Origin: Pseudolactococcus hodotermopsidis
Lineage (GTDB): Bacteria; Bacillota; Bacilli; Lactobacillales; Streptococcaceae
DNA: 48,723 nucleotides
Direction of reading: 5' to 3'
NCBI RefSeq assembly: GCF_011170085.1
Contig: NZ_BLLI01000008.1
Span: forward strand, 1 to 48,723
The translations under genes were made by a program, and so were the position numbers. The notes under the pieces were generated by a model. That model worked only from the letters and a program-made list of their open reading frames with translations. It was not told the origin of the DNA and ran no database searches. Of this stretch, positions 1 through 48,723 are shown in pieces (within the stretch, counting starts at the first letter, position 1; each line of letters opens with the position of its first letter).

Positions 1-968
1 CAAGAAACTATATCAGCTAATGAAACATTACGTTTGTCAGGTTATAAAGGCATTTATCTCTATACCAGTACAGGAACAATTAATAGTTTGTCAACAGATA
101 AAGTAGCTTATACGATGGATTCTGAAGGTGGTACTTCAGGCGGTAGTGTTGTCAACAGTAACAATAAGCTAGTTGCGATTCATGCAGGTTGGATTCCAGG
201 AGTTTCAGTTACCAATGTTGCGGCTCGTTTGACAGGTAGTAATTTGGCGCAGTTGAAATCTTGGATGGCAAAAGAATTTCTCACGGTCAATTTTGATTTA
301 AATGGTGGTAAGGGGACAACGCCTAAAAGTATAAAGACTTACAAAGGTAATAAGGTACAAATTGCAGCGGAAGTGCCAACTCGTGTAGGCATAAATTTCT
401 AGGATGGAATAGTACACCAACGCTAGGTTATGCAACAAAATATAACTTTGGAGATGGCTACTGGGTAAATAATAATGCTACCTTATATGCGGTATGGGAT
501 AAAGAAATTTATACCTTAAAAATTGATTTGAATGGTGGTACAGGAACACCGCGTGAGTATCAAGTTGCTTATGGAGGAGTTAGAACTCATCTTAGTGCAG
601 AAGCTACAAGAGAAGGATATACTTATATTGGTTTAGGACTAGATCCTAATTCTCAAGAGGTTGTTTGTCCGCCTTCAAATAATTATTTTGTATATGATAA
701 TACAACGCTTTATGCAATTTGGAAACCATTACCTATTTATGCAGTTACGCTTGATTTAAATGGTGGCAATGGTGCGATACCTAAAAGTATAAAGACTTAC
801 AAAGGTAATAAAGTACAAATTGCAACGGAAATACCAAGGCGTATAGGTTATAAGTTTTTAGGGTGGAATAGTACGCCAACGCTAGGTTATGCGACAAAAT
901 ATAATTTTGGAGATGATTATTGGGTCAATAATGATGCCGTTTTATATGCAGTATGGCAAAAAGAATAA
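1..968 (+). pseudogene. Frameshifted secreted trypsin-like (V8-type) protease with InlB-type repeats, 5' end outside the window
   Basis: The frame is open from base 1. It contains a serine-protease nucleophile motif (EGGTSGGSV, codons near 122-150) followed by the end of a chymotrypsin-fold domain. After it come repeats of the Listeria-Bacteroides (InlB/Flg_new) type, with the pattern LNGG...P...G...GY.F.GW...N..LYA.W. The first repeat reads into a stop at 400-402. The same repeat continues in another frame from about 393 (KFLGWNS) to the stop at 966-968. A later, nearly identical repeat (750-963) reads through at the same place, so one base is missing near 390 (GGCAT where the intact copy has GGTTAT). 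The likely original product was a secreted protease with at least three C-terminal repeats. It is a decayed gene, a phase-variable gene or a sequencing error. Family confidence is moderate because most of the catalytic domain lies upstream. Confidence 0.7.
291..963 (+). repeat. Intragenic direct repeats encoding InlB-type modules
   Basis: Two long near-identical stretches, about 291-506 and 750-963, each encode one InlB-type module. A more divergent module lies between them. Base differences between the two are few and mostly silent, apart from the missing base near 390 in the first. Copies this similar can recombine, which could remove or restore the frameshift. Confidence 0.7.
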
Positions 969-1111
969 GTCATACTTCATTGTTTATCAAAAAACAGTGC
1001 GGGTGGTTAGATGTTCGGACTGTTATTGTTTTATAACTACCGTATTTGAATTGCAAACGGTAAAGTTAAAAAATAATAACTTAAACTAGAGAGAGTTTAG
1101 CATATTTTTGT

Positions 1112-1117
1112 TATAAT
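1112..1117 (+). promoter_or_regulatory. Likely -10 box for the glycosyltransferase gene
   Basis: TATAAT lies 56 bases before the ATG at 1174. The -35 region is poor. The gene has a clear ribosome-binding site (AAAGGA, about 1163). Confidence 0.45.
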
Positions 1118-1173
1118 ATTAGACAGATAGTTTGTAAGTAGCCTCTAACGATTTATAGAATAAAGGAATTAAG

Positions 1174-2442
1174 ATGACAATAAGTATTAGCGAAACATTA
1201 CTAAGTGATTTTAAAGAGGATGATCCGCTCTCTAAAATGGCTTATCACATTGTTCATGGTGGGCTAGTTGATAATTTTCCTGCATTTGAGAAAATGTTAA
1301 TTGAAGCGAGAGTTATTGATGATATTCAACTTAAAGTTGATCGTGATTTTTTGGTATCGGAAGTTATTAGAAAAGTTAATAGATTTCAAAAACGTTATCT
1401 CAATCAATTTTTAACAGCGATTCTTGCGACTAATTATTTATCGAAGATGATTGATTATCCAAAAGCACTGCGAATTGAAGAATTGATGTTTGAACGACAC
1501 ATTGGTACACAAAAGGCGAATTATCTTGTGCATAATCTCCTTGATCGAACGCTAGATATGCAGATTTTATTTGGGCGAACAAGATTGCCTTTGACTGCTG
1601 ATGTTTTTCCGCATTTATTGGTGTGGTTTTTTCAAAATAAAAATGAGATTGACAAACGAGCGATGGAAATTTCAAGGGAAAATCAAGCGTTCGATGCCTC
1701 ATTTGCCGTTTTTAGTTTTTGGAATAAAGGGTTAGAAAACGCGCCTGAAATCGTTCAAAAGTTGGCAAAGATAAATGCTGATAAGCTAAATCGGCATGCG
1801 ATTTCTTATCATTTTTTAGATGAGTCAACAGTTACTGATTTTTTGGATATACCAGATGCGGTTAGATATTATCAAACAGCTGAAACTGTTAGTCCAACTT
1901 ACTTTTCGGAGTGGCTGCGTGTGGCATTGCTTGCGCGATACTCGGGAACTTGGCTTGATTCAACGATTCTTGCGACAGACCGTGGTGTTGCGCTAATCAA
2001 CTCTTATCGCCAACAAGAAAACCCTTACTTTTCAGGCACAGATTCGGGAAATATCTTTGCTTATGCGTTTGCGACGAATCAAAATAATCGCTTAGTGGTC
2101 ATGTTACAGGCAACGCTTGAGCGCTATATGGTAACACATAAGCAGTATGATAATTACTATACATTTGATATGCTATTTATTATTATTGAGGCATTTGATG
2201 CCAATTGCCGTCAAATGATTGAAAATAGTCCAAAAGATGAGCAGTTTAATTATCATTTGATGGATCGAATGATTGAGTCATGGCAGCCAGATGGTTTGAC
2301 TGAAATAGATGAGATGTGGCAAAATAGTGCTTTTGTCAAGTTGACTTACAAATACAAAGAAATTGTCAATGGCAGTATCACTGAAATCGTTTTGAAAAAA
2401 TTGGCAGATGCGCTCTCTAAGCTAGAAGATTATCTATCGTAA
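1174..2442 (+). CDS. Capsular polysaccharide synthesis-type glycosyltransferase
   Basis: A 422-residue cytosolic protein with no signal peptide. Near residues 240-275 it has the signature of the capsular-polysaccharide-synthesis glycosyltransferase family (Caps_synth, related to GT32): FSEWLRVALLARYSGTWLDS, where the usual family pattern is SD.LR..LL..YGG.W.D. The Asp of WLD is in the place expected for the metal/nucleotide-sugar site. The N-terminal 150 residues are helical and not recognised. The start is ATG with AAAGGA about 8 bases upstream. It stands alone between its own promoter and the hisS T-box. Its acceptor and sugar cannot be read from the sequence; cell-wall or capsule polysaccharide is an inference. 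Confidence 0.65.
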   Translation: MTISISETLLSDFKEDDPLSKMAYHIVHGGLVDNFPAFEKMLIEARVIDDIQLKVDRDFLVSEVIRKVNRFQKRYLNQFLTAILATNYLSKMIDYPKALRIEELMFERHIGTQKANYLVHNLLDRTLDMQILFGRTRLPLTADVFPHLLVWFFQNKNEIDKRAMEISRENQAFDASFAVFSFWNKGLENAPEIVQKLAKINADKLNRHAISYHFLDESTVTDFLDIPDAVRYYQTAETVSPTYFSEWLRVALLARYSGTWLDSTILATDRGVALINSYRQQENPYFSGTDSGNIFAYAFATNQNNRLVVMLQATLERYMVTHKQYDNYYTFDMLFIIIEAFDANCRQMIENSPKDEQFNYHLMDRMIESWQPDGLTEIDEMWQNSAFVKLTYKYKEIVNGSITEIVLKKLADALSKLEDYLS

Positions 2443-2445
2443 ATC

Positions 2446-2474
2446 TTGCAAAATGGGCTAGACTAAGATATAAT
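2446..2474 (+). promoter_or_regulatory. Promoter of the T-box/hisS transcript
   Basis: TTGCAA at 2446-2451 and TATAAT at 2469-2474 are separated by exactly 17 bases. The T-box leader begins about 7 bases further on. Confidence 0.7.
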
Positions 2475-2481
2475 TAGAATG

Positions 2482-2650
2482 ACAGAGAGTGGATGATTGC
2501 TGAAAATCCGCAAAGTTAAGCGAGAGAGTGATGAGTTTAATAGTTAGCAACTTTACAGCTAAAAAGCTAGGCAAATACACCTAGAAACCAAGGTGGTACC
2601 ACGATATAATCGTCCTTGAGCGTATTTTTCTGCGCTCGTGGGCGTTTTTT
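2482..2650 (+). promoter_or_regulatory. T-box riboswitch leader of hisS with terminator
   Basis: The leader carries the conserved T-box sequence (CCAAGGTGGTACCACG, about 2588-2603). A strong terminator follows: CGTCCTTGAGCG (2611-2622) pairs imperfectly with CGCTCGTGGGCG (2633-2644), followed by a T-run (2645-2650). In this family, uncharged tRNA binding stabilises an antiterminator, so uncharged tRNA-His should induce hisS. The part between the start site and the T-box is only about 105 bases, short for a canonical stem I, and I could not assign the specifier codon with confidence. Confidence 0.85.
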
Positions 2651-2672
2651 GATTAAGAGAGGAAAGTAACCA

Positions 2673-3956
2673 ATGAAATTACAAAGACCAAAAGGTACAA
2701 ATGATATTCTCCCTGGTGAGAGTGAAAAATGGCAATTTGTTGAGGAAACGATGCGCCAAGTTTTTGCTAATTATCATTTTAGTGAGATTCGCACGCCGAT
2801 TTTTGAGCATTATGAGGTTATTTCGCGTTCGGTTGGCGATACGACAGACATTGTTACCAAGGAAATGTATGATTTCTATGACAAAGGCGACCGCCATATT
2901 ACTTTGCGACCTGAGGGAACTGCGCCAGTTGTGCGGTCTTATGTTGAAAATAAAAAGTTTGCGCCAGAAGTCCAAAAACCTTTTAAAGTTTATTATACAG
3001 GACCGATGTTTCGTTATGAACGCCCGCAAGCTGGGCGTTTGCGGGAATTTCATCAGATTGGTGTTGAGAATTTCGGCTCGAAAAATCCTGCGACGGATGT
3101 GGAGACGATTGCGATGGCGAAAGCCTTTTTCGACAAACTTGGTGTAAAAAATATTAAGTTAGTTATCAATTCACTCGGCGATGCTGAGACACGTGAGCGT
3201 TATCGGACGGCGCTGATTGCCTATCTTGAACAACATTTGTCTAACTTGTCTGACGATTCTAAACGTCGTTTGCATGAAAATCCCTTGCGTGTCTTAGATT
3301 CCAAGGATAAAAATGACATCTCAATCGTCAAAAACGCGCCGTCAATCCTAGATTTCTTGACTGACGACAGTCAGCAGCACTTGTCGGCTGTCAAGACCAT
3401 GCTCAAGAGCCTCAACATCGACTATGCCGTTGATCAAAACATGGTGCGTGGGCTAGATTACTACAACGACACGATTTTTGAGTTCATGACCGAGATTAAG
3501 GGCAAGGAGCTGACGATTTGCGGCGGTGGGCGCTATGACACGCTCGTCAGCTATTTCGGCGGTCCCGAAACGGCTGGTTTCGGCTTTGGGCTCGGCATGG
3601 AGCGCCTTTTGCTCGTCTTAGAGGCGCAAGGCGTGGCACTCCCGCTTACTCGGGCGCTTGACGTTTATGTTGTTGTTTTGGGCGCTGGCGCAAATGTTGC
3701 AGGCTTGAAGTTAGTGCAGTCGCTGCGCGAACAAGGCTACGCCGTAGAACGCGACTATCTAGGACGCAAGATTAAGCAGCAATTCAAATCAGCGGAAGAA
3801 TTTGGGGCAAAAACACTCATCACACTCGGCGAATCAGAGGTCGAAACAGACAAGATTATCGTCAAAAATAATGCGACACGAGCCGAAATCAAAACAACTT
3901 TGCGTGAAATTGAAGACAATTTTGCTCCCGTTTTTGCAGAATTGACAGCTAAATGA
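2673..3956 (+). CDS. hisS: Histidyl-tRNA synthetase
   Basis: A class II aminoacyl-tRNA synthetase that charges tRNA-His with histidine in the cytosol. It is 427 residues, normal for the bacterial enzyme. Motif 2 is [10 protein letters not shown] (113-122), followed by REFHQIGVE. The histidine-specific loop [12 protein letters not shown] lies near 260, GGGRYD near 285, and motif 3 [11 protein letters not shown] near 303-313. The C-terminal anticodon-binding domain occupies roughly 330-427. The ribosome-binding site is GAGAGGAAAG. The gene sits directly behind a T-box leader. Its stop overlaps the start of the next small gene (ATGA), so the downstream genes are probably cotranscribed. Confidence 0.97.
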
Positions 3957-4192
3957 TGAAAAAAGATAAGATTAAACTGTTTGCGATTTTATCTGGTTTG
4001 ATAACGTTTGTCACATTTTATCAGATTGTCACGAAAAATCAGACTTCTAATTCAACGCTCATGCTGATTTATTGCATTGTCGCACTAATTTTCAATCGAG
4101 ACAAAGCCTTTGCCAAGAATAAAGTCGCCTTGGGCATTTTCATCGTGACTTTACTTGTCTTATTTCTGAGAATTTTGCTTGCGAGGTCATGA
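3953..4192 (+). CDS. Small two-helix membrane protein, unknown
   Basis: A 79-residue hydrophobic protein with a short basic N-terminus (MMKKDKIK). Two or three membrane segments are visible, about 9-25, 34-48 and 58-76. It has no recognised family. The start overlaps the hisS stop by four bases (ATGA) and its own stop overlaps the next gene in the same way, which points to translational coupling. The next gene encodes a protein of the same size and plan, so the two may be diverged duplicates or partners. Function unknown. Confidence 0.6.
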
Positions 4193-4431
4193 TGACAGAA
4201 AAGAAAATACAGATTTTCAGTCGCATTTTAGCAAGTTTGATGATTGTGATTAGCCTGTCAATGATTGCACATGGCAATTATAAAGGAATGAATCTTTTGT
4301 GGTTTGTCGCCCTCTATGCCGTTGCTTTTAGGAAAATCAATGCCTTTTTGGCAAGGAGTAGACTGACTCTGTTTTTGGTGCTTGTGGCGGTTGGGTTGCA
4401 GGTGTTGATGATGGTTTTGGGGAAATTATAG
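4189..4431 (+). CDS. Small membrane protein, unknown
   Basis: An 80-residue hydrophobic protein with membrane segments around 10-25, 32-45 and 60-77 and a basic start (MMTEKKIQ). It overlaps the preceding 79-residue gene by ATGATG. Like that protein it has a central loop with a conserved-looking basic/Phe-Ala pattern (FRKINAFLARSR here, [11 protein letters not shown] in the neighbour), suggesting a common origin. Function unknown. Confidence 0.6.
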   Translation: MMTEKKIQIFSRILASLMIVISLSMIAHGNYKGMNLLWFVALYAVAFRKINAFLARSRLTLFLVLVAVGLQVLMMVLGKL

Positions 4432-4441
4432 AGGAGAAAAT

Positions 4442-5218
4442 ATGGCATTTTGGCATAAAAAGAAAAAAGAAGAGCCTATAAGAATTGGGGAAATTGATCC
4501 AATAATTGAAGAATTTTTAAATAACTCAAATGTAAAATGGTTTGATGAGCAAAGATTAGCGATAGCTCTCTCTAACTGGGAGTTTTATAGTCAAGCTGAT
4601 ACGATAACGACTTTCACGCCAGATGAAGATGATACAATGCTTGCCATGCAAGTTTTTACTACTGAAAAAGGGCTGACTGATTTTTTGGCTTGGCAAGGTA
4701 AAAAAAGTAATGGAAATGTTGCACTTGACTTGGAAAAATGCTTTAATATCGCAACGCATCATCACTTGTCACCTCTTATTATCGCAACTGAAAAAGGGGC
4801 GCAACTTGATATAGACGAAGAAAAGTACCACGATTTTATATTATCTCGTGTTGATTACAGAAAGATTGATCTTTACAATGTTAATTTATTGGAAAAAATA
4901 GATTTGACGGAAATTTTACCTACAAATTTATTAAAAAAACTCTCTTATTTTATTCCTGTTGTCAAAATAAATGAGGAAAAATCATTCTTTAAAAATGCTG
5001 GTCTAACACCATTATTCACAAGTTTAGAAAATTTGGAAAAGTGGTCGCAAACAGCTGAAGCATCAGTTTGGTGTGATAATATTGACCTCGTTTATGCCTT
5101 GCCTACTAACAATCTTTCTGAAATTAATGAGACATTTGGTGCAGATAAAACGGAACACTTTATAATTGACCCTTTGACACGTAAACAAGAATTACCCGAT
5201 AAATTTATCAAGAAATAA
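4442..5218 (+). CDS. Unknown 258-residue protein, possibly SseB-like
   Basis: A soluble, acidic protein with a lysine-rich N-terminus (AFWHKKKKEEP) and no signal peptide or membrane segment. The stretch GLTPLFTSLENLEKWSQ (about 183-199) resembles the core of SseB N-terminal-like domains (P.FTS.e.L..w), and the first half (about 60-125) may be a second diverged copy. The match is by eye and weak. A ribosome-binding site (GAGGAGAAAAT) precedes the ATG. It lies between the small membrane proteins and aspS, separated from aspS by 13 bases, so it is probably in the hisS-aspS transcript. Confidence 0.6.
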   Translation: MAFWHKKKKEEPIRIGEIDPIIEEFLNNSNVKWFDEQRLAIALSNWEFYSQADTITTFTPDEDDTMLAMQVFTTEKGLTDFLAWQGKKSNGNVALDLEKCFNIATHHHLSPLIIATEKGAQLDIDEEKYHDFILSRVDYRKIDLYNVNLLEKIDLTEILPTNLLKKLSYFIPVVKINEEKSFFKNAGLTPLFTSLENLEKWSQTAEASVWCDNIDLVYALPTNNLSEINETFGADKTEHFIIDPLTRKQELPDKFIKK

Positions 5219-5231
5219 ATAAAGGAGAAAA

Positions 5232-6998
5232 ATGAAACGAACATTATACGCGGGCGCAGTCCGCTCAGAAAACATTGGACAAACAGTGACTTTAAAAGGT
5301 TGGGTGGCGCGTCGTCGTGACCTTGGTGGCTTGATTTTCATTGACTTGCGTGACCGTGAGGGAATCATGCAGTTGGTGGTCAATCCTGAGATTGTCAGTG
5401 CTGAAGTGCTTGCAACAGCGGAAAGTCTGCGCTCGGAATTTGTTATTGACGTGATGGGAACTGTCGTTGCGCGGGGGCAAGCCAATGATAAGTTGGCAAC
5501 GGGGCAAGTTGAGCTTGAGGTATCAAGTTTGACAGTCCTAAATACTGCTAAAACAACGCCATTTGAAATCAAAGATGACCTTGAGGCTAGCGACGACACA
5601 CGTATGCGCTATCGTTATCTCGATCTTCGCCGTCCCGAAATGCTTGCGACTTTCAAACTCCGTCACAATGTGACAAAGGCAATTCGTCATTATCTGGACG
5701 ATCTTGATTTTATTGATGTGGAGACGCCGATTTTAACCAAATCGACACCTGAGGGCGCGCGTGATTATCTGGTGCCGAGTCGAATTAGCGAGGGGCATTT
5801 TTATGCGCTGCCACAAAGTCCGCAGATTACCAAACAGCTTTTGATGACTGCGGGATTTGACCGTTATTATCAGATTGTCAAGTGTTTCCGTGACGAAGAT
5901 TTGCGCGGTGACCGTCAGCCCGAGTTCACACAGGTTGACCTTGAAACTTCCTTTCTTGATGAAAATGAGATTCAAGATTTGACTGAGGGCTTGATTGCCA
6001 AGGTCATGAAAGACACAAAAAACATTGACGTGAGCTTGCCGTTTCCGCGTATGAGCTATGATGAGGCGGTTAATCGTTATGGTTCTGATAAACCCGACAC
6101 GCGTTTTGATATGCTGCTGACGGATGTGACGGACATCGCTAAAACTGTTGATTTCAAGGTTTTCTCACAGGCGAAAGTGGTTAAAGCAATCGTTGCTAAA
6201 AACGCTGCTGATAAGTATTCGCGCAAGGAGATTGATAAGCTGACAGAATTTGCCAAACAGTTTGGCGCTAAAGGTCTTGCATGGGTCAAATTTGATAAGG
6301 GAGAATTTGCAGGACCAATTGCTAAATTTTTGCCAGAAATTACAGATGGTTTGTCTAATAAACTTACTTTGACTGATAATGATTTGGTGTTATTTGTTGC
6401 TGATGAGTTAGAGATCGCAAATGCAACGTTGGGTGCGTTGCGCAGTCGAATTGCCAAAGAACAGCACCTCATTGACCAAACGCTCTATAACTTTCTTTGG
6501 GTTGTCGACTGGCCGATGTTTGAATGGAGCGACGAGGAGAGTCGCTACACGAGTGCTCACCACCCTTTTACTTTGCCGACTGAGGCGAGTGCGCATGAGC
6601 TTGAGGGCGATCTTTCCAAGGTGCGTGCGGTTGCTTATGACATCGTGCTTAACGGCTATGAGCTGGGCGGCGGCAGTCTGCGGATTAACCGCAAAGACCT
6701 GCAAGAGCGCATGTTCAAGGCGCTCGGCTTTAGTGAAAAGTCAGCGACTGAGCAGTTTGGTTTCTTACTTGAGGCAATGACCTACGGTTTCCCACCGCAT
6801 GGCGGATTGGCGCTCGGTCTTGACCGTTTTGTCATGCTTTTAGCTGGCAAGGATAATATTCGCGAGGTTATCGCTTTTCCTAAAAATAATAAGGCGACTG
6901 ACCCCATGACTCAAGCGCCGAGCTTGGTGTCGGATAAGCAACTTGATGAGTTGGCTTTAAGTATTTCTAAAAGTCGGACAAAATTAGAAAATGATTAA
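5232..6998 (+). CDS. aspS: Aspartyl-tRNA synthetase
   Basis: A class IIb synthetase that charges tRNA with aspartate. It is 588 residues, the usual bacterial length. An N-terminal OB-fold anticodon domain (about 1-105) is followed by [12 protein letters not shown]. Motif 2 is [16 protein letters not shown] (about 218-233). A bacterial GAD insertion lies at about 290-410. Motif 3 includes [10 protein letters not shown] near 525. The ribosome-binding site is AAAGGAGAAAA. hisS and aspS are commonly neighbours in Streptococcaceae. The last eight bases overlap the next gene. Whether it also charges tRNA-Asn cannot be settled by eye. Confidence 0.97.
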
Positions 6999-7866
6999 AA
7001 CGCTAAAAAATATCTCACTTGAAAAGCTGACACAAAAACTTTCCGCCTCAATCGTCTATGCGATTTTATCGTCTGTTGCACTGAATTTCTTTTTTCAGCC
7101 GGGACACGTCTATTCCAGTGGTATCACGGGTTTGGCGCAAATTTTTACGACCCTTTCGGTCAAGCTCCTTGGCTTTAATCTACCAGTCGCTGTGACCTTG
7201 TATCTACTCAATCTCCCCTTGCTCGTCTTAGCTTGGCTCAAAATTGGCAAGCGATTCACGATTTACACCGTGATTACGGTCACGCTAAGCTCGATTTTCA
7301 TTCGGATTATTCCCGAGTACACGCTTGCGACGGATCCGATTATCAACGCTGTTTTTGGTGGTGCGGTCATGGGTGCGGGTGTCGGCTATGCCCTTCGTAG
7401 CGGCATTTCCAGTGGCGGAACCGACATTATCAGCCTCTATATTCGCAAAAAAACAGGTCGTCAAGTCGGTAGCATTAGTATGATTTTCAATGCTGGTATC
7501 ATGCTGATTGCGGGTATTTTATTTGGGTGGGAGTACATGCTATACTCGCTTTTGACGATTTTTGTGTCCAGTCGCGTGACGGATGCCATTTACACCAAGC
7601 AAAGAAAGATGCAAGCAACGATTGTTACCAAGCAACCAGAGACGATAACGCGCGCCCTACATGATGACTTGCACCGTGGCGTGACCGTCGTCAATTCGGC
7701 TGAAGGCGCATATAGCCACGATAATATGACAATTTTGATAACCATCATCACCCAAGCCGAATATCAAGATTTTAAGGAAATTATGAAAAAATCAGACCCA
7801 ACCGCTTTCGTTTCCGTAGCCGAAAATGTGAAGGTTTTGGGGCGGTTTGTTGAGGATGAGAGTTGA
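6991..7866 (+). CDS. YitT family membrane protein
   Basis: A 291-residue protein with five or six membrane segments in the first 200 residues. These include the family signature GITGLAQI near 43-50 and the glycine-rich [20 protein letters not shown] near 120-139 with GGTDIIS. A soluble DUF2179-type domain follows (about 205-291, ending [10 protein letters not shown]). This two-part plan is typical of YitT proteins of Firmicutes, whose transport role is not established. The start overlaps the aspS stop region by eight bases, so translation is probably coupled to aspS. Confidence 0.85.
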
Positions 7867-7906
7867 TGAAGGGGACTGAGACAAAAGTCCTCTAAAAAAT
7901 AGGCTA

Positions 7907-8089
7907 TGGACGATTACCATCGGAAATCGTTCTGATGTAGAGCCTGCCTTTGCAGGTCTGAAGGCTAATTTGGGCTTCAGACGATTTTCGGTTAGAGGCA
8001 AAGACAAGGTGAGACAGGAGATTGGTTTAGCTTTGATGGTGATTAATCTCAGAAAACTGATAGCGAACTGTCGGACATGGCGTAAATAA
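7907..8089 (+). pseudogene. Transposase C-terminal remnant (IS1182/DDE_Tnp_1_6 type)
   Basis: Translating from about 7907 gives TIGNRSDVEPAFAGLKANLG, then FRRFSVRGKDKVRQEIGLAL, then MVINLRKLIANC, ending at TAA 8087-8089. This matches the C-terminal pattern of IS1182-type transposases (F..iK...gFrrf..RG..kv..E..l...a.NlrKl). There is no start codon and the remainder of the enzyme is missing. Confidence 0.75.
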
Positions 8090-8094
8090 AAGAG

Positions 8095-8137
8095 AAAAAG
8101 CAAACTGGGCAATCAAAATTGATTAGTTTGCTTTTTT
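8095..8137 (+). terminator. Terminator at the end of the IS remnant
   Basis: AAAAAGCAAACT (8095-8106) pairs with AGTTTGCTTTTT (8125-8136) and ends in a T-run. It probably ended the transposase transcript and now ends the aspS operon. Confidence 0.7.
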
Positions 8138-8236
8138 AGTTCAGTGACTGTGGTATTTTGTCCCAGTCTCTTTTTATTTTTCAAAATTCGTCTAGTATAA
8201 AACGCCAAAAATGTATAATATAGTGCTGCAAAATTG

Positions 8237-8444
8237 CACGGTCGTTTCATAAATTTAATTTTTCTGGAATATACATGTAAGTTGTCAATTTAATTTCTAG
8301 TTAATCTATTTCAAAAGTTATTGATTATATTTTTTAATATTTTTAAAAAAACAAGTGACTTTTCATGGATTTTCCGTTAAAAAGCAACTCTTCATAAAAA
8401 ATTCCGAAAATTATGTTTTAGATTAAACTTATGAAACGACCGTG
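8237..8444. mobile_element. MITE-like element with 23-base inverted ends
   Basis: CACGGTCGTTTCATAAATTTAAT (8237-8259) is matched by its reverse complement at 8422-8444, with one mismatch. The 160-base interior is very AT-rich and non-coding. Size, long terminal repeats and lack of a gene fit a non-autonomous transposon. I could not see a clear target-site duplication. Confidence 0.6.
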
Positions 8445-8458
8445 GTTTAAAATATCTC

Positions 8459-8497
8459 GAAAATGTCTAATAGGGACAAGCGAAAATGTCTAATAGG
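8459..8497. repeat. 17-base direct repeat
   Basis: CGAAAATGTCTAATAGG occurs at 8459-8475 and 8481-8497, separated by GACAA. Short tandem motifs like this occur at the ends of some IS families (for example IS21-like), but no transposase is nearby to confirm it. Confidence 0.6.
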
Positions 8498-8525
8498 AAA
8501 TTATCCAGTATCATTTTCATAAAAA

Positions 8526-9515
8526 TCAAAACGACATCAAATAATCATCGAAAATGCCAACAATCTGCTCAACCGTCTCAGCTTGGTTAATCGCCACCTT
8601 AACCTTAGCTGCGCGCGGTGCGCCTTTGAGGTAGTAAGCGGCATGTTGCCGAAACTCGCGCGGGCCAATCTTCTCGCCTTTGAGCGCAGTCAAACGCGCC
8701 AAATGCACCTTGGCCGTCTCAATCTTCTCGGCTACACTTGGCTCAGGCACAAGCTCGCCTGTCGCCAAAAACTCCGCTGTTCGCTTGAGCATCCACGGAT
8801 TACCAAGCGCCGCGCGCCCAATCATGACGGCATCCACGCCCGTTTCATCAATCATCCGTTGCGCGTCCTCGGGCGTTTTGACATCGCCGTTGCCAATAAA
8901 CGGCACACTGACTTTGCTCGCCACTTTCCTAAGCCAAGTCCAGTCCGCTGTTCCCTCATACATTTGCACACGTGTGCGACCGTGCATGGCAATGGCAGCA
9001 GCACCACCTTTTTCGGCAGCTAGCGCATTTTCGACAGCGTACAGATGATGAGAATCCCAGCCTATCCGCATCTTGACTGTCAGTGGTAAGTTGATAGCAG
9101 ATGAGACGGCAGCAACCACGTCATAAATTTTGTCGGGATCAAGTAATAAACGCGAACCCGACTCATTTTTGGTGACTTTAGGCACAGGACAACCCATGTT
9201 AATGTCAATGATGTCCGCAGTTGTATTTGCCTCGACAAATTTTGCAGCCTCGACCAATGTCGCCGCATCGCCACCAAATATCTGAATTGATAGTGGATTT
9301 GGTACACCGTCAAAGTCAAGCATTGACAAGGTTTTAGCATTGCGATGCTCAATTCCCTTGTCAGAAATCATCTCGGTTACAACCAAGCCAGCACCAAATT
9401 CCTTAGCCAAACTCAAAAAAGCCTTGTTTGAAATGCCAGCCATGGGCGCAAGGACGAGTCGATTGGCAATTGCAACGTCGCCGATTTTCCAAGGCGAATT
9501 GTATTTTTTATCCAT
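8526..9515 (-). CDS. dusB: tRNA-dihydrouridine synthase (DusB type)
   Basis: An FMN enzyme that reduces uridine to dihydrouridine in tRNA D-loops. It is a 329-residue TIM barrel. [12 protein letters not shown] (about 21-32) is the FMN-binding start. [19 protein letters not shown] (about 105-123) carries the catalytic Cys. [17 protein letters not shown] and [11 protein letters not shown] line the flavin and RNA site, followed by [16 protein letters not shown]-terminal helical domain completes it. The start overlaps the end of hslO by eight bases, a linkage common in lactic acid bacteria. No clear terminator is seen after the stop. Confidence 0.9.
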
Positions 9516-10377
9516 TTGTTAGCAAGTCTTTCAAATCATTTTCAGAAAAATTGTAAACTGTTTTGCAGAATTGGCAAATTACTTCAGCCCCATGATTTTC
9601 AGCGATTAATGTGTCAACTTCACAACGACCAAGGCTAGAGATACCAGTTAAAAACCGTTCCCGAGAGCAATCGCAATGAAAAGCCAGTGGCGATTCTTCT
9701 AAAACCTTATACTGATCCTGCCCATAAATCGCATCTAAAATGGCTTTTGAGTGGTCATCTGAGCGCAAAAGTGTCGAAATGGCGGGCATTTTCTGAATCC
9801 GTTCCTCAAACGCAGCAATCTCGTCCTCAGGCGCGTCGGGCATGACTTGCACCAAAAAACCACCCGCAACCTTGACGGTTTCATCGTCATTTAGCAAAAC
9901 GTTGAGTCCCACGGCAGACGGTGTTTGCTCAGAAGTTGTCAGATAATAAGCCAAATCTTCACCAATTTCGCCAGAAATCAGTGGTGTTTGCCCTGTATAA
10001 GGCGTTTTCAGCCCCATATCCTTGACGACAGAAAACCAACCATTGCCGAGCAAATCGCCAACTAGCACCTCGCCAGTCGATCCGCGCTTGTAGTCAACGT
10101 TTGGCTCTTTGATATAGCCCTTGACATTGCCACGCGTGTCGGCAACAGCAACAATCATCGTAATCGCGCCGTTACTTTGGATGCGCACGGTAATCGTATC
10201 CTCGCCTTTTTGGTTAGCCCCCAAAATTTGCGCTGCAATCAGCGTGCGCCCAAGCGCCACAGTTGAAGTCGACCAACTTTGATGACGGCGTTGCGCCTCA
10301 CCAACTGTCTCCGTCGCCTCAAGTGCATAGGCACGAAAATGTCCGTTGCTTGAAATTGTTTTGATAATTTTGTCCAT
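9508..10377 (-). CDS. hslO: Hsp33 redox-regulated chaperone
   Basis: A holdase chaperone activated by oxidation through a C-terminal zinc centre. From the start chosen here ([18 protein letters not shown]) it is 289 residues. The four zinc-binding cysteines are visible as CDC (around 233-235) and CQFC (around 266-269), both typical of Hsp33. Longer in-frame starts at 10407 and 10386 exist, but a promoter-like TGGTAAAAT (TAAAAT = 10385-10390) overlaps them. The ATG at 10375-10377 sits 7 bases after that -10 box, so the message may be leaderless. It is followed by dusB with an overlap. Confidence 0.92.
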
Positions 10378-10384
10378 AGAGTCC

Positions 10385-10393
10385 ATTTTACCA
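10385..10393 (-). promoter_or_regulatory. Extended -10 promoter of hslO, probably leaderless
   Basis: Read on the minus strand: TATGGTAAAAT, an extended -10 (TGG then TAAAAT). Seven bases separate it from the ATG at 10377, about where transcription should begin. No ribosome-binding site precedes that ATG. murE has the same layout. Confidence 0.5.
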
Positions 10394-10493
10394 TATTTTT
10401 TACACATAGAGGAAAATGTAGAATTACGATGAAAAATATAGCAATATCGTATTCAGAATATGATTGCCCCTTATTAAATTTGGAAAAATTTAG

Positions 10494-10499
10494 TATAAT
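10494..10499 (+). promoter_or_regulatory. Likely -10 box of the ROK gene
   Basis: TATAAT lies 31 bases before the ATG, with AGGAG (about 10520) as ribosome-binding site. No good -35 match is seen at 16-18 bases. Confidence 0.5.
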
Positions 10500-10529
10500 A
10501 AATTTATCACATATATTTTAGGAGAAAGC

Positions 10530-11420
10530 ATGACAAAAACATACCTAGGCATCGACGTTGGCGGTTCAGCTATCAAATACGGCATTGTTGACGAAAAAGG
10601 AGAGGTGCTGAGTTCAAGTTCCCTACCGACTATTGATGATAAGGCGGATGTTCTGCAAAAGTTTGCTGCTATTATTCGTGAAAGTGGCAATGTCTCGGCT
10701 GTTGGTATCTCTTTTCCAGGTGTTATTCAAGGCAAGGGCTATCTGAAAACGGCGGGGGCGATTCATAGCATGTTTGGTGTTGATCTCTATGCCGAGATGT
10801 TGAAAATTACGGATAAACCTGTTGCGATTTTGAACGATGCCAATGCTGCGACCCTTGCTGAGGCTATGAGTGGTCATGCACAAGGCATTTCTGACTATAT
10901 TTTGATTGTTGTTGGTACAGGTATTGGTGGCGGTATTGTTATCAATGGTCAGATTTTTGCGGGGGCAACAGGTATGGCGGGTGAATTTGGTCTTATATCA
11001 CTTGATATTTATTCCGATAATGCGGCAGAAGACATTAGTTTTTCACGTCATGGTGCAACGATTGGCGGTTTGGCGCGCTATTATCATGAGATTTCAGGCG
11101 ATGAGACAGTGGATGCCAAAGAAATTTTCCAAAAATATGAGGCAAATGACGACCTTGCAACTCAAGCCGTGAAACATTTCTATCAAAGTTTGGCATTCGG
11201 TATTATCAATACAATCGTCACGATTGACCCTGAAAAGGTTCTGTTGGCGGGTGGTGTGACAAATCGACCGACTTTTATCACAGAGTTGACTGCTGAAATT
11301 GCGCAAATTAAAAATAGTTTTCCACGCTATGACAGCATTGATTTTCCGAAAATCGAAGTTGCCTATCATAAAAATAACGCTGGTATTGTCGGTGCAGCCT
11401 ATGCAGCTAGCCAAATATAA
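10530..11420 (+). CDS. ROK family sugar kinase lacking the usual zinc motif
   Basis: A 296-residue ASKHA-fold protein with an N-terminal phosphate loop (GIDVGGSAIKYGIVDE), the sugar-site NDANAATLAEA near residue 110, and the second phosphate loop VGTGIGGGIVINGQI near 130. GATGMAGEFG follows. ROK kinases normally then have a zinc-binding His and CxCGxxGCxE; here the His is Leu (GEFGLISL) and no cysteines occur in the following segment (SFSRHGATIGGLARY). There is no DNA-binding domain, so it is a kinase and not an NagC-type repressor. Glucokinase, fructokinase or beta-glucoside kinase activity is possible. It is a single gene ending in a terminator shared with murE. Confidence 0.85.
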   Translation: MTKTYLGIDVGGSAIKYGIVDEKGEVLSSSSLPTIDDKADVLQKFAAIIRESGNVSAVGISFPGVIQGKGYLKTAGAIHSMFGVDLYAEMLKITDKPVAILNDANAATLAEAMSGHAQGISDYILIVVGTGIGGGIVINGQIFAGATGMAGEFGLISLDIYSDNAAEDISFSRHGATIGGLARYYHEISGDETVDAKEIFQKYEANDDLATQAVKHFYQSLAFGIINTIVTIDPEKVLLAGGVTNRPTFITELTAEIAQIKNSFPRYDSIDFPKIEVAYHKNNAGIVGAAYAASQI

Positions 11421-11421
11421 G

Positions 11422-11458
11422 AAAATGCTCGTCAGAAATCACACCTGACGAGCATTTT
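11422..11458. terminator. Bidirectional terminator between the ROK gene and murE
   Basis: AAAATGCTCGTCAG (11422-11435) pairs perfectly with CTGACGAGCATTTT (11445-11458), with A-runs and T-runs on both sides. It ends two convergent genes. Confidence 0.9.
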
Positions 11459-11459
11459 G

Positions 11460-12893
11460 TCACAAATATTTTTCAGCAATCTTGCGATCGCCCGCATAAG
11501 CTACTTTAGCGCCATTCACAATCTGAAAGGCATCCACACCTTTCCCAGCAATAATCACAGCATCACTAGCGCTCGAGGTCTCGTACAACGCTGTGCGAAT
11601 TGCTGTCTCGCGGTCAACGATAATGCGCACTTCGCGCGTGATAAAACTGGCAATTTCCTGTGCAATATCAGCGGGATTCTCAAAGTTCGGGTCATCCGCC
11701 GTCAAAATCACGTCGATCTCAGGCAGACGCTCAAGCAACTCCCCAACGCCCCGTCTTCTACTCTCGCCCTTGTTGCCAGTCGTCCCGATTACCACGGTAA
11801 CACGCCCCGTCTGGTGTGGCGTCACAACACTAATCAGCTTTTCCAAACTATCCGCATTATGCGCGTAATCAACGAAAACCTTGGCACCATTGGCCTGCGT
11901 CAGCACCTCCATGCGCCCAGGGACAGTTGTTTTGGCGATACCGATTTGGGTGTCTGCGAGCCTTGCTCCCAGACGAATGCTTGCAAGCGCTGCAGCCACG
12001 GCATTTTCTTGATTAAAACGACCAATTAACTGAATCTCAAATTTCTGACCAAGTGCTGAAAAGCTGAACGCCTCAGACTTAGAGATAGGAAACTCAGCCC
12101 CCTTGCCATAAAAAGCGTGGTCAGTGGTCAACTCTGATTTGACAAACTCAAAATGCGCCATCTCGGCATTTACCACCGCATAACGAGAATTGGCAAGCAA
12201 CTGGCGCTTGCAGTAGAAATAATCCTCAAAAGTCGCATGCTCAATCGGTCCGATATGGTCGGGCGAGATGTTGAGAAAAACGCCGACATCGAAAGTCAGC
12301 CCATAAACGCGCGCCGTTTTGTAAGCTTGCGATGAAACTTCCATAACCAGATGTGTCATACCGTTTTCGACAGCCTCACGCATCATCCGAAACAAATCAA
12401 GACTCTCAGGTGTCGTCAGCGCCGATTTGAAAAAAGTCTTGCCGTCAAGTGTCGTGTCCATGGTCGAAAATAGGGCTGTTTTCCCACCGTTATGCGTGTC
12501 AAGTATGTTTTTAGCAAAATAAGCTGCCGTCGTTTTACCTTTTGTGCCTGTGAATGCTAATGTTTTCAGCTCATTTTGAGGCTGATTGTAAAAGTGCATG
12601 GCGATTAAACTCATAGCATGCTTGATGTTATTGACAATGAGTGCAGGAATCGCCACCTCATAGTCAATTTCGGACACATAAAAAGGAATCGCCAAATCTG
12701 TTAAAAAGTCACGTTTAAAGTTTAAACCTTTGGCAAAAAACAGCGTGCTGTCAGTCACGTCACGGCTATCATAGCTGAGTTTATCAAAAGTACAAGCAAC
12801 ATGACAGCTAGAAAAATACTCACCGCCAATGATGAGGTCACGGAAATTTTGGTCATTTTTAAGAATTGATACAACATTTTTCAAAGTTATCAT
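11460..12893 (-). CDS. murE: UDP-MurNAc-L-Ala-D-Glu:L-lysine ligase
   Basis: Adds the third residue to the peptidoglycan stem peptide in the cytosol. From ATG 12893 it is 477 residues. The ATP-binding loop is [14 protein letters not shown] (about 110-123). Central-domain residues include [16 protein letters not shown]. The C-terminal substrate motif is [17 protein letters not shown] in place of DNPR is the pattern of lysine-adding enzymes, as expected in Streptococcaceae. A longer reading from 12965 would cross the promoter, so it is not used. The ATG follows the -10 box by six bases, which implies a leaderless mRNA. Confidence 0.92.
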
Positions 12894-12899
12894 AGGTCT

Positions 12900-12908
12900 A
12901 TTATACCA
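12900..12908 (-). promoter_or_regulatory. Extended -10 promoter of murE, probably leaderless
   Basis: The minus strand reads TATGGTATAAT: TGG followed by TATAAT at 12905-12900. Six bases (AGACCT) separate it from the ATG at 12893, so transcription should start at or within a base of the start codon. Confidence 0.6.
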
Positions 12909-12990
12909 TACCAACAAGGTTAAAAAACAGCCCAGACAAAAATCGCTTTTCATCACACATGTCAAATTTTACTCTTTACAGCGAATTTTT

Positions 12991-12999
12991 TGGTAAAAT
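12991..12999 (+). promoter_or_regulatory. Likely extended -10 promoter of mutM
   Basis: TGGTAAAAT is the same extended -10 form as seen for hslO. The predicted leader to the mutM ATG is about 170 bases and contains a structured repeat. Confidence 0.45.
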
Positions 13000-13078
13000 G
13001 GTAAGAGAATGTGAATTTTTTGAAGTGTGTCTTTATAGAGTATTGAGATTTGGAGTTATTTTCAATAGGAGTAGCCAC

Positions 13079-13173
13079 CCCAACGCCTAAGCGGTAAATC
13101 GCTAAGGCACATTGTAGATAGCAACTTCCCTAAGTTGACGTCACTTTGTCACTCAATCACTAAGGGAGTAGCC
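13079..13173 (+). repeat. Structured small repeat (REP-like) overlapping the mutM ribosome-binding site
   Basis: The element begins CCCAACGCCTAAGCG and forms one hairpin (13085-13093 with 13100-13108). In the second, ACTTCCCTAAG (about 13123-13134) pairs with CTAAGGGAGT (about 13160-13169). It is clearly related to 29661-29742. GGAGTAGCCA occurs at both borders (13068-13077 and 13165-13174). The mutM ribosome-binding site (AAGGGAG) is inside the second stem. Confidence 0.65.
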
Positions 13174-14007
13174 ATGCCAGAATTACCAGAAGTTGAAACT
13201 GTCAGACGTGGGCTGAATAAGCTCGTTTGTGGCAAGCAAATTAGAGTTGTCAAAATCAATTATGAGCGGATGATTCAGTCAGATTTGGCGGTATTTCAAG
13301 CTTATCTGACCAATCAAATGATTTATGAGGTCAACCGTCGTGGCAAATATTTATTGTTCAATCTTGGCGAGAAAACGCTTGTCAGTCATCTGCGTATGGA
13401 GGGGAAATATTTGCGTTTTCCGAGTGCTGAAGTCCCTGATAATCCGCATTTTCATGTCTTTTTTGAGTTGAGTAGCAACGAAACGCTCGTGTATCAAGAT
13501 GTCCGAAAGTTTGGCACTATGGCGCTGGTTGATACGACTGCGCTTGATGATTTTTTTGTTCGTAAAAAAATGGGTCCAGAACCAACTGAGACGGCATTTG
13601 ATTTGAAAACGTTTAAGTTACGGCTCTCAGAGAGTCAAAAGAAGATTAAACCTTATTTACTTGATCAGTCTTTGGTTGCGGGTTTGGGCAATATCTATGT
13701 GGATGAGGTTTTGTGGCTAGCAAAAATTCATCCGTCTGAACTTGCGCGAAATCTGTCGCCTCAAAAAGTGGCAGTGCTCAGAAACGCTGTCATTGCTGTA
13801 TTAGCAGAAGGTGTCAAACGTGGTGGTGCAACCATTCGCAGCTATAAAAATGCGCTTGGACTTGACGGGACGATGCAAGAGTATCTGAAAGTTTATGGTA
13901 AGACTGGGCAGTCGTGTGAGCGGTGTGGGACGGCTATCGAGAAGTATAAATTGTCGGGTCGTGGCACGCATTTTTGTCCAAAGTGTCAAAAATTGAAAAA
14001 AATTTGA
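13174..14007 (+). CDS. mutM: Formamidopyrimidine-DNA glycosylase
   Basis: A base-excision repair enzyme that removes 8-oxoguanine and formamidopyrimidine and cleaves the abasic site. The start at 13174 is fixed by the family rule that Pro2 and Glu3 form the active site ([13 protein letters not shown]). It is 277 residues. The Lys in RRGKYLLF (about 57) is the beta-lyase-side lysine. The void-filling [18 protein letters not shown] segment is followed by a C-terminal zinc finger CERC...CPKC. The ribosome-binding site AAGGGAG lies in a hairpin of the small repeat, so translation may be structure-sensitive. recA follows; mutM-recA linkage is known in lactococci. Confidence 0.95.
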
Positions 14008-14050
14008 GCATTTTGCTGAGTTTTTACGTATATTAAAGTAGACGGAAAAA

Positions 14051-14059
14051 TGCTATAAT
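14051..14059 (+). promoter_or_regulatory. Extended -10 promoter of recA
   Basis: TGCTATAAT (TATAAT 14054-14059) lies about 95 bases before the TTG start. The leader has a small hairpin GCGAGCGATGTCGTCGC. I could not identify an SOS operator with confidence. Confidence 0.55.
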
Positions 14060-14154
14060 GGGGTGTTAAGAATTTTAAAATATGATATTGAAAGCGAGCG
14101 ATGTCGTCGCAAACTTTGAAAGTTAGCTTGAAATTCAAATAAAGGAGAAGAACA

Positions 14155-15354
14155 TTGGCTAAGAAAAAGGCGAAGAATTTAGATGATATTACCAAAAAAT
14201 TTGGTGAAGAACGCGACAAGGCGCTCAATATTGCGCTGAAAGAAATCGAGAAAGATTTTGGTAAAGGGGCGCTTATGCGTCTTGGCGACAAAGCGGCGCA
14301 AAAGGTTCAAGTTATGAGTTCGGGCTCGTTGGCGCTTGATATTGCGCTTGGCGCGGGTGGCTATCCTAAGGGGCGGATTGTCGAGATTTACGGACCCGAG
14401 TCCTCTGGTAAGACGACGGTTGCGCTCCATGCCGTTGCGCAGTGTCAGAAAGAGGGCGGAATTGCGGCATTTATTGATGCGGAACATGCGCTTGATCCAG
14501 CTTATGCGACGGCTTTGGGTGTCAATATTGATGAGTTGCTGCTTTCTCAGCCAGATTCTGGGGAGCAAGGGCTTGAAATCGCTGGTAAATTGATTGACTC
14601 TGGCGCGATTGACTTGGTTGTCATCGACTCAGTGGCAGCCTTAGTGCCACGCGCCGAAATTGACGGGGATATTGGTGATTCTCACGTTGGCTTGCAAGCG
14701 CGGATGATGTCGCAAGCGATGCGTAAATTGTCAGCCTCTATCAATAAAACGAAAACAATTGCCATTTTCATCAATCAATTGCGTGAAAAAATTGGCATTA
14801 TGTTTGGGAATCCCGAAACGACACCTGGTGGTCGAGCGTTGAAATTCTATGCCTCTGTTCGGTTGGATGTGCGTGGTAATACGCAAATTAAGGGAACTGG
14901 CGATGAAAAAGACACGTCGCTTGGTAAAGAAACGAAGATTAAAGTCGTGAAAAATAAGGTTGCGCCACCGTTTAAGGCTGCAGAAGTTGAAATCATGTAC
15001 GGCGAGGGCATTTCGCAAACGGGCGAATTGCTTAAAATTGCTAGTGACCTTGAGATTGTCAAAAAAGGTGGTTCTTGGTATTCTTACAATGACGAAAAGA
15101 TTGGTCAAGGGTCTGAAAAAGCCAAGGCTTATTTGAAAGAACATCCAGAAGTTTTTGCTGAAATTGATCGCAAGGTGCGTGAGCATTATGGGATGATTGA
15201 CGGGGAAACAACGGCTGACGAGCCGAAAGCTAAGGCTGATGAAAAGGCTAGTAAGGCTAAAAAATCAGCCAAAGCGAAAAAAGAAGAAGAGGCTGAAGTG
15301 CCGGAAGTCGAGATTGTTGAGCTTGAACTTGATGCGATCGAGATTGAAGAATAG
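14155..15354 (+). CDS. recA: RecA recombinase
   Basis: An ATP-dependent strand-exchange protein and SOS co-protease. It is 399 residues, starting at TTG behind AAAGGAGAAGAACA. Walker A is GPESSGKT (80-87). [12 protein letters not shown] is the Walker B strand. Loop L2 runs through [20 protein letters not shown], and the conserved [13 protein letters not shown] follows. The C-terminus (from about 350) is a Lys/Ala then Glu-rich tail longer than in E. coli. It has its own promoter and a terminator behind it, and follows mutM. Confidence 0.98.
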
Positions 15355-15369
15355 AGATTGGATAGAAAT

Positions 15370-15405
15370 AAACTCCGTTTTTACAAAAATCGGAGTTTGT
15401 TATTT
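15370..15405 (+). terminator. recA terminator
   Basis: AAACTCCG (15370-15377) pairs with CGGAGTTT (15391-15398), followed by GTTATTTTT. The stretch from here to the spx promoter (15406-15608) is AT-rich, and I see no gene in it. Confidence 0.75.
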
Positions 15406-15608
15406 TTGAAAATAAAAATAAGAATTACCAAACGATGTAAAAATTGGTATGTTTTTTGAAAAAACAATACGTTTTTTTAGTAAATGATTTTTAATGCACG
15501 TTCTTCTAATTTATCTGTCTTTGTTATAAAATAACCTAATTTGCCACAAATTTTTGATAATTTTGAAAAAAAGTGATAAAAATTACGATTTATTGTAAAA
15601 TAGGTCTT

Positions 15609-15635
15609 TTGACTGACGACAAACTATGTTATAAT
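15609..15635 (+). promoter_or_regulatory. spx promoter
   Basis: TTGACT at 15609-15614 and TATAAT at 15630-15635, with TG one base before the -10 (extended form). The spacing is 15 bases, short but compensated by the extended -10. Confidence 0.55.
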
Positions 15636-15690
15636 TGATAACATATAAGTAACTCAACATGCGTTATGTGTACCAACACGGGGGAGATAT

Positions 15691-16089
15691 ATGATAACAA
15701 TTTATACAGCGCCGTCTTGCACAAGTTGTAAAAAGGCGAAAAAATGGTTGACGGATCATGAGATTGATTACGATGAACGAAACATTATGTCAAGTCCGCT
15801 TTCGACTAACGAAGTGAAACATATTTTAGAAAAATGCGATGATGGGATTGAGTCTTTGATTTCCAGTAGAAATCGTTTTGTTAAATCTTTAGAAGTGGAT
15901 TTTGAGGAGCTGTCCTTGTCAGAGGCAGTTACAATTATTTCAAAAAATCCGCAAATTTTGCGCCGTCCGATTATTATGGACAATAAACGTTTGCATATCG
16001 GCTACAACGAAGAAGAAATTCGTGCCTTTTTGCCACGTAGTGTACGTGTTTTGGAAAATGGTGGCATTCGTTTACGAAATGCGATATAA
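15691..16089 (+). CDS. spx: Spx family transcriptional regulator
   Basis: A 132-residue ArsC-fold protein that binds the RNA polymerase alpha subunit and controls thiol/oxidative stress genes. The redox switch CTSC is at residues 10-13. KPLEVDF-type helices are followed by RRPIIMDNKRLHIGYNEEEIRAFLPR, the hallmark of the Spx/ArsC family C-terminal half. A purine-rich ribosome-binding site (GGGGGAG) precedes the ATG. It is a single gene with its own promoter and terminator. Lactococci carry several Spx paralogues (for example TrmA); which one this is cannot be told. Confidence 0.9.
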   Translation: MITIYTAPSCTSCKKAKKWLTDHEIDYDERNIMSSPLSTNEVKHILEKCDDGIESLISSRNRFVKSLEVDFEELSLSEAVTIISKNPQILRRPIIMDNKRLHIGYNEEEIRAFLPRSVRVLENGGIRLRNAI

Positions 16090-16117
16090 ATTTTTGATTG
16101 CAAAAATCAAAACTGAG

Positions 16118-16149
16118 TCATTCTAGCTTACTAGAATGATTTTTTTTTG
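16118..16149 (+). terminator. spx terminator
   Basis: TCATTCTAG (16118-16126) pairs with CTAGAATGA (16131-16139), followed by a run of nine T. Confidence 0.85.
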
Positions 16150-16276
16150 ACCTAAAATATCAAAAATGCTATCAAACTAATATGTTAGTTTGACGAAAAA
16201 ACTAACAATGAAAGTCTAAAAAGAGATAGATTTTTCAAAATAAATATAAATTTTCATCAAAAATAGCGAAAAACAC

Positions 16277-16305
16277 TTGACAATCTAGTTTTGGAAGCGT
16301 ATTCT
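16277..16305 (+). promoter_or_regulatory. Promoter of the permease/uronate operon with overlapping cre
   Basis: TTGACA (16277-16282), a 17-base spacer, then TATTCT (16300-16305). TGGAAGCGTATTCT (16292-16305) fits the CcpA consensus TGNAARCGNWWWCA except for the last base and covers the -10, so catabolite repression is expected. The region 16150-16276 is AT-rich and non-coding. Confidence 0.65.
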
Positions 16306-16315
16306 ATAAATAGAG

Positions 16316-16333
16316 TAACTGATATATCAGTTA
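16316..16333. promoter_or_regulatory. 18-base perfect palindrome, candidate operator
   Basis: TAACTGATATATCAGTTA lies just after the predicted start site of the uronate-operon promoter. The position suits a repressor. The GntR/FadR-type protein encoded at 27952 is a candidate binder, which is an inference. Confidence 0.5.
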
Positions 16334-16434
16334 TGGGTGATTCTGCAGATTCTCCAAATGCTTGCTTTTTTCTGAATTGAAAATCAAGCCGTATTTTCCG
16401 CAATACAATTAATTTTTTTTAGGAGGGTTTCTAA

Positions 16435-17799
16435 ATGGAAACTATTATTGGTATCCTCTTGATACTATCATTCTTTTTCATGGTTTGGTATTGTGTCAAG
16501 AACTACAATCTCATGATTGGGTTTGTCGTTATGTCAACTTTTTGGTTGGCACTCACGTTTATCGGGCATTCACTTGATCCGAGCATTGTCATGGAGGCAC
16601 CGACCTCAACAGGTGATATGAGTAGCAAACTTGTTGATTTGTTGACTTATGTTTACTCGGATGGTCCCGCTAACTATGCTAAAGCTATGTTGGTCAACGT
16701 TTTCTTTGGTGCATTCTTTGGTCGTGTCTTGATGGACACAGGGATTGCTGCAACTTTGATTCGTAAAGTTGTTGAACTCGGTGGCGACAAGCCTAAAATT
16801 ACCATGAGTCTGTTATGTATCGTAACGTCGGTATTATTTATGTCAATGACAGGGATTGGTCCAGTTATCTCAGTTGCCGTTATCGTCTTGCCAATCTTGA
16901 TGTCACTCGGCATTCCAGCGCCAGTCGCCATGTTCGCCTTTATGGGTTCAATCATGGCTGGGGTTTTCTCAAATATGGTGCATTTCGCACAATATATCGC
17001 CATTTTCCAAACATTCAGCAAAGAGGCAATGAGCTACACTTACAATGACTACTTCACAATCGGTATTATCGGCACAATCGTGTCATTAGTCGTTGTCTTA
17101 ACCGTCTCAATGTTGTCATTGAACAAGAAAAAATCTTACGCTTGGGCAGCCTCAGCTAAACAAGCAACAAGTGACGATGCGCCAATGATTTCATGGATTT
17201 CAATCGTTTTACCTGTACTGGGTCTCGTTTTATTCAAATTGCCAGTTATCTTGTGTTTCATTCTTTCAGCATGTTATGCTTTGATTACAACAGGCAACTT
17301 AAAAGGCACTTACACACAATTGTGTCGCAAATTTGCCAAATTGTTCACTGATGGTGCGATTGACGTAGCACCAATGGTTGGTTTCTTGCTTGCGCTATCA
17401 ATGTTCAACAATGCAGCAACATTTGCAAAACCGTACTTTACAGCAGTAATTGGTGGCTTTGTACCAACGAGTGCTTTGGTTTTATGTCTTGTTATGGGTG
17501 TCTTGACACCGCTTGGCTTCTTCCGTGGGCCGCTTAACTTGGTTGGTGCGGGTGCTGCGATTCTATCAGTTGTGATTGCGGCGAATCCAAATATTCCAAC
17601 AGCGTTCTTGTACCCTTTGTTTGCGATTACAACGATTGCACCACAACATTTGGATGTGACACAATCATGGGTTGCATGGGGCTTTGGTTACACGAAAGTA
17701 TCATCAAAAGACTTTATGACAAAATCAATTCCAACAGGCTGGATTGTCGGCGCAATTCTTTGTGCTGTTGTCTATGTTTTGTATGGCAATTTAGTTTAA
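16435..17799 (+). CDS. GntP-like (ion transporter superfamily) permease
   Basis: A 454-residue polytopic membrane protein with about 11-12 segments. FFGAFFGRVLMDTGIAATLI (near 90-109) followed by GGDKPKIT matches the plan of GntP/CitMHS permeases, proton-coupled carriers of organic acids such as gluconate. A second permease with the same motifs lies at 20918. Both share TQSW..W and TKV near the C-terminus. It is the first gene behind the cre-controlled promoter, with a strong ribosome-binding site (AGGAGGG). No known uronate transporter (ExuT or GPH type) is present in the window, so uronate or a related acid is the likely substrate, by inference. Confidence 0.7.
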   Translation: METIIGILLILSFFFMVWYCVKNYNLMIGFVVMSTFWLALTFIGHSLDPSIVMEAPTSTGDMSSKLVDLLTYVYSDGPANYAKAMLVNVFFGAFFGRVLMDTGIAATLIRKVVELGGDKPKITMSLLCIVTSVLFMSMTGIGPVISVAVIVLPILMSLGIPAPVAMFAFMGSIMAGVFSNMVHFAQYIAIFQTFSKEAMSYTYNDYFTIGIIGTIVSLVVVLTVSMLSLNKKKSYAWAASAKQATSDDAPMISWISIVLPVLGLVLFKLPVILCFILSACYALITTGNLKGTYTQLCRKFAKLFTDGAIDVAPMVGFLLALSMFNNAATFAKPYFTAVIGGFVPTSALVLCLVMGVLTPLGFFRGPLNLVGAGAAILSVVIAANPNIPTAFLYPLFAITTIAPQHLDVTQSWVAWGFGYTKVSSKDFMTKSIPTGWIVGAILCAVVYVLYGNLV

Positions 17800-17903
17800 G
17801 GGCATCTCTAAAATCGGCTTTTGTTCATTTTCAGCAATTTTTTCATGCACCGAGTAACCGCAGGTGCAAAAATGGGCGAGTCTGAGTTTTTAGAGATACC
17901 CTT
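17798..17903. mobile_element. 106-base palindromic (MITE-like) element
   Basis: AAGGGCATCTCTAAAA (17798-17813) is inverted at 17887-17903 (TTTTTAGAGATACCCTT). Inside is another hairpin, TGCACC...GGTGCA (17846-17868). The left end includes the last bases of the permease stop codon. Related ends occur near 36463-36484 and 39724-39768. In RNA it may also act as a terminator or attenuator before the HyuA-like gene. Confidence 0.6.
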
Positions 17904-17918
17904 AAAATAAGCACAACT

Positions 17919-17973
17919 ATAAAACCAAACATGAGATGTCGATGTAGTTGTTCGATAACCTGTTTGGTTTTAT
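17919..17973 (+). other. Inverted repeat in the leader of the HyuA-like gene
   Basis: ATAAAACCAAACA (17919-17931) and TGTTTGGTTTTAT (17961-17973) are perfect inverted 13-mers around a 29-base loop. It could be a terminator-like hairpin or an operator. The remaining 77 bases to the ATG hold only a ribosome-binding site (TTGGAGA) and a short palindrome AGTATATACT (18018-18027). Confidence 0.5.
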
Positions 17974-18050
17974 ACGCGTTCAACTATAAAAACGGCACAC
18001 AAATTTATGCTTGAATGAGTATATACTTAATAAAAATTGGAGATAATAAA

Positions 18051-20180
18051 ATGGCACGTAAAGTAAGAATGGGAATTGACGTTGGTGGGACACATACCAA
18101 AGCAGTTGCTATTGATAATGAAACACATGAAATTGTCGGAAAAGTTCAAGTTAAAACATCGCATGATCACCCAAGTGGTGTGGCGGCTGGTGTTGTTGAA
18201 TCTTTTGTGCAATGTATGGAAGAAAATGGGATTGCGCCCGCTGATGTTGTATTCGTTGCGCATTCAACAACGCAAGCAACAAATGCGCTTGTTGAAGGTG
18301 ATGTGGCAAAAGTTGGGATTATTGGCATGAGTAAAGGTGGTTTGGAAGGATTCCTTGCCAAACGCCAACTGAAACTTGACAATATCCAACTGGAAGAAAA
18401 GAAACAAATTGAAATTGTCAATGAGTTTATCAAGTTAAAAGAATTGAATGAGTCAAATGCAACGGCTGCGATTAAACGTTTGGAGGGTCAAGGCGCTAGT
18501 GTTTTGGTTGCCTCAATGGCATTTGGCGTTGATGACGGATCGCCCGAAGAATTGATTCACAAAATTGCTGATGCTGACGGTATTCCAACGACTATGGCAT
18601 CAGATATTACCAAACTGTATGGTCTGACACGTCGGACGAGAACGGCAGCTATCAATGCCTCAATTTTGCCGAAAATGCTTGATACAGCGACTTCAACCGA
18701 GGAATCTGTCAAGGGCGCTGGTGTTGAAGTACCGCTGATGATTATGCGTGGCGACGGCGGGGTAATGGAAATTAGCGAGATGAAAAAACGTCCTGTTTTG
18801 ACAATGCTGTCAGGTCCTGCTGCCTCAGTTATGGGGTCGCTCATGTATCTGCGCGCCTCAAATGGTGTTTACTTTGAGGTTGGTGGCACAACGACTAATA
18901 TCGGTGTTATCAAAAATGGTCGACCAGCTATTGATTACTCGGTTGTTGGTGGTCACTCGACTTATATCTCGTCTCTTGACGTGCAAGTTGTCGGTTGTGC
19001 GGGCGGTTCAATGGTTCGGGCAAATAAAACAGGGATTGTTGATGTTGGCCCACGTTCTGCCCATATCGCTGGTCTTGGTTATTCGGTTTACACAGATACT
19101 GACCAGATTAAAGGTCCGCGTGTTGAGTTCTTCTCGCCAAAACCTGGAGACCCAGAAGATTATGTTAAAGTCGTGATGGAAGATGGTTTTGAAGTTACGA
19201 TTACAAATTCTTGTGCGGCAAATATTCTTGGCTTGGTTAGTCCAGATCATTTCTCTTATGGAAATGTTGAGTCTGCACGCAAGGCGTTCAAGGCTTTGGC
19301 AGATTATTGTGGCACAACGGTGGAAGATATTGCTGAGCAAATCATGGCGGCCTCTTATCGTAAGATTGAGCCAATTATCTCTGGCTTTGCTGAGAAATAT
19401 AAATTGGAACATGACCAAATTTCCTTGGTTGGTGTGGGTGGCGGTGCTGCCTCGCTGATTACTTATTTCTCAGATAAGTATAAAGTTAAGTATTCAATTC
19501 CTGAAAATGCGGAAGTTATTTCATCTATCGGGGTGGCTTTGGCAATGGTGCGTGATGTTGTTGAACGGATTATGCCATCGCCATCGAAAGAAGACATTCG
19601 CGCGCTGAAAAATGAGGCTTTGAATAAAGCGGTTGAGTCGGGTGCAACGCCAGAATCGGTAGAAATTCATATCGAAATTGACCCACAAACCTCTAAAGTC
19701 ACTGCCATTGCGACAGGTTCGACGGAAGTTAAGGCAACTGACTTGACTAAAGAAGTGACAGATGCCGAAGTGCTTGAATTGGCGGCAGAAGACATGCGCT
19801 TGAAACAAGACCAAATTAAAATTAAGACGAAAAATAACTACTTCTATATTGTCGGCGAAACAAAAGACGATAAAGAGGGACAAGCTATGCGGATTGTTGA
19901 TAAAAAAGGCTTTATCAAGGTGCAACGGGCAAATGCCATGTTTGCGAGGACAACAGCTGAGTCTTATCTGGAGCAAATGGAACGTCTTTGGGATGATATG
20001 GCAGTTTACCAAACGGAGTTGATTGCACGACCAGACTTTTACTTGTGTATTGGTGCGCGTGTCATGGACTTCTCGGCGACTGATTTTGAACAACTCACAT
20101 TATTGACTGATTTAGAAGTGTCAATGCTTGAACCAACAGAAGAGGTATTGATTGTTGCCGCAAATATTAGCCAAACTTAA
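18051..20180 (+). CDS. HyuA-like hydantoinase/oxoprolinase family protein (ASKHA fold)
   Basis: A 709-residue protein from ATG 18051 (TTGGAGA upstream). The N-terminal Hydant_A_N-type domain has GIDVGGTHTKAVAID (about 7-21) and HSTTQATNALVEG (near 75). The Hydantoinase_A-type domain has YFEVGGTTTNIGVI (near 280), QVVGCAGGSMVRA and GVGGGAASLITYF (near 465). In most HyuA proteins both GGT loops carry Asp (GGTFTD, GGTTTD); here they read GGTHTK and GGTTTN, so the ATP-site chemistry may differ. The last 160 residues are unlike HyuA and unrecognised. No HyuB partner lies nearby. The gene overlaps an HExxH protein gene and stands between two permeases ahead of uxuB. Confidence 0.75.
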   Translation: MARKVRMGIDVGGTHTKAVAIDNETHEIVGKVQVKTSHDHPSGVAAGVVESFVQCMEENGIAPADVVFVAHSTTQATNALVEGDVAKVGIIGMSKGGLEGFLAKRQLKLDNIQLEEKKQIEIVNEFIKLKELNESNATAAIKRLEGQGASVLVASMAFGVDDGSPEELIHKIADADGIPTTMASDITKLYGLTRRTRTAAINASILPKMLDTATSTEESVKGAGVEVPLMIMRGDGGVMEISEMKKRPVLTMLSGPAASVMGSLMYLRASNGVYFEVGGTTTNIGVIKNGRPAIDYSVVGGHSTYISSLDVQVVGCAGGSMVRANKTGIVDVGPRSAHIAGLGYSVYTDTDQIKGPRVEFFSPKPGDPEDYVKVVMEDGFEVTITNSCAANILGLVSPDHFSYGNVESARKAFKALADYCGTTVEDIAEQIMAASYRKIEPIISGFAEKYKLEHDQISLVGVGGGAASLITYFSDKYKVKYSIPENAEVISSIGVALAMVRDVVERIMPSPSKEDIRALKNEALNKAVESGATPESVEIHIEIDPQTSKVTAIATGSTEVKATDLTKEVTDAEVLELAAEDMRLKQDQIKIKTKNNYFYIVGETKDDKEGQAMRIVDKKGFIKVQRANAMFARTTAESYLEQMERLWDDMAVYQTELIARPDFYLCIGARVMDFSATDFEQLTLLTDLEVSMLEPTEEVLIVAANISQT

Positions 20181-20916
20181 AGCCTATACGGGCAAAAGTA
20201 CTTTTGAGAAGTTGAATGATTTGGTCAAACCTCAGCCAGCAGTGAAGGCTGAGGATGCCGATGATAAGGAACTTTGGAAGATGCTGACTGATTTATTGCC
20301 GATTTCGGATAATGTTTGGGGTGAGGTTGCCTTTACTAAGGAATTGTTGAAAAAGAAAATTTCACCCGACTTGAAAGCAGAAATGATTGTCAAAGCAACG
20401 GCAGCAGGCGAGTTTATGGCTGAAAAGTGTCAAGCCAAATATCCGAATTTGTCAATTGAAGAAATTGTCAAGGCGGAAGGTTTGGTGCTGACTTATCATG
20501 CGGAGGAAAAAATTGGCGAACGTATTTTATTTGCTATGTATACGCCGCCAGATAAAATCGTTGTCATGAAAAATCCGATTATGGAAATTGTCAAAGCCAT
20601 GCCGCATTGGAAAAGTGAAAATGAGATTAAGGCGATTGTCCTAGCGCATGAACTTTATCATCATTTGGAGTGTTCCGAGCCGAGTACTTATACGCAAAGT
20701 GAGCAGATTGTACTTTGGAAGTTACCGTTTTACGAAAGTAAGTCGCAGGTGCGTGCTTTGAGTGAAATTGCTGCCATGGCATTTAGCAAAAAGATGAACG
20801 GTTTGGCATTTTCACCAGCGTTACTTGATATAGTGTTATTTTATGCCTATAATCCGCAAGAGGCAAGAAAGATGTATCAAGAAGTTTTGGGGTTTAGTTT
20901 AAGAAAGGAAAGTTAA
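20152..20916 (+). CDS. HExxH putative zinc protein, first paralogue
   Basis: A 254-residue soluble protein, starting at TTG (20152) inside the end of the HyuA-like gene because the frame has a stop just before it. VLAHELYHHLE (HELYH at 166-170) is a zincin motif. LSEIAAMAFSKK (Glu205) is placed like the third ligand and following helix of ImmA/IrrE-type peptidases. The N-terminal half (1-110) is helical and unrecognised. There is no signal peptide or helix-turn-helix. One base separates it from the next permease. The protein at 22205 shares the same core (HEL.H.LE...P..YT...SEI.A..FSK). Whether it is a protease, hydrolase or metal-dependent partner of the HyuA-like protein is unknown. Confidence 0.7.
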   Translation: MLPQILAKLKAYTGKSTFEKLNDLVKPQPAVKAEDADDKELWKMLTDLLPISDNVWGEVAFTKELLKKKISPDLKAEMIVKATAAGEFMAEKCQAKYPNLSIEEIVKAEGLVLTYHAEEKIGERILFAMYTPPDKIVVMKNPIMEIVKAMPHWKSENEIKAIVLAHELYHHLECSEPSTYTQSEQIVLWKLPFYESKSQVRALSEIAAMAFSKKMNGLAFSPALLDIVLFYAYNPQEARKMYQEVLGFSLRKES

Positions 20917-20917
20917 A

Positions 20918-22198
20918 ATGTTTGGAATCATATCAGGGATATTGTTACTTGCCACTTTTTTGGTTTTAGTGGTTTATTGTATGAAAGGTAAGAATCTGCT
21001 CATTGGGTTTTTAGTTGCTGCAGTTGCGTGGTGTGTCATTGGTTTAGTGCCAATGCAAACGGTGGTTACGACCATTTTCCAAGACTCAGTTGCAGCTTAT
21101 GGTGGAACAATCGCTGTTATTGTCTTTGGGGCTTGGTTTGGTCGCGTTCTTGTTGATACGGGAATTGCTGGTTATATTATCAAAAAAACAGTTGAATTGA
21201 CTGGCGATAAGCCGTTGGTTACGACTTTACTTATCAACATTGTTTGTATGTTAATTTTTACCAGTGCCTTTGGTGTTGGTTCAGTTATGGCAATCGGGAT
21301 GATTATTTTGCCTATTTTGATGACACTTGGAATAGACAAAAAAATTGCTGCGGGTGCTTATATGCTTGCGGTAGCGGGTGGTATGTGGTTAAATATTGCT
21401 TATGTGAGTCAATTTTTCGCTGTTTTTCCAGGAATTAAATATGACAATAGTTATATTCGTTTTGGAGCAATCGCGACAGGTATTCATTTGGCTATTTTGG
21501 TGCTTTATATTTTATTTAACTACGGTTTTTCTAAGAAGAAAAAAGTTCGTGCTTGGGCAGTCGCAAAACCAATGAGTGAGACAGACTTGAAAGGTTATGT
21601 TGTCATCGTGCCATTTGTGCCAATTGTTACAGTGGCGTTATTAAAATGGCAACCTGTTCCTGCCTTTTTAATGGGAATTTTCTTGGGCTTACTCCTAACT
21701 GGCAATTTGAAAAATTATAATTTAGCTGTTGCCAAAGTTCAAAAAACGTTATATGACGGCGTAGCTGATAGCGGTCTATTGATTGGGATGTTGTATAGTG
21801 TTAATATTTTCCAAGCTGCAGCAAAACAAATTGCACCTTTATTGCAAGATTTGTTGGCAGATTTCATTCCAAATTCGCCAGTTATCATCTTGATTGCCTT
21901 TTGTATTTTAGCACCGCTTGCCTTGTTCCGTGGGCCACTGATGATTTGGGGTTCTGGAATTGCGCTAGCAACGATTTTACAAGCTATGGGAACATTTGAC
22001 GAGTCATTTTTGTTCATTATCTTTATGATTCCACCTGTGTCAATTGTGGCATCTTCTTGTCCGACACAATCATGGACAATGTGGGCATTGAACTTTACAA
22101 AAGTTGATACCAAGGAATATATTAAGACAAATTTACCATGGGCATGGGTGCTTACGGTGGCTTGTTTATTAGTTGGCTATTTTGTTTATTATCTGTAA
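20918..22198 (+). CDS. GntP-like permease, second paralogue
   Basis: A 426-residue polytopic membrane protein. IVFGAWFGRVLVDTGIAGYI (near 67-86) plus TGDKPLVTT corresponds position by position to the permease at 16435, and the end (CPTQSWTMWALNFTKVDTKE) also matches it. The two are diverged, so they may carry different organic acids or act together. Its ATG follows the HExxH gene by one base (GGAAAGTTAAAATG). It is in a tight run with the second HExxH gene and uxuB. Confidence 0.7.
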   Translation: MFGIISGILLLATFLVLVVYCMKGKNLLIGFLVAAVAWCVIGLVPMQTVVTTIFQDSVAAYGGTIAVIVFGAWFGRVLVDTGIAGYIIKKTVELTGDKPLVTTLLINIVCMLIFTSAFGVGSVMAIGMIILPILMTLGIDKKIAAGAYMLAVAGGMWLNIAYVSQFFAVFPGIKYDNSYIRFGAIATGIHLAILVLYILFNYGFSKKKKVRAWAVAKPMSETDLKGYVVIVPFVPIVTVALLKWQPVPAFLMGIFLGLLLTGNLKNYNLAVAKVQKTLYDGVADSGLLIGMLYSVNIFQAAAKQIAPLLQDLLADFIPNSPVIILIAFCILAPLALFRGPLMIWGSGIALATILQAMGTFDESFLFIIFMIPPVSIVASSCPTQSWTMWALNFTKVDTKEYIKTNLPWAWVLTVACLLVGYFVYYL

Positions 22199-22204
22199 AA
22201 TAAC

Positions 22205-22774
22205 ATGGAAAATTATGAATTGATTGATGCCGAAACTAAGACTTGTGATGCTGCGTTCTTTTTAGACTTGATTGCGCACAGTCCTGCGCGAAAACTTTCG
22301 CTTGATGAAAAAATGGCTATCATTGAATCCTGTCAAGCGGCAGCTATTAGTCAATTTGAAAATTTAATCGAGTTGTCTCCTTTGTCGCATATTAAAAATT
22401 TAGGTTTTAAATTAGTAGAAGATGTGGCAATGGAAAATGTGCCAGTCTTTGCACTATGTCATTCGGCAGAAAAGAAGCTAACTTTGAATGCTAAAATGAT
22501 TGAAAAAGTTGAGCAAAGACTTCAAAATTTTGCTAAAAGAGATGAAAAATGGGCAGTCAACATCAAAATTGTTGTCTTATGGCATGAATTATTTCATATG
22601 TTAGAAGAAAATGACCCGACAATTTATACGCGTAACGCATGGATTGAAAAAAAGTTTTTCAATCGCGTCAAAAAAGTACCGCTAGAGTGTGCAAGTGAAA
22701 TTGGCGCTATTTACTTTTCAAAAATAGCGACTAACTTACCTTTCAATCCAAGGGTATTTGAATTATTGGCTTAG
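22205..22774 (+). CDS. HExxH putative zinc protein, second paralogue
   Basis: A 189-residue soluble protein. VLWHELFHMLEENDPTIYTR carries HELFH (127-131), and SEIGAIYFSK carries Glu165, the same core as the larger protein at 20152. It lacks that protein's long N-terminal part. It follows a permease paralogue by six bases and precedes uxuB by 21. The pairing of each permease with an HExxH protein suggests a working relation, perhaps processing of the transported compound or of the permease. The family assignment (zincin, ImmA/IrrE-like) rests on motif spacing only. Confidence 0.7.
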   Translation: MENYELIDAETKTCDAAFFLDLIAHSPARKLSLDEKMAIIESCQAAAISQFENLIELSPLSHIKNLGFKLVEDVAMENVPVFALCHSAEKKLTLNAKMIEKVEQRLQNFAKRDEKWAVNIKIVVLWHELFHMLEENDPTIYTRNAWIEKKFFNRVKKVPLECASEIGAIYFSKIATNLPFNPRVFELLA

Positions 22775-22795
22775 AAAATAATAAGAGGTAAATAA

Positions 22796-24418
22796 GTGGG
22801 AATTAAATTAAATAGAGGGTTATCTTGTCAAATTAGCGAACTTGCTAATATGGATGTGCAATTAACCAAGAAAAATTTTGAACAGTTGAAAGAAAATACA
22901 AGTGAGATGCCACAATGGATTCATTTTGGTGGTGGCAATCTTTATCGTGGTTTTCACGCTGAAGTCGCACAAGAATTGATTAATCAAGGCAAACTTGAAA
23001 CGGGTGTAATCGTTTGTGAGACTTATGATGAAAATATCATTGATGAGGCTTATTATCCTTATAATAACGCCATTTTAGAAGTGATTATGCACGAAAATGG
23101 CGAGCTTGAAAAGAAATTGTTACAGTCAACAGCAGCAGCTTATTATTGCAATCCAGATCGTCCTGCAAGTTATGAGGCGGTTAAGGCGATTTTTGAAAAT
23201 GCGAGTTTGCAATTTGCGACGTTTACGATTACCGAAAAAGGTTACAATCTGACCGATATTAACGGCAATTATACAGCAGTTGTTGAAAAAGATATTATTG
23301 AAGGACCAGATTCAGCTGAGCATACCATGGCGATTGTGGCAAGTCTCTTACTGGCACGTTTTAATGCGGGTGGCATGCCGATTGCCATGGTCACAACGGA
23401 TAATTTCTCGCAAAATGGTCAGAAATTCCAAAACAGTATTTTGGGAATTGCTAAGGGGTGGGTAGCACAAAATCATGCACCACAAGCCTTTATCAATTAC
23501 TTAGAAGAAGATAAAAAAGTGAGTTTTCCATGGTCAATGATTGATCGAATTACACCCAATCCATCTGAAAGTGTAAAAATTGCGCTTGAAAATGACGGTT
23601 TTGAAAATCTTGACTTAATTCATACACCAAAAGGCACGAATATTGCACCATTTGCCAATACGGAAGTTTGTCATTACTTGGTTATTGAGGACAGTTTTCC
23701 TAATGGTCGTCCTGAGCTTGAGGCGGCGGGCGTGATTTTGACGAATCGTGACACGGTAGATAAGGCGGACACGATGAAAGTGACGACTTGTTTGAATCCG
23801 CTGCACACATCGCTTGCTATTTTTGGCAACCTGCTAGGTTTTACATCAATTTCTGGTGAAATGACAGATGCTGATTTGGTGGCGCTTGTCAAAGAAGTTG
23901 GTTATGTTGAGGGCTTGCCAGTTGTTGTTAATCCTCAAATTATTGACCCGAAAGTCTTTATTGATGAGGTAGTAGGCAAGCGTTTGGTCAATCCAAATAT
24001 TCCAGATACACCGCAACGCATTGCAGCTGATACATCGCAGAAAGTTGCGATTCGCTTTGGCGAAACAATTAAGAAATATGTCGCAAGTGATGTCTTAGAT
24101 GTTTCTGAATTGACGTTTATTCCACTGACTTTAGCTGCTTGGGTTCGCTATTTGCTTGGTGTTGATGATAGTGGAGAATCTTTTGTCATAAGTCCAGATC
24201 CATTGCTTGCTGATTTGCAAGCGCAATTAAGTGGCGTGACTTTAGGTAATATAGGCGATTTACATGAAAAAGTGGCACCGATTTTGCATAATGAGAAAAT
24301 CTTTGGTGTGGATCTGTATGAGGCAGGGCTTGGCGAGAAAATCGAAGGCTTTATTGCTGAGTTAATTGCTGGACCAGGTGCTGTCCGTAACACTTTGCAT
24401 GATTTGCTGAATAAATAA
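22796..24418 (+). CDS. uxuB: Fructuronate reductase (mannitol dehydrogenase family)
   Basis: Converts D-fructuronate to D-mannonate with NADH in the glucuronate branch. It is 540 residues, starting at GTG behind AAGAGG. The N-terminal NAD domain has WIHFGGGNLYRGFHAE (about 42-57). The C-terminal domain contains the long-chain mannitol dehydrogenase core. WSMIDRITPNPS and KVTTCLNPLHTSLA (near 325-338) hold the expected catalytic-region residues. It is immediately followed by uxuA and uxaC, which supports UxuB over tagaturonate reductase (UxaB), although the two cannot be fully separated by eye. It is somewhat longer than the E. coli enzyme. Confidence 0.85.
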   Translation: MGIKLNRGLSCQISELANMDVQLTKKNFEQLKENTSEMPQWIHFGGGNLYRGFHAEVAQELINQGKLETGVIVCETYDENIIDEAYYPYNNAILEVIMHENGELEKKLLQSTAAAYYCNPDRPASYEAVKAIFENASLQFATFTITEKGYNLTDINGNYTAVVEKDIIEGPDSAEHTMAIVASLLLARFNAGGMPIAMVTTDNFSQNGQKFQNSILGIAKGWVAQNHAPQAFINYLEEDKKVSFPWSMIDRITPNPSESVKIALENDGFENLDLIHTPKGTNIAPFANTEVCHYLVIEDSFPNGRPELEAAGVILTNRDTVDKADTMKVTTCLNPLHTSLAIFGNLLGFTSISGEMTDADLVALVKEVGYVEGLPVVVNPQIIDPKVFIDEVVGKRLVNPNIPDTPQRIAADTSQKVAIRFGETIKKYVASDVLDVSELTFIPLTLAAWVRYLLGVDDSGESFVISPDPLLADLQAQLSGVTLGNIGDLHEKVAPILHNEKIFGVDLYEAGLGEKIEGFIAELIAGPGAVRNTLHDLLNK

Positions 24419-24439
24419 TGATTGAGGAGATTTTACGAA

Positions 24440-25510
24440 ATGGAAATGACTTTTAGATGGTATGGCGCAAATGAAGAAAAGATAAAATTATCTGACATTC
24501 GTCAAATACCAGGCTGTAAAGGAATTGTTGGGACTTTGATGGATATTCCTGTTGGCGAAGTTTGGCCAAAGGCGCGCATTAAAGCCTTGAAAGAAGAAAT
24601 TGAGGCGGCAGGTTTAACGCTGAAAGTGATTGAAAGTGTCAATATTCATGAAGACATCAAAATGGGTGTGCCGTCGCGTGATAAATGGATTGAAAACTAC
24701 AAAACGACGATTCGCAATCTCGCTGAATTTGGAATTGAAGTGATTTGTTATAATTTTATGCCTGTATTTGATTGGTTGAAAACAGATTTAGATTTCAAAT
24801 TGGCAGACGGTTCGTCAACTTTGTCGTTTGTTACCAAAGATTTGCCCGCCTCACCAGAGGAATTGATTCAAAACATGGCAGATGGTGCTGAGGGTTTTAG
24901 TTTACCAGGTTGGGAGCCTGAACGTTTGGCGCAATGTAAGGCCTTATTTGATTTTTACAAAAATATTTCTGATGATGATCTGCGTGCTAACTTTAAATAT
25001 TTTATAGAGGCGATTATTCCGACTTGTGAAGAAGTTGGTGTGAAAATGGCTTGTCATCCAGATGATCCGCCGTATAGCGTTTTTGGCTTGCCACGCATGG
25101 TCAAAAACCGTGATGATTTGGACTGGATGATGAACGCAGTTGATTCAGCGTTTAATGGTATTACTTTGTGTACAGGTAGCATTGCTGAAGATCCTGCCAA
25201 TGATGTGGTTGCGATTTTGGCTGAATTTACTAAACGTGGTCGGATTCCTTTTGCTCATGTGCGCAATATCAAATTTACTGATGTTGCGGCAAAAGACTTC
25301 TATGAGGCACCGCATTTGTCAAGTGATGGCTCGCTTGATATGTATGCGATTATGCAAGCCCTGCATGACAATGGTTTTGACGGCTACATTCGCCCAGACC
25401 ATGGTCGCATGATTTGGGGCGAAACAGGTCGCCCAGGCTATGGTTTATATGACCGCGCGCTCGGTCTGACCTACCTCAATGGCTTGTGGGAGGCGCTTGA
25501 GAAGAAATAA
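24440..25510 (+). CDS. uxuA: Mannonate dehydratase
   Basis: Dehydrates D-mannonate to 2-keto-3-deoxygluconate (KDG) in a metal-dependent TIM barrel. It is 356 residues from ATG 24440, placed by TGAGGAGA 10 bases upstream. The family start MEMTFRWYG and GIVGTLMDIPVGEVWP are typical. Metal and substrate residues lie in CYNFMPVFDW, MACHPDDPPYSVFGLPR (His/Asp ligands) and FAHVRNIK. The end has RPDHGRMIWGE. It is between uxuB and uxaC and followed by a long hairpin. Confidence 0.95.
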   Translation: MEMTFRWYGANEEKIKLSDIRQIPGCKGIVGTLMDIPVGEVWPKARIKALKEEIEAAGLTLKVIESVNIHEDIKMGVPSRDKWIENYKTTIRNLAEFGIEVICYNFMPVFDWLKTDLDFKLADGSSTLSFVTKDLPASPEELIQNMADGAEGFSLPGWEPERLAQCKALFDFYKNISDDDLRANFKYFIEAIIPTCEEVGVKMACHPDDPPYSVFGLPRMVKNRDDLDWMMNAVDSAFNGITLCTGSIAEDPANDVVAILAEFTKRGRIPFAHVRNIKFTDVAAKDFYEAPHLSSDGSLDMYAIMQALHDNGFDGYIRPDHGRMIWGETGRPGYGLYDRALGLTYLNGLWEALEKK

Positions 25511-25518
25511 AATAACTT

Positions 25519-25560
25519 AATATATCCCGAGACAGATGAAAATTTGTGTCGGGATATATT
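25519..25560 (+). terminator. Long hairpin between uxuA and uxaC
   Basis: AATATATCCCGAGACA (25519-25534) pairs with TGTGTCGGGATATATT (25545-25560) with one mismatch. The stem is terminator-like but the T-run is weak. It may end part of the uxuBA message or protect its 3' end. Confidence 0.6.
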
Positions 25561-25585
25561 GCTAGATTAGAAAACGAGGAAAGCG

Positions 25586-26992
25586 ATGTTTTTAGATAAA
25601 GATTTTGTATTGAAGAATGATTTTGCCAAGGAATTGTACCATGATTATGCGGCGAAACAGCCGATTATTGATTACCATTGTCATTTAGAACCAAAAGAAA
25701 TTTATGATGACATCAAGTTTGAAAATATCACGCAAGCGTGGTTGTATGGCGATCACTATAAATGGCGTTTGATGCGTGCCAATGGTGTGCCAGAAAAATT
25801 GATAACAGGAAATGGCTCAGATTATGATAAATTTCTAGCCTTTGCTGAAAGTTGTGAAAATGCTATCGGTAATTCAGTTTACGTTTGGACAAATTTGGAA
25901 TTAAAACGTTTGTTTGATATTGACGACGTTTTGACTGCTGAAAATGCGCCGATGATTTGGGAAAAAGTCAATCAGAAGATTACCGATGGCACGATGAGTG
26001 CGCGTCAGCTCATCAAAAATGCGCATGTTAAAGTCATCTGTACGACAGATGATCCTGCAAGTACGCTTGACTATCATCAAAAATTGGCAGCAGAAGAACA
26101 AGCATTTAAAGTTTATCCGACTTTCCGTCCTGATAAGGCTTTCGCCATTGGTACGTCTGCTTTTGCGGGAAATATCAAAGAACTGTCAGAGGTATCTGGT
26201 ATAACAGTTAAAAGTTTTGCTGATTTGATCCAGGTTTTGGAAGAACGAATCGACTTTTTCCACAGTGTTGGCGGTCGTTTGTCTGACCATGGCTTTAATC
26301 CATTTCCAGTTAAACAAGCGCCGATTGAAGTGGTTGAAGGCATTTTTACTAAGGCCTTAAATGGCGAAACTTTGACTGCTGATGAAATTGAGTTTTATTC
26401 ATCTGAATTGATGTTTAATTTGATGAAATTGTATCAAGCTAAAGATTGGGCGGTTCAGCTGCATTTACAAGCGACACGGAGTAATTCGACGAAATTGTTC
26501 AATGAAGTTGGCGTAGATGTTGGCGGCGATGCGATTGCTGACGGTTTTATTGAGGCGGCAGTTCAGAGCCTTTTTGACCGTGTCGAGCTTGCCTGTGGCT
26601 TGCCAAAAACAATTTTGTATTCGCTCAATCCTAAAGACCACATCTCGCTTATCGCTTTAATGGGTGCTTTCCAAGGTGGTCAAAAAGGAAAGATTCAGTA
26701 TGGTTCTGGTTGGTGGTTCAATGATAATTATTCTGGCATGCGCAAGCAAATTGTTGATTTGGCTGAAGGAGGCGTACTCGGTAATTTTGTCGGCATGTTG
26801 ACTGACTCGCGTAGTTTCTTGTCTTATCCACGTCATGAGTATTTCCGCCGTATCTTGTGTCAAGTTATTTCTGAATGGATGGAGGACGGTCAATTACCAG
26901 CAGACAGCAAATTGATTGGACCGATTGTCGCTAATATTGCTTATGGCAATGCAGCCACTTACTTTGGCTTTGATTTGCCGAAAGAGGTGTGA
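25586..26992 (+). CDS. uxaC: Uronate (glucuronate/galacturonate) isomerase
   Basis: Interconverts D-glucuronate with D-fructuronate, and D-galacturonate with D-tagaturonate. It is 468 residues, the usual size. It is an amidohydrolase-fold enzyme with IDYHCHLEPKEIYDD (about 28-42) at the N-terminal metal/substrate site, VICTTDDPAS near 150, GWWFNDNYSGMRKQ near 375 and LTDSRSFLSYPRHEYFRR near 405. The ribosome-binding site is GAGGAAAG. It is followed by an overlapping aldose-epimerase-like gene. Confidence 0.95.
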   Translation: MFLDKDFVLKNDFAKELYHDYAAKQPIIDYHCHLEPKEIYDDIKFENITQAWLYGDHYKWRLMRANGVPEKLITGNGSDYDKFLAFAESCENAIGNSVYVWTNLELKRLFDIDDVLTAENAPMIWEKVNQKITDGTMSARQLIKNAHVKVICTTDDPASTLDYHQKLAAEEQAFKVYPTFRPDKAFAIGTSAFAGNIKELSEVSGITVKSFADLIQVLEERIDFFHSVGGRLSDHGFNPFPVKQAPIEVVEGIFTKALNGETLTADEIEFYSSELMFNLMKLYQAKDWAVQLHLQATRSNSTKLFNEVGVDVGGDAIADGFIEAAVQSLFDRVELACGLPKTILYSLNPKDHISLIALMGAFQGGQKGKIQYGSGWWFNDNYSGMRKQIVDLAEGGVLGNFVGMLTDSRSFLSYPRHEYFRRILCQVISEWMEDGQLPADSKLIGPIVANIAYGNAATYFGFDLPKEV

Positions 26993-26994
26993 GT

Positions 26995-27882
26995 ATGATT
27001 AAACTTGAAAATGAGCAATTTTTAGTTGAAATTTCAGAAAAAGGTGCAGAATTACAGAAAATTTTCAGCAAAGAAAATCAGATTGATTATTTATGGGATG
27101 GCACGCCTGAAGTTTGGGCAAAACATGCGCCAGTTCTCTTTCCATCAATCGGCAAGTCAAACAACGACCAATATACGCATAAAGGCACGACTTATGATAT
27201 GCCACATCACGGATTTGCGGGAGAATTTGATTTCACGGTTCTTGAAAATTCGGCAACAAGTGTGACTTTAAGTCTATGTGATAATGACAGTACTTTTTCA
27301 CGTTTTCCCTTTCATTTTGAGTTGATATTGCGTTATAGCTTGACAAATACTGGGCTTGCCACGCATTACACGGTTAAAAATTTGACTGATGAAGTCATGT
27401 CATTCTCATTGGGTGCGCATCCGGGTTTTCAAGTACCTTTGGGAAATGATGGCAATTTTGAAGATTACGTTGTGTCATTTGAGCCGACAACTGTTGTTTT
27501 AAAACGCTTTGAATTTGTAATGACACCCATGCCACATCGTAGTGGCGTTAGTTTAACGTTTGATGCTTGTGTTGACGGCAAAATCGCTTTGACACGTGAT
27601 ATTTTTGAGAACGGTTTGATTGTTTTTGACAATCCTGAGATAAAGTCTGTCACGCTATCAAGTCCAAAATCGGCGCATTCAGTTACAGTTGATACAACAG
27701 ACTTTCCTTACTTTTGTTTGTGGACACAGACGAGTGACAAGGCTAATTTTGTCTGCCTAGAACCATTTTACGGTATCCCAGATATTTATGAAAAAAGTGC
27801 TGAATTAATCGTAAAAGACGGCAATTGTATCTTAGTGCCAAATTCTCAAAAAGAATTTCATACTGTCTTTTCATTTAAGTGA
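26995..27882 (+). CDS. Aldose 1-epimerase-like protein (LacX/galactose mutarotase family)
   Basis: About 295 residues of the galactose-mutarotase-like beta-sandwich superfamily. Conserved points are YLWDGTPEVWAKHAPVLFPS (near 36-55), MPHHGFAGEFDF (near 68) with the catalytic-type His, FSLGAHPGFQVP (near 143) with a second His, and ending CLEPFYGIPD. The ATG at 26995 lies three bases after the uxaC stop codon, behind AAAGAGG; an upstream GTG at 26989 is also in frame. In this context it may equilibrate uronate or deoxy-sugar anomers, an inference. It lies upstream of the GntR-type regulator. Confidence 0.8.
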   Translation: MIKLENEQFLVEISEKGAELQKIFSKENQIDYLWDGTPEVWAKHAPVLFPSIGKSNNDQYTHKGTTYDMPHHGFAGEFDFTVLENSATSVTLSLCDNDSTFSRFPFHFELILRYSLTNTGLATHYTVKNLTDEVMSFSLGAHPGFQVPLGNDGNFEDYVVSFEPTTVVLKRFEFVMTPMPHRSGVSLTFDACVDGKIALTRDIFENGLIVFDNPEIKSVTLSSPKSAHSVTVDTTDFPYFCLWTQTSDKANFVCLEPFYGIPDIYEKSAELIVKDGNCILVPNSQKEFHTVFSFK

Positions 27883-27912
27883 TTCATTGCCCAAATCGTG
27901 TTTAAAATATGC

Positions 27913-27918
27913 TATAAT
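27913..27918 (+). promoter_or_regulatory. -10 box of the gntR/kdu operon
   Basis: TATAAT preceded by TGC (extended -10), 34 bases before the GntR ATG. This box overlaps the upstream part of the longer possible reading of the regulator and so argues for the shorter start. Confidence 0.6.
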
Positions 27919-27951
27919 AACAAGTATATTAATGAAAGGCAAGGTCAACCG

Positions 27952-28614
27952 ATGAAATATACGAGTTTACAAGAGCAAGCTTATGAAACTATTCTGCATA
28001 AGATTATCTACTCAGATTTTGCGCCAGGACAAAAAATTTCCGAAAAAGAACTAGAAAAAATCTTAAAAATCGGGCGAACGCCGATTCGTGAGGCGTTGGT
28101 TCAGTTGAGAAAGCAAGAATTGATTGATGTTGTACCGCAAAGTGGCACTTATATTTCTAAAATTAACTTGAAATCTGCTGATAATGCGCGTTTTACACGG
28201 GAGCAGTTAGAGCGGCGCGTGATGGCTGAGTGTATTACGCAGATTGATGAGGAGGGAAAAAAAGCGCTGCTTTATATTATCGAAAAGCAACGTGAGGCAG
28301 CACTTAGTCGCAACAAGCGTGACTTCTTTTTCTTTGATAATATTTTCCATAAAACTTGTTTTGAAATTGCGGGGCGCGAGGAAATTTGGAATTGGTTGAC
28401 AGCAAACAGTATTCATCTGGATCGCTTTAGGTGGCTACGGGTCGCTATTGAGGAAATGGACTGGGATGGCATTATCAAACAGCATCAGACGATTATTGAC
28501 ACGATTTTGAGCAAAAATATTGACGAGATGGACTTTATTATGACCTTACATCTTCACATGATGTTAGATGAAAAAGATTTCGTTATTTCTAAATATCCAG
28601 AATATTTCTTGTAA
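27952..28614 (+). CDS. GntR family regulator, FadR subfamily
   Basis: A DNA-binding regulator of about 220 residues (ATG 27952). The N-terminal winged helix (about 5-70) includes ISEKELEKILKIGRTPIREA and the wing PQSGTYIS. The C-terminal FCD ligand domain (about 80-215) has the expected Asp/His metal positions (DNIFHKTCFEIAG and LHLHMMLDEKD). It lies between the uxaC group and kduI and probably senses a uronate intermediate such as KDG or fructuronate, an inference from UxuR/ExuR/KdgR-type relatives. kduI starts 16 bases after it. Confidence 0.88.
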   Translation: MKYTSLQEQAYETILHKIIYSDFAPGQKISEKELEKILKIGRTPIREALVQLRKQELIDVVPQSGTYISKINLKSADNARFTREQLERRVMAECITQIDEEGKKALLYIIEKQREAALSRNKRDFFFFDNIFHKTCFEIAGREEIWNWLTANSIHLDRFRWLRVAIEEMDWDGIIKQHQTIIDTILSKNIDEMDFIMTLHLHMMLDEKDFVISKYPEYFL

Positions 28615-28630
28615 CAAGAAAGGGACACAT

Positions 28631-29470
28631 ATGACAACATTAGACACACGCTATGCGCACAGTCCCAAGGACATTGCGCGCTTGAATACAGCGGAACTCC
28701 GCGAGGAATTTTTGGTCGAGCAAGTTTTTGTTTCGGGCGAAATTAAGCTCACATACACGCACAACGATCGCATGATTTTTGGTGGCGTAACACCCACAAC
28801 GCAACCTTTGGAGATTGTGTTAAACAAGGAACTTGGCGTTGCTTATTTCCTAGAGCGCCGAGAACTCGGTGTGATTAACATCGGCGGTGCGGGCAAGATT
28901 ACCATTGATGGCAAAACTGAATCTATGGTCAAGCAAGACGGCTACTACATTGGCAAGGAAACCAAAGAAGTGATTTTCGAGTCTGATGACCCCGAAAATC
29001 CTGCGAAATTTTATATCAGCTCAACTCCAGCCCAAAAAAAATATCCCAACGTCAAAATTGAGATTTCAGAAATTAAACCGATGAAAACGGGCGCAAGTGA
29101 GGCCATGAACGATCGCAACATTTACCAATATATCCATCCAAATATCTGTGAAAGTTGCCAACTTCAAATGGGGTATACGATTCTTGAGCCTGGCAGTTCT
29201 TGGAATACCATGCCGTGCCACACGCATGAACGGCGAATGGAGGCGTATTTGTACTTCGATTTTGACGAAGAACAGCGAGTTTTTCATTTCATGGGCAAAC
29301 TAGACGAAACCAAACATCTGATTGTTGCGCCAGACCAAGCCGTGATTTCGCCGAGCTGGTCAATACACAGCGGCGTTGCGACAACAAATTACAGTTTTAT
29401 TTGGGCAATGTGTGGCGAAAATATCACCTATGATGATATGGATTTTGTGGCAACTAAGGATTTGAAGTAG
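28631..29470 (+). CDS. kduI: 5-dehydro-4-deoxy-D-glucuronate isomerase
   Basis: Converts 4-deoxy-5-keto-uronate, released from unsaturated pectin or glycosaminoglycan fragments, into 2,5-diketo-3-deoxygluconate. It is 279 residues from ATG 28631 (AAGAAAGGG upstream). A zinc-binding cupin, its ligands are visible as CHTHERRMEA (His197, His199, Glu204) and His246 in PSWSIHSGVA. FIWAMCGEN at the end is typical. An upstream in-frame ATG at 28568 lies inside the regulator gene and is not used. It is followed by a repetitive intergenic region and then the KduD-type dehydrogenase. Confidence 0.95.
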   Translation: MTTLDTRYAHSPKDIARLNTAELREEFLVEQVFVSGEIKLTYTHNDRMIFGGVTPTTQPLEIVLNKELGVAYFLERRELGVINIGGAGKITIDGKTESMVKQDGYYIGKETKEVIFESDDPENPAKFYISSTPAQKKYPNVKIEISEIKPMKTGASEAMNDRNIYQYIHPNICESCQLQMGYTILEPGSSWNTMPCHTHERRMEAYLYFDFDEEQRVFHFMGKLDETKHLIVAPDQAVISPSWSIHSGVATTNYSFIWAMCGENITYDDMDFVATKDLK

Positions 29471-29794
29471 GACAAAAAGTGTTAATGAGCGTTCAGCACC
29501 GTAGGAAAATAGGAAATTTTAAGGTTCTGCGCTCGCGCAGGTTCTAAAATTTGTCTTTTTCCCTAGGTGCTGCTCATTAAAAACTGGATTAGACAAAAAG
29601 TGTTAATGAGCGTTCAGCACCGTAGGAAAATAGGAAATTTTAAGGTTCTGCGCTCGCGCACCCAACGCCTAAGCGTTAAAACGCTAAGGCACGTTGTGTG
29701 TAGCTACTTCACTAAGCGCTAAAGCGCAAAGTGAGTAGTCAGGGTTCTAAACTTTATCTTTTTCCCTAGGTGTTGCTCATTAAAAACTGGATTA
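29471..29794. repeat. Two tandem long palindromes, the second interrupted
   Basis: Unit 1 (29471-29591, 121 bases) and unit 2 (29592-29794, 203 bases) are near-identical apart from an 82-base insert in unit 2. Each unit is a long imperfect palindrome: TTAATGAGCGTTCAGCACC near its start pairs with GGTGCTGCTCATTAA near its end, and TGCGC...GCGCA lies at the tip. This fills the gap between kduI and the kduD-type gene and would form strong RNA hairpins. Confidence 0.85.
29661..29742. mobile_element. 82-base REP-like element inserted in the second palindrome
   Basis: It is bounded exactly by comparison with unit 1, which is an empty site. It starts CCCAACGCCTAAGCG, with a hairpin GCCTAAGCG/CGCTAAGGC. 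A second hairpin is CTACTTCACTAAGCGC/GCGCAAAGTGAGTAG. It is related to the element at 13079-13173 before mutM. No target duplication is obvious. Confidence 0.7.
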
Positions 29795-29807
29795 GAAAGG
29801 TTATCAG

Positions 29808-30596
29808 ATGGAATTTTCATTAGAAGATTATAAATTAGACGGAAAAATTGCCCTAGTAACAGGTGCAACTTATGGTATTGGCTTTGAACTTGCCTCAGCG
29901 CTCGCAAAAGCTGGCGCAACGATTGTTTTCAACGACTTGAAACAAGAATTTGTGGCTAAGGGCATCGCAGCCTACAAAGCAGAGGGCATCAAGGCTTACG
30001 GCTACGTTTTTGACGTGACAGATGAGTCGGCAGTCCAAGCAGCTATTAAGCAAATCGAGGCAGAAGTTGGTGTTATTGATATTTTGATTAACAATGCGGG
30101 TATTATCAAACGTATCCCGATGATTGAGATGAGTGCAGCGGACTTTCGTCAAGTCGTTGATGTTGACCTAAATGCGCCATTTATCGTAGCAAAAGCGGTC
30201 ATTCCAAGTATGATTGAAAAAGGTGGCGGGAAAATCATCAATATCTGTTCGATGATGAGCGAACTCGGTCGCGAGACAGTCAGCGCCTACGCAGCTGCCA
30301 AAGGTGGTTTGAAGATGTTGACGAAAAATATCGCCTCCGAATACGGCCAATACAATATCCAATGTAATGGTATTGGCCCGGGTTATATCGAAACGCCACA
30401 AACTGCGCCGTTGCGTGAGAATGGTCATCCATTTAACGATTTCATTTTGGCAAAAACGCCCGCTAATCGTTGGGGAACGACCTATGATTTGGCAGGTCCG
30501 ACTGTTTTCTTGGCATCTAAGGCATCAGATTTTGTTAATGGGCATGTTTTGTATGTTGATGGCGGGATTTTGGCTTATATTGGGAAACAACCTTAG
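29808..30596 (+). CDS. kduD: SDR dehydrogenase, KduD/gluconate 5-dehydrogenase type
   Basis: A 262-residue short-chain dehydrogenase. VTGATYGIG (about 18-26) is the nucleotide-binding loop and NNAG follows near 95. The catalytic Ser is in ICSMMSELG, and Tyr and Lys are in SAYAAAKGG. The C-terminus GHVLYVDGGILAYIGKQP is nearly that of streptococcal enzymes named gluconate 5-dehydrogenase (IdnO/Ga5DH). Next to kduI and kdgA-kdgK, the expected reaction is 2,5-diketo-3-deoxygluconate to KDG (KduD/DhuD role). The substrate is inferred from context. The ribosome-binding site is AGAAAGG. Confidence 0.85.
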   Translation: MEFSLEDYKLDGKIALVTGATYGIGFELASALAKAGATIVFNDLKQEFVAKGIAAYKAEGIKAYGYVFDVTDESAVQAAIKQIEAEVGVIDILINNAGIIKRIPMIEMSAADFRQVVDVDLNAPFIVAKAVIPSMIEKGGGKIINICSMMSELGRETVSAYAAAKGGLKMLTKNIASEYGQYNIQCNGIGPGYIETPQTAPLRENGHPFNDFILAKTPANRWGTTYDLAGPTVFLASKASDFVNGHVLYVDGGILAYIGKQP

Positions 30597-30667
30597 AATT
30601 AAGAATTTGATACAGTCGCAAACCTTCGTAAGAAATTAATTTAAAGTTTAAAGATAGGAGAAAAGTG

Positions 30668-31312
30668 ATGAAAAAACAAGAAATTTTGAATAAATTAGAG
30701 GCAGCAGGCGTGATTGCGGTTGTCCGTGGTAGTAGTAAAGATGAGGCTGTGAAATCTTCACACGCGCTTGTTGCAGGCGGGATTGTGGGTCTTGAAGTGA
30801 CGTATACTGTGCCAAACGCTCAAGAGGCGATTGCGGAACTTGCGGTTCAATACAAAGGCGATGAAAAAGTTGTCGTGGGTGCGGGGACTGTGCTTGATGC
30901 AGTGACGGCTCGTCTTGCCATTATGGCTGGGGCAGAATTTATTGTCAGTCCGACTTTTGATTTGGCGAGTGCTGAAATCTGTAATCTCTATCAAATTCCT
31001 TACTTGCCTGGGTGTATGACCATTACTGAGATGAAAACAGCGCTCAAAGCAGGTGTGGATATTATCAAACTTTTTCCTGGCAGTGTGTATGGACCGAGCA
31101 TTGTGTCTGGTTTCAAGGCGCCGATGCCGCAGCTTAATATTATGCCAACTGGCGGTGTTTCGCTGGAAAATATGGCGGATTGGTTCAAGGCTGGTGTTGT
31201 GGCTGTCGGGGTTGGTGGCAATCTTCTAGCACCCGCAGCGACAGGTGATTTTGACGGTGTGACAGCGATTGCTAAACAATACGCTGAAAAATTTGCAGAA
31301 ATTTCTAAGTAA
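30668..31312 (+). CDS. kdgA: KDPG aldolase
   Basis: Splits 2-keto-3-deoxy-6-phosphogluconate into pyruvate and glyceraldehyde-3-phosphate. About 214 residues, a class I aldolase TIM barrel. AVVRGSS (near 18), LEVTYTVPNAQE (Glu near 44), GAGTVLD, FIVSPTFD, and the Schiff-base lysine in DIIKLFPGS (near 133) followed by MPTGGVS are all present. AGGAGAAAA precedes the ATG at 30668; a GTG three bases earlier is possible. kdgK follows after 14 bases. Confidence 0.95.
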   Translation: MKKQEILNKLEAAGVIAVVRGSSKDEAVKSSHALVAGGIVGLEVTYTVPNAQEAIAELAVQYKGDEKVVVGAGTVLDAVTARLAIMAGAEFIVSPTFDLASAEICNLYQIPYLPGCMTITEMKTALKAGVDIIKLFPGSVYGPSIVSGFKAPMPQLNIMPTGGVSLENMADWFKAGVVAVGVGGNLLAPAATGDFDGVTAIAKQYAEKFAEISK

Positions 31313-31326
31313 GTGGGTAGGCGAAA

Positions 31327-32334
31327 ATGAAAATTGTAACCTTAGGCGAAATCATGGCGCGCTTTTCGACGACTGCGGGGAATCGTCTTGCGCAAGCTGA
31401 ACACTTTCAAGTTGTTTACGGTGGTGGCGAGGCAAATGTGGCGATTTCGTTGGCGAATTTTGGGCATGAGGTCGCATTTGCTAGTAAAGTGCCAGAAAAT
31501 CCGCTTGGCGAGGCGGTCAAACGTCATCTTAATAGCTATGGTGTCTCGACTGAGTTTCTGTTAAAGGGTGGGTCTCGTTTGGGAACTTACTATATGGAGG
31601 CGGGTGTCGGAGAGCGTGGCGCAGCTGTTTTCTTTGACCGCGCAGGCTCAAGTTTTGCTGAGATGCTTGAAATTGAGTGGGAGTTGGCTGAGATGTTCAA
31701 GGGTGTTGACCTTTTTCACATTTCAGGTATTGCACCGGCAGTTTCATTAAAATGGCGTGAGTTGACACTTGAGCTTGTCAAAGCAGCCAAATCTGCGGGG
31801 TGTCAAATCAGTTTTGATGTGAACTATCGTGGCAAAATGTGGACACAGGCTGAATGTGGTGCTGTGATTCAAACAATTTTGCCCTATGTTGATTATTGCT
31901 CGGCTGGTCATATGGATGCGCTTTATTTGCTGGGGATTCCAAAAGCACCCGAAGAAATTTCTGATAAATTGGTTTATTATTATGAAAAAATGTCAGCCTT
32001 ATTTCCAAATATCAAGCTCTTTTATGCGACGAAACGTGAGGTTATCAGTAGTAGCCATAACAAATTGACAGGTCATATTTGGTCGAAAACTGATGGTATT
32101 TTCACATCGAAAACGCATGATATAACACCAATTGTTGACCGTGTTGGCGGTGGCGATGCTTTTTCTGGTGGTGTCTTGCATGGTTTGTTATCAGATTGGT
32201 CGCTACAAAAAACGATTGATTTTGGGACGGCTGCCTCAAGTTTGAAACATACGATTCACGGTGATACCAATCAATTTTCAGAAAAAGAAGTCCTTGATTT
32301 TGCAAGAAGTGGTTCGGGTGCGATTCAGCGATAG
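31327..32334 (+). CDS. kdgK: 2-keto-3-deoxygluconate kinase
   Basis: Phosphorylates KDG to KDPG for the aldolase encoded just before it. It is 335 residues, PfkB/ribokinase fold. GGGEANVAISLANFGHEVAF (near 36-55) is the substrate-side motif, DVNYRGKMW (near 164) is typical of KDG kinases, and RVGGGDAFSGG (near 272) holds the catalytic Asp. It is the last gene of the catabolic run, and a sensor kinase gene follows after 39 bases without a visible terminator. Confidence 0.93.
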   Translation: MKIVTLGEIMARFSTTAGNRLAQAEHFQVVYGGGEANVAISLANFGHEVAFASKVPENPLGEAVKRHLNSYGVSTEFLLKGGSRLGTYYMEAGVGERGAAVFFDRAGSSFAEMLEIEWELAEMFKGVDLFHISGIAPAVSLKWRELTLELVKAAKSAGCQISFDVNYRGKMWTQAECGAVIQTILPYVDYCSAGHMDALYLLGIPKAPEEISDKLVYYYEKMSALFPNIKLFYATKREVISSSHNKLTGHIWSKTDGIFTSKTHDITPIVDRVGGGDAFSGGVLHGLLSDWSLQKTIDFGTAASSLKHTIHGDTNQFSEKEVLDFARSGSGAIQR

Positions 32335-32373
32335 AATAATTTAATTTGATTGGCATAAATAGGAGTTCGTAAA

Positions 32374-34134
32374 ATGTCTGCTAAAGCTAGAAGTCCGCAT
32401 TCTTTAAATCGAATCATCAACACTTTTTATATTGTGCTGATCATGCTAATTATCATTTTTTCCTTACTTTTTTCTAGTCTGACGACTTCTCGGGAAATTG
32501 GGATGACGACACATGAAAATGCGGAAAATACGCTGAATGATAAATATCACACGATTAATAAAACCTTTGATCAACTGTTTGAACAGCTTGTGTTTTTAAA
32601 TAACAATCCGAATCTCTCCGACATTATCAACGGTAAAGAGGGGGCGCTCAAGCAAGCGGTTACCATGAATGCCAATATCAGAAGTCTTTATTATCGTTTT
32701 CAAGATGTTCTGAGTTCGGTTTATATCAATATCAATGGTGGCGAATTTTACTTTTCGGGTGGGGCGATTACTCAGCCTTTGAATGCCATTGATTACACTG
32801 ATTTTTTTGCTCACACCAGTATTGGTGCCCAGTATTTTTGGCTTGATCGGACACAAAATCCTTTTTCGACAGCAGATGAACCTAAAATTGCAATGGGAAA
32901 GACCATTGGTACGCTTGATTCTGAGGCGAATGGTGTGATTATTTTTAATCTGAAGTCTGACATGATTTTGGAGTTACTAAATGACGGACATATTACTGAA
33001 AATGGTGGGCTGTTTCTTATTAGCGAGACAGGTGATAGTTATCCTAAGCGTTCGACTATTCCTAAGGCGGTCTTGAAACATGATAAAACGGGCGATTACA
33101 ATCTGACGATAAATGGGATGCGTTATTATACCTTATCAAAAAAATTTGAACTCAATGATTGGCGTTTGATGGCGGTTTATCCGCAAATTGATTTGCAAAA
33201 TAATCGAACAGAATATTTGAAATTTGCTAGTATATTGATGCTTTTTTTGGCTATTATTGGCACGATAATGACTTTTGGTATTGGGCGTTTGATTTCTAAG
33301 CCGATTCAACAATTTGCGACACAGATTGAAAATACGAGCATTACCGAGAGTCATTCAGCGCTTTATTTAGATAAGAAATATTTCAAAGAACTTTCTATTT
33401 TATATCAAAGTTTTAATAAAATGATGCTTAAAAATGAGCAATTGATGGCAAAAAACCAAGAAAATATGACCGAGCGCAATAAACTTGAAATTGAGCTGTT
33501 GCAGTCGCAAATCAATCCGCATTTTCTGTATAACACTTTATATTCTATCCAATCGTTGAGCGATTTAGGCATGAATAAGGATGCGGCTTTGATGACGAGG
33601 GCGCTAGCAGATTTTTATCGGCAAGGCATTAGTGATAGTCAGATTTTGATTGACTTGCGAACGGAAATCAGTCATTTGCAAAACTATTTGACGATTATGA
33701 AATATCGCTATGGAGATCGTTTTACCTATAAAATTACTGTTGTTAATGATGAGATTTTAGCGCTGAAAATTCCCAAAATCTCTTTGCAGCCAGTGGTGGA
33801 AAACGCCATTTACCATGGTATGAAAGAAACCAATGAGCTAGGGCTGTTGCTTATTGAGTTGAAGGAGGTTTCGCAGGGTATTTTGATTACTTGTAAGGAT
33901 AATGGTCATGGGATTCCTGATGAGAAAATTGTCCGCATTAACGAAGAAATTAATCGTCCAGACCGCGGTGGTGCACGGATTGTTGGGATTGGCTTGCGCA
34001 GTGTGAATCATCGAATTAAGAAATATTTCGGTAATGACTATGGGCTGTGGGTTGAGCCGTGCGCAAGTGGTGCGCTGATTAAGATTGTGATTCCCAAAGA
34101 AAGTTATCTTGAAGTTCAAATAGGAGTAAAATGA
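32374..34134 (+). CDS. Sensor histidine kinase, YesM type
   Basis: A 586-residue membrane sensor. One membrane segment at about 20-42, an extracellular sensing region of about 240 residues, a second segment near 288-310, a HAMP-like linker (GRLISKPIQQFATQIENT), then a His_kinase domain. The phospho-acceptor is His383 in INPHFLYNTL. The ATP site follows with VVENAIYHGMKE and DNGHGIP and GIGLRSVNHRI. This class senses carbohydrates in gut and lactic bacteria. The response-regulator gene overlaps its end by four bases. With pectin genes on both sides, oligogalacturonide sensing is likely. Confidence 0.9.
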   Translation: MSAKARSPHSLNRIINTFYIVLIMLIIIFSLLFSSLTTSREIGMTTHENAENTLNDKYHTINKTFDQLFEQLVFLNNNPNLSDIINGKEGALKQAVTMNANIRSLYYRFQDVLSSVYININGGEFYFSGGAITQPLNAIDYTDFFAHTSIGAQYFWLDRTQNPFSTADEPKIAMGKTIGTLDSEANGVIIFNLKSDMILELLNDGHITENGGLFLISETGDSYPKRSTIPKAVLKHDKTGDYNLTINGMRYYTLSKKFELNDWRLMAVYPQIDLQNNRTEYLKFASILMLFLAIIGTIMTFGIGRLISKPIQQFATQIENTSITESHSALYLDKKYFKELSILYQSFNKMMLKNEQLMAKNQENMTERNKLEIELLQSQINPHFLYNTLYSIQSLSDLGMNKDAALMTRALADFYRQGISDSQILIDLRTEISHLQNYLTIMKYRYGDRFTYKITVVNDEILALKIPKISLQPVVENAIYHGMKETNELGLLLIELKEVSQGILITCKDNGHGIPDEKIVRINEEINRPDRGGARIVGIGLRSVNHRIKKYFGNDYGLWVEPCASGALIKIVIPKESYLEVQIGVK

Positions 34135-34910
34135 GAAGTTTATTAATTGTTGAGGATGAGTGGATTATCCGCAAAGCCTTGGTAGGACTACCTTGGTCAT
34201 TGATTGGGGTTGAACAGGTGTACGAGGCAAGTGACGGGCAACTTGGCTTGAAAATGGCACTTGAACAGCAACCAGAAGTGATTATTACAGATATTAATAT
34301 GCCTTTTCTTGACGGCATTGCCATGGCGAAACAGGTTGTTGAAAATCTTGCGTGTCAGATTATTTTTCTGACGGGTTATGATGAGTTTACTTTTGCGCAA
34401 GAGGCGGTTAAACTAAAGGCATTTGACTATATTTTGAAACCTGTTGACCAAGATATTTTATTGCCTCAAGTAGAAAATGCTTTTTGCTTGATTGAGGAGG
34501 AGCGACTGGCAAAACTTGCTATGCAAGAGTTTCAGGACAATCATGCGATTTTTGAGAGTGGCAATTTCAAAAATGGCTCTTTGATTGCTAAAGCTGTGAC
34601 TTATATTGATGAACATTATGCGGATGAGGATATTTCTTTGCAAAAGGTTGCCGATGAAATTCATGTCTCGCATCCTTATTTGAGTAATTTGTTTAAGCAA
34701 GAAGTTGGGAAAAATTACACGGAATATATCTTTGAATGTCGGATGAAAGTGGCTTATCGTTTACTTGAAATGACGAGCGAAAGTATTACTGATATTGCTA
34801 TGATGACTGGGTTTAATAATGCAAATTATTTTTCGAGTTGCTTTAAAAAGTGGCAAAATGTGTCGCCCAAACAATTTAGAAATCAAGTTCGTGAGTTACG
34901 GAAAATTTGA
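34131..34910 (+). CDS. AraC-type response regulator, YesN type
   Basis: A 259-residue regulator. The receiver domain (1-115) has the phospho-acceptor Asp54 (ITDINMP) and the conserved Lys in YILKPVDQD. A linker precedes an AraC-type DNA-binding domain (about 155-257) with two helix-turn-helix units: SLQKVADEIHVSHPYLSNLF and ITDIAMMTGFNNANYFSSCF. It overlaps the kinase gene (ATGA). It probably activates the divergent GH28 gene and/or the ABC importer operon, by context. Confidence 0.92.
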   Translation: MRSLLIVEDEWIIRKALVGLPWSLIGVEQVYEASDGQLGLKMALEQQPEVIITDINMPFLDGIAMAKQVVENLACQIIFLTGYDEFTFAQEAVKLKAFDYILKPVDQDILLPQVENAFCLIEEERLAKLAMQEFQDNHAIFESGNFKNGSLIAKAVTYIDEHYADEDISLQKVADEIHVSHPYLSNLFKQEVGKNYTEYIFECRMKVAYRLLEMTSESITDIAMMTGFNNANYFSSCFKKWQNVSPKQFRNQVRELRKI

Positions 34911-34937
34911 ATGATGTGTTTATGGTAGTATAAAATG

Positions 34938-34955
34938 GAGGCTGGGACAAAAGTC
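34938..34955. repeat. Solo IS1182-type terminal repeat
   Basis: GAGGCTGGGACAAAAGTC matches the ends of the IS remnant at 7872-8170. No transposase sequence accompanies it. Confidence 0.5.
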
Positions 34956-34992
34956 GAAAATTAGCATAATTTAGCTAATTATAAAATAGAAG

Positions 34993-35025
34993 AACCGCAT
35001 GAAATCAATGTTTTCATGCGGTTTT
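34993..35025. terminator. Terminator between the response regulator and GH28 genes
   Basis: AACCGCATGAAA (34993-35004) pairs with TTTCATGCGGTT (35012-35023), followed by a T-run on the plus strand. It lies directly after the GH28 stop on the other strand, so it probably serves both. Confidence 0.8.
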
Positions 35026-35026
35026 T

Positions 35027-36316
35027 CTATTTTTTTGATTGACAATGACGCATTTTAATTTCCTTACCATTTTCAATGTGAAAAGCCTTGCCCTCGTGAT
35101 TGGCAATCGTGACGTGCTCAAATAGGAAATTTTGTACATTTTCAAGATAAAACCCTTGTTGTTTCATCTCAGAAAGACCAGTCATCATGGCAGGTAGAGC
35201 TGCAAGGGCCTTATCTTTCATGGCAATGTCAATCTGCTGAAATGTGATGTCTGAAATCGGTTGTTCTGCTAAACCACAGATGAAACCAGCTGCGGCATGA
35301 ACATTTCGCGCCGTGATATTGGCAAAATGAATGCGCTGAAAACAAGGTGTATACGCATCAATCGGATAAGGCGTTTTGTCCCAAACGTATTTTTTATTGC
35401 CGTTAGGACCGCAGAAATAGTAAAGATTCATGACAAAAGGACAGATAACTTCTGTCATGATAATGTTGCTAATGCGAATATCCTCAACCGTGCCACCACG
35501 ACCACGCCGAGATTTGAAACGAAAACCGCGATCTGTTTGATTGAAAATACAATTTGTGATGACGACATTTCTAATATCGCCACTCATTTCACTGCCAATC
35601 ACGATTGCGCCGTGTCCGTGAACCATGGTGCAATTACTAATCGTGATATTCTCGCAAGGTTGCTTGTCAGCTATCGTTTCAGTTCCTGATTTGATGACAA
35701 GACAATCATCGCCGACATCAATATGGCAGTTGCTGATACGGACATTTTGACAAGAATCTGGGTCAATGCCGTCAGTATTTGGCGAATCGGTAGGATTTTT
35801 TATCGAAATATTATCAATCGTGATATTCTGGCAAAGAATGGGATTGACCGTCCAACTTGGCGAATTAATCAGCTGAACATCGCGAATTGTTAGGCGATTT
35901 GATCGTTCAAAACTGATAAGTTTAGGACGTGGTAACTTGAGTTCTGTTGGGTGATTGCGCTGTTTATCCCACCACAAATAGCCATTGCCGTCAATCGTCC
36001 CAAAGCCTGTAATCGCAATATTTTCCAAATCTTTACCGTAGATACAAGAGGCATGAACTTGCTGATTAACACCTTCCCAACGAGAAAAAACAGGCGGATA
36101 ATCTTCAGGTTTATCGCTAAATTTCAGCACAGCACCAGATGCTAGATGTAGCTCAATATGACTTCTTAGGAAAATAGCACCTGTCTGAAAAACGCCACTA
36201 GGAATAATTACCCGACCACCACCAGATTGTGAGGCTAGTGAAATTGCTCTTGCAATCGCATTTGTTGCACTGGGGGAATTTTCGTCTAAAAAATCTGTTA
36301 TCACATAATCAGTCAT
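35027..36316 (-). CDS. GH28 polygalacturonase-family enzyme, cytoplasmic
   Basis: A 429-residue right-handed beta-helix glycosidase acting on galacturonic acid linkages. The catalytic set is intact: NTD (180-182), DD (203-204), GHG (234-236) and RFK (266-268, in place of the usual RIK). There is no signal peptide, so it should act inside the cell on imported short pectic oligosaccharides, probably from the end or on a rhamnogalacturonan fragment. It is the only minus-strand gene of the pectin region and diverges from the ABC importer operon. Confidence 0.9.
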   Translation of the reverse strand: MTDYVITDFLDENSPSATNAIARAISLASQSGGGRVIIPSGVFQTGAIFLRSHIELHLASGAVLKFSDKPEDYPPVFSRWEGVNQQVHASCIYGKDLENIAITGFGTIDGNGYLWWDKQRNHPTELKLPRPKLISFERSNRLTIRDVQLINSPSWTVNPILCQNITIDNISIKNPTDSPNTDGIDPDSCQNVRISNCHIDVGDDCLVIKSGTETIADKQPCENITISNCTMVHGHGAIVIGSEMSGDIRNVVITNCIFNQTDRGFRFKSRRGRGGTVEDIRISNIIMTEVICPFVMNLYYFCGPNGNKKYVWDKTPYPIDAYTPCFQRIHFANITARNVHAAAGFICGLAEQPISDITFQQIDIAMKDKALAALPAMMTGLSEMKQQGFYLENVQNFLFEHVTIANHEGKAFHIENGKEIKMRHCQSKK

Positions 36317-36353
36317 TGCTTTTCCTCATTTTTTTAGTTATTTAAGCATAAAA

Positions 36354-36359
36354 AGTCAA
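36354..36359 (-). promoter_or_regulatory. Possible -35 of the GH28 gene
   Basis: The minus strand reads TTGACT here, 38 bases before the GH28 start. A recognisable but weak A/T-rich -10 follows at the usual distance. The ribosome-binding site is GAGGAAA. Confidence 0.35.
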
Positions 36360-36395
36360 CACTTTTGCCTATTTTTCGACATTTTGTCGCTTTTA

Positions 36396-36427
36396 TACTT
36401 TAAACGAGTATAGCGTAATTTAAAGTA
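36396..36427. promoter_or_regulatory. Inverted repeat upstream of GH28, candidate regulator site
   Basis: TACTTTAAA (36396-36404) and TTTAAAGTA (36419-36427) are perfect inverted 9-mers in the divergent region. They could bind the YesN-type regulator. The adjacent CGACATTTTGTCG forms a small hairpin. An end resembling the MITE at 17798 lies at about 36463-36484. Confidence 0.4.
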
Positions 36428-36550
36428 TTAAAAGACAAATATTTTAAGCTATATTTCTAATATTTTAAGAGCATTTCTAAAAACTACTTTTGTTTACACG
36501 TTGTAATTCTTAAATTTTTATAGTTTCAGCATAAAATTTTTGTAGTGCCA

Positions 36551-36581
36551 TGTAAGCGTTTTCTGTTATGCTAGTAACAGA
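36551..36581 (+). promoter_or_regulatory. ABC operon promoter with cre and palindrome
   Basis: TGTAAGCGTTTTCT (36551-36564) matches the CcpA cre consensus except for the final base. TCTGTTA (36562-36568) and TAACAGA (36575-36581) are inverted around six bases and enclose TATGCT (36567-36572), a likely extended -10 (TGT before it). CcpA repression plus a second regulator is suggested. Confidence 0.55.
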
Positions 36582-36617
36582 GTTAAAAAGAAATATAAAA
36601 TGATGAAAGGAAGTTTT

Positions 36618-37517
36618 ATGAAAACAGAAGCGCTGACTAACAAACAAAAGTTTCAAAAAGCACCGTATCTGCTGTTATTGCCATCGTTTGTTTTAATTGC
36701 TGGCCTGCTCTTTTTTCCAATGGCGCGTATTTTTTATTATAGTTTGCAAAACTATGATATTTCAGCACCATTTTACGATTCATTTGCAGGATTTGACAAT
36801 TTCAAACGCATTTTTACAGAAGATAAATTATTTATCCCGAGTTTAATCAACAGTTTCAAGTGGATTGTCTCACAAGTTTTTTTCCAATTAGTTTTTGGCT
36901 TAGGCATTGCCTTACTTTTGAACAAAAAGTTCAAATTTAGAGGTTTGACGAGGGGATTTGTTTTTGTGCCATGGGCGATTTCGGGTGTTTTGACTTCGGT
37001 TATGTGGAGTATGATGTATAATGAACATATGGGCGTTTTCAATGACATTTTGATGAAAATCGGCATTATACATGAACCTATGGCTTTCTTATCTAGTACA
37101 ACGAGCGCATTTATCGCAGTTGTTATCGCTGAACTTTGGCGTGGGATTCCGTTTTTTGCGGTAACACTTCTTGCCTCACTGCAGAGCATTCCTGAGGAAT
37201 TGTATGAGGCGGGCGCAATGGACGGTTCAAATCGTTTAACGGATTTGATTTATATCACTTTGCCACAGCTGAAGAAAACGATTGTTTTAACAACCTTACT
37301 CCGAACGGTTTGGGAGTTTAACAATGTTGACTTACTTTACAACTTGACAAATGGTGGTCCTGCCAACTCGACCATGACTTATTCAATGTACATCGTGAAA
37401 ACTGCGGTTAATGGTAGTGACTTTGGTTACGGTTCAGCCTTGACAGTTGTGGCATTTATTATCTTGACACTGATTGCCTTGGCATATCTAAAATTATCTA
37501 AATTTGAGGAGGCATAG
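36618..37517 (+). CDS. ABC sugar transporter permease (MalF-like)
   Basis: About 299 residues, six membrane segments. The binding-protein-dependent transport motif EELYEAGAMDGSNRLTDLIY (near 196-215) is the ATPase-coupling EAA loop. The start at 36618 follows AAAGGAAG. It is closest in plan to LplB/UgpA/YtcP-type permeases for oligosaccharides. The partner permease follows immediately, then the binding protein. No ATPase gene is present, so a shared MsmK-type ATPase encoded elsewhere is expected. Confidence 0.92.
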   Translation: MKTEALTNKQKFQKAPYLLLLPSFVLIAGLLFFPMARIFYYSLQNYDISAPFYDSFAGFDNFKRIFTEDKLFIPSLINSFKWIVSQVFFQLVFGLGIALLLNKKFKFRGLTRGFVFVPWAISGVLTSVMWSMMYNEHMGVFNDILMKIGIIHEPMAFLSSTTSAFIAVVIAELWRGIPFFAVTLLASLQSIPEELYEAGAMDGSNRLTDLIYITLPQLKKTIVLTTLLRTVWEFNNVDLLYNLTNGGPANSTMTYSMYIVKTAVNGSDFGYGSALTVVAFIILTLIALAYLKLSKFEEA

Positions 37518-37518
37518 T

Positions 37519-38355
37519 ATGCAAAATAAACGAGGTAAATTAGATAAAACCTTGACTTTTTATCTGCCACTTGCCACAATGTTGATGTGGACACTATTTC
37601 CGATTTATTGGACACTCAACACAGCATTCAAGCCCGAGGGCGATATTGTCAAATCACCACTTCAATACTTGCCTAAAAGTCCAACGGTTGATAATTTTAT
37701 CAATGCTTGGCGAGATGTTGGCTTTGAAAAGTATTTCAAAAATAGTTTCGTAGTTGGACTTGGCACTGTTTTTCTAACATTGATTTTGTCTGTCTTGGCT
37801 GGCTATGCCTTAGCCCGCTATGATTTCAAAGGTAAACGAATTTTCATGCTTATCTTACTGATGACGCAATTTATCCCACGCTCAATGTTGATTATTCCAT
37901 TGTTTGTCATGTTTAGTAAAGTTGGGTTGATTAGTAATCCAATTTCACTTGTTTTGGTCTATTCAGCGGTGCAAGTGCCATTTTCAGCCATTTTGATGCA
38001 AGGGTTCATCTCGGGTATTCCGCCTGAATTGGAAGAAGCGGCATCAATTGACGGTGCAACTCGCATTCAAGCAATTATAAAAGTTATTGTACCGCTGTTA
38101 TTGCCAGGTTTTGTGGCAACAGGTATCAATATCTTTGTTTATGCTTGGAATGAGTTTGTCTTGGCTTTGATGTTGGTTAATACGCAGAGCAAGTTTACCT
38201 TGCCTGTTGGCTTGAGTTTCATGCTTGGTGAATTTAATATCAATTATGGTGCTTTGGCTGCTGGTAGTATCATTGCATTAATTCCGTCAATTATTCTATT
38301 CCTATTTGCTCAAAAACATTTGGTAAATGGTATGGGTGGCGCTGTTAAAGGTTAA
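37519..38355 (+). CDS. ABC sugar transporter permease (MalG-like)
   Basis: About 278 residues with six membrane segments. The EAA loop is GIPPELEEAASIDGATRIQ (near 176-194). The segment MTQFIPRSMLIIPLF is typical of MalG-type subunits. The ATG at 37519 sits behind GAGGAGG, one base after the upstream gene's stop codon. It forms a heterodimeric channel with the preceding permease. Confidence 0.92.
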   Translation: MQNKRGKLDKTLTFYLPLATMLMWTLFPIYWTLNTAFKPEGDIVKSPLQYLPKSPTVDNFINAWRDVGFEKYFKNSFVVGLGTVFLTLILSVLAGYALARYDFKGKRIFMLILLMTQFIPRSMLIIPLFVMFSKVGLISNPISLVLVYSAVQVPFSAILMQGFISGIPPELEEAASIDGATRIQAIIKVIVPLLLPGFVATGINIFVYAWNEFVLALMLVNTQSKFTLPVGLSFMLGEFNINYGALAAGSIIALIPSIILFLFAQKHLVNGMGGAVKG

Positions 38356-38391
38356 AATTTTTATATTATAAAAATAAGGAGAGTATTTACA

Positions 38392-39720
38392 ATGAAAAAA
38401 TCAAAATTGATTTTAAGTATGAGTGCAGTAGTGCTATCAGCTGTTTTACTTGCAGCATGTGGTGCTAAAAAAGACGATTCAAGTTCTGCTGACAAAAGCA
38501 GCAAAAAAGATAAAGTTGTCAAATTAGTTTTCTGGGATGAAAATGCAGGACCAGATCGCACGCCGCTTTGGGAGGGAATTATTGACAAATTTGAGAAAGA
38601 AAATCCTAATATTGATGTCGAATATGTTGGTTTACCAAAGGATGAGGCAAAATCTAAAATTGATGCGGTAATTGCAGCAAATGATACGCCAGATGTGTCA
38701 TCTGTTCAATCAAGCTGGCTACCAGAATTTTCTATCCGTGGCGCTTTAGCACCACTTGATGATTATTATGAAAAATCTGATATTTCAACGTTGATTAATA
38801 AAGGTGCGATTGAATTTAACAAAGAAATTGTTAAAGACGGCGGGCTTTATGGCATTCCTTACACGCAAAACTTGGATATTTTATGGTTGCGGGAAGATTT
38901 ATTTGCTAAGAATAATTTGAATGCGCCTGAAAATTGGGATGATTTCTTCACAGATGTGAAGACATTGACAGAAGGCGATACTTATGGCTATACGATTCGT
39001 GGAGGTGCTGGTGGTTCGTTGCAGCTGCAACGTTTGATGTACGCTTATTCTGGTATTACTGACTACATTACCAAAGATGGTAAGGCGACGGTTAATGATC
39101 CAAAACATGTTGAATTTTTGGAAAAATATTTTGCCTTGTACCAAAAAAATACGCCTAAGAGTGATATTACCAATGGTTATAAGGAAATGGTTGCAGGTTT
39201 TGATACAGGTAAAGTAGCCATTTTGCATCATAATATTGGCTCATTTGGCGAACACAGCAAATCGCTTGAAGCTAATCAATTTGAGGCAGCACCATTGCCT
39301 AAATCAGTGAAAGGTAACTATGTTGCTGAGGGTGGCAATACAATTTCACTTGCGATGTTTAAAAATTCTAAACATCCAGATGAAGCCTTTAAATTGATTG
39401 AGTTTATGAACAATGCAGCTAGCCAAAGTACATGGAATCAAGCAGTTGGGCAAATTCCGACTAATTCTGATGTGTTAAAAGAAGATTGGATGAAAGATGC
39501 GCAGCATTTGAAAGTGGCGTTTGATGTCTACGATGATGATAGCACCAAATTATATCAACCACCATTTTATTTGCCAGATTACCGTTCAATCTTGGATAAT
39601 AAAGTTGACCCAGGTATTCAATCTGTGATGAGTGGCGATAAGACAGTCAAAGAGTTTTTGAACGAATGGGCGGCAGACTTGGAAGCCTCAAAAGAAAAAT
39701 ATGACAAAGCGATGAAATAA
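38392..39720 (+). CDS. ABC sugar-binding lipoprotein
   Basis: A 442-residue extracellular solute-binding protein (family 1). Its lipoprotein signal ends in LLAAC with the lipidated Cys23, followed by a Ser/Lys/Asp-rich linker. The mature part starts KLVFWDENAGPDR and has the DTPDVSSVQSSWLPEF and GIPYTQNLDILWLRED pattern of oligosaccharide binders. It delivers substrate to the two permeases encoded just upstream. The ribosome-binding site is AAGGAGAG. Substrate is inferred from the neighbours: unsaturated or short pectic oligosaccharides. Confidence 0.93.
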   Translation: MKKSKLILSMSAVVLSAVLLAACGAKKDDSSSADKSSKKDKVVKLVFWDENAGPDRTPLWEGIIDKFEKENPNIDVEYVGLPKDEAKSKIDAVIAANDTPDVSSVQSSWLPEFSIRGALAPLDDYYEKSDISTLINKGAIEFNKEIVKDGGLYGIPYTQNLDILWLREDLFAKNNLNAPENWDDFFTDVKTLTEGDTYGYTIRGGAGGSLQLQRLMYAYSGITDYITKDGKATVNDPKHVEFLEKYFALYQKNTPKSDITNGYKEMVAGFDTGKVAILHHNIGSFGEHSKSLEANQFEAAPLPKSVKGNYVAEGGNTISLAMFKNSKHPDEAFKLIEFMNNAASQSTWNQAVGQIPTNSDVLKEDWMKDAQHLKVAFDVYDDDSTKLYQPPFYLPDYRSILDNKVDPGIQSVMSGDKTVKEFLNEWAADLEASKEKYDKAMK

Positions 39721-39723
39721 ATA

Positions 39724-39768
39724 AAGGCATGTCTGAAATTTGAGAAATCTGAGTTTTTAGACCTGTCC
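39724..39768. repeat. Short relative of the 17798 palindromic element
   Basis: AAGGCATGTCTGAAA is inverted (imperfectly) at TTTTTAGACCTGTCC. TCTGAGTTTTTAGA is shared with the right end of the element at 17798-17903. It looks like a small deleted derivative and may end the ABC transcript. Confidence 0.45.
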
Positions 39769-39832
39769 GTAAATAACTGTTGTTGAATTTTAGCTGATAG
39801 TTAGAATAAGACAGCAGTTATTTGATTATCAG

Positions 39833-39838
39833 TATAAT
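39833..39838 (+). promoter_or_regulatory. Likely -10 box of the GH105 gene
   Basis: TATAAT lies 19 bases before the ATG with AAGGAAA between. Upstream, AAATAACTG and CAGTTATTT are inverted around the -35 area (about 39771-39823). Confidence 0.4.
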
Positions 39839-39857
39839 ATAAGGAAATGATAAAATC

Positions 39858-40949
39858 ATGTTAAATAAAAAAGAATTACTTGCCTTAACACGCAAGGCTT
39901 GTGAGACGCTAATGGCGAAATTTACACCTGAAACTTTACCACCTGCTGGGCATTTTCATTATCATCAAGGGGTGTTTTTGGACGGTATGTACCGTTTTTA
40001 CAAGCTCAATCACGAGGAGAAATACCTTGCTTATATTAAAAGTTATTATGACTCGATAATTGATGAGTATGGAAATTTGATGTTTGACCGTGATCAGTTG
40101 GATTCATTACAAGTTGGTTTATTACTCTTTCCCTTGTTTGAAGAAACGGGGGATGAGCGCTATCTAATTGCGGCGAAAAAATTGCTGCATATTGTCTACG
40201 GCATTAATAAAACTTCTGAGGGTGGTTTTTGGCATAAGGATAAATATCCTTATCAAATGTGGCTTGACGGTTTGTATATGGCGGGACCGTTCTTGTTGAC
40301 TTGTGCCAAATATTTTGGCGAATCAGACTTGATTGCGCAAGTTTTGTATCAAGAAAAACTGATGTTTGCGCATCTGTATAATCGTGAAACAGGCTTGTTA
40401 TATCACGCTTGGGACGAAAAATGTCAGCAACCATGGGCAAATCAGAAAACAGGGTGTTCGCCTGAAGTTTGGGGGCGGAGTGCTGGATGGTATGGTACGG
40501 CTTTGGTTGATATGCTGAAATTATTGCCCCCAAAACACCCTGAACGTGTTGAATTGATGCGAAAATTAGCCGCATATAGCAAGACGTTGATGTCCTATCA
40601 AGATAATGATAGCCATTGTTGGTATCAAATCGTGGATAAGGGGACGCACGCAGATAATTGGCTAGAATCTTCTTGTAGTGCGCTATTTGTCTACACAATT
40701 GCTGAGGCAATGAATCATGGCTTGATTGGTAAAGACTTATCTGAGGCGATTCAGACGGCATTGGCTGGTATTATCAAGCAAATGGTGGTCGTTTCTGGCG
40801 AGCATTTTGCGCTAAACAGTATTTGTATCGGCACTTCTGCGGGGACTTATGATTATTATGTGTCGCGTCCGACTTCTGAAAATGACTTGCATGGTGTTGC
40901 CGTCTTTATTTGGGCTGTTTTAGCGGTGTATGATTTATTGGAGGACTAG
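39858..40949 (+). CDS. GH105 unsaturated rhamnogalacturonyl hydrolase (YteR/YesR type)
   Basis: Removes the unsaturated uronate left by pectate or rhamnogalacturonan lyases. It is a 363-residue (alpha/alpha)6 barrel without a signal peptide, so it acts inside the cell. YQMWLDGLYMAGPF carries the catalytic-type Asp137. VWGRSAGWYGTALVDML (near 210-226) and WLESSCSALFVY are family hallmarks. The 4-deoxy-5-keto-uronate it releases is the substrate of KduI, which ties this operon to the kdu genes. Confidence 0.92.
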   Translation: MLNKKELLALTRKACETLMAKFTPETLPPAGHFHYHQGVFLDGMYRFYKLNHEEKYLAYIKSYYDSIIDEYGNLMFDRDQLDSLQVGLLLFPLFEETGDERYLIAAKKLLHIVYGINKTSEGGFWHKDKYPYQMWLDGLYMAGPFLLTCAKYFGESDLIAQVLYQEKLMFAHLYNRETGLLYHAWDEKCQQPWANQKTGCSPEVWGRSAGWYGTALVDMLKLLPPKHPERVELMRKLAAYSKTLMSYQDNDSHCWYQIVDKGTHADNWLESSCSALFVYTIAEAMNHGLIGKDLSEAIQTALAGIIKQMVVVSGEHFALNSICIGTSAGTYDYYVSRPTSENDLHGVAVFIWAVLAVYDLLED

Positions 40950-40951
40950 CC

Positions 40952-41788
40952 ATGATGCCATTTAATATTGGAGTTCGTGCGCATGACATTTCGGCAAATT
41001 CTCGCGAGGAACTTGGGCGTAAATTGCTTGATTTTGGTTTTAGCCATATTCAGTTGGCTGTCGGCAAATCTTTTCCCGAATTTGCGCCAAATGTGACAGC
41101 TATTTCTAGTGGTACAGGACATTATCTCGGCGATTATCTGGGGAAATTAGGGATAAAAATTTCAATTTTGGGCTGTTATGTCAATATTTCTAGTCCAGAT
41201 AACTTTGTTCGTGAGCAAGCAATTCAAGCCTTCCAACATCATTTATCGCTTGCGAATCAGTTTAATGCTAGTGTTGTTGGAACTGAGACAGGCAGTCTTG
41301 GCAATGGTTATACGCAGGAAAATTTTACCGAAACTGCTTATTGTGTGGCGAGAAATTCTGTGAGTGAATTGGTTGACTATGCAGAACATTTGGGGGTAAT
41401 TGTTGGCATTGAGGCTGGCATTAATCATCCCTTATATACTGCTGAATTAGCCAAACGCTTGGTTCGAGAAATGGCATCGCCAAACTTGAAAGTGATACTA
41501 GATTGTGCTAATTTGATTTCAATCGAGAATTATCAATCGCAAGAAAAGGTTGTTTATCAAGCGTTAGACTTACTCCGTGATGATATTTGTTCGCTACATT
41601 TGAAAGATTTTATCGTTGAAAATGAGCAAATCAAAATTGTTCCTGTTGGTACTGGCATGATGAAATATGACCAAATCTTACAATTTTTAAAACGAGATAA
41701 ACCACTGATGTTTGCAAGTTTGGAGGCAACGCCTGAGAAAAATATCCCGCATGCTTTGACACATTTAGCGCAAATTTATGATAAATGA
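40952..41788 (+). CDS. Xylose-isomerase-like TIM-barrel sugar epimerase/isomerase
   Basis: A 278-residue AP-endonuclease-2-type TIM barrel. Metal-site residues include the Glu of GTETGSLG, IVGIEAGINHPLYTAE (near 148), VILDCANLIS (near 174), and CSLHLKDFIVE (near 214). GGAGG lies ahead of ATGATG. It starts two bases after GH105, so they are cotranslated. It probably acts on a product of GH105/GH28 cleavage (epimerase or isomerase). The specific reaction cannot be read. Confidence 0.8.
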   Translation: MMPFNIGVRAHDISANSREELGRKLLDFGFSHIQLAVGKSFPEFAPNVTAISSGTGHYLGDYLGKLGIKISILGCYVNISSPDNFVREQAIQAFQHHLSLANQFNASVVGTETGSLGNGYTQENFTETAYCVARNSVSELVDYAEHLGVIVGIEAGINHPLYTAELAKRLVREMASPNLKVILDCANLISIENYQSQEKVVYQALDLLRDDICSLHLKDFIVENEQIKIVPVGTGMMKYDQILQFLKRDKPLMFASLEATPEKNIPHALTHLAQIYDK

Positions 41789-42042
41789 ATAGTAAAACTA
41801 GTGAGACAATACTTACTGAAAATACTATTAAGGATATAACAGAACTCGCAACAGATGTTCCTTTAAGAAAAATCTGTCGTAATTATAAGAGTTAGGAAAG
41901 TGACTAGATTAGGAGTATTTTCGATTAGGTTATGAACAAAATTTATATGAAGTGATAAAAGACGGCTGAGAAAATTGATTATATCAAGAAAAACGACTTT
42001 GAAACTTTCCCAAATAATAACTAATAAAATATCTATAAATTT
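41785..42042 (+). other. Short open frame and decayed sequence after the epimerase gene
   Basis: ATGA at the end of the epimerase gene opens a 36-codon frame (MNSKTSETILTENTIKDITE...) ending at 41895. It is followed by fragments that look coding-like (EKIDYIKKNDFETF near 41970) but are broken by stops. It reads like debris of a lost gene at the border to the toxin locus. I recognise no family. Confidence 0.35.
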
Positions 42043-42070
42043 AAGCGAGTAGGAACCTACCGCTTTTTTT
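42043..42070 (+). terminator. Terminator before the LXG locus
   Basis: AAGCGAGTAGG pairs with CCTACCGCTT around AA, followed by a T-run. Confidence 0.8.
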
Positions 42071-42134
42071 GTAGATAAATGAATAAAAGAACTAATGATT
42101 TATTTGAAAATATATCTTAATATATATCAAATTA

Positions 42135-42163
42135 TGGAAATGCTTTCAATAAAATGTTATAAT
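42135..42163 (+). promoter_or_regulatory. LXG operon promoter with cre-like site
   Basis: The extended -10 is TGTTATAAT (TATAAT 42158-42163). At the -35 position lies TGGAAATGCTTTCA (42135-42148), which differs from the cre consensus only at the central C. Catabolite control is possible. The region 42071-42134 is AT-rich and empty. Confidence 0.5.
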
Positions 42164-42196
42164 ATCTTAAAATGTAACTAAGATATAGGAGAATTT

Positions 42197-42469
42197 ATGC
42201 CAACAGGGAAAATAAAATCAAGTACCGTAGATGCACAAGCCGCAATTTCAGAACTTACAGGGATAAGCGCAACTAATTTTGCGAACCAATCTGTTGATTT
42301 CAGTTCAAGTAATATTTCAAGTATGCTTGCAGGTCAGATACTAGTCAATCAACTCATGAATCATACTTCAAAAGTTGTTTCATGCGTCTTATCACAAGCT
42401 AATAAATTTCCAGAATTAGCTCGTGCGATTGAAGAACGTGATATTGCAGATAGTCAGAGGTTTAGATAA
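42197..42469 (+). CDS. LXG-associated small helical protein (TIGR04197/DUF3130, Lap1-like)
   Basis: A 90-residue all-helical protein. The start MPTGKIKSSTVDAQAAISEL and the Ser/Asn-rich middle (SVDFSSSNISSMLAGQ) match small proteins encoded ahead of LXG toxins in streptococci. These act as targeting partners that bind the LXG domain for type VIIb export (family knowledge). AGGAGAAT precedes the ATG. It is the first gene of the toxin operon, and the next gene begins at its stop codon (TAATGG). Confidence 0.75.
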   Translation: MPTGKIKSSTVDAQAAISELTGISATNFANQSVDFSSSNISSMLAGQILVNQLMNHTSKVVSCVLSQANKFPELARAIEERDIADSQRFR

Positions 42470-42780
42470 TGGTTAAAGAAACAGCTAAAAAAGGGCTTTT
42501 TGATGATTTTTGGACAATTTCCCCCGAGCGTGATTTAGTAGATGATACCAAAAAAGTTGAAGAAGAAATCATCGAAAATCCTCGGTGGGAAGATTATGAC
42601 TGGACAGACTGGGCAGAATATTGGCATATTAGCATTGAACGGACACGGCTAAACTTTGAAAAGGCAGACGACGAAGAAAAAGTCAGCTTAATTTATGCTA
42701 ATCGAACAATTCATGAACAAGCTGAAGAAAAACGTCAAAAACTTGCTAAAAAAGAAGCTGATAGGGTCAAGTATCAATAA
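42469..42780 (+). CDS. LXG-operon helper protein, N-terminal part (in-frame stop)
   Basis: 103 codons, Trp-rich and acidic (LFDDFWTISPERD, WEDYDWTDWAEYW), ending in a Lys/Glu/Arg-rich helix (EEKRQKLAKKEADRVKYQ). The TAA at 42778 is followed in the same frame by SLKKFAAEKKEKA, which continues the same kind of helix. This suggests that one ancestral gene (42469-43218, 249 codons plus stop) has been split by a nonsense change. The function would be that of an LXG chaperone or targeting factor; no family is recognised for the N-terminal part. Confidence 0.6.
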   Translation: MVKETAKKGLFDDFWTISPERDLVDDTKKVEEEIIENPRWEDYDWTDWAEYWHISIERTRLNFEKADDEEKVSLIYANRTIHEQAEEKRQKLAKKEADRVKYQ

Positions 42781-42783
42781 TCT

Positions 42784-43218
42784 TTGAAAAAGTTTGCTGC
42801 TGAGAAAAAAGAAAAAGCAGTTCCAACTTCTCTTTTTGAGAATACTACAAGCTATAAGCAACAACCGAAAGATAACATTGAAGCTAAACGTAACGCACTT
42901 TACCAAGAAATTATGCGTCAAGAATCAGATATAGATGAACTCAAGGGTATGACTAACAAGCTTACTCAAAATAATGAAAACTTCATTTCAGACATCAGGC
43001 GTAATATTGATAATGCACGCTCTATTTTTGAAAATTCACAATTGAATTCTAGGCAAGCACAAGGTGAAAATGAAATTTATCAAAGTGTTTATGCAAACTT
43101 AAAATCTCGCTTTGAAATCCAAAATGAGAAGATTAGGCAGTCCTCAAATAGAACAAGACGTGATATTGAAGATAAGATTGATAACTTGAGCAGAGAAAGG
43201 AACAACTTACCGTGGTAA
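42784..43218 (+). CDS. LXG-operon coiled-coil protein, C-terminal part (Lap2/DUF3958-like?)
   Basis: 144 codons from a TTG in the same frame as the preceding gene, two codons after its TAA. There is no convincing ribosome-binding site. It is almost wholly helical, with coiled-coil segments at about 38-75 and 95-140 (RNALYQEIMRQESDIDEL; RTRRDIEDKIDNLSRERN). Length and helix plan resemble the second LXG-associated helper (DUF3958/Lap2), a tentative call. It overlaps the toxin gene start by seven bases. It may be the 3' half of a gene broken by the stop at 42778, or be re-initiated. Confidence 0.5.
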   Translation: MKKFAAEKKEKAVPTSLFENTTSYKQQPKDNIEAKRNALYQEIMRQESDIDELKGMTNKLTQNNENFISDIRRNIDNARSIFENSQLNSRQAQGENEIYQSVYANLKSRFEIQNEKIRQSSNRTRRDIEDKIDNLSRERNNLPW

Positions 43219-44834
43219 TCTATGACAGTGGCGATTCAAGCAATCTGATAACAGCCTTAGAAGCTAACCTTTCAGGCGCTCACCAAATCTTCAATCGTCT
43301 TTCAAAAGGTAGTCAACATCTAATCGGTGTGATTGATTCAGGCACCTTATCAGGTGCTGCCTATAAAGCGGGACAAACATTGTTTGTTGCTTATATCAAT
43401 CCCATGCTTCAAAAATTAAATCAAGCTATCGCAGATATACAAGGCGACCTAAAATCTTATCAATCGGCAGATAGTGCCATAAGTGCTGTGGGTAATCATT
43501 TGGATAGCGACCAAATTCAAGAACTTCTAAAACTCACTCAGAATATGATTGATTTAGTTGAGCAAAAAATCAAAGATGATCGAGATTTCATCAATCAATT
43601 TTTTAGTGGCGGGTTTGAAAAGGTTGGTAATGCTTTATCAGAATTGCCCGCCCTCTATGACCAACTAGAAAATTTAAAAAAAATTAAAGCGACACGCCAA
43701 AAAGAACTGAAAGCGCTAGAAACCTTTGCAAGTTCGACTAACTCACTTTTTCGAGATAGCTTACGTGCTTTTGAAAATGCGATGAAAGGCGTTGATGTTA
43801 TCAATCAGTCAACCGCAAGTGCAGACGGTACGATTACTTTTCCTGCGGGTGCTGATATGAGTTGGGCTGCGAAGTTAGGTAGTGAAAAATTTAGTTCCAA
43901 TCTTTCGGAAAGTAAGGAAGAAAGGTATCACAAATCAAAAATAAAAGAGTTAGAGAAATATAACATTTATGCCATGCCCTACGAAGACCCGACGACCAAA
44001 GAAGTTAAAATCATGTGGTTTATTGACAAGGACGGTGTGCGTATTTTTGACGAGGAACTACAAGATTACGTTGAAAAATATGGCAAAAACTTTGTTGGTA
44101 TGTATGAAATTGTTGGTTGGGAGAAGATTTATGAGCTAGACCTTGCGGCAAGGCGAAAAGGGAACGGCAAGAATTATCTCACGGACGGTCAGCTGCCTAG
44201 TGGCTGGGAAAAGTGGGGTCAAGCTGGAGGCTTTGCAGATTCTATTTATTGGTATAGTTCAAAGAGTGGTTTGCTTGATTTGGCGCTGATTGCTGGACTT
44301 TCTTATGCGGCTAGTAAGTCGCAGACTAAGGCTGGTACTGGTGTTAATGTTGCGAATGTTATGGATGATGTTGCTTCAGGAGTTGGAAAAGGAAATTCGC
44401 AAAGTGTAGAAATTAGAATTTCTTCAGAAAGCATTAAGCATGCTGATTTAGGTGGCTTTACAGTTAATCCCTCCACTAATGAAATATCAAAAATGAAAGG
44501 CGGTGGTCATGGACAGTCTAATATTGATTTTCTTAAAGAAAATGGATTTGAAGTCAATATTGAAAACACTTATCCTAATGGTGTTAGAACAGGGAATGTG
44601 CCAAGCCATAAAACTAAAGCCAAGAGGACTGGTAACAATCAATCTTGGTTTCCAGATAATTGGACAGCTAAAGATATAGAAAATGCAGGTCAGCACATTG
44701 CTAGTCAATCAAATTTTAATGTAATTAAAGATGGGGAAGTTATTTTTGGAGATTATAATGGAGTTCGAGTAGGTGTGATAAAGACTGAAGGTAAACCGGC
44801 TACTATTTTTCCAGATGCTACACAACAACCTTAA
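43212..44834 (+). CDS. LXG polymorphic toxin with C-terminal EndoU nuclease domain
   Basis: 540 residues, GTG start behind GAAAGG. Residues 1-200 are a full LXG domain (LSGAAYKAG near 46 is the L-x-G signature). A conserved middle follows (about 240-380: YNIYAMPYEDP, GWEKIYELDLAARR, WGQAGGFADSIYWY). From about 388 a variable tip begins with GGGHGQSNIDFLKENGFEV (His433) and continues with VPSHKTKAKRTGNNQSWFPD (His466) and GVRVGVIKTEG..ATIFPD, the layout of bacterial EndoU RNase toxins. It is expected to leave by the type VIIb system and cleave RNA in competitors. The immunity gene follows after 21 bases. No secretion machinery lies in the window. Confidence 0.88.
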   Translation: MVIYDSGDSSNLITALEANLSGAHQIFNRLSKGSQHLIGVIDSGTLSGAAYKAGQTLFVAYINPMLQKLNQAIADIQGDLKSYQSADSAISAVGNHLDSDQIQELLKLTQNMIDLVEQKIKDDRDFINQFFSGGFEKVGNALSELPALYDQLENLKKIKATRQKELKALETFASSTNSLFRDSLRAFENAMKGVDVINQSTASADGTITFPAGADMSWAAKLGSEKFSSNLSESKEERYHKSKIKELEKYNIYAMPYEDPTTKEVKIMWFIDKDGVRIFDEELQDYVEKYGKNFVGMYEIVGWEKIYELDLAARRKGNGKNYLTDGQLPSGWEKWGQAGGFADSIYWYSSKSGLLDLALIAGLSYAASKSQTKAGTGVNVANVMDDVASGVGKGNSQSVEIRISSESIKHADLGGFTVNPSTNEISKMKGGGHGQSNIDFLKENGFEVNIENTYPNGVRTGNVPSHKTKAKRTGNNQSWFPDNWTAKDIENAGQHIASQSNFNVIKDGEVIFGDYNGVRVGVIKTEGKPATIFPDATQQP

Positions 44835-44855
44835 TGCGAATGGAGGGAATAAAAA

Positions 44856-45167
44856 ATGAATTTAAAAAACGATATGAATAAAAAATTACAAAATAGAAAA
44901 ATTTTGAATATAAACGATGATTTTGGAATTGAAAAATCATGGGAAGAAATGGTAGAGCTTTTGTCTCAAAATGAAGATAGTACTATAAACTATCTTGAAT
45001 CAGTTGAAAAAGAAGATTTGTATTATATCAGCGAGATTTTTGAAGATTTATCCGAAATTTTTCAAAGTCCGAAATTTATAAGTTGTTTAAGAAAATTGGA
45101 TGAAAAATTTCCAAAATTAGAGATGACTAACGATATTGATATTGCAGAGAGTTATATTGAGAAATAG
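44856..45167 (+). CDS. Putative immunity protein for the EndoU toxin
   Basis: A 103-residue acidic, helical cytosolic protein (about one fifth Asp/Glu) directly after the toxin gene, with its own ribosome-binding site (GGAGGGAAT). Size, acidity and place fit an immunity protein blocking a basic RNase tip. No family is recognised with certainty. It has no membrane segment, as expected for protection against a cytosolic nuclease. Confidence 0.7.
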   Translation: MNLKNDMNKKLQNRKILNINDDFGIEKSWEEMVELLSQNEDSTINYLESVEKEDLYYISEIFEDLSEIFQSPKFISCLRKLDEKFPKLEMTNDIDIAESYIEK

Positions 45168-45247
45168 GAAATTCCTGTTGGCATAAAATTTGATAAAGCG
45201 AGGAAAAAAAGCATGAGTATTTATCAAATTCCGAATTTCCAAAGTCA

Positions 45248-46546
45248 TTGTCAAATAATGAACAACTTCTAAAACTCACTCAGAATATGATTGACTTGGT
45301 TGAGCAAAAAATCAAAGATGACCGAGATTTTATCAATCAGTTTTATAGTGGTGGATTTGAAAAGGTTGGTAATGCTTTATCAGAATTGCCCGCCCTCTAT
45401 GACCAACTAGAAAATTTAAAAAAAATTAAAGCGACACGCCAAAAAGAACTGAAAGCGCTAGAAACCTTTGCAAGTTCGACTAACTCACTTTTTCGAGATA
45501 GCTTACGTGCTTTTGAAAATGCGATGAAAGGCGTTGATGTTATCAATCAGTCAACCGCAAGTGCAGACGGTACGATTACTTTTCCTGCGGGTGCTGATAT
45601 GAGTTGGGCTGCGAAGTTAGGTAGTGAAAAATTTAGTTCCAATCTTTCGGAAAGTAAGGAAGAAAGGTATCACAAATCAAAAATAAAAGAGTTAGAGAAA
45701 TATAACATTTATGCCATGCCTTATGAAGATCCGAAAACCAAAGAAGTTAAAATCATGTGGTTTATTGACAAGGACGGTGTGCGTATTTTTGACGAGGAAT
45801 TACAAGATTATGTCGAAAAATATGGCAAAAACTTTGTTGGTATGTATGAAATTGTTGGTTGGGAGAAGATTTATGAGCTAGACCTTGCGGCAAGGCGGCG
45901 AGGGGACGGTAAGAATTATCTCACGGACGGTCAGCTGCCTAGTGGCTGGGAGAAGTGGGGTCAAGCTGGAGGCTTTGCGGATTCTATTTATTGGTATAGT
46001 TCAAAGAGTGGTTTGCTTGATTTGGCGCTGATTGCTGGACTTTCTTATGCGGCTAGTAAGTCGCAGACTAAGGCTGGTACTGGTGTTAATGTTGTGGATG
46101 TTATGGATGATGTGAATGGTATTCCGATAGGGGAAAATGCTGTAAATCATTTGAAGAATGTGGAGGGAGTTGGAAAAAAAGGTATTAGTGGTGGTCACAA
46201 TTCTAAGGCTTTCTTTGAAAGTTTAGATGAAGTTGGCGGAAGAATTACATCAGAAACATCTCATCCAAATATTTCAGGAATTAAAGAGATATTCTATGAA
46301 GTTCCTAAAAAAGGAATTGATGGTAAGGCATTAACTCCACCGGAATATAGACTTATCAACCGACCTAAAACTGTTTATGACCCTGGTATTATTAGTGATA
46401 AGCAAATATATGTGTGGGGACAAGAGGCAATGAAGAATGGGGTTATAGATAAACGTGAAATTACTGGAATAGCAAATAATGGTTTAAAATTTAAAGGATT
46501 CATTGAAGATGGAAAAATAACTAATTTTTTTCCAATGTTAAATTAA
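45248..46546 (+). CDS. 5'-truncated LXG cassette with CdiA/EndoU-like nuclease tip
   Basis: 432 codons if read from TTG 45248. Homology to the full toxin starts abruptly at 45264 (LLKLTQNMIDL), so about 105 N-terminal residues, including the LXG signature, are missing and it cannot be exported as such. The 850-base copy runs to 46113; then a new tip begins: GGHNSKAFFESLDEVGGRIT, RLINRPKTVYDPGIISDKQI, FIEDGKITNFFP. This resembles CdiA C-terminal RNase domains (EndoU-like), by eye. An ATG with GAGGAAAA at 45213 is in another frame. It is probably a silent donor cassette followed by its immunity gene. Confidence 0.75.
   Translation: MSNNEQLLKLTQNMIDLVEQKIKDDRDFINQFYSGGFEKVGNALSELPALYDQLENLKKIKATRQKELKALETFASSTNSLFRDSLRAFENAMKGVDVINQSTASADGTITFPAGADMSWAAKLGSEKFSSNLSESKEERYHKSKIKELEKYNIYAMPYEDPKTKEVKIMWFIDKDGVRIFDEELQDYVEKYGKNFVGMYEIVGWEKIYELDLAARRRGDGKNYLTDGQLPSGWEKWGQAGGFADSIYWYSSKSGLLDLALIAGLSYAASKSQTKAGTGVNVVDVMDDVNGIPIGENAVNHLKNVEGVGKKGISGGHNSKAFFESLDEVGGRITSETSHPNISGIKEIFYEVPKKGIDGKALTPPEYRLINRPKTVYDPGIISDKQIYVWGQEAMKNGVIDKREITGIANNGLKFKGFIEDGKITNFFPMLN
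45264..46113 (+). repeat. Direct repeat of the LXG/middle region, copy 2
   Basis: Matches 43522-44371 at a constant offset of 1742 bases with no insertions or deletions and few substitutions. It ends at ATGGATGATG, the same point where copies 1 and 3 diverge. Confidence 0.95.
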
Positions 46547-46556
46547 GGAGAATGAA

Positions 46557-46934
46557 ATGGCATTGATAGTTACTAATCAAGAAGAAAGACATATTTTATT
46601 AAGAACTTATGCAAGTAATATAGACAAAAGAAGTTTGAAAATGTTTTCAAAAAAAATAGGCTATGGGAATGATTTTATTGGAATATATTTTAAAGAAGAG
46701 TTAGAAGAAGATCCGTACGAATTTCAACAAGAATTATCCGAAATTAAAGATAATCAAGTTTTATTAAATGCTGACCCACCAGCAGCACCAGTAGAAGAAA
46801 ATTTATATCTCAATTTTGATGAATTCTATGATTATTTGGTAGAAGTCGTTAATGAAAGAATTGCCGAAACACCTAGCGATAAAGCTGAATATGAACATCT
46901 TTTATCAGAAGTGAAAACAGCTTTAGGTTTGTAA
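46557..46934 (+). CDS. Putative CdiI-type immunity protein
   Basis: A 125-residue acidic cytosolic protein 10 bases after the second toxin tip, with AAGGAGAAT ahead of the ATG. FSKKIGYGNDFIGIYFKEEL and LYLNFDEFYDYLVEVVNE resemble ribonuclease-toxin immunity proteins of the CdiI type, matching the CdiA-like tip before it (by eye). Likely expressed even if its toxin is silent, giving protection against sister strains. Confidence 0.65.
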   Translation: MALIVTNQEERHILLRTYASNIDKRSLKMFSKKIGYGNDFIGIYFKEELEEDPYEFQQELSEIKDNQVLLNADPPAAPVEENLYLNFDEFYDYLVEVVNERIAETPSDKAEYEHLLSEVKTALGL

Positions 46935-46957
46935 AACTAATTCTATAAATAAATTCA

Positions 46958-47434
46958 AGTTCCAATCTTTCGGAAAGTAAGGAAGAAATTTATCACAAAT
47001 CGAAAATAAAAGTGTTAGAGAAATATAACATTTATGCCATGCCATATGAAGACCCGAAAACCAAAGAAGTTAAAATCATGTGGTTTATTGACAAGGACGG
47101 TGTGCGTATTTTTGATGAGGAATTACAAGATTATGTCGAAAAATATGGCAAAAACTTTGTTGGTATGTATGAAATTGTTGGTTGGGAGAAGATTTATGAG
47201 CTAGACCTTGCGGCAATGCGAAAAGGGAACGGCAAGAATTATCTTACGGACGGTCAGCTGCCTAGTGGCTGGGAAAAGTGGGGTCAAGCTGGAGGCTTTG
47301 CGGACTCTATTTATTGGTATAGTTCAAAGAGTGGTTTGCTTGATTTGGCGCTGATTGCTGGACTTTCTTATGCGGCTAGTAAGTTGCAGACTAAGGCTAG
47401 TACTGGTGCTAATGTTGCGAATGTTATGGATGAT
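46958..47434 (+). repeat. Direct repeat of the LXG middle region, copy 3
   Basis: Matches 43893-44369 at a constant offset of 3065 bases. Its 5' end is later than that of copy 2, while its 3' end is at the same ATGGATGAT. Confidence 0.95.
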
Positions 47435-47938
47435 TTGAAAGGAACTAGCAAGGGGAAAATTTATGTTGATAATATTGGTAGTCAAGTGACGCTTGAAGAG
47501 TACTTAAAGTATAATCCAGAAAATACTTTAAAAGATTATGAATTACTTATCAAAGAGCAATCGCCATGGCTTAAAGATTTTATTCCAGTATCTGAAACTT
47601 TAAAATCAGGAGACACCCTTGAAATAGCTTTAAGTCAAGGACAACCAATTAATAAACCTGGAAATTTTGCAACAGAAAGTAATACGATACCTTCTATTGA
47701 TTCTGTCAGAGAAAATTTAGCGGTAAAACAAGAATGGAAACCTACCATTGACAGGGTTGTTGAATATCGAGTGAAAGTAGGTGTCGAACTACCAGTAAAA
47801 AGTGGACCAGTTGGTCCTCAGATTGATCTTGTTACTGATAAATATCTTTCAGGTGGAGCAAATCAGTTTCAAATTGATGTTCCTAATCAAGATATAATGA
47901 AATATTTAGAGATTGTATCTGTAAAAACTATTAAATAA
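47012..47938 (+). CDS. 5'-truncated LXG cassette with a third, unidentified toxin tip
   Basis: 308 codons from a GTG inside the copied region. The copy begins at 46958 with SSNLSESKEE in frame, so the whole LXG domain is absent. Codons 1-140 repeat the conserved middle. The new tip (about 141-308) starts GTSKGKIYVDNIGSQVTLEE and ends with VELPVKSGPVGPQIDLVTDK followed by YLSGGANQFQIDVP. A Y.P/SGG..Q ending is seen in some NAD- or ADP-ribose-directed toxins, but this is too weak to name it. It is probably silent unless recombined onto the full-length gene. An immunity gene follows. Confidence 0.65.
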   Translation: MLEKYNIYAMPYEDPKTKEVKIMWFIDKDGVRIFDEELQDYVEKYGKNFVGMYEIVGWEKIYELDLAAMRKGNGKNYLTDGQLPSGWEKWGQAGGFADSIYWYSSKSGLLDLALIAGLSYAASKLQTKASTGANVANVMDDLKGTSKGKIYVDNIGSQVTLEEYLKYNPENTLKDYELLIKEQSPWLKDFIPVSETLKSGDTLEIALSQGQPINKPGNFATESNTIPSIDSVRENLAVKQEWKPTIDRVVEYRVKVGVELPVKSGPVGPQIDLVTDKYLSGGANQFQIDVPNQDIMKYLEIVSVKTIK

Positions 47939-47949
47939 GGGAGAAAGTA

Positions 47950-48468
47950 ATGTTAGATGATTTAAATTATACAACAAACAAGGTTGAGTGGAGTTTTGAA
48001 ACTGCGATTATTGAAAAGGATTTAGATGATATAATTACTGCTACTGAAAATACTTCTAATCATTATGTTTATGTTGAAACAGGAAAGAATTTTGTTGCGC
48101 AGGTTGGATATTTTTTTGATTTCTCTGGCGTATTATTATTATCATTTGATTTAGAAAAAGGAGTCCTTAATTGGAGTACTGGAAACTCTATTCAAAATTA
48201 TGATTTTTCACAAGTTGGTTACTTTCCTAGCAAAAATATGACAACGATACTTGTTAATAATGGTGTTTTAATATTTGATTCCATGGGAAATAAGTTATTT
48301 TTAATATCTAGTCCTGTTGACTATTCTTTGGAATATTTTCAAGAATTTCCAGATTATATATCTGTTGTTGCAACAAGTATTAAAAATGCAGACAAGTATG
48401 GAAGAACGCAATATAATCTTAAAATTAATGTTGATTCTAAAAAGTTAGAAAATGTAAATCTTGCTTGA
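47950..48468 (+). CDS. Putative immunity protein for the third toxin tip
   Basis: A 172-residue protein, acidic and rich in beta-strand pattern with many aromatic residues (VYVETGKNFVAQVGYFFDFS, LNWSTGNSIQNYDF). It begins 11 bases after the third tip with GGGAGAAAG as ribosome-binding site. It is unrelated to the other two immunity candidates, as expected for a different toxin. No family is recognised. Confidence 0.65.
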   Translation: MLDDLNYTTNKVEWSFETAIIEKDLDDIITATENTSNHYVYVETGKNFVAQVGYFFDFSGVLLLSFDLEKGVLNWSTGNSIQNYDFSQVGYFPSKNMTTILVNNGVLIFDSMGNKLFLISSPVDYSLEYFQEFPDYISVVATSIKNADKYGRTQYNLKINVDSKKLENVNLA

Positions 48469-48536
48469 AATTAGCTATTGCAGAGAAATTGGTAAGTAAG
48501 TCATTTTTTCGTAGTGTAAAATTTGAATTTGTACTC

Positions 48537-48723
48537 ACTTCAGGCGCTCACCAAATCTTCAATCGTCTCTCTAAAGGTAGTCAACATCTAATCGGTGTGA
48601 TTGATTCAGGCACCTTATCAGGTGCTGCCTATAAAGCGGGACAAACATTGTTTGTTGCTTATATCAATCCCATGCTTCAAAAATTAAATCAAGCTATCGC
48701 AGATATACAAGGCGACCTAAAAT
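48537..48723 (+). pseudogene. Fourth LXG cassette, 5'-truncated, continues beyond the window
   Basis: From 48539 the sequence matches 43271-43455 at a constant offset of 5268 bases, encoding SGAHQIFNRLSKGSQHLIGV and onward. Only about 20 N-terminal residues are missing, so nearly the full LXG domain is present. The frame is open upstream to TTG 48465, but no ribosome-binding site is seen. Its tip lies outside the window. Confidence 0.75.

Follow-up and report, generated by a model that had tools for sequence, protein, structure and literature searches.

A permease, a HyuA-like ASKHA protein and an IrrE-type zincin form a conserved gene triad next to uronate genes of Pseudolactococcus hodotermopsidis

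Gene content and promoter of the locus

Pseudolactococcus hodotermopsidis carries five genes for two permeases, two HExxH proteins and one HyuA-like ASKHA protein directly before genes of uronate catabolism, which raises the question of what compound this set acts on and by which chemistry. The original prediction knew of no described pathway with this gene set, and no paper describing the triad at its core as a system was found in the literature searched. The analyzed DNA (the window) is a stretch of 48,723 nucleotides of contig NZ_BLLI01000008.1. All five predicted ORFs of positions 16435-22774 were confirmed, and the recognized features are as follows.

16277-16305, forward strand: candidate promoter with a cre-like string (consensus match only)
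16435-17799, forward strand: permease A, 454 aa, DcuC/IT-superfamily-like, partner in the full triad (family HMM; tree grouping)
18015-20180, forward strand: HyuA-like ASKHA protein, 721-aa ORF (PF01968, E 4.6e-62; PF05378, E 1.5e-21)
20152-20916, forward strand: zincin A, HELYH plus Glu205, ORF overlapping the hyuA stop
20918-22198, forward strand: permease B, of a different triad sub-clade (DcuC PF03606, E 0.0043, sub-threshold)
22205-22774, forward strand: zincin B (HELFH), partner of permease B, same HMM family as zincin A
22796-24418, forward strand: UxuB-like fructuronate/tagaturonate reductase (PF01232/PF08125)
24422-25510, forward strand: UxuA mannonate dehydratase (PF03786, E 7.3e-163; TIGR00695, 405 bits, cut-off 199.55)
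25586-26992, forward strand: UxaC glucuronate/galacturonate isomerase (PF02614, E 3e-189; NF002794, 559.9 bits, cut-off 387)
26989-27882, forward strand: aldose 1-epimerase-like protein (PF01263)
27898-28614, forward strand: GntR/FCD regulator (PF00392 and PF07729)

The predicted run into uxuB-uxuA-uxaC (22796-26992) was verified, with the UxuB-like gene named by domain and position; among NCBIfam models it scores highest with D-arabinitol 4-dehydrogenase (105 bits), followed by fructuronate reductase (97 bits), and neither score comes close to its cut-off. The five upstream genes had been described as one tightly ordered unit. They are placed as predicted and represent a genuine module, but permA and hyuA are separated by 215 bp, a gap that contains an inverted repeat belonging to a dispersed family, and the set is better described as one full triad plus one HyuA-less permease-zincin pair of another sub-clade than as five co-equal genes. 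Relatives of the HyuA-like protein align from about residue 9-15, so its translation probably starts at the ATG at 18051.

A cre-containing promoter had also been proposed. The cre-like string TTGGAAGCGTATTCT at 16291-16305 does overlap a 10-of-12 sigma-70-like site at 16277-16305. The cre pattern that includes this string occurs three times in the window compared to 1.45 expected occurrences, and 18 of 100 shuffles reached this count. A stricter palindromic pattern with at most two mismatches yielded 30 strand-matches (palindromes count twice) compared to 14.2 expected, which none of 100 shuffles reached, and the promoter string is not among these 30 matches. As one pattern is at chance level and the enriched pattern misses the promoter string, cre control is only plausible.

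The two permeases, proposed as paralogs, share one HMM family and are 33% identical, but the GntP label applies only in part. Pfam gave nothing meaningful for permease A and 16.1 bits for DcuC (cut-off 23.1) for permease B, and a PDB search with the family profile picked up a TRAP permease at E 6.2e-5. A haloarchaeal relative exceeds the DcuC cut-off with 36.7 bits. The paralogy of the two zincins, which share one iterated HMM family at 25% identity, was confirmed. Permease A groups with triad permeases of Enterococcus, Enterocloster and Paenibacillus, while permease B groups with the permeases of locus L103 and Lactococcus laudensis. Zincin B is found on long branches with the zincins of L. 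laudensis and loci L103, L069 and L053, and no HyuA of its own sub-clade adjoins it. The grouping of both second copies with the triad of the L103 type, away from the first copies, speaks against their origin by tandem duplication at this locus, with the caveat that the zincin tree has long branches and some flagged joins.

Conservation and distribution of the triad

The conserved core is a triad of a DcuC/IT-type permease, a HyuA-like ASKHA protein and an IrrE-type zincin. Following the suggestion to search genomes for their co-occurrence, 85 distinct HyuA relatives were analyzed, and a permease was detected within 4 kb on the same strand for 82, a zincin for 79 and both for 76 of them. The loci counted here also supplied the sequences for the family HMMs, and the short fetches L001-L008 were excluded. 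A phylum sample of 398 genomes provides a more independent test, even though profile A3 still includes rows from those genomes; here, the zincin was detected in 20 genomes, all of them among the 22 that contain this HyuA. HyuA and zincin distances covary over 35 triads (r 0.68), with a maximum of 0.20 in 2000 permutations. The triad was also found in other bacteria and in archaea. A plasmid search returned 877 records; among the 20 listed, eight cover at least 95% at 33-40% identity and 12 are at 22-28%, and nine of the remaining records fall in the 60-80% identity band.

The linkage has exceptions. Three HyuA loci (L064, L095 with 1.9 kb and L123) lack the zincin despite available downstream sequence, and genomes G872 and G1151 carry HyuA without a zincin in the assembly, which indicates that some systems do without it. 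The hyuA gene of L. laudensis is interrupted by two in-frame stops, but its permB and zincinB ORFs are intact, so the permease-zincin pair may persist without HyuA.

Putative active sites and comparison with known systems

The HyuA-like protein matches both Hydantoinase_A (PF01968) and Hydant_A_N (PF05378) above cut-off, and its AF2 model (pLDDT 85.2) is most similar to the acetone carboxylase beta subunit AcxB (5svc, Z 32.9), followed by CapA (6yra, Z 19.4) and an N-methylhydantoinase (9h03, Z 19.4). Sequence profiles rank N-methylhydantoinase (E 1.4e-49) and CapA (E 6.5e-37) ahead of the carboxylases (E 2.1e-21 or weaker). The original prediction that no HyuB accompanies this protein holds for the whole assembly (97% complete), in which PF02538 was found nowhere; this argues against a HyuB encoded elsewhere. 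Of 13 further triad genomes, metagenomic ones included, 12 also lack HyuB. Motifs were compared in 108 HyuA proteins (123 HMM hits minus 15 that were ORFs of at most 600 aa or were not picked). The P1 motif DxGGTxT is present in 106 of them, but all 17 clade A sequences in the tree, the HyuA of the window among them, have Lys in place of the final Asp. The P2 motif reads ExGGT instead of DxGGT in 106 proteins (D in one). The adenosine motif GxxPGP was not detected in any of the 108 sequences, all of which contain GPRS[ACS]H. In addition, the residue equated with CapA Asp302 by its spacing from the P2 motif is Asn in 14 of 17 clade A rows. The missing GxxPGP motif and the P1 and P2 substitutions leave ATP use by this HyuA uncertain.

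In the zincin, H166, E167, H170 and E205 of the predicted zinc site are invariant in all 60 aligned rows, and HExxH is present in all 104 zincin ORFs of at least 150 aa (seven shorter ORFs of 111 hits were left out). Pfam assignments remain below threshold: zincin A reaches 16.6 bits for Zincin_1 (cut-off 22.4), zincin B has no match and the haloarchaeal zincin of locus L065 reaches 17.8 bits for M78 (cut-off 22). Searches of the zincin sequences against the PDB returned no meaningful match, and Foldseek alone gave a best E of 0.2. The AF2 model of zincin A (pLDDT 90.8) is closest in fold to IrrE/PprI (Z 9.2-9.6), with the best superposition on IrrE 3dti (Z 9.6, 115 residues, 2.8 Å). As in IrrE/PprI and ImmA (M78), HExxH is followed by a downstream Glu. 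In contrast to these proteins, the triad zincin shares its operon with an ASKHA protein of metabolic type, and its structural match spans just the zincin core, with no DNA-binding or sensor domain recognized.

According to the CapAB report (PMC8453981), CapA provides an ATP site and CapB a zinc site, and both are required, so a zinc protein as partner of HyuA is what one would expect. The triad shares with HyuAB, OplAB and CapAB lactamases and hydantoinases the ASKHA fold, the Hydant_A_N and Hydantoinase_A domains, the P1 motif and an ATP-site protein gene adjoining a zinc-protein gene. It differs from them in lacking HyuB, in its unrelated IrrE-type zinc protein, in the absence of GxxPGP, in the P2 Glu and in the residues past about 588, which lie outside the best structural match. 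HyuA-like proteins paired with S-Me-THD/DUF917 proteins are another case of a non-HyuB partner next to a HyuA-like protein. These two loci (L006 and L007) encode a 516-aa HyuA-like protein that keeps DVGGT beside a PF06032/PF20906 protein; GxxPGP is also absent from both, and no zincin was recognized in their 4-kb surroundings.

Substrate class and competing explanations

The original prediction saw an import module that opens a cyclic or amide-linked acid for the uronate route. While this fits known HyuA chemistry, the specificity for uronates is not supported. For many relatives, such as those of Paenibacillus, Enterococcus and Clostridium, a regulator was the only gene recognized beside the triad. 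Other loci contain YiaK/YhcH, KdgK/KdgA or HxlAB genes or, in clade B, an FAD oxidoreductase, and uxuA and/or uxuB lie near L009, L021, L043, L046, L050, L103 and some others. YiaK relatives are found in 11 and YhcH/YiaL relatives in 12 of 51 clade A loci, and of the same 51 loci, 27 have GntR and 13 LacI regulators; these counts may be low as ORF picking dropped overlapping ORFs (76 zincins compared to 79 in the triad count). IclR, RpiR, ROK and GntR-UTRA regulators also occur beside triads. A neighboring YiaK scores 453.6 bits as equivalog (cut-off 316), and the 14 best matches listed share 41-49% identity with YiaK of E. coli. No amide- or lactam-specific gene was recognized among the triad neighbors, and the one member scanned of family c17 (201-238 aa, seven loci) matched neither Pfam nor NCBIfam models. 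Among 29 genomes with triad loci (one of which, G005, has a broken hyuA), UxaC is encoded in 24 and UxuA in 22, and two genomes (G448 and G1229, E. mundtii Pe161) contain neither. Genome G442 combines YiaK, permease, HyuA, zincin, YhcH, uxuA, kdgA and kdgK in a single run, and its assembly lacks UxaC. The varying contexts and genome contents speak against a uronate-only module. The YiaK and YhcH relatives and a LyxK relative beside one triad (L051; 36%, E 7e-110) recall the E. coli yiaKLMNO-lyxK-sgbHUE operon for 2,3-diketo-L-gulonate. Unlike that operon, the triad has an IT-type permease with HyuA and zincin instead of a TRAP transporter, and the full pathway is disfavored because no SgbE or SgbU match was obtained at E 1e-4 and hexulose-6-phosphate synthase (3ajx, E 5.4e-31) is a closer match for the SgbH-like proteins, with an adjoining HxlB match (203.7 bits, cut-off 160).

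Our preferred reading, held tentatively, is that the triad represents an ATP-dependent two-protein hydrolase in which the zincin does the job of HyuB on an imported sugar-acid derivative. The permease would import a carboxylate, most likely a derivatized or cyclized sugar acid, the HyuA-like protein would bind ATP and activate a carbonyl- or amide-type group, as proposed for CapA and HydA, and the zinc site of the zincin would hydrolyze the activated compound. The released hexonate or keto-hexonate would join UxuB/UxuA/KDG catabolism here and YiaK, KDG or other routes elsewhere. While genes, linkage, motifs and predicted folds can be read from the sequence, ATP use, the division of labor and the substrate class are what we infer. 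The hydrolase draws on the triad linkage, the reciprocal occurrence, the distance covariation, the intact zinc ligands, the P1 motif and the absence of HyuB; it is weakened by zincin-less loci, the stops in L. laudensis hyuA, the altered P1, P2 and GxxPGP motifs and the lack of a recognized amide- or lactam-specific neighbor. The sugar-acid substrate class is suggested by the neighbors YiaK, YhcH, UxuA, UxuB and KdgA and by a Ruminococcus gnavus operon of matching content that is co-induced about 18-20-fold, with an agarooligosaccharide preparation as inducer (PMC11581127), and, judging from its annotations, probably holds the triad.

Several other explanations were considered. It is rather unlikely that HyuA acts as a keto-sugar-acid kinase or in the manner of a ketone carboxylase, with the zincin handling an enol-phosphate or side product. 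The top structural match to acetone carboxylase, the keto-acid substrates of YiaK and UxuB and the clade A substitutions, which suggest altered chemistry, would agree with such a role, but the sequence profiles place hydantoinase and CapA nearer, and PMC8453981 describes the carboxylase metal subunit as homologous to CapB/HyuB, for which the assembly yielded no match. A regulatory IrrE/ImmA-type protease that cleaves a local repressor, next to a HyuA serving as metabolic enzyme or sensor, is quite improbable. Its fold, the frequent regulators and the loci without zincin could be explained in this way; however, the zincin is nearly constant while the regulator family changes, its gene is tied to hyuA and not to one regulator family, and its distances covary with those of HyuA. 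XRE-type repressors are the known ImmA/IrrE targets, and none was recognized among the neighbors scanned. A transport module, in which HyuA and zincin serve the permease by regulating or maturing it and do not act on the substrate as enzymes, appears very unlikely: the permease is indeed the most constant partner, and in both the window and L. laudensis a permease and a zincin are kept together with no HyuA of their own sub-clade, but the active-site residues of HyuA and zincin are strongly conserved and we know of no precedent for such accessory proteins. We give equally little weight to an ordinary uptake add-on of UxaC-UxuB-UxuA for free glucuronate or galacturonate. The gene order in the window, the uxuA and uxuB genes near other triads and the frequent UxaC (counted within triad genomes only) would be expected for it, but five triad genomes lack UxaC and seven UxuA, the G442 run lacks UxaC, and the established pathway for free hexuronates requires neither HyuA nor zincin.

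The broader form of the hydrolase reading is more doubtful than not, namely that the triad marks a widespread class of ATP-dependent hydrolases, with an IrrE-type zincin in place of HyuB, dedicated to an unrecognized but common sugar-acid derivative (an amide, lactam or otherwise masked keto-hexonate) of gut, soil and halophilic prokaryotes. If correct, kinase-like HyuA and zincin would represent a new build of ATP-dependent hydrolase and would point to a common yet unrecognized nutrient. It would also suggest that the proteins of sugar-acid operons which automatic annotation labels hydantoinase/oxoprolinase are hydantoinases in name only, and that the short hypothetical protein encoded beside them is a zinc enzyme. 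With only three genes, the system is small enough for direct testing.

Gene content of the window

The five genes of the original prediction were located as open reading frames at 16435-22774, where it had placed them, and they lead, as it had described, into a uxuB-like gene, uxuA and uxaC. Domain searches confirmed gene 2 as the HyuA-like protein (Hydantoinase_A, E 4.6e-62; Hydant_A_N, E 1.5e-21), and iterated HMMs verified both supposed paralogue pairs, with genes 1 and 4 in a single permease family and genes 3 and 5 in one family of short HExxH proteins. The missing HyuB partner is missing throughout, as none was detected in the whole assembly of the organism.

16435-17799: permease A (gene 1)
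18015-20180: HyuA-like protein (gene 2)
20152-20916: zincin A, HExxH protein (gene 3)
20918-22198: permease B (gene 4)
22205-22774: zincin B, HExxH protein (gene 5)
After uxaC: aldose-epimerase-like gene and GntR regulator
Farther along: kduI- and kduD-like genes (KduI and short-chain dehydrogenase domains)
Farther along: putative kdgA- and kdgK-like genes, named from sequence
Farther along: putative two-component pair, named from sequence
Farther along: GH28, ABC transporter and GH88 genes

The kduI/kduD-like, kdgA/kdgK-like, GH28, ABC transporter and GH88 genes identify a pectin/uronate catabolic island. The gap between permease A and hyuA (17788-17912) contains a 23-nt inverted repeat (91% complementary) from a dispersed MITE-like family with 66 matches in the assembly, its own copy counted. 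A toxin-like array at 42197-47938 encodes two EndoU-domain proteins (PF14436; 43212-44834 and 45248-46546) and a third ORF (47012-47938), which share a repeated middle part, differ at their C-termini and are separated by small ORFs; we take this array to resemble LXG-type polymorphic toxins.

Conservation of the permease, HyuA and zincin genes

Iterated HMMs were applied to 55 GTDB loci, 57 other genome regions, four plasmid loci and the window, which yielded 123 HyuA, 111 zincin and 115 permease ORFs. The co-occurrence by which the original prediction proposed to be checked is conserved: of 85 distinct HyuA proteins (clustered at 95%, longer than 600 aa), 82 are accompanied within 4 kb and on the same strand by a permease, 79 by a zincin and 76 by both. 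Permease, HyuA and zincin together make up the conserved unit, a triad. Three of the six zincin-less loci (L099, L104, L121) stop within 400 bp of hyuA; the zincin was found on a different contig in the source genome of L104 (G1077) and is absent from the rest of the assembly that contains L121 (G872). The absences are real or likely in L064, L095 (1.9 kb of downstream sequence) and L123. Two of the three permease-less loci lie at contig ends (L035, L086) and the third is L101. Reciprocally, of 398 phylum genomes 22 contain HyuA (E <= 1e-100) and 20 contain the zincin (E <= 1e-5), each of the 20 lying inside the 22; the two with HyuA only (G872, G1151) come from one family. The distribution is patchy, as HyuA was found in 6 of 398 genomes from the class and in 28 of 392 from the order to which G442 belongs. 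Protein distances over 35 triads correlated at r 0.68 for HyuA-zincin and 0.83 for HyuA-permease (maxima over 2000 permutations: 0.20 and 0.28). For clade A alone the values were 0.58 (reached in 2/2000 permutations) and 0.62 (0/2000), and within clade B 0.80 and 0.73 (each reached in none), a covariation that may still contain shared species history.

In trees, permease A and zincin A cluster with the Enterococcus-type triad, and permease B and zincin B with their counterparts in L103 (permease-HyuA-zincin-GntR-uxuB), the zincin tree having long branches and a less sure join. The window therefore holds a single complete triad beside a second one that is either a remnant or a minimal form. At the Lactococcus laudensis locus (L009), permease B and zincin B adjoin uxu genes and neither permease A nor zincin A was recognised; its hyuA (10007-12124) has two in-frame TAA codons and is otherwise about 80% identical to that of the window.

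HyuA clades and the link to sugar acids

Midpoint splitting of a tree of 43 HyuA proteins gave two clades: A, with the window among its 17 rows, and B, whose 26 rows take in haloarchaeal and Selenomonas plasmid copies. The last residue of the DxGGTxTD motif is Lys in all 17 clade A rows; in clade B, 23 rows have Asp at this position and 3 have His. Used as a clade label, this residue assigned 51 of the 85 distinct proteins to A and 33 to B, with 1 unassigned. An FAD_oxidored gene (PF12831) was found near 0/51 clade A versus 20/33 clade B loci. Such oxidoreductases occur in L064, L066, L070, L107 and others as well as in haloarchaeal plasmid loci, and some loci of this group contain ROK, NagA-like and NagB-like genes. 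In another clade B variant (L097, L098, L118), DUF4127 (PF13552, scanned in L098) and c17, a family of 229-238 aa here whose one scanned member matched nothing in Pfam or NCBIfam, lie between hyuA and the zincin gene.

Recognised neighbours of the 51 clade A genes were GntR (27), LacI (13), YhcH (12), YiaK (11), uxuA, kdgA and PfkB kinase (6 each), HxlA-like and HxlB-like (5 each) and uxuB (4). Against NCBIfam, the YiaK of L046 scored 453.6 as 3-dehydro-L-gulonate 2-dehydrogenase (cut-off 316), and the HxlB and HxlA of L080 scored 203.7 (cut-off 160) and 196.1 (slightly under the cut-off of 200). These counts and the YiaK and HxlB matches place clade A often among sugar-acid and keto-sugar genes; for many copies, e.g. 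in Paenibacillus and Enterococcus, a regulator is the sole recognised neighbour. Six clade A loci (L069, L074, L080, L081, L101, L102) combine HxlA/HxlB-like genes with a PfkB-type kinase, five of them also with a TIM-barrel epimerase-like gene. HxlA/HxlB form a formaldehyde-fixing pathway in other bacteria.

UxaC was detected in 24 and UxuA in 22 of 29 genomes with triad loci, and neither in G448 and G1229 (Enterococcus mundtii); some of these assemblies are metagenomic, which makes absences soft, and the E. mundtii chromosome (L026) is titled complete. UxaC is absent from the assembly of G442, where the triad forms a single run with YiaK, YhcH, UxuA, KdgA and KdgK, which suggests that the triad product would enter below UxaC in that organism.

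Protein models, proposed role and published evidence

The predicted HyuA model (mean pLDDT 85.2) matched acetone carboxylase beta (5svc) with Z 32.9 over 520 residues, and caprolactamase CapA (6yra) and N-methylhydantoinase (9h03) with Z 19.4 each; the nearest protein by sequence profile was N-methylhydantoinase (E 1.4e-49). Two papers describe motifs P1, P2 and GxxPGP as conserved features of hydantoinases, lactamases and ketone carboxylases alike (PMC8453981, PMC5214803). P1 is kept in 106 of 108 HyuA proteins, P2 reads ExGGT in 106/108, and GxxPGP was found in none of the 108, with GPRS[ACS]H in its place. The predicted zincin model (pLDDT 90.8) matched the metalloprotease core of IrrE (3dti; Z 9.6, 115 residues, 2.8 A), Foldseek by itself giving only E 0.2; His166, Glu167, His170 and Glu205 are invariant in all 60 aligned sequences.

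CapAB needs both the ATP site of the A subunit and the zinc site of the B subunit (PMC8453981). The triad resembles it in the nearly constant association of an ATP-site-like protein with a separate zinc-site protein, but lacks HyuB. The simplest reading is that the permease would import a sugar-acid derivative, on which the zincin would take over the job of the B subunit. The altered P2, the absent GxxPGP and the clade A lysine may reflect a chemistry different from that of CapAB. Zincin-less loci and a permease-zincin pair without HyuA indicate that the HyuA-zincin partnership is not absolute.

According to PMC11581127, agarooligosaccharides induce one operon of Ruminococcus gnavus more strongly than any other genes, by about 18- to 20-fold (log2 fold change 4.14-4.35); this operon, FXV78_RS16940 to RS16965, encodes a YhcH-type protein, a 'hydantoinase', a hypothetical protein called 'peptidase', uxuA, yiaK and a further hypothetical protein. 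This content agrees with that of the YiaK/YhcH/uxuA variant of the triad, and we infer that the zincin corresponds to RS16950 and the permease to RS16965. In the sections covered, the authors tie the operon to carbon catabolism, suggest a resistance mechanism as possible and present no study of the hydantoinase or peptidase. A literature search for HyuA together with mannonate dehydratase found no paper; among the 20 of 34 papers listed by another search, PMC11581127 alone pairs a hydantoinase with mannonate dehydratase. The triad is a real and widespread gene unit, apparently undescribed, in which known fold families form a new pairing.
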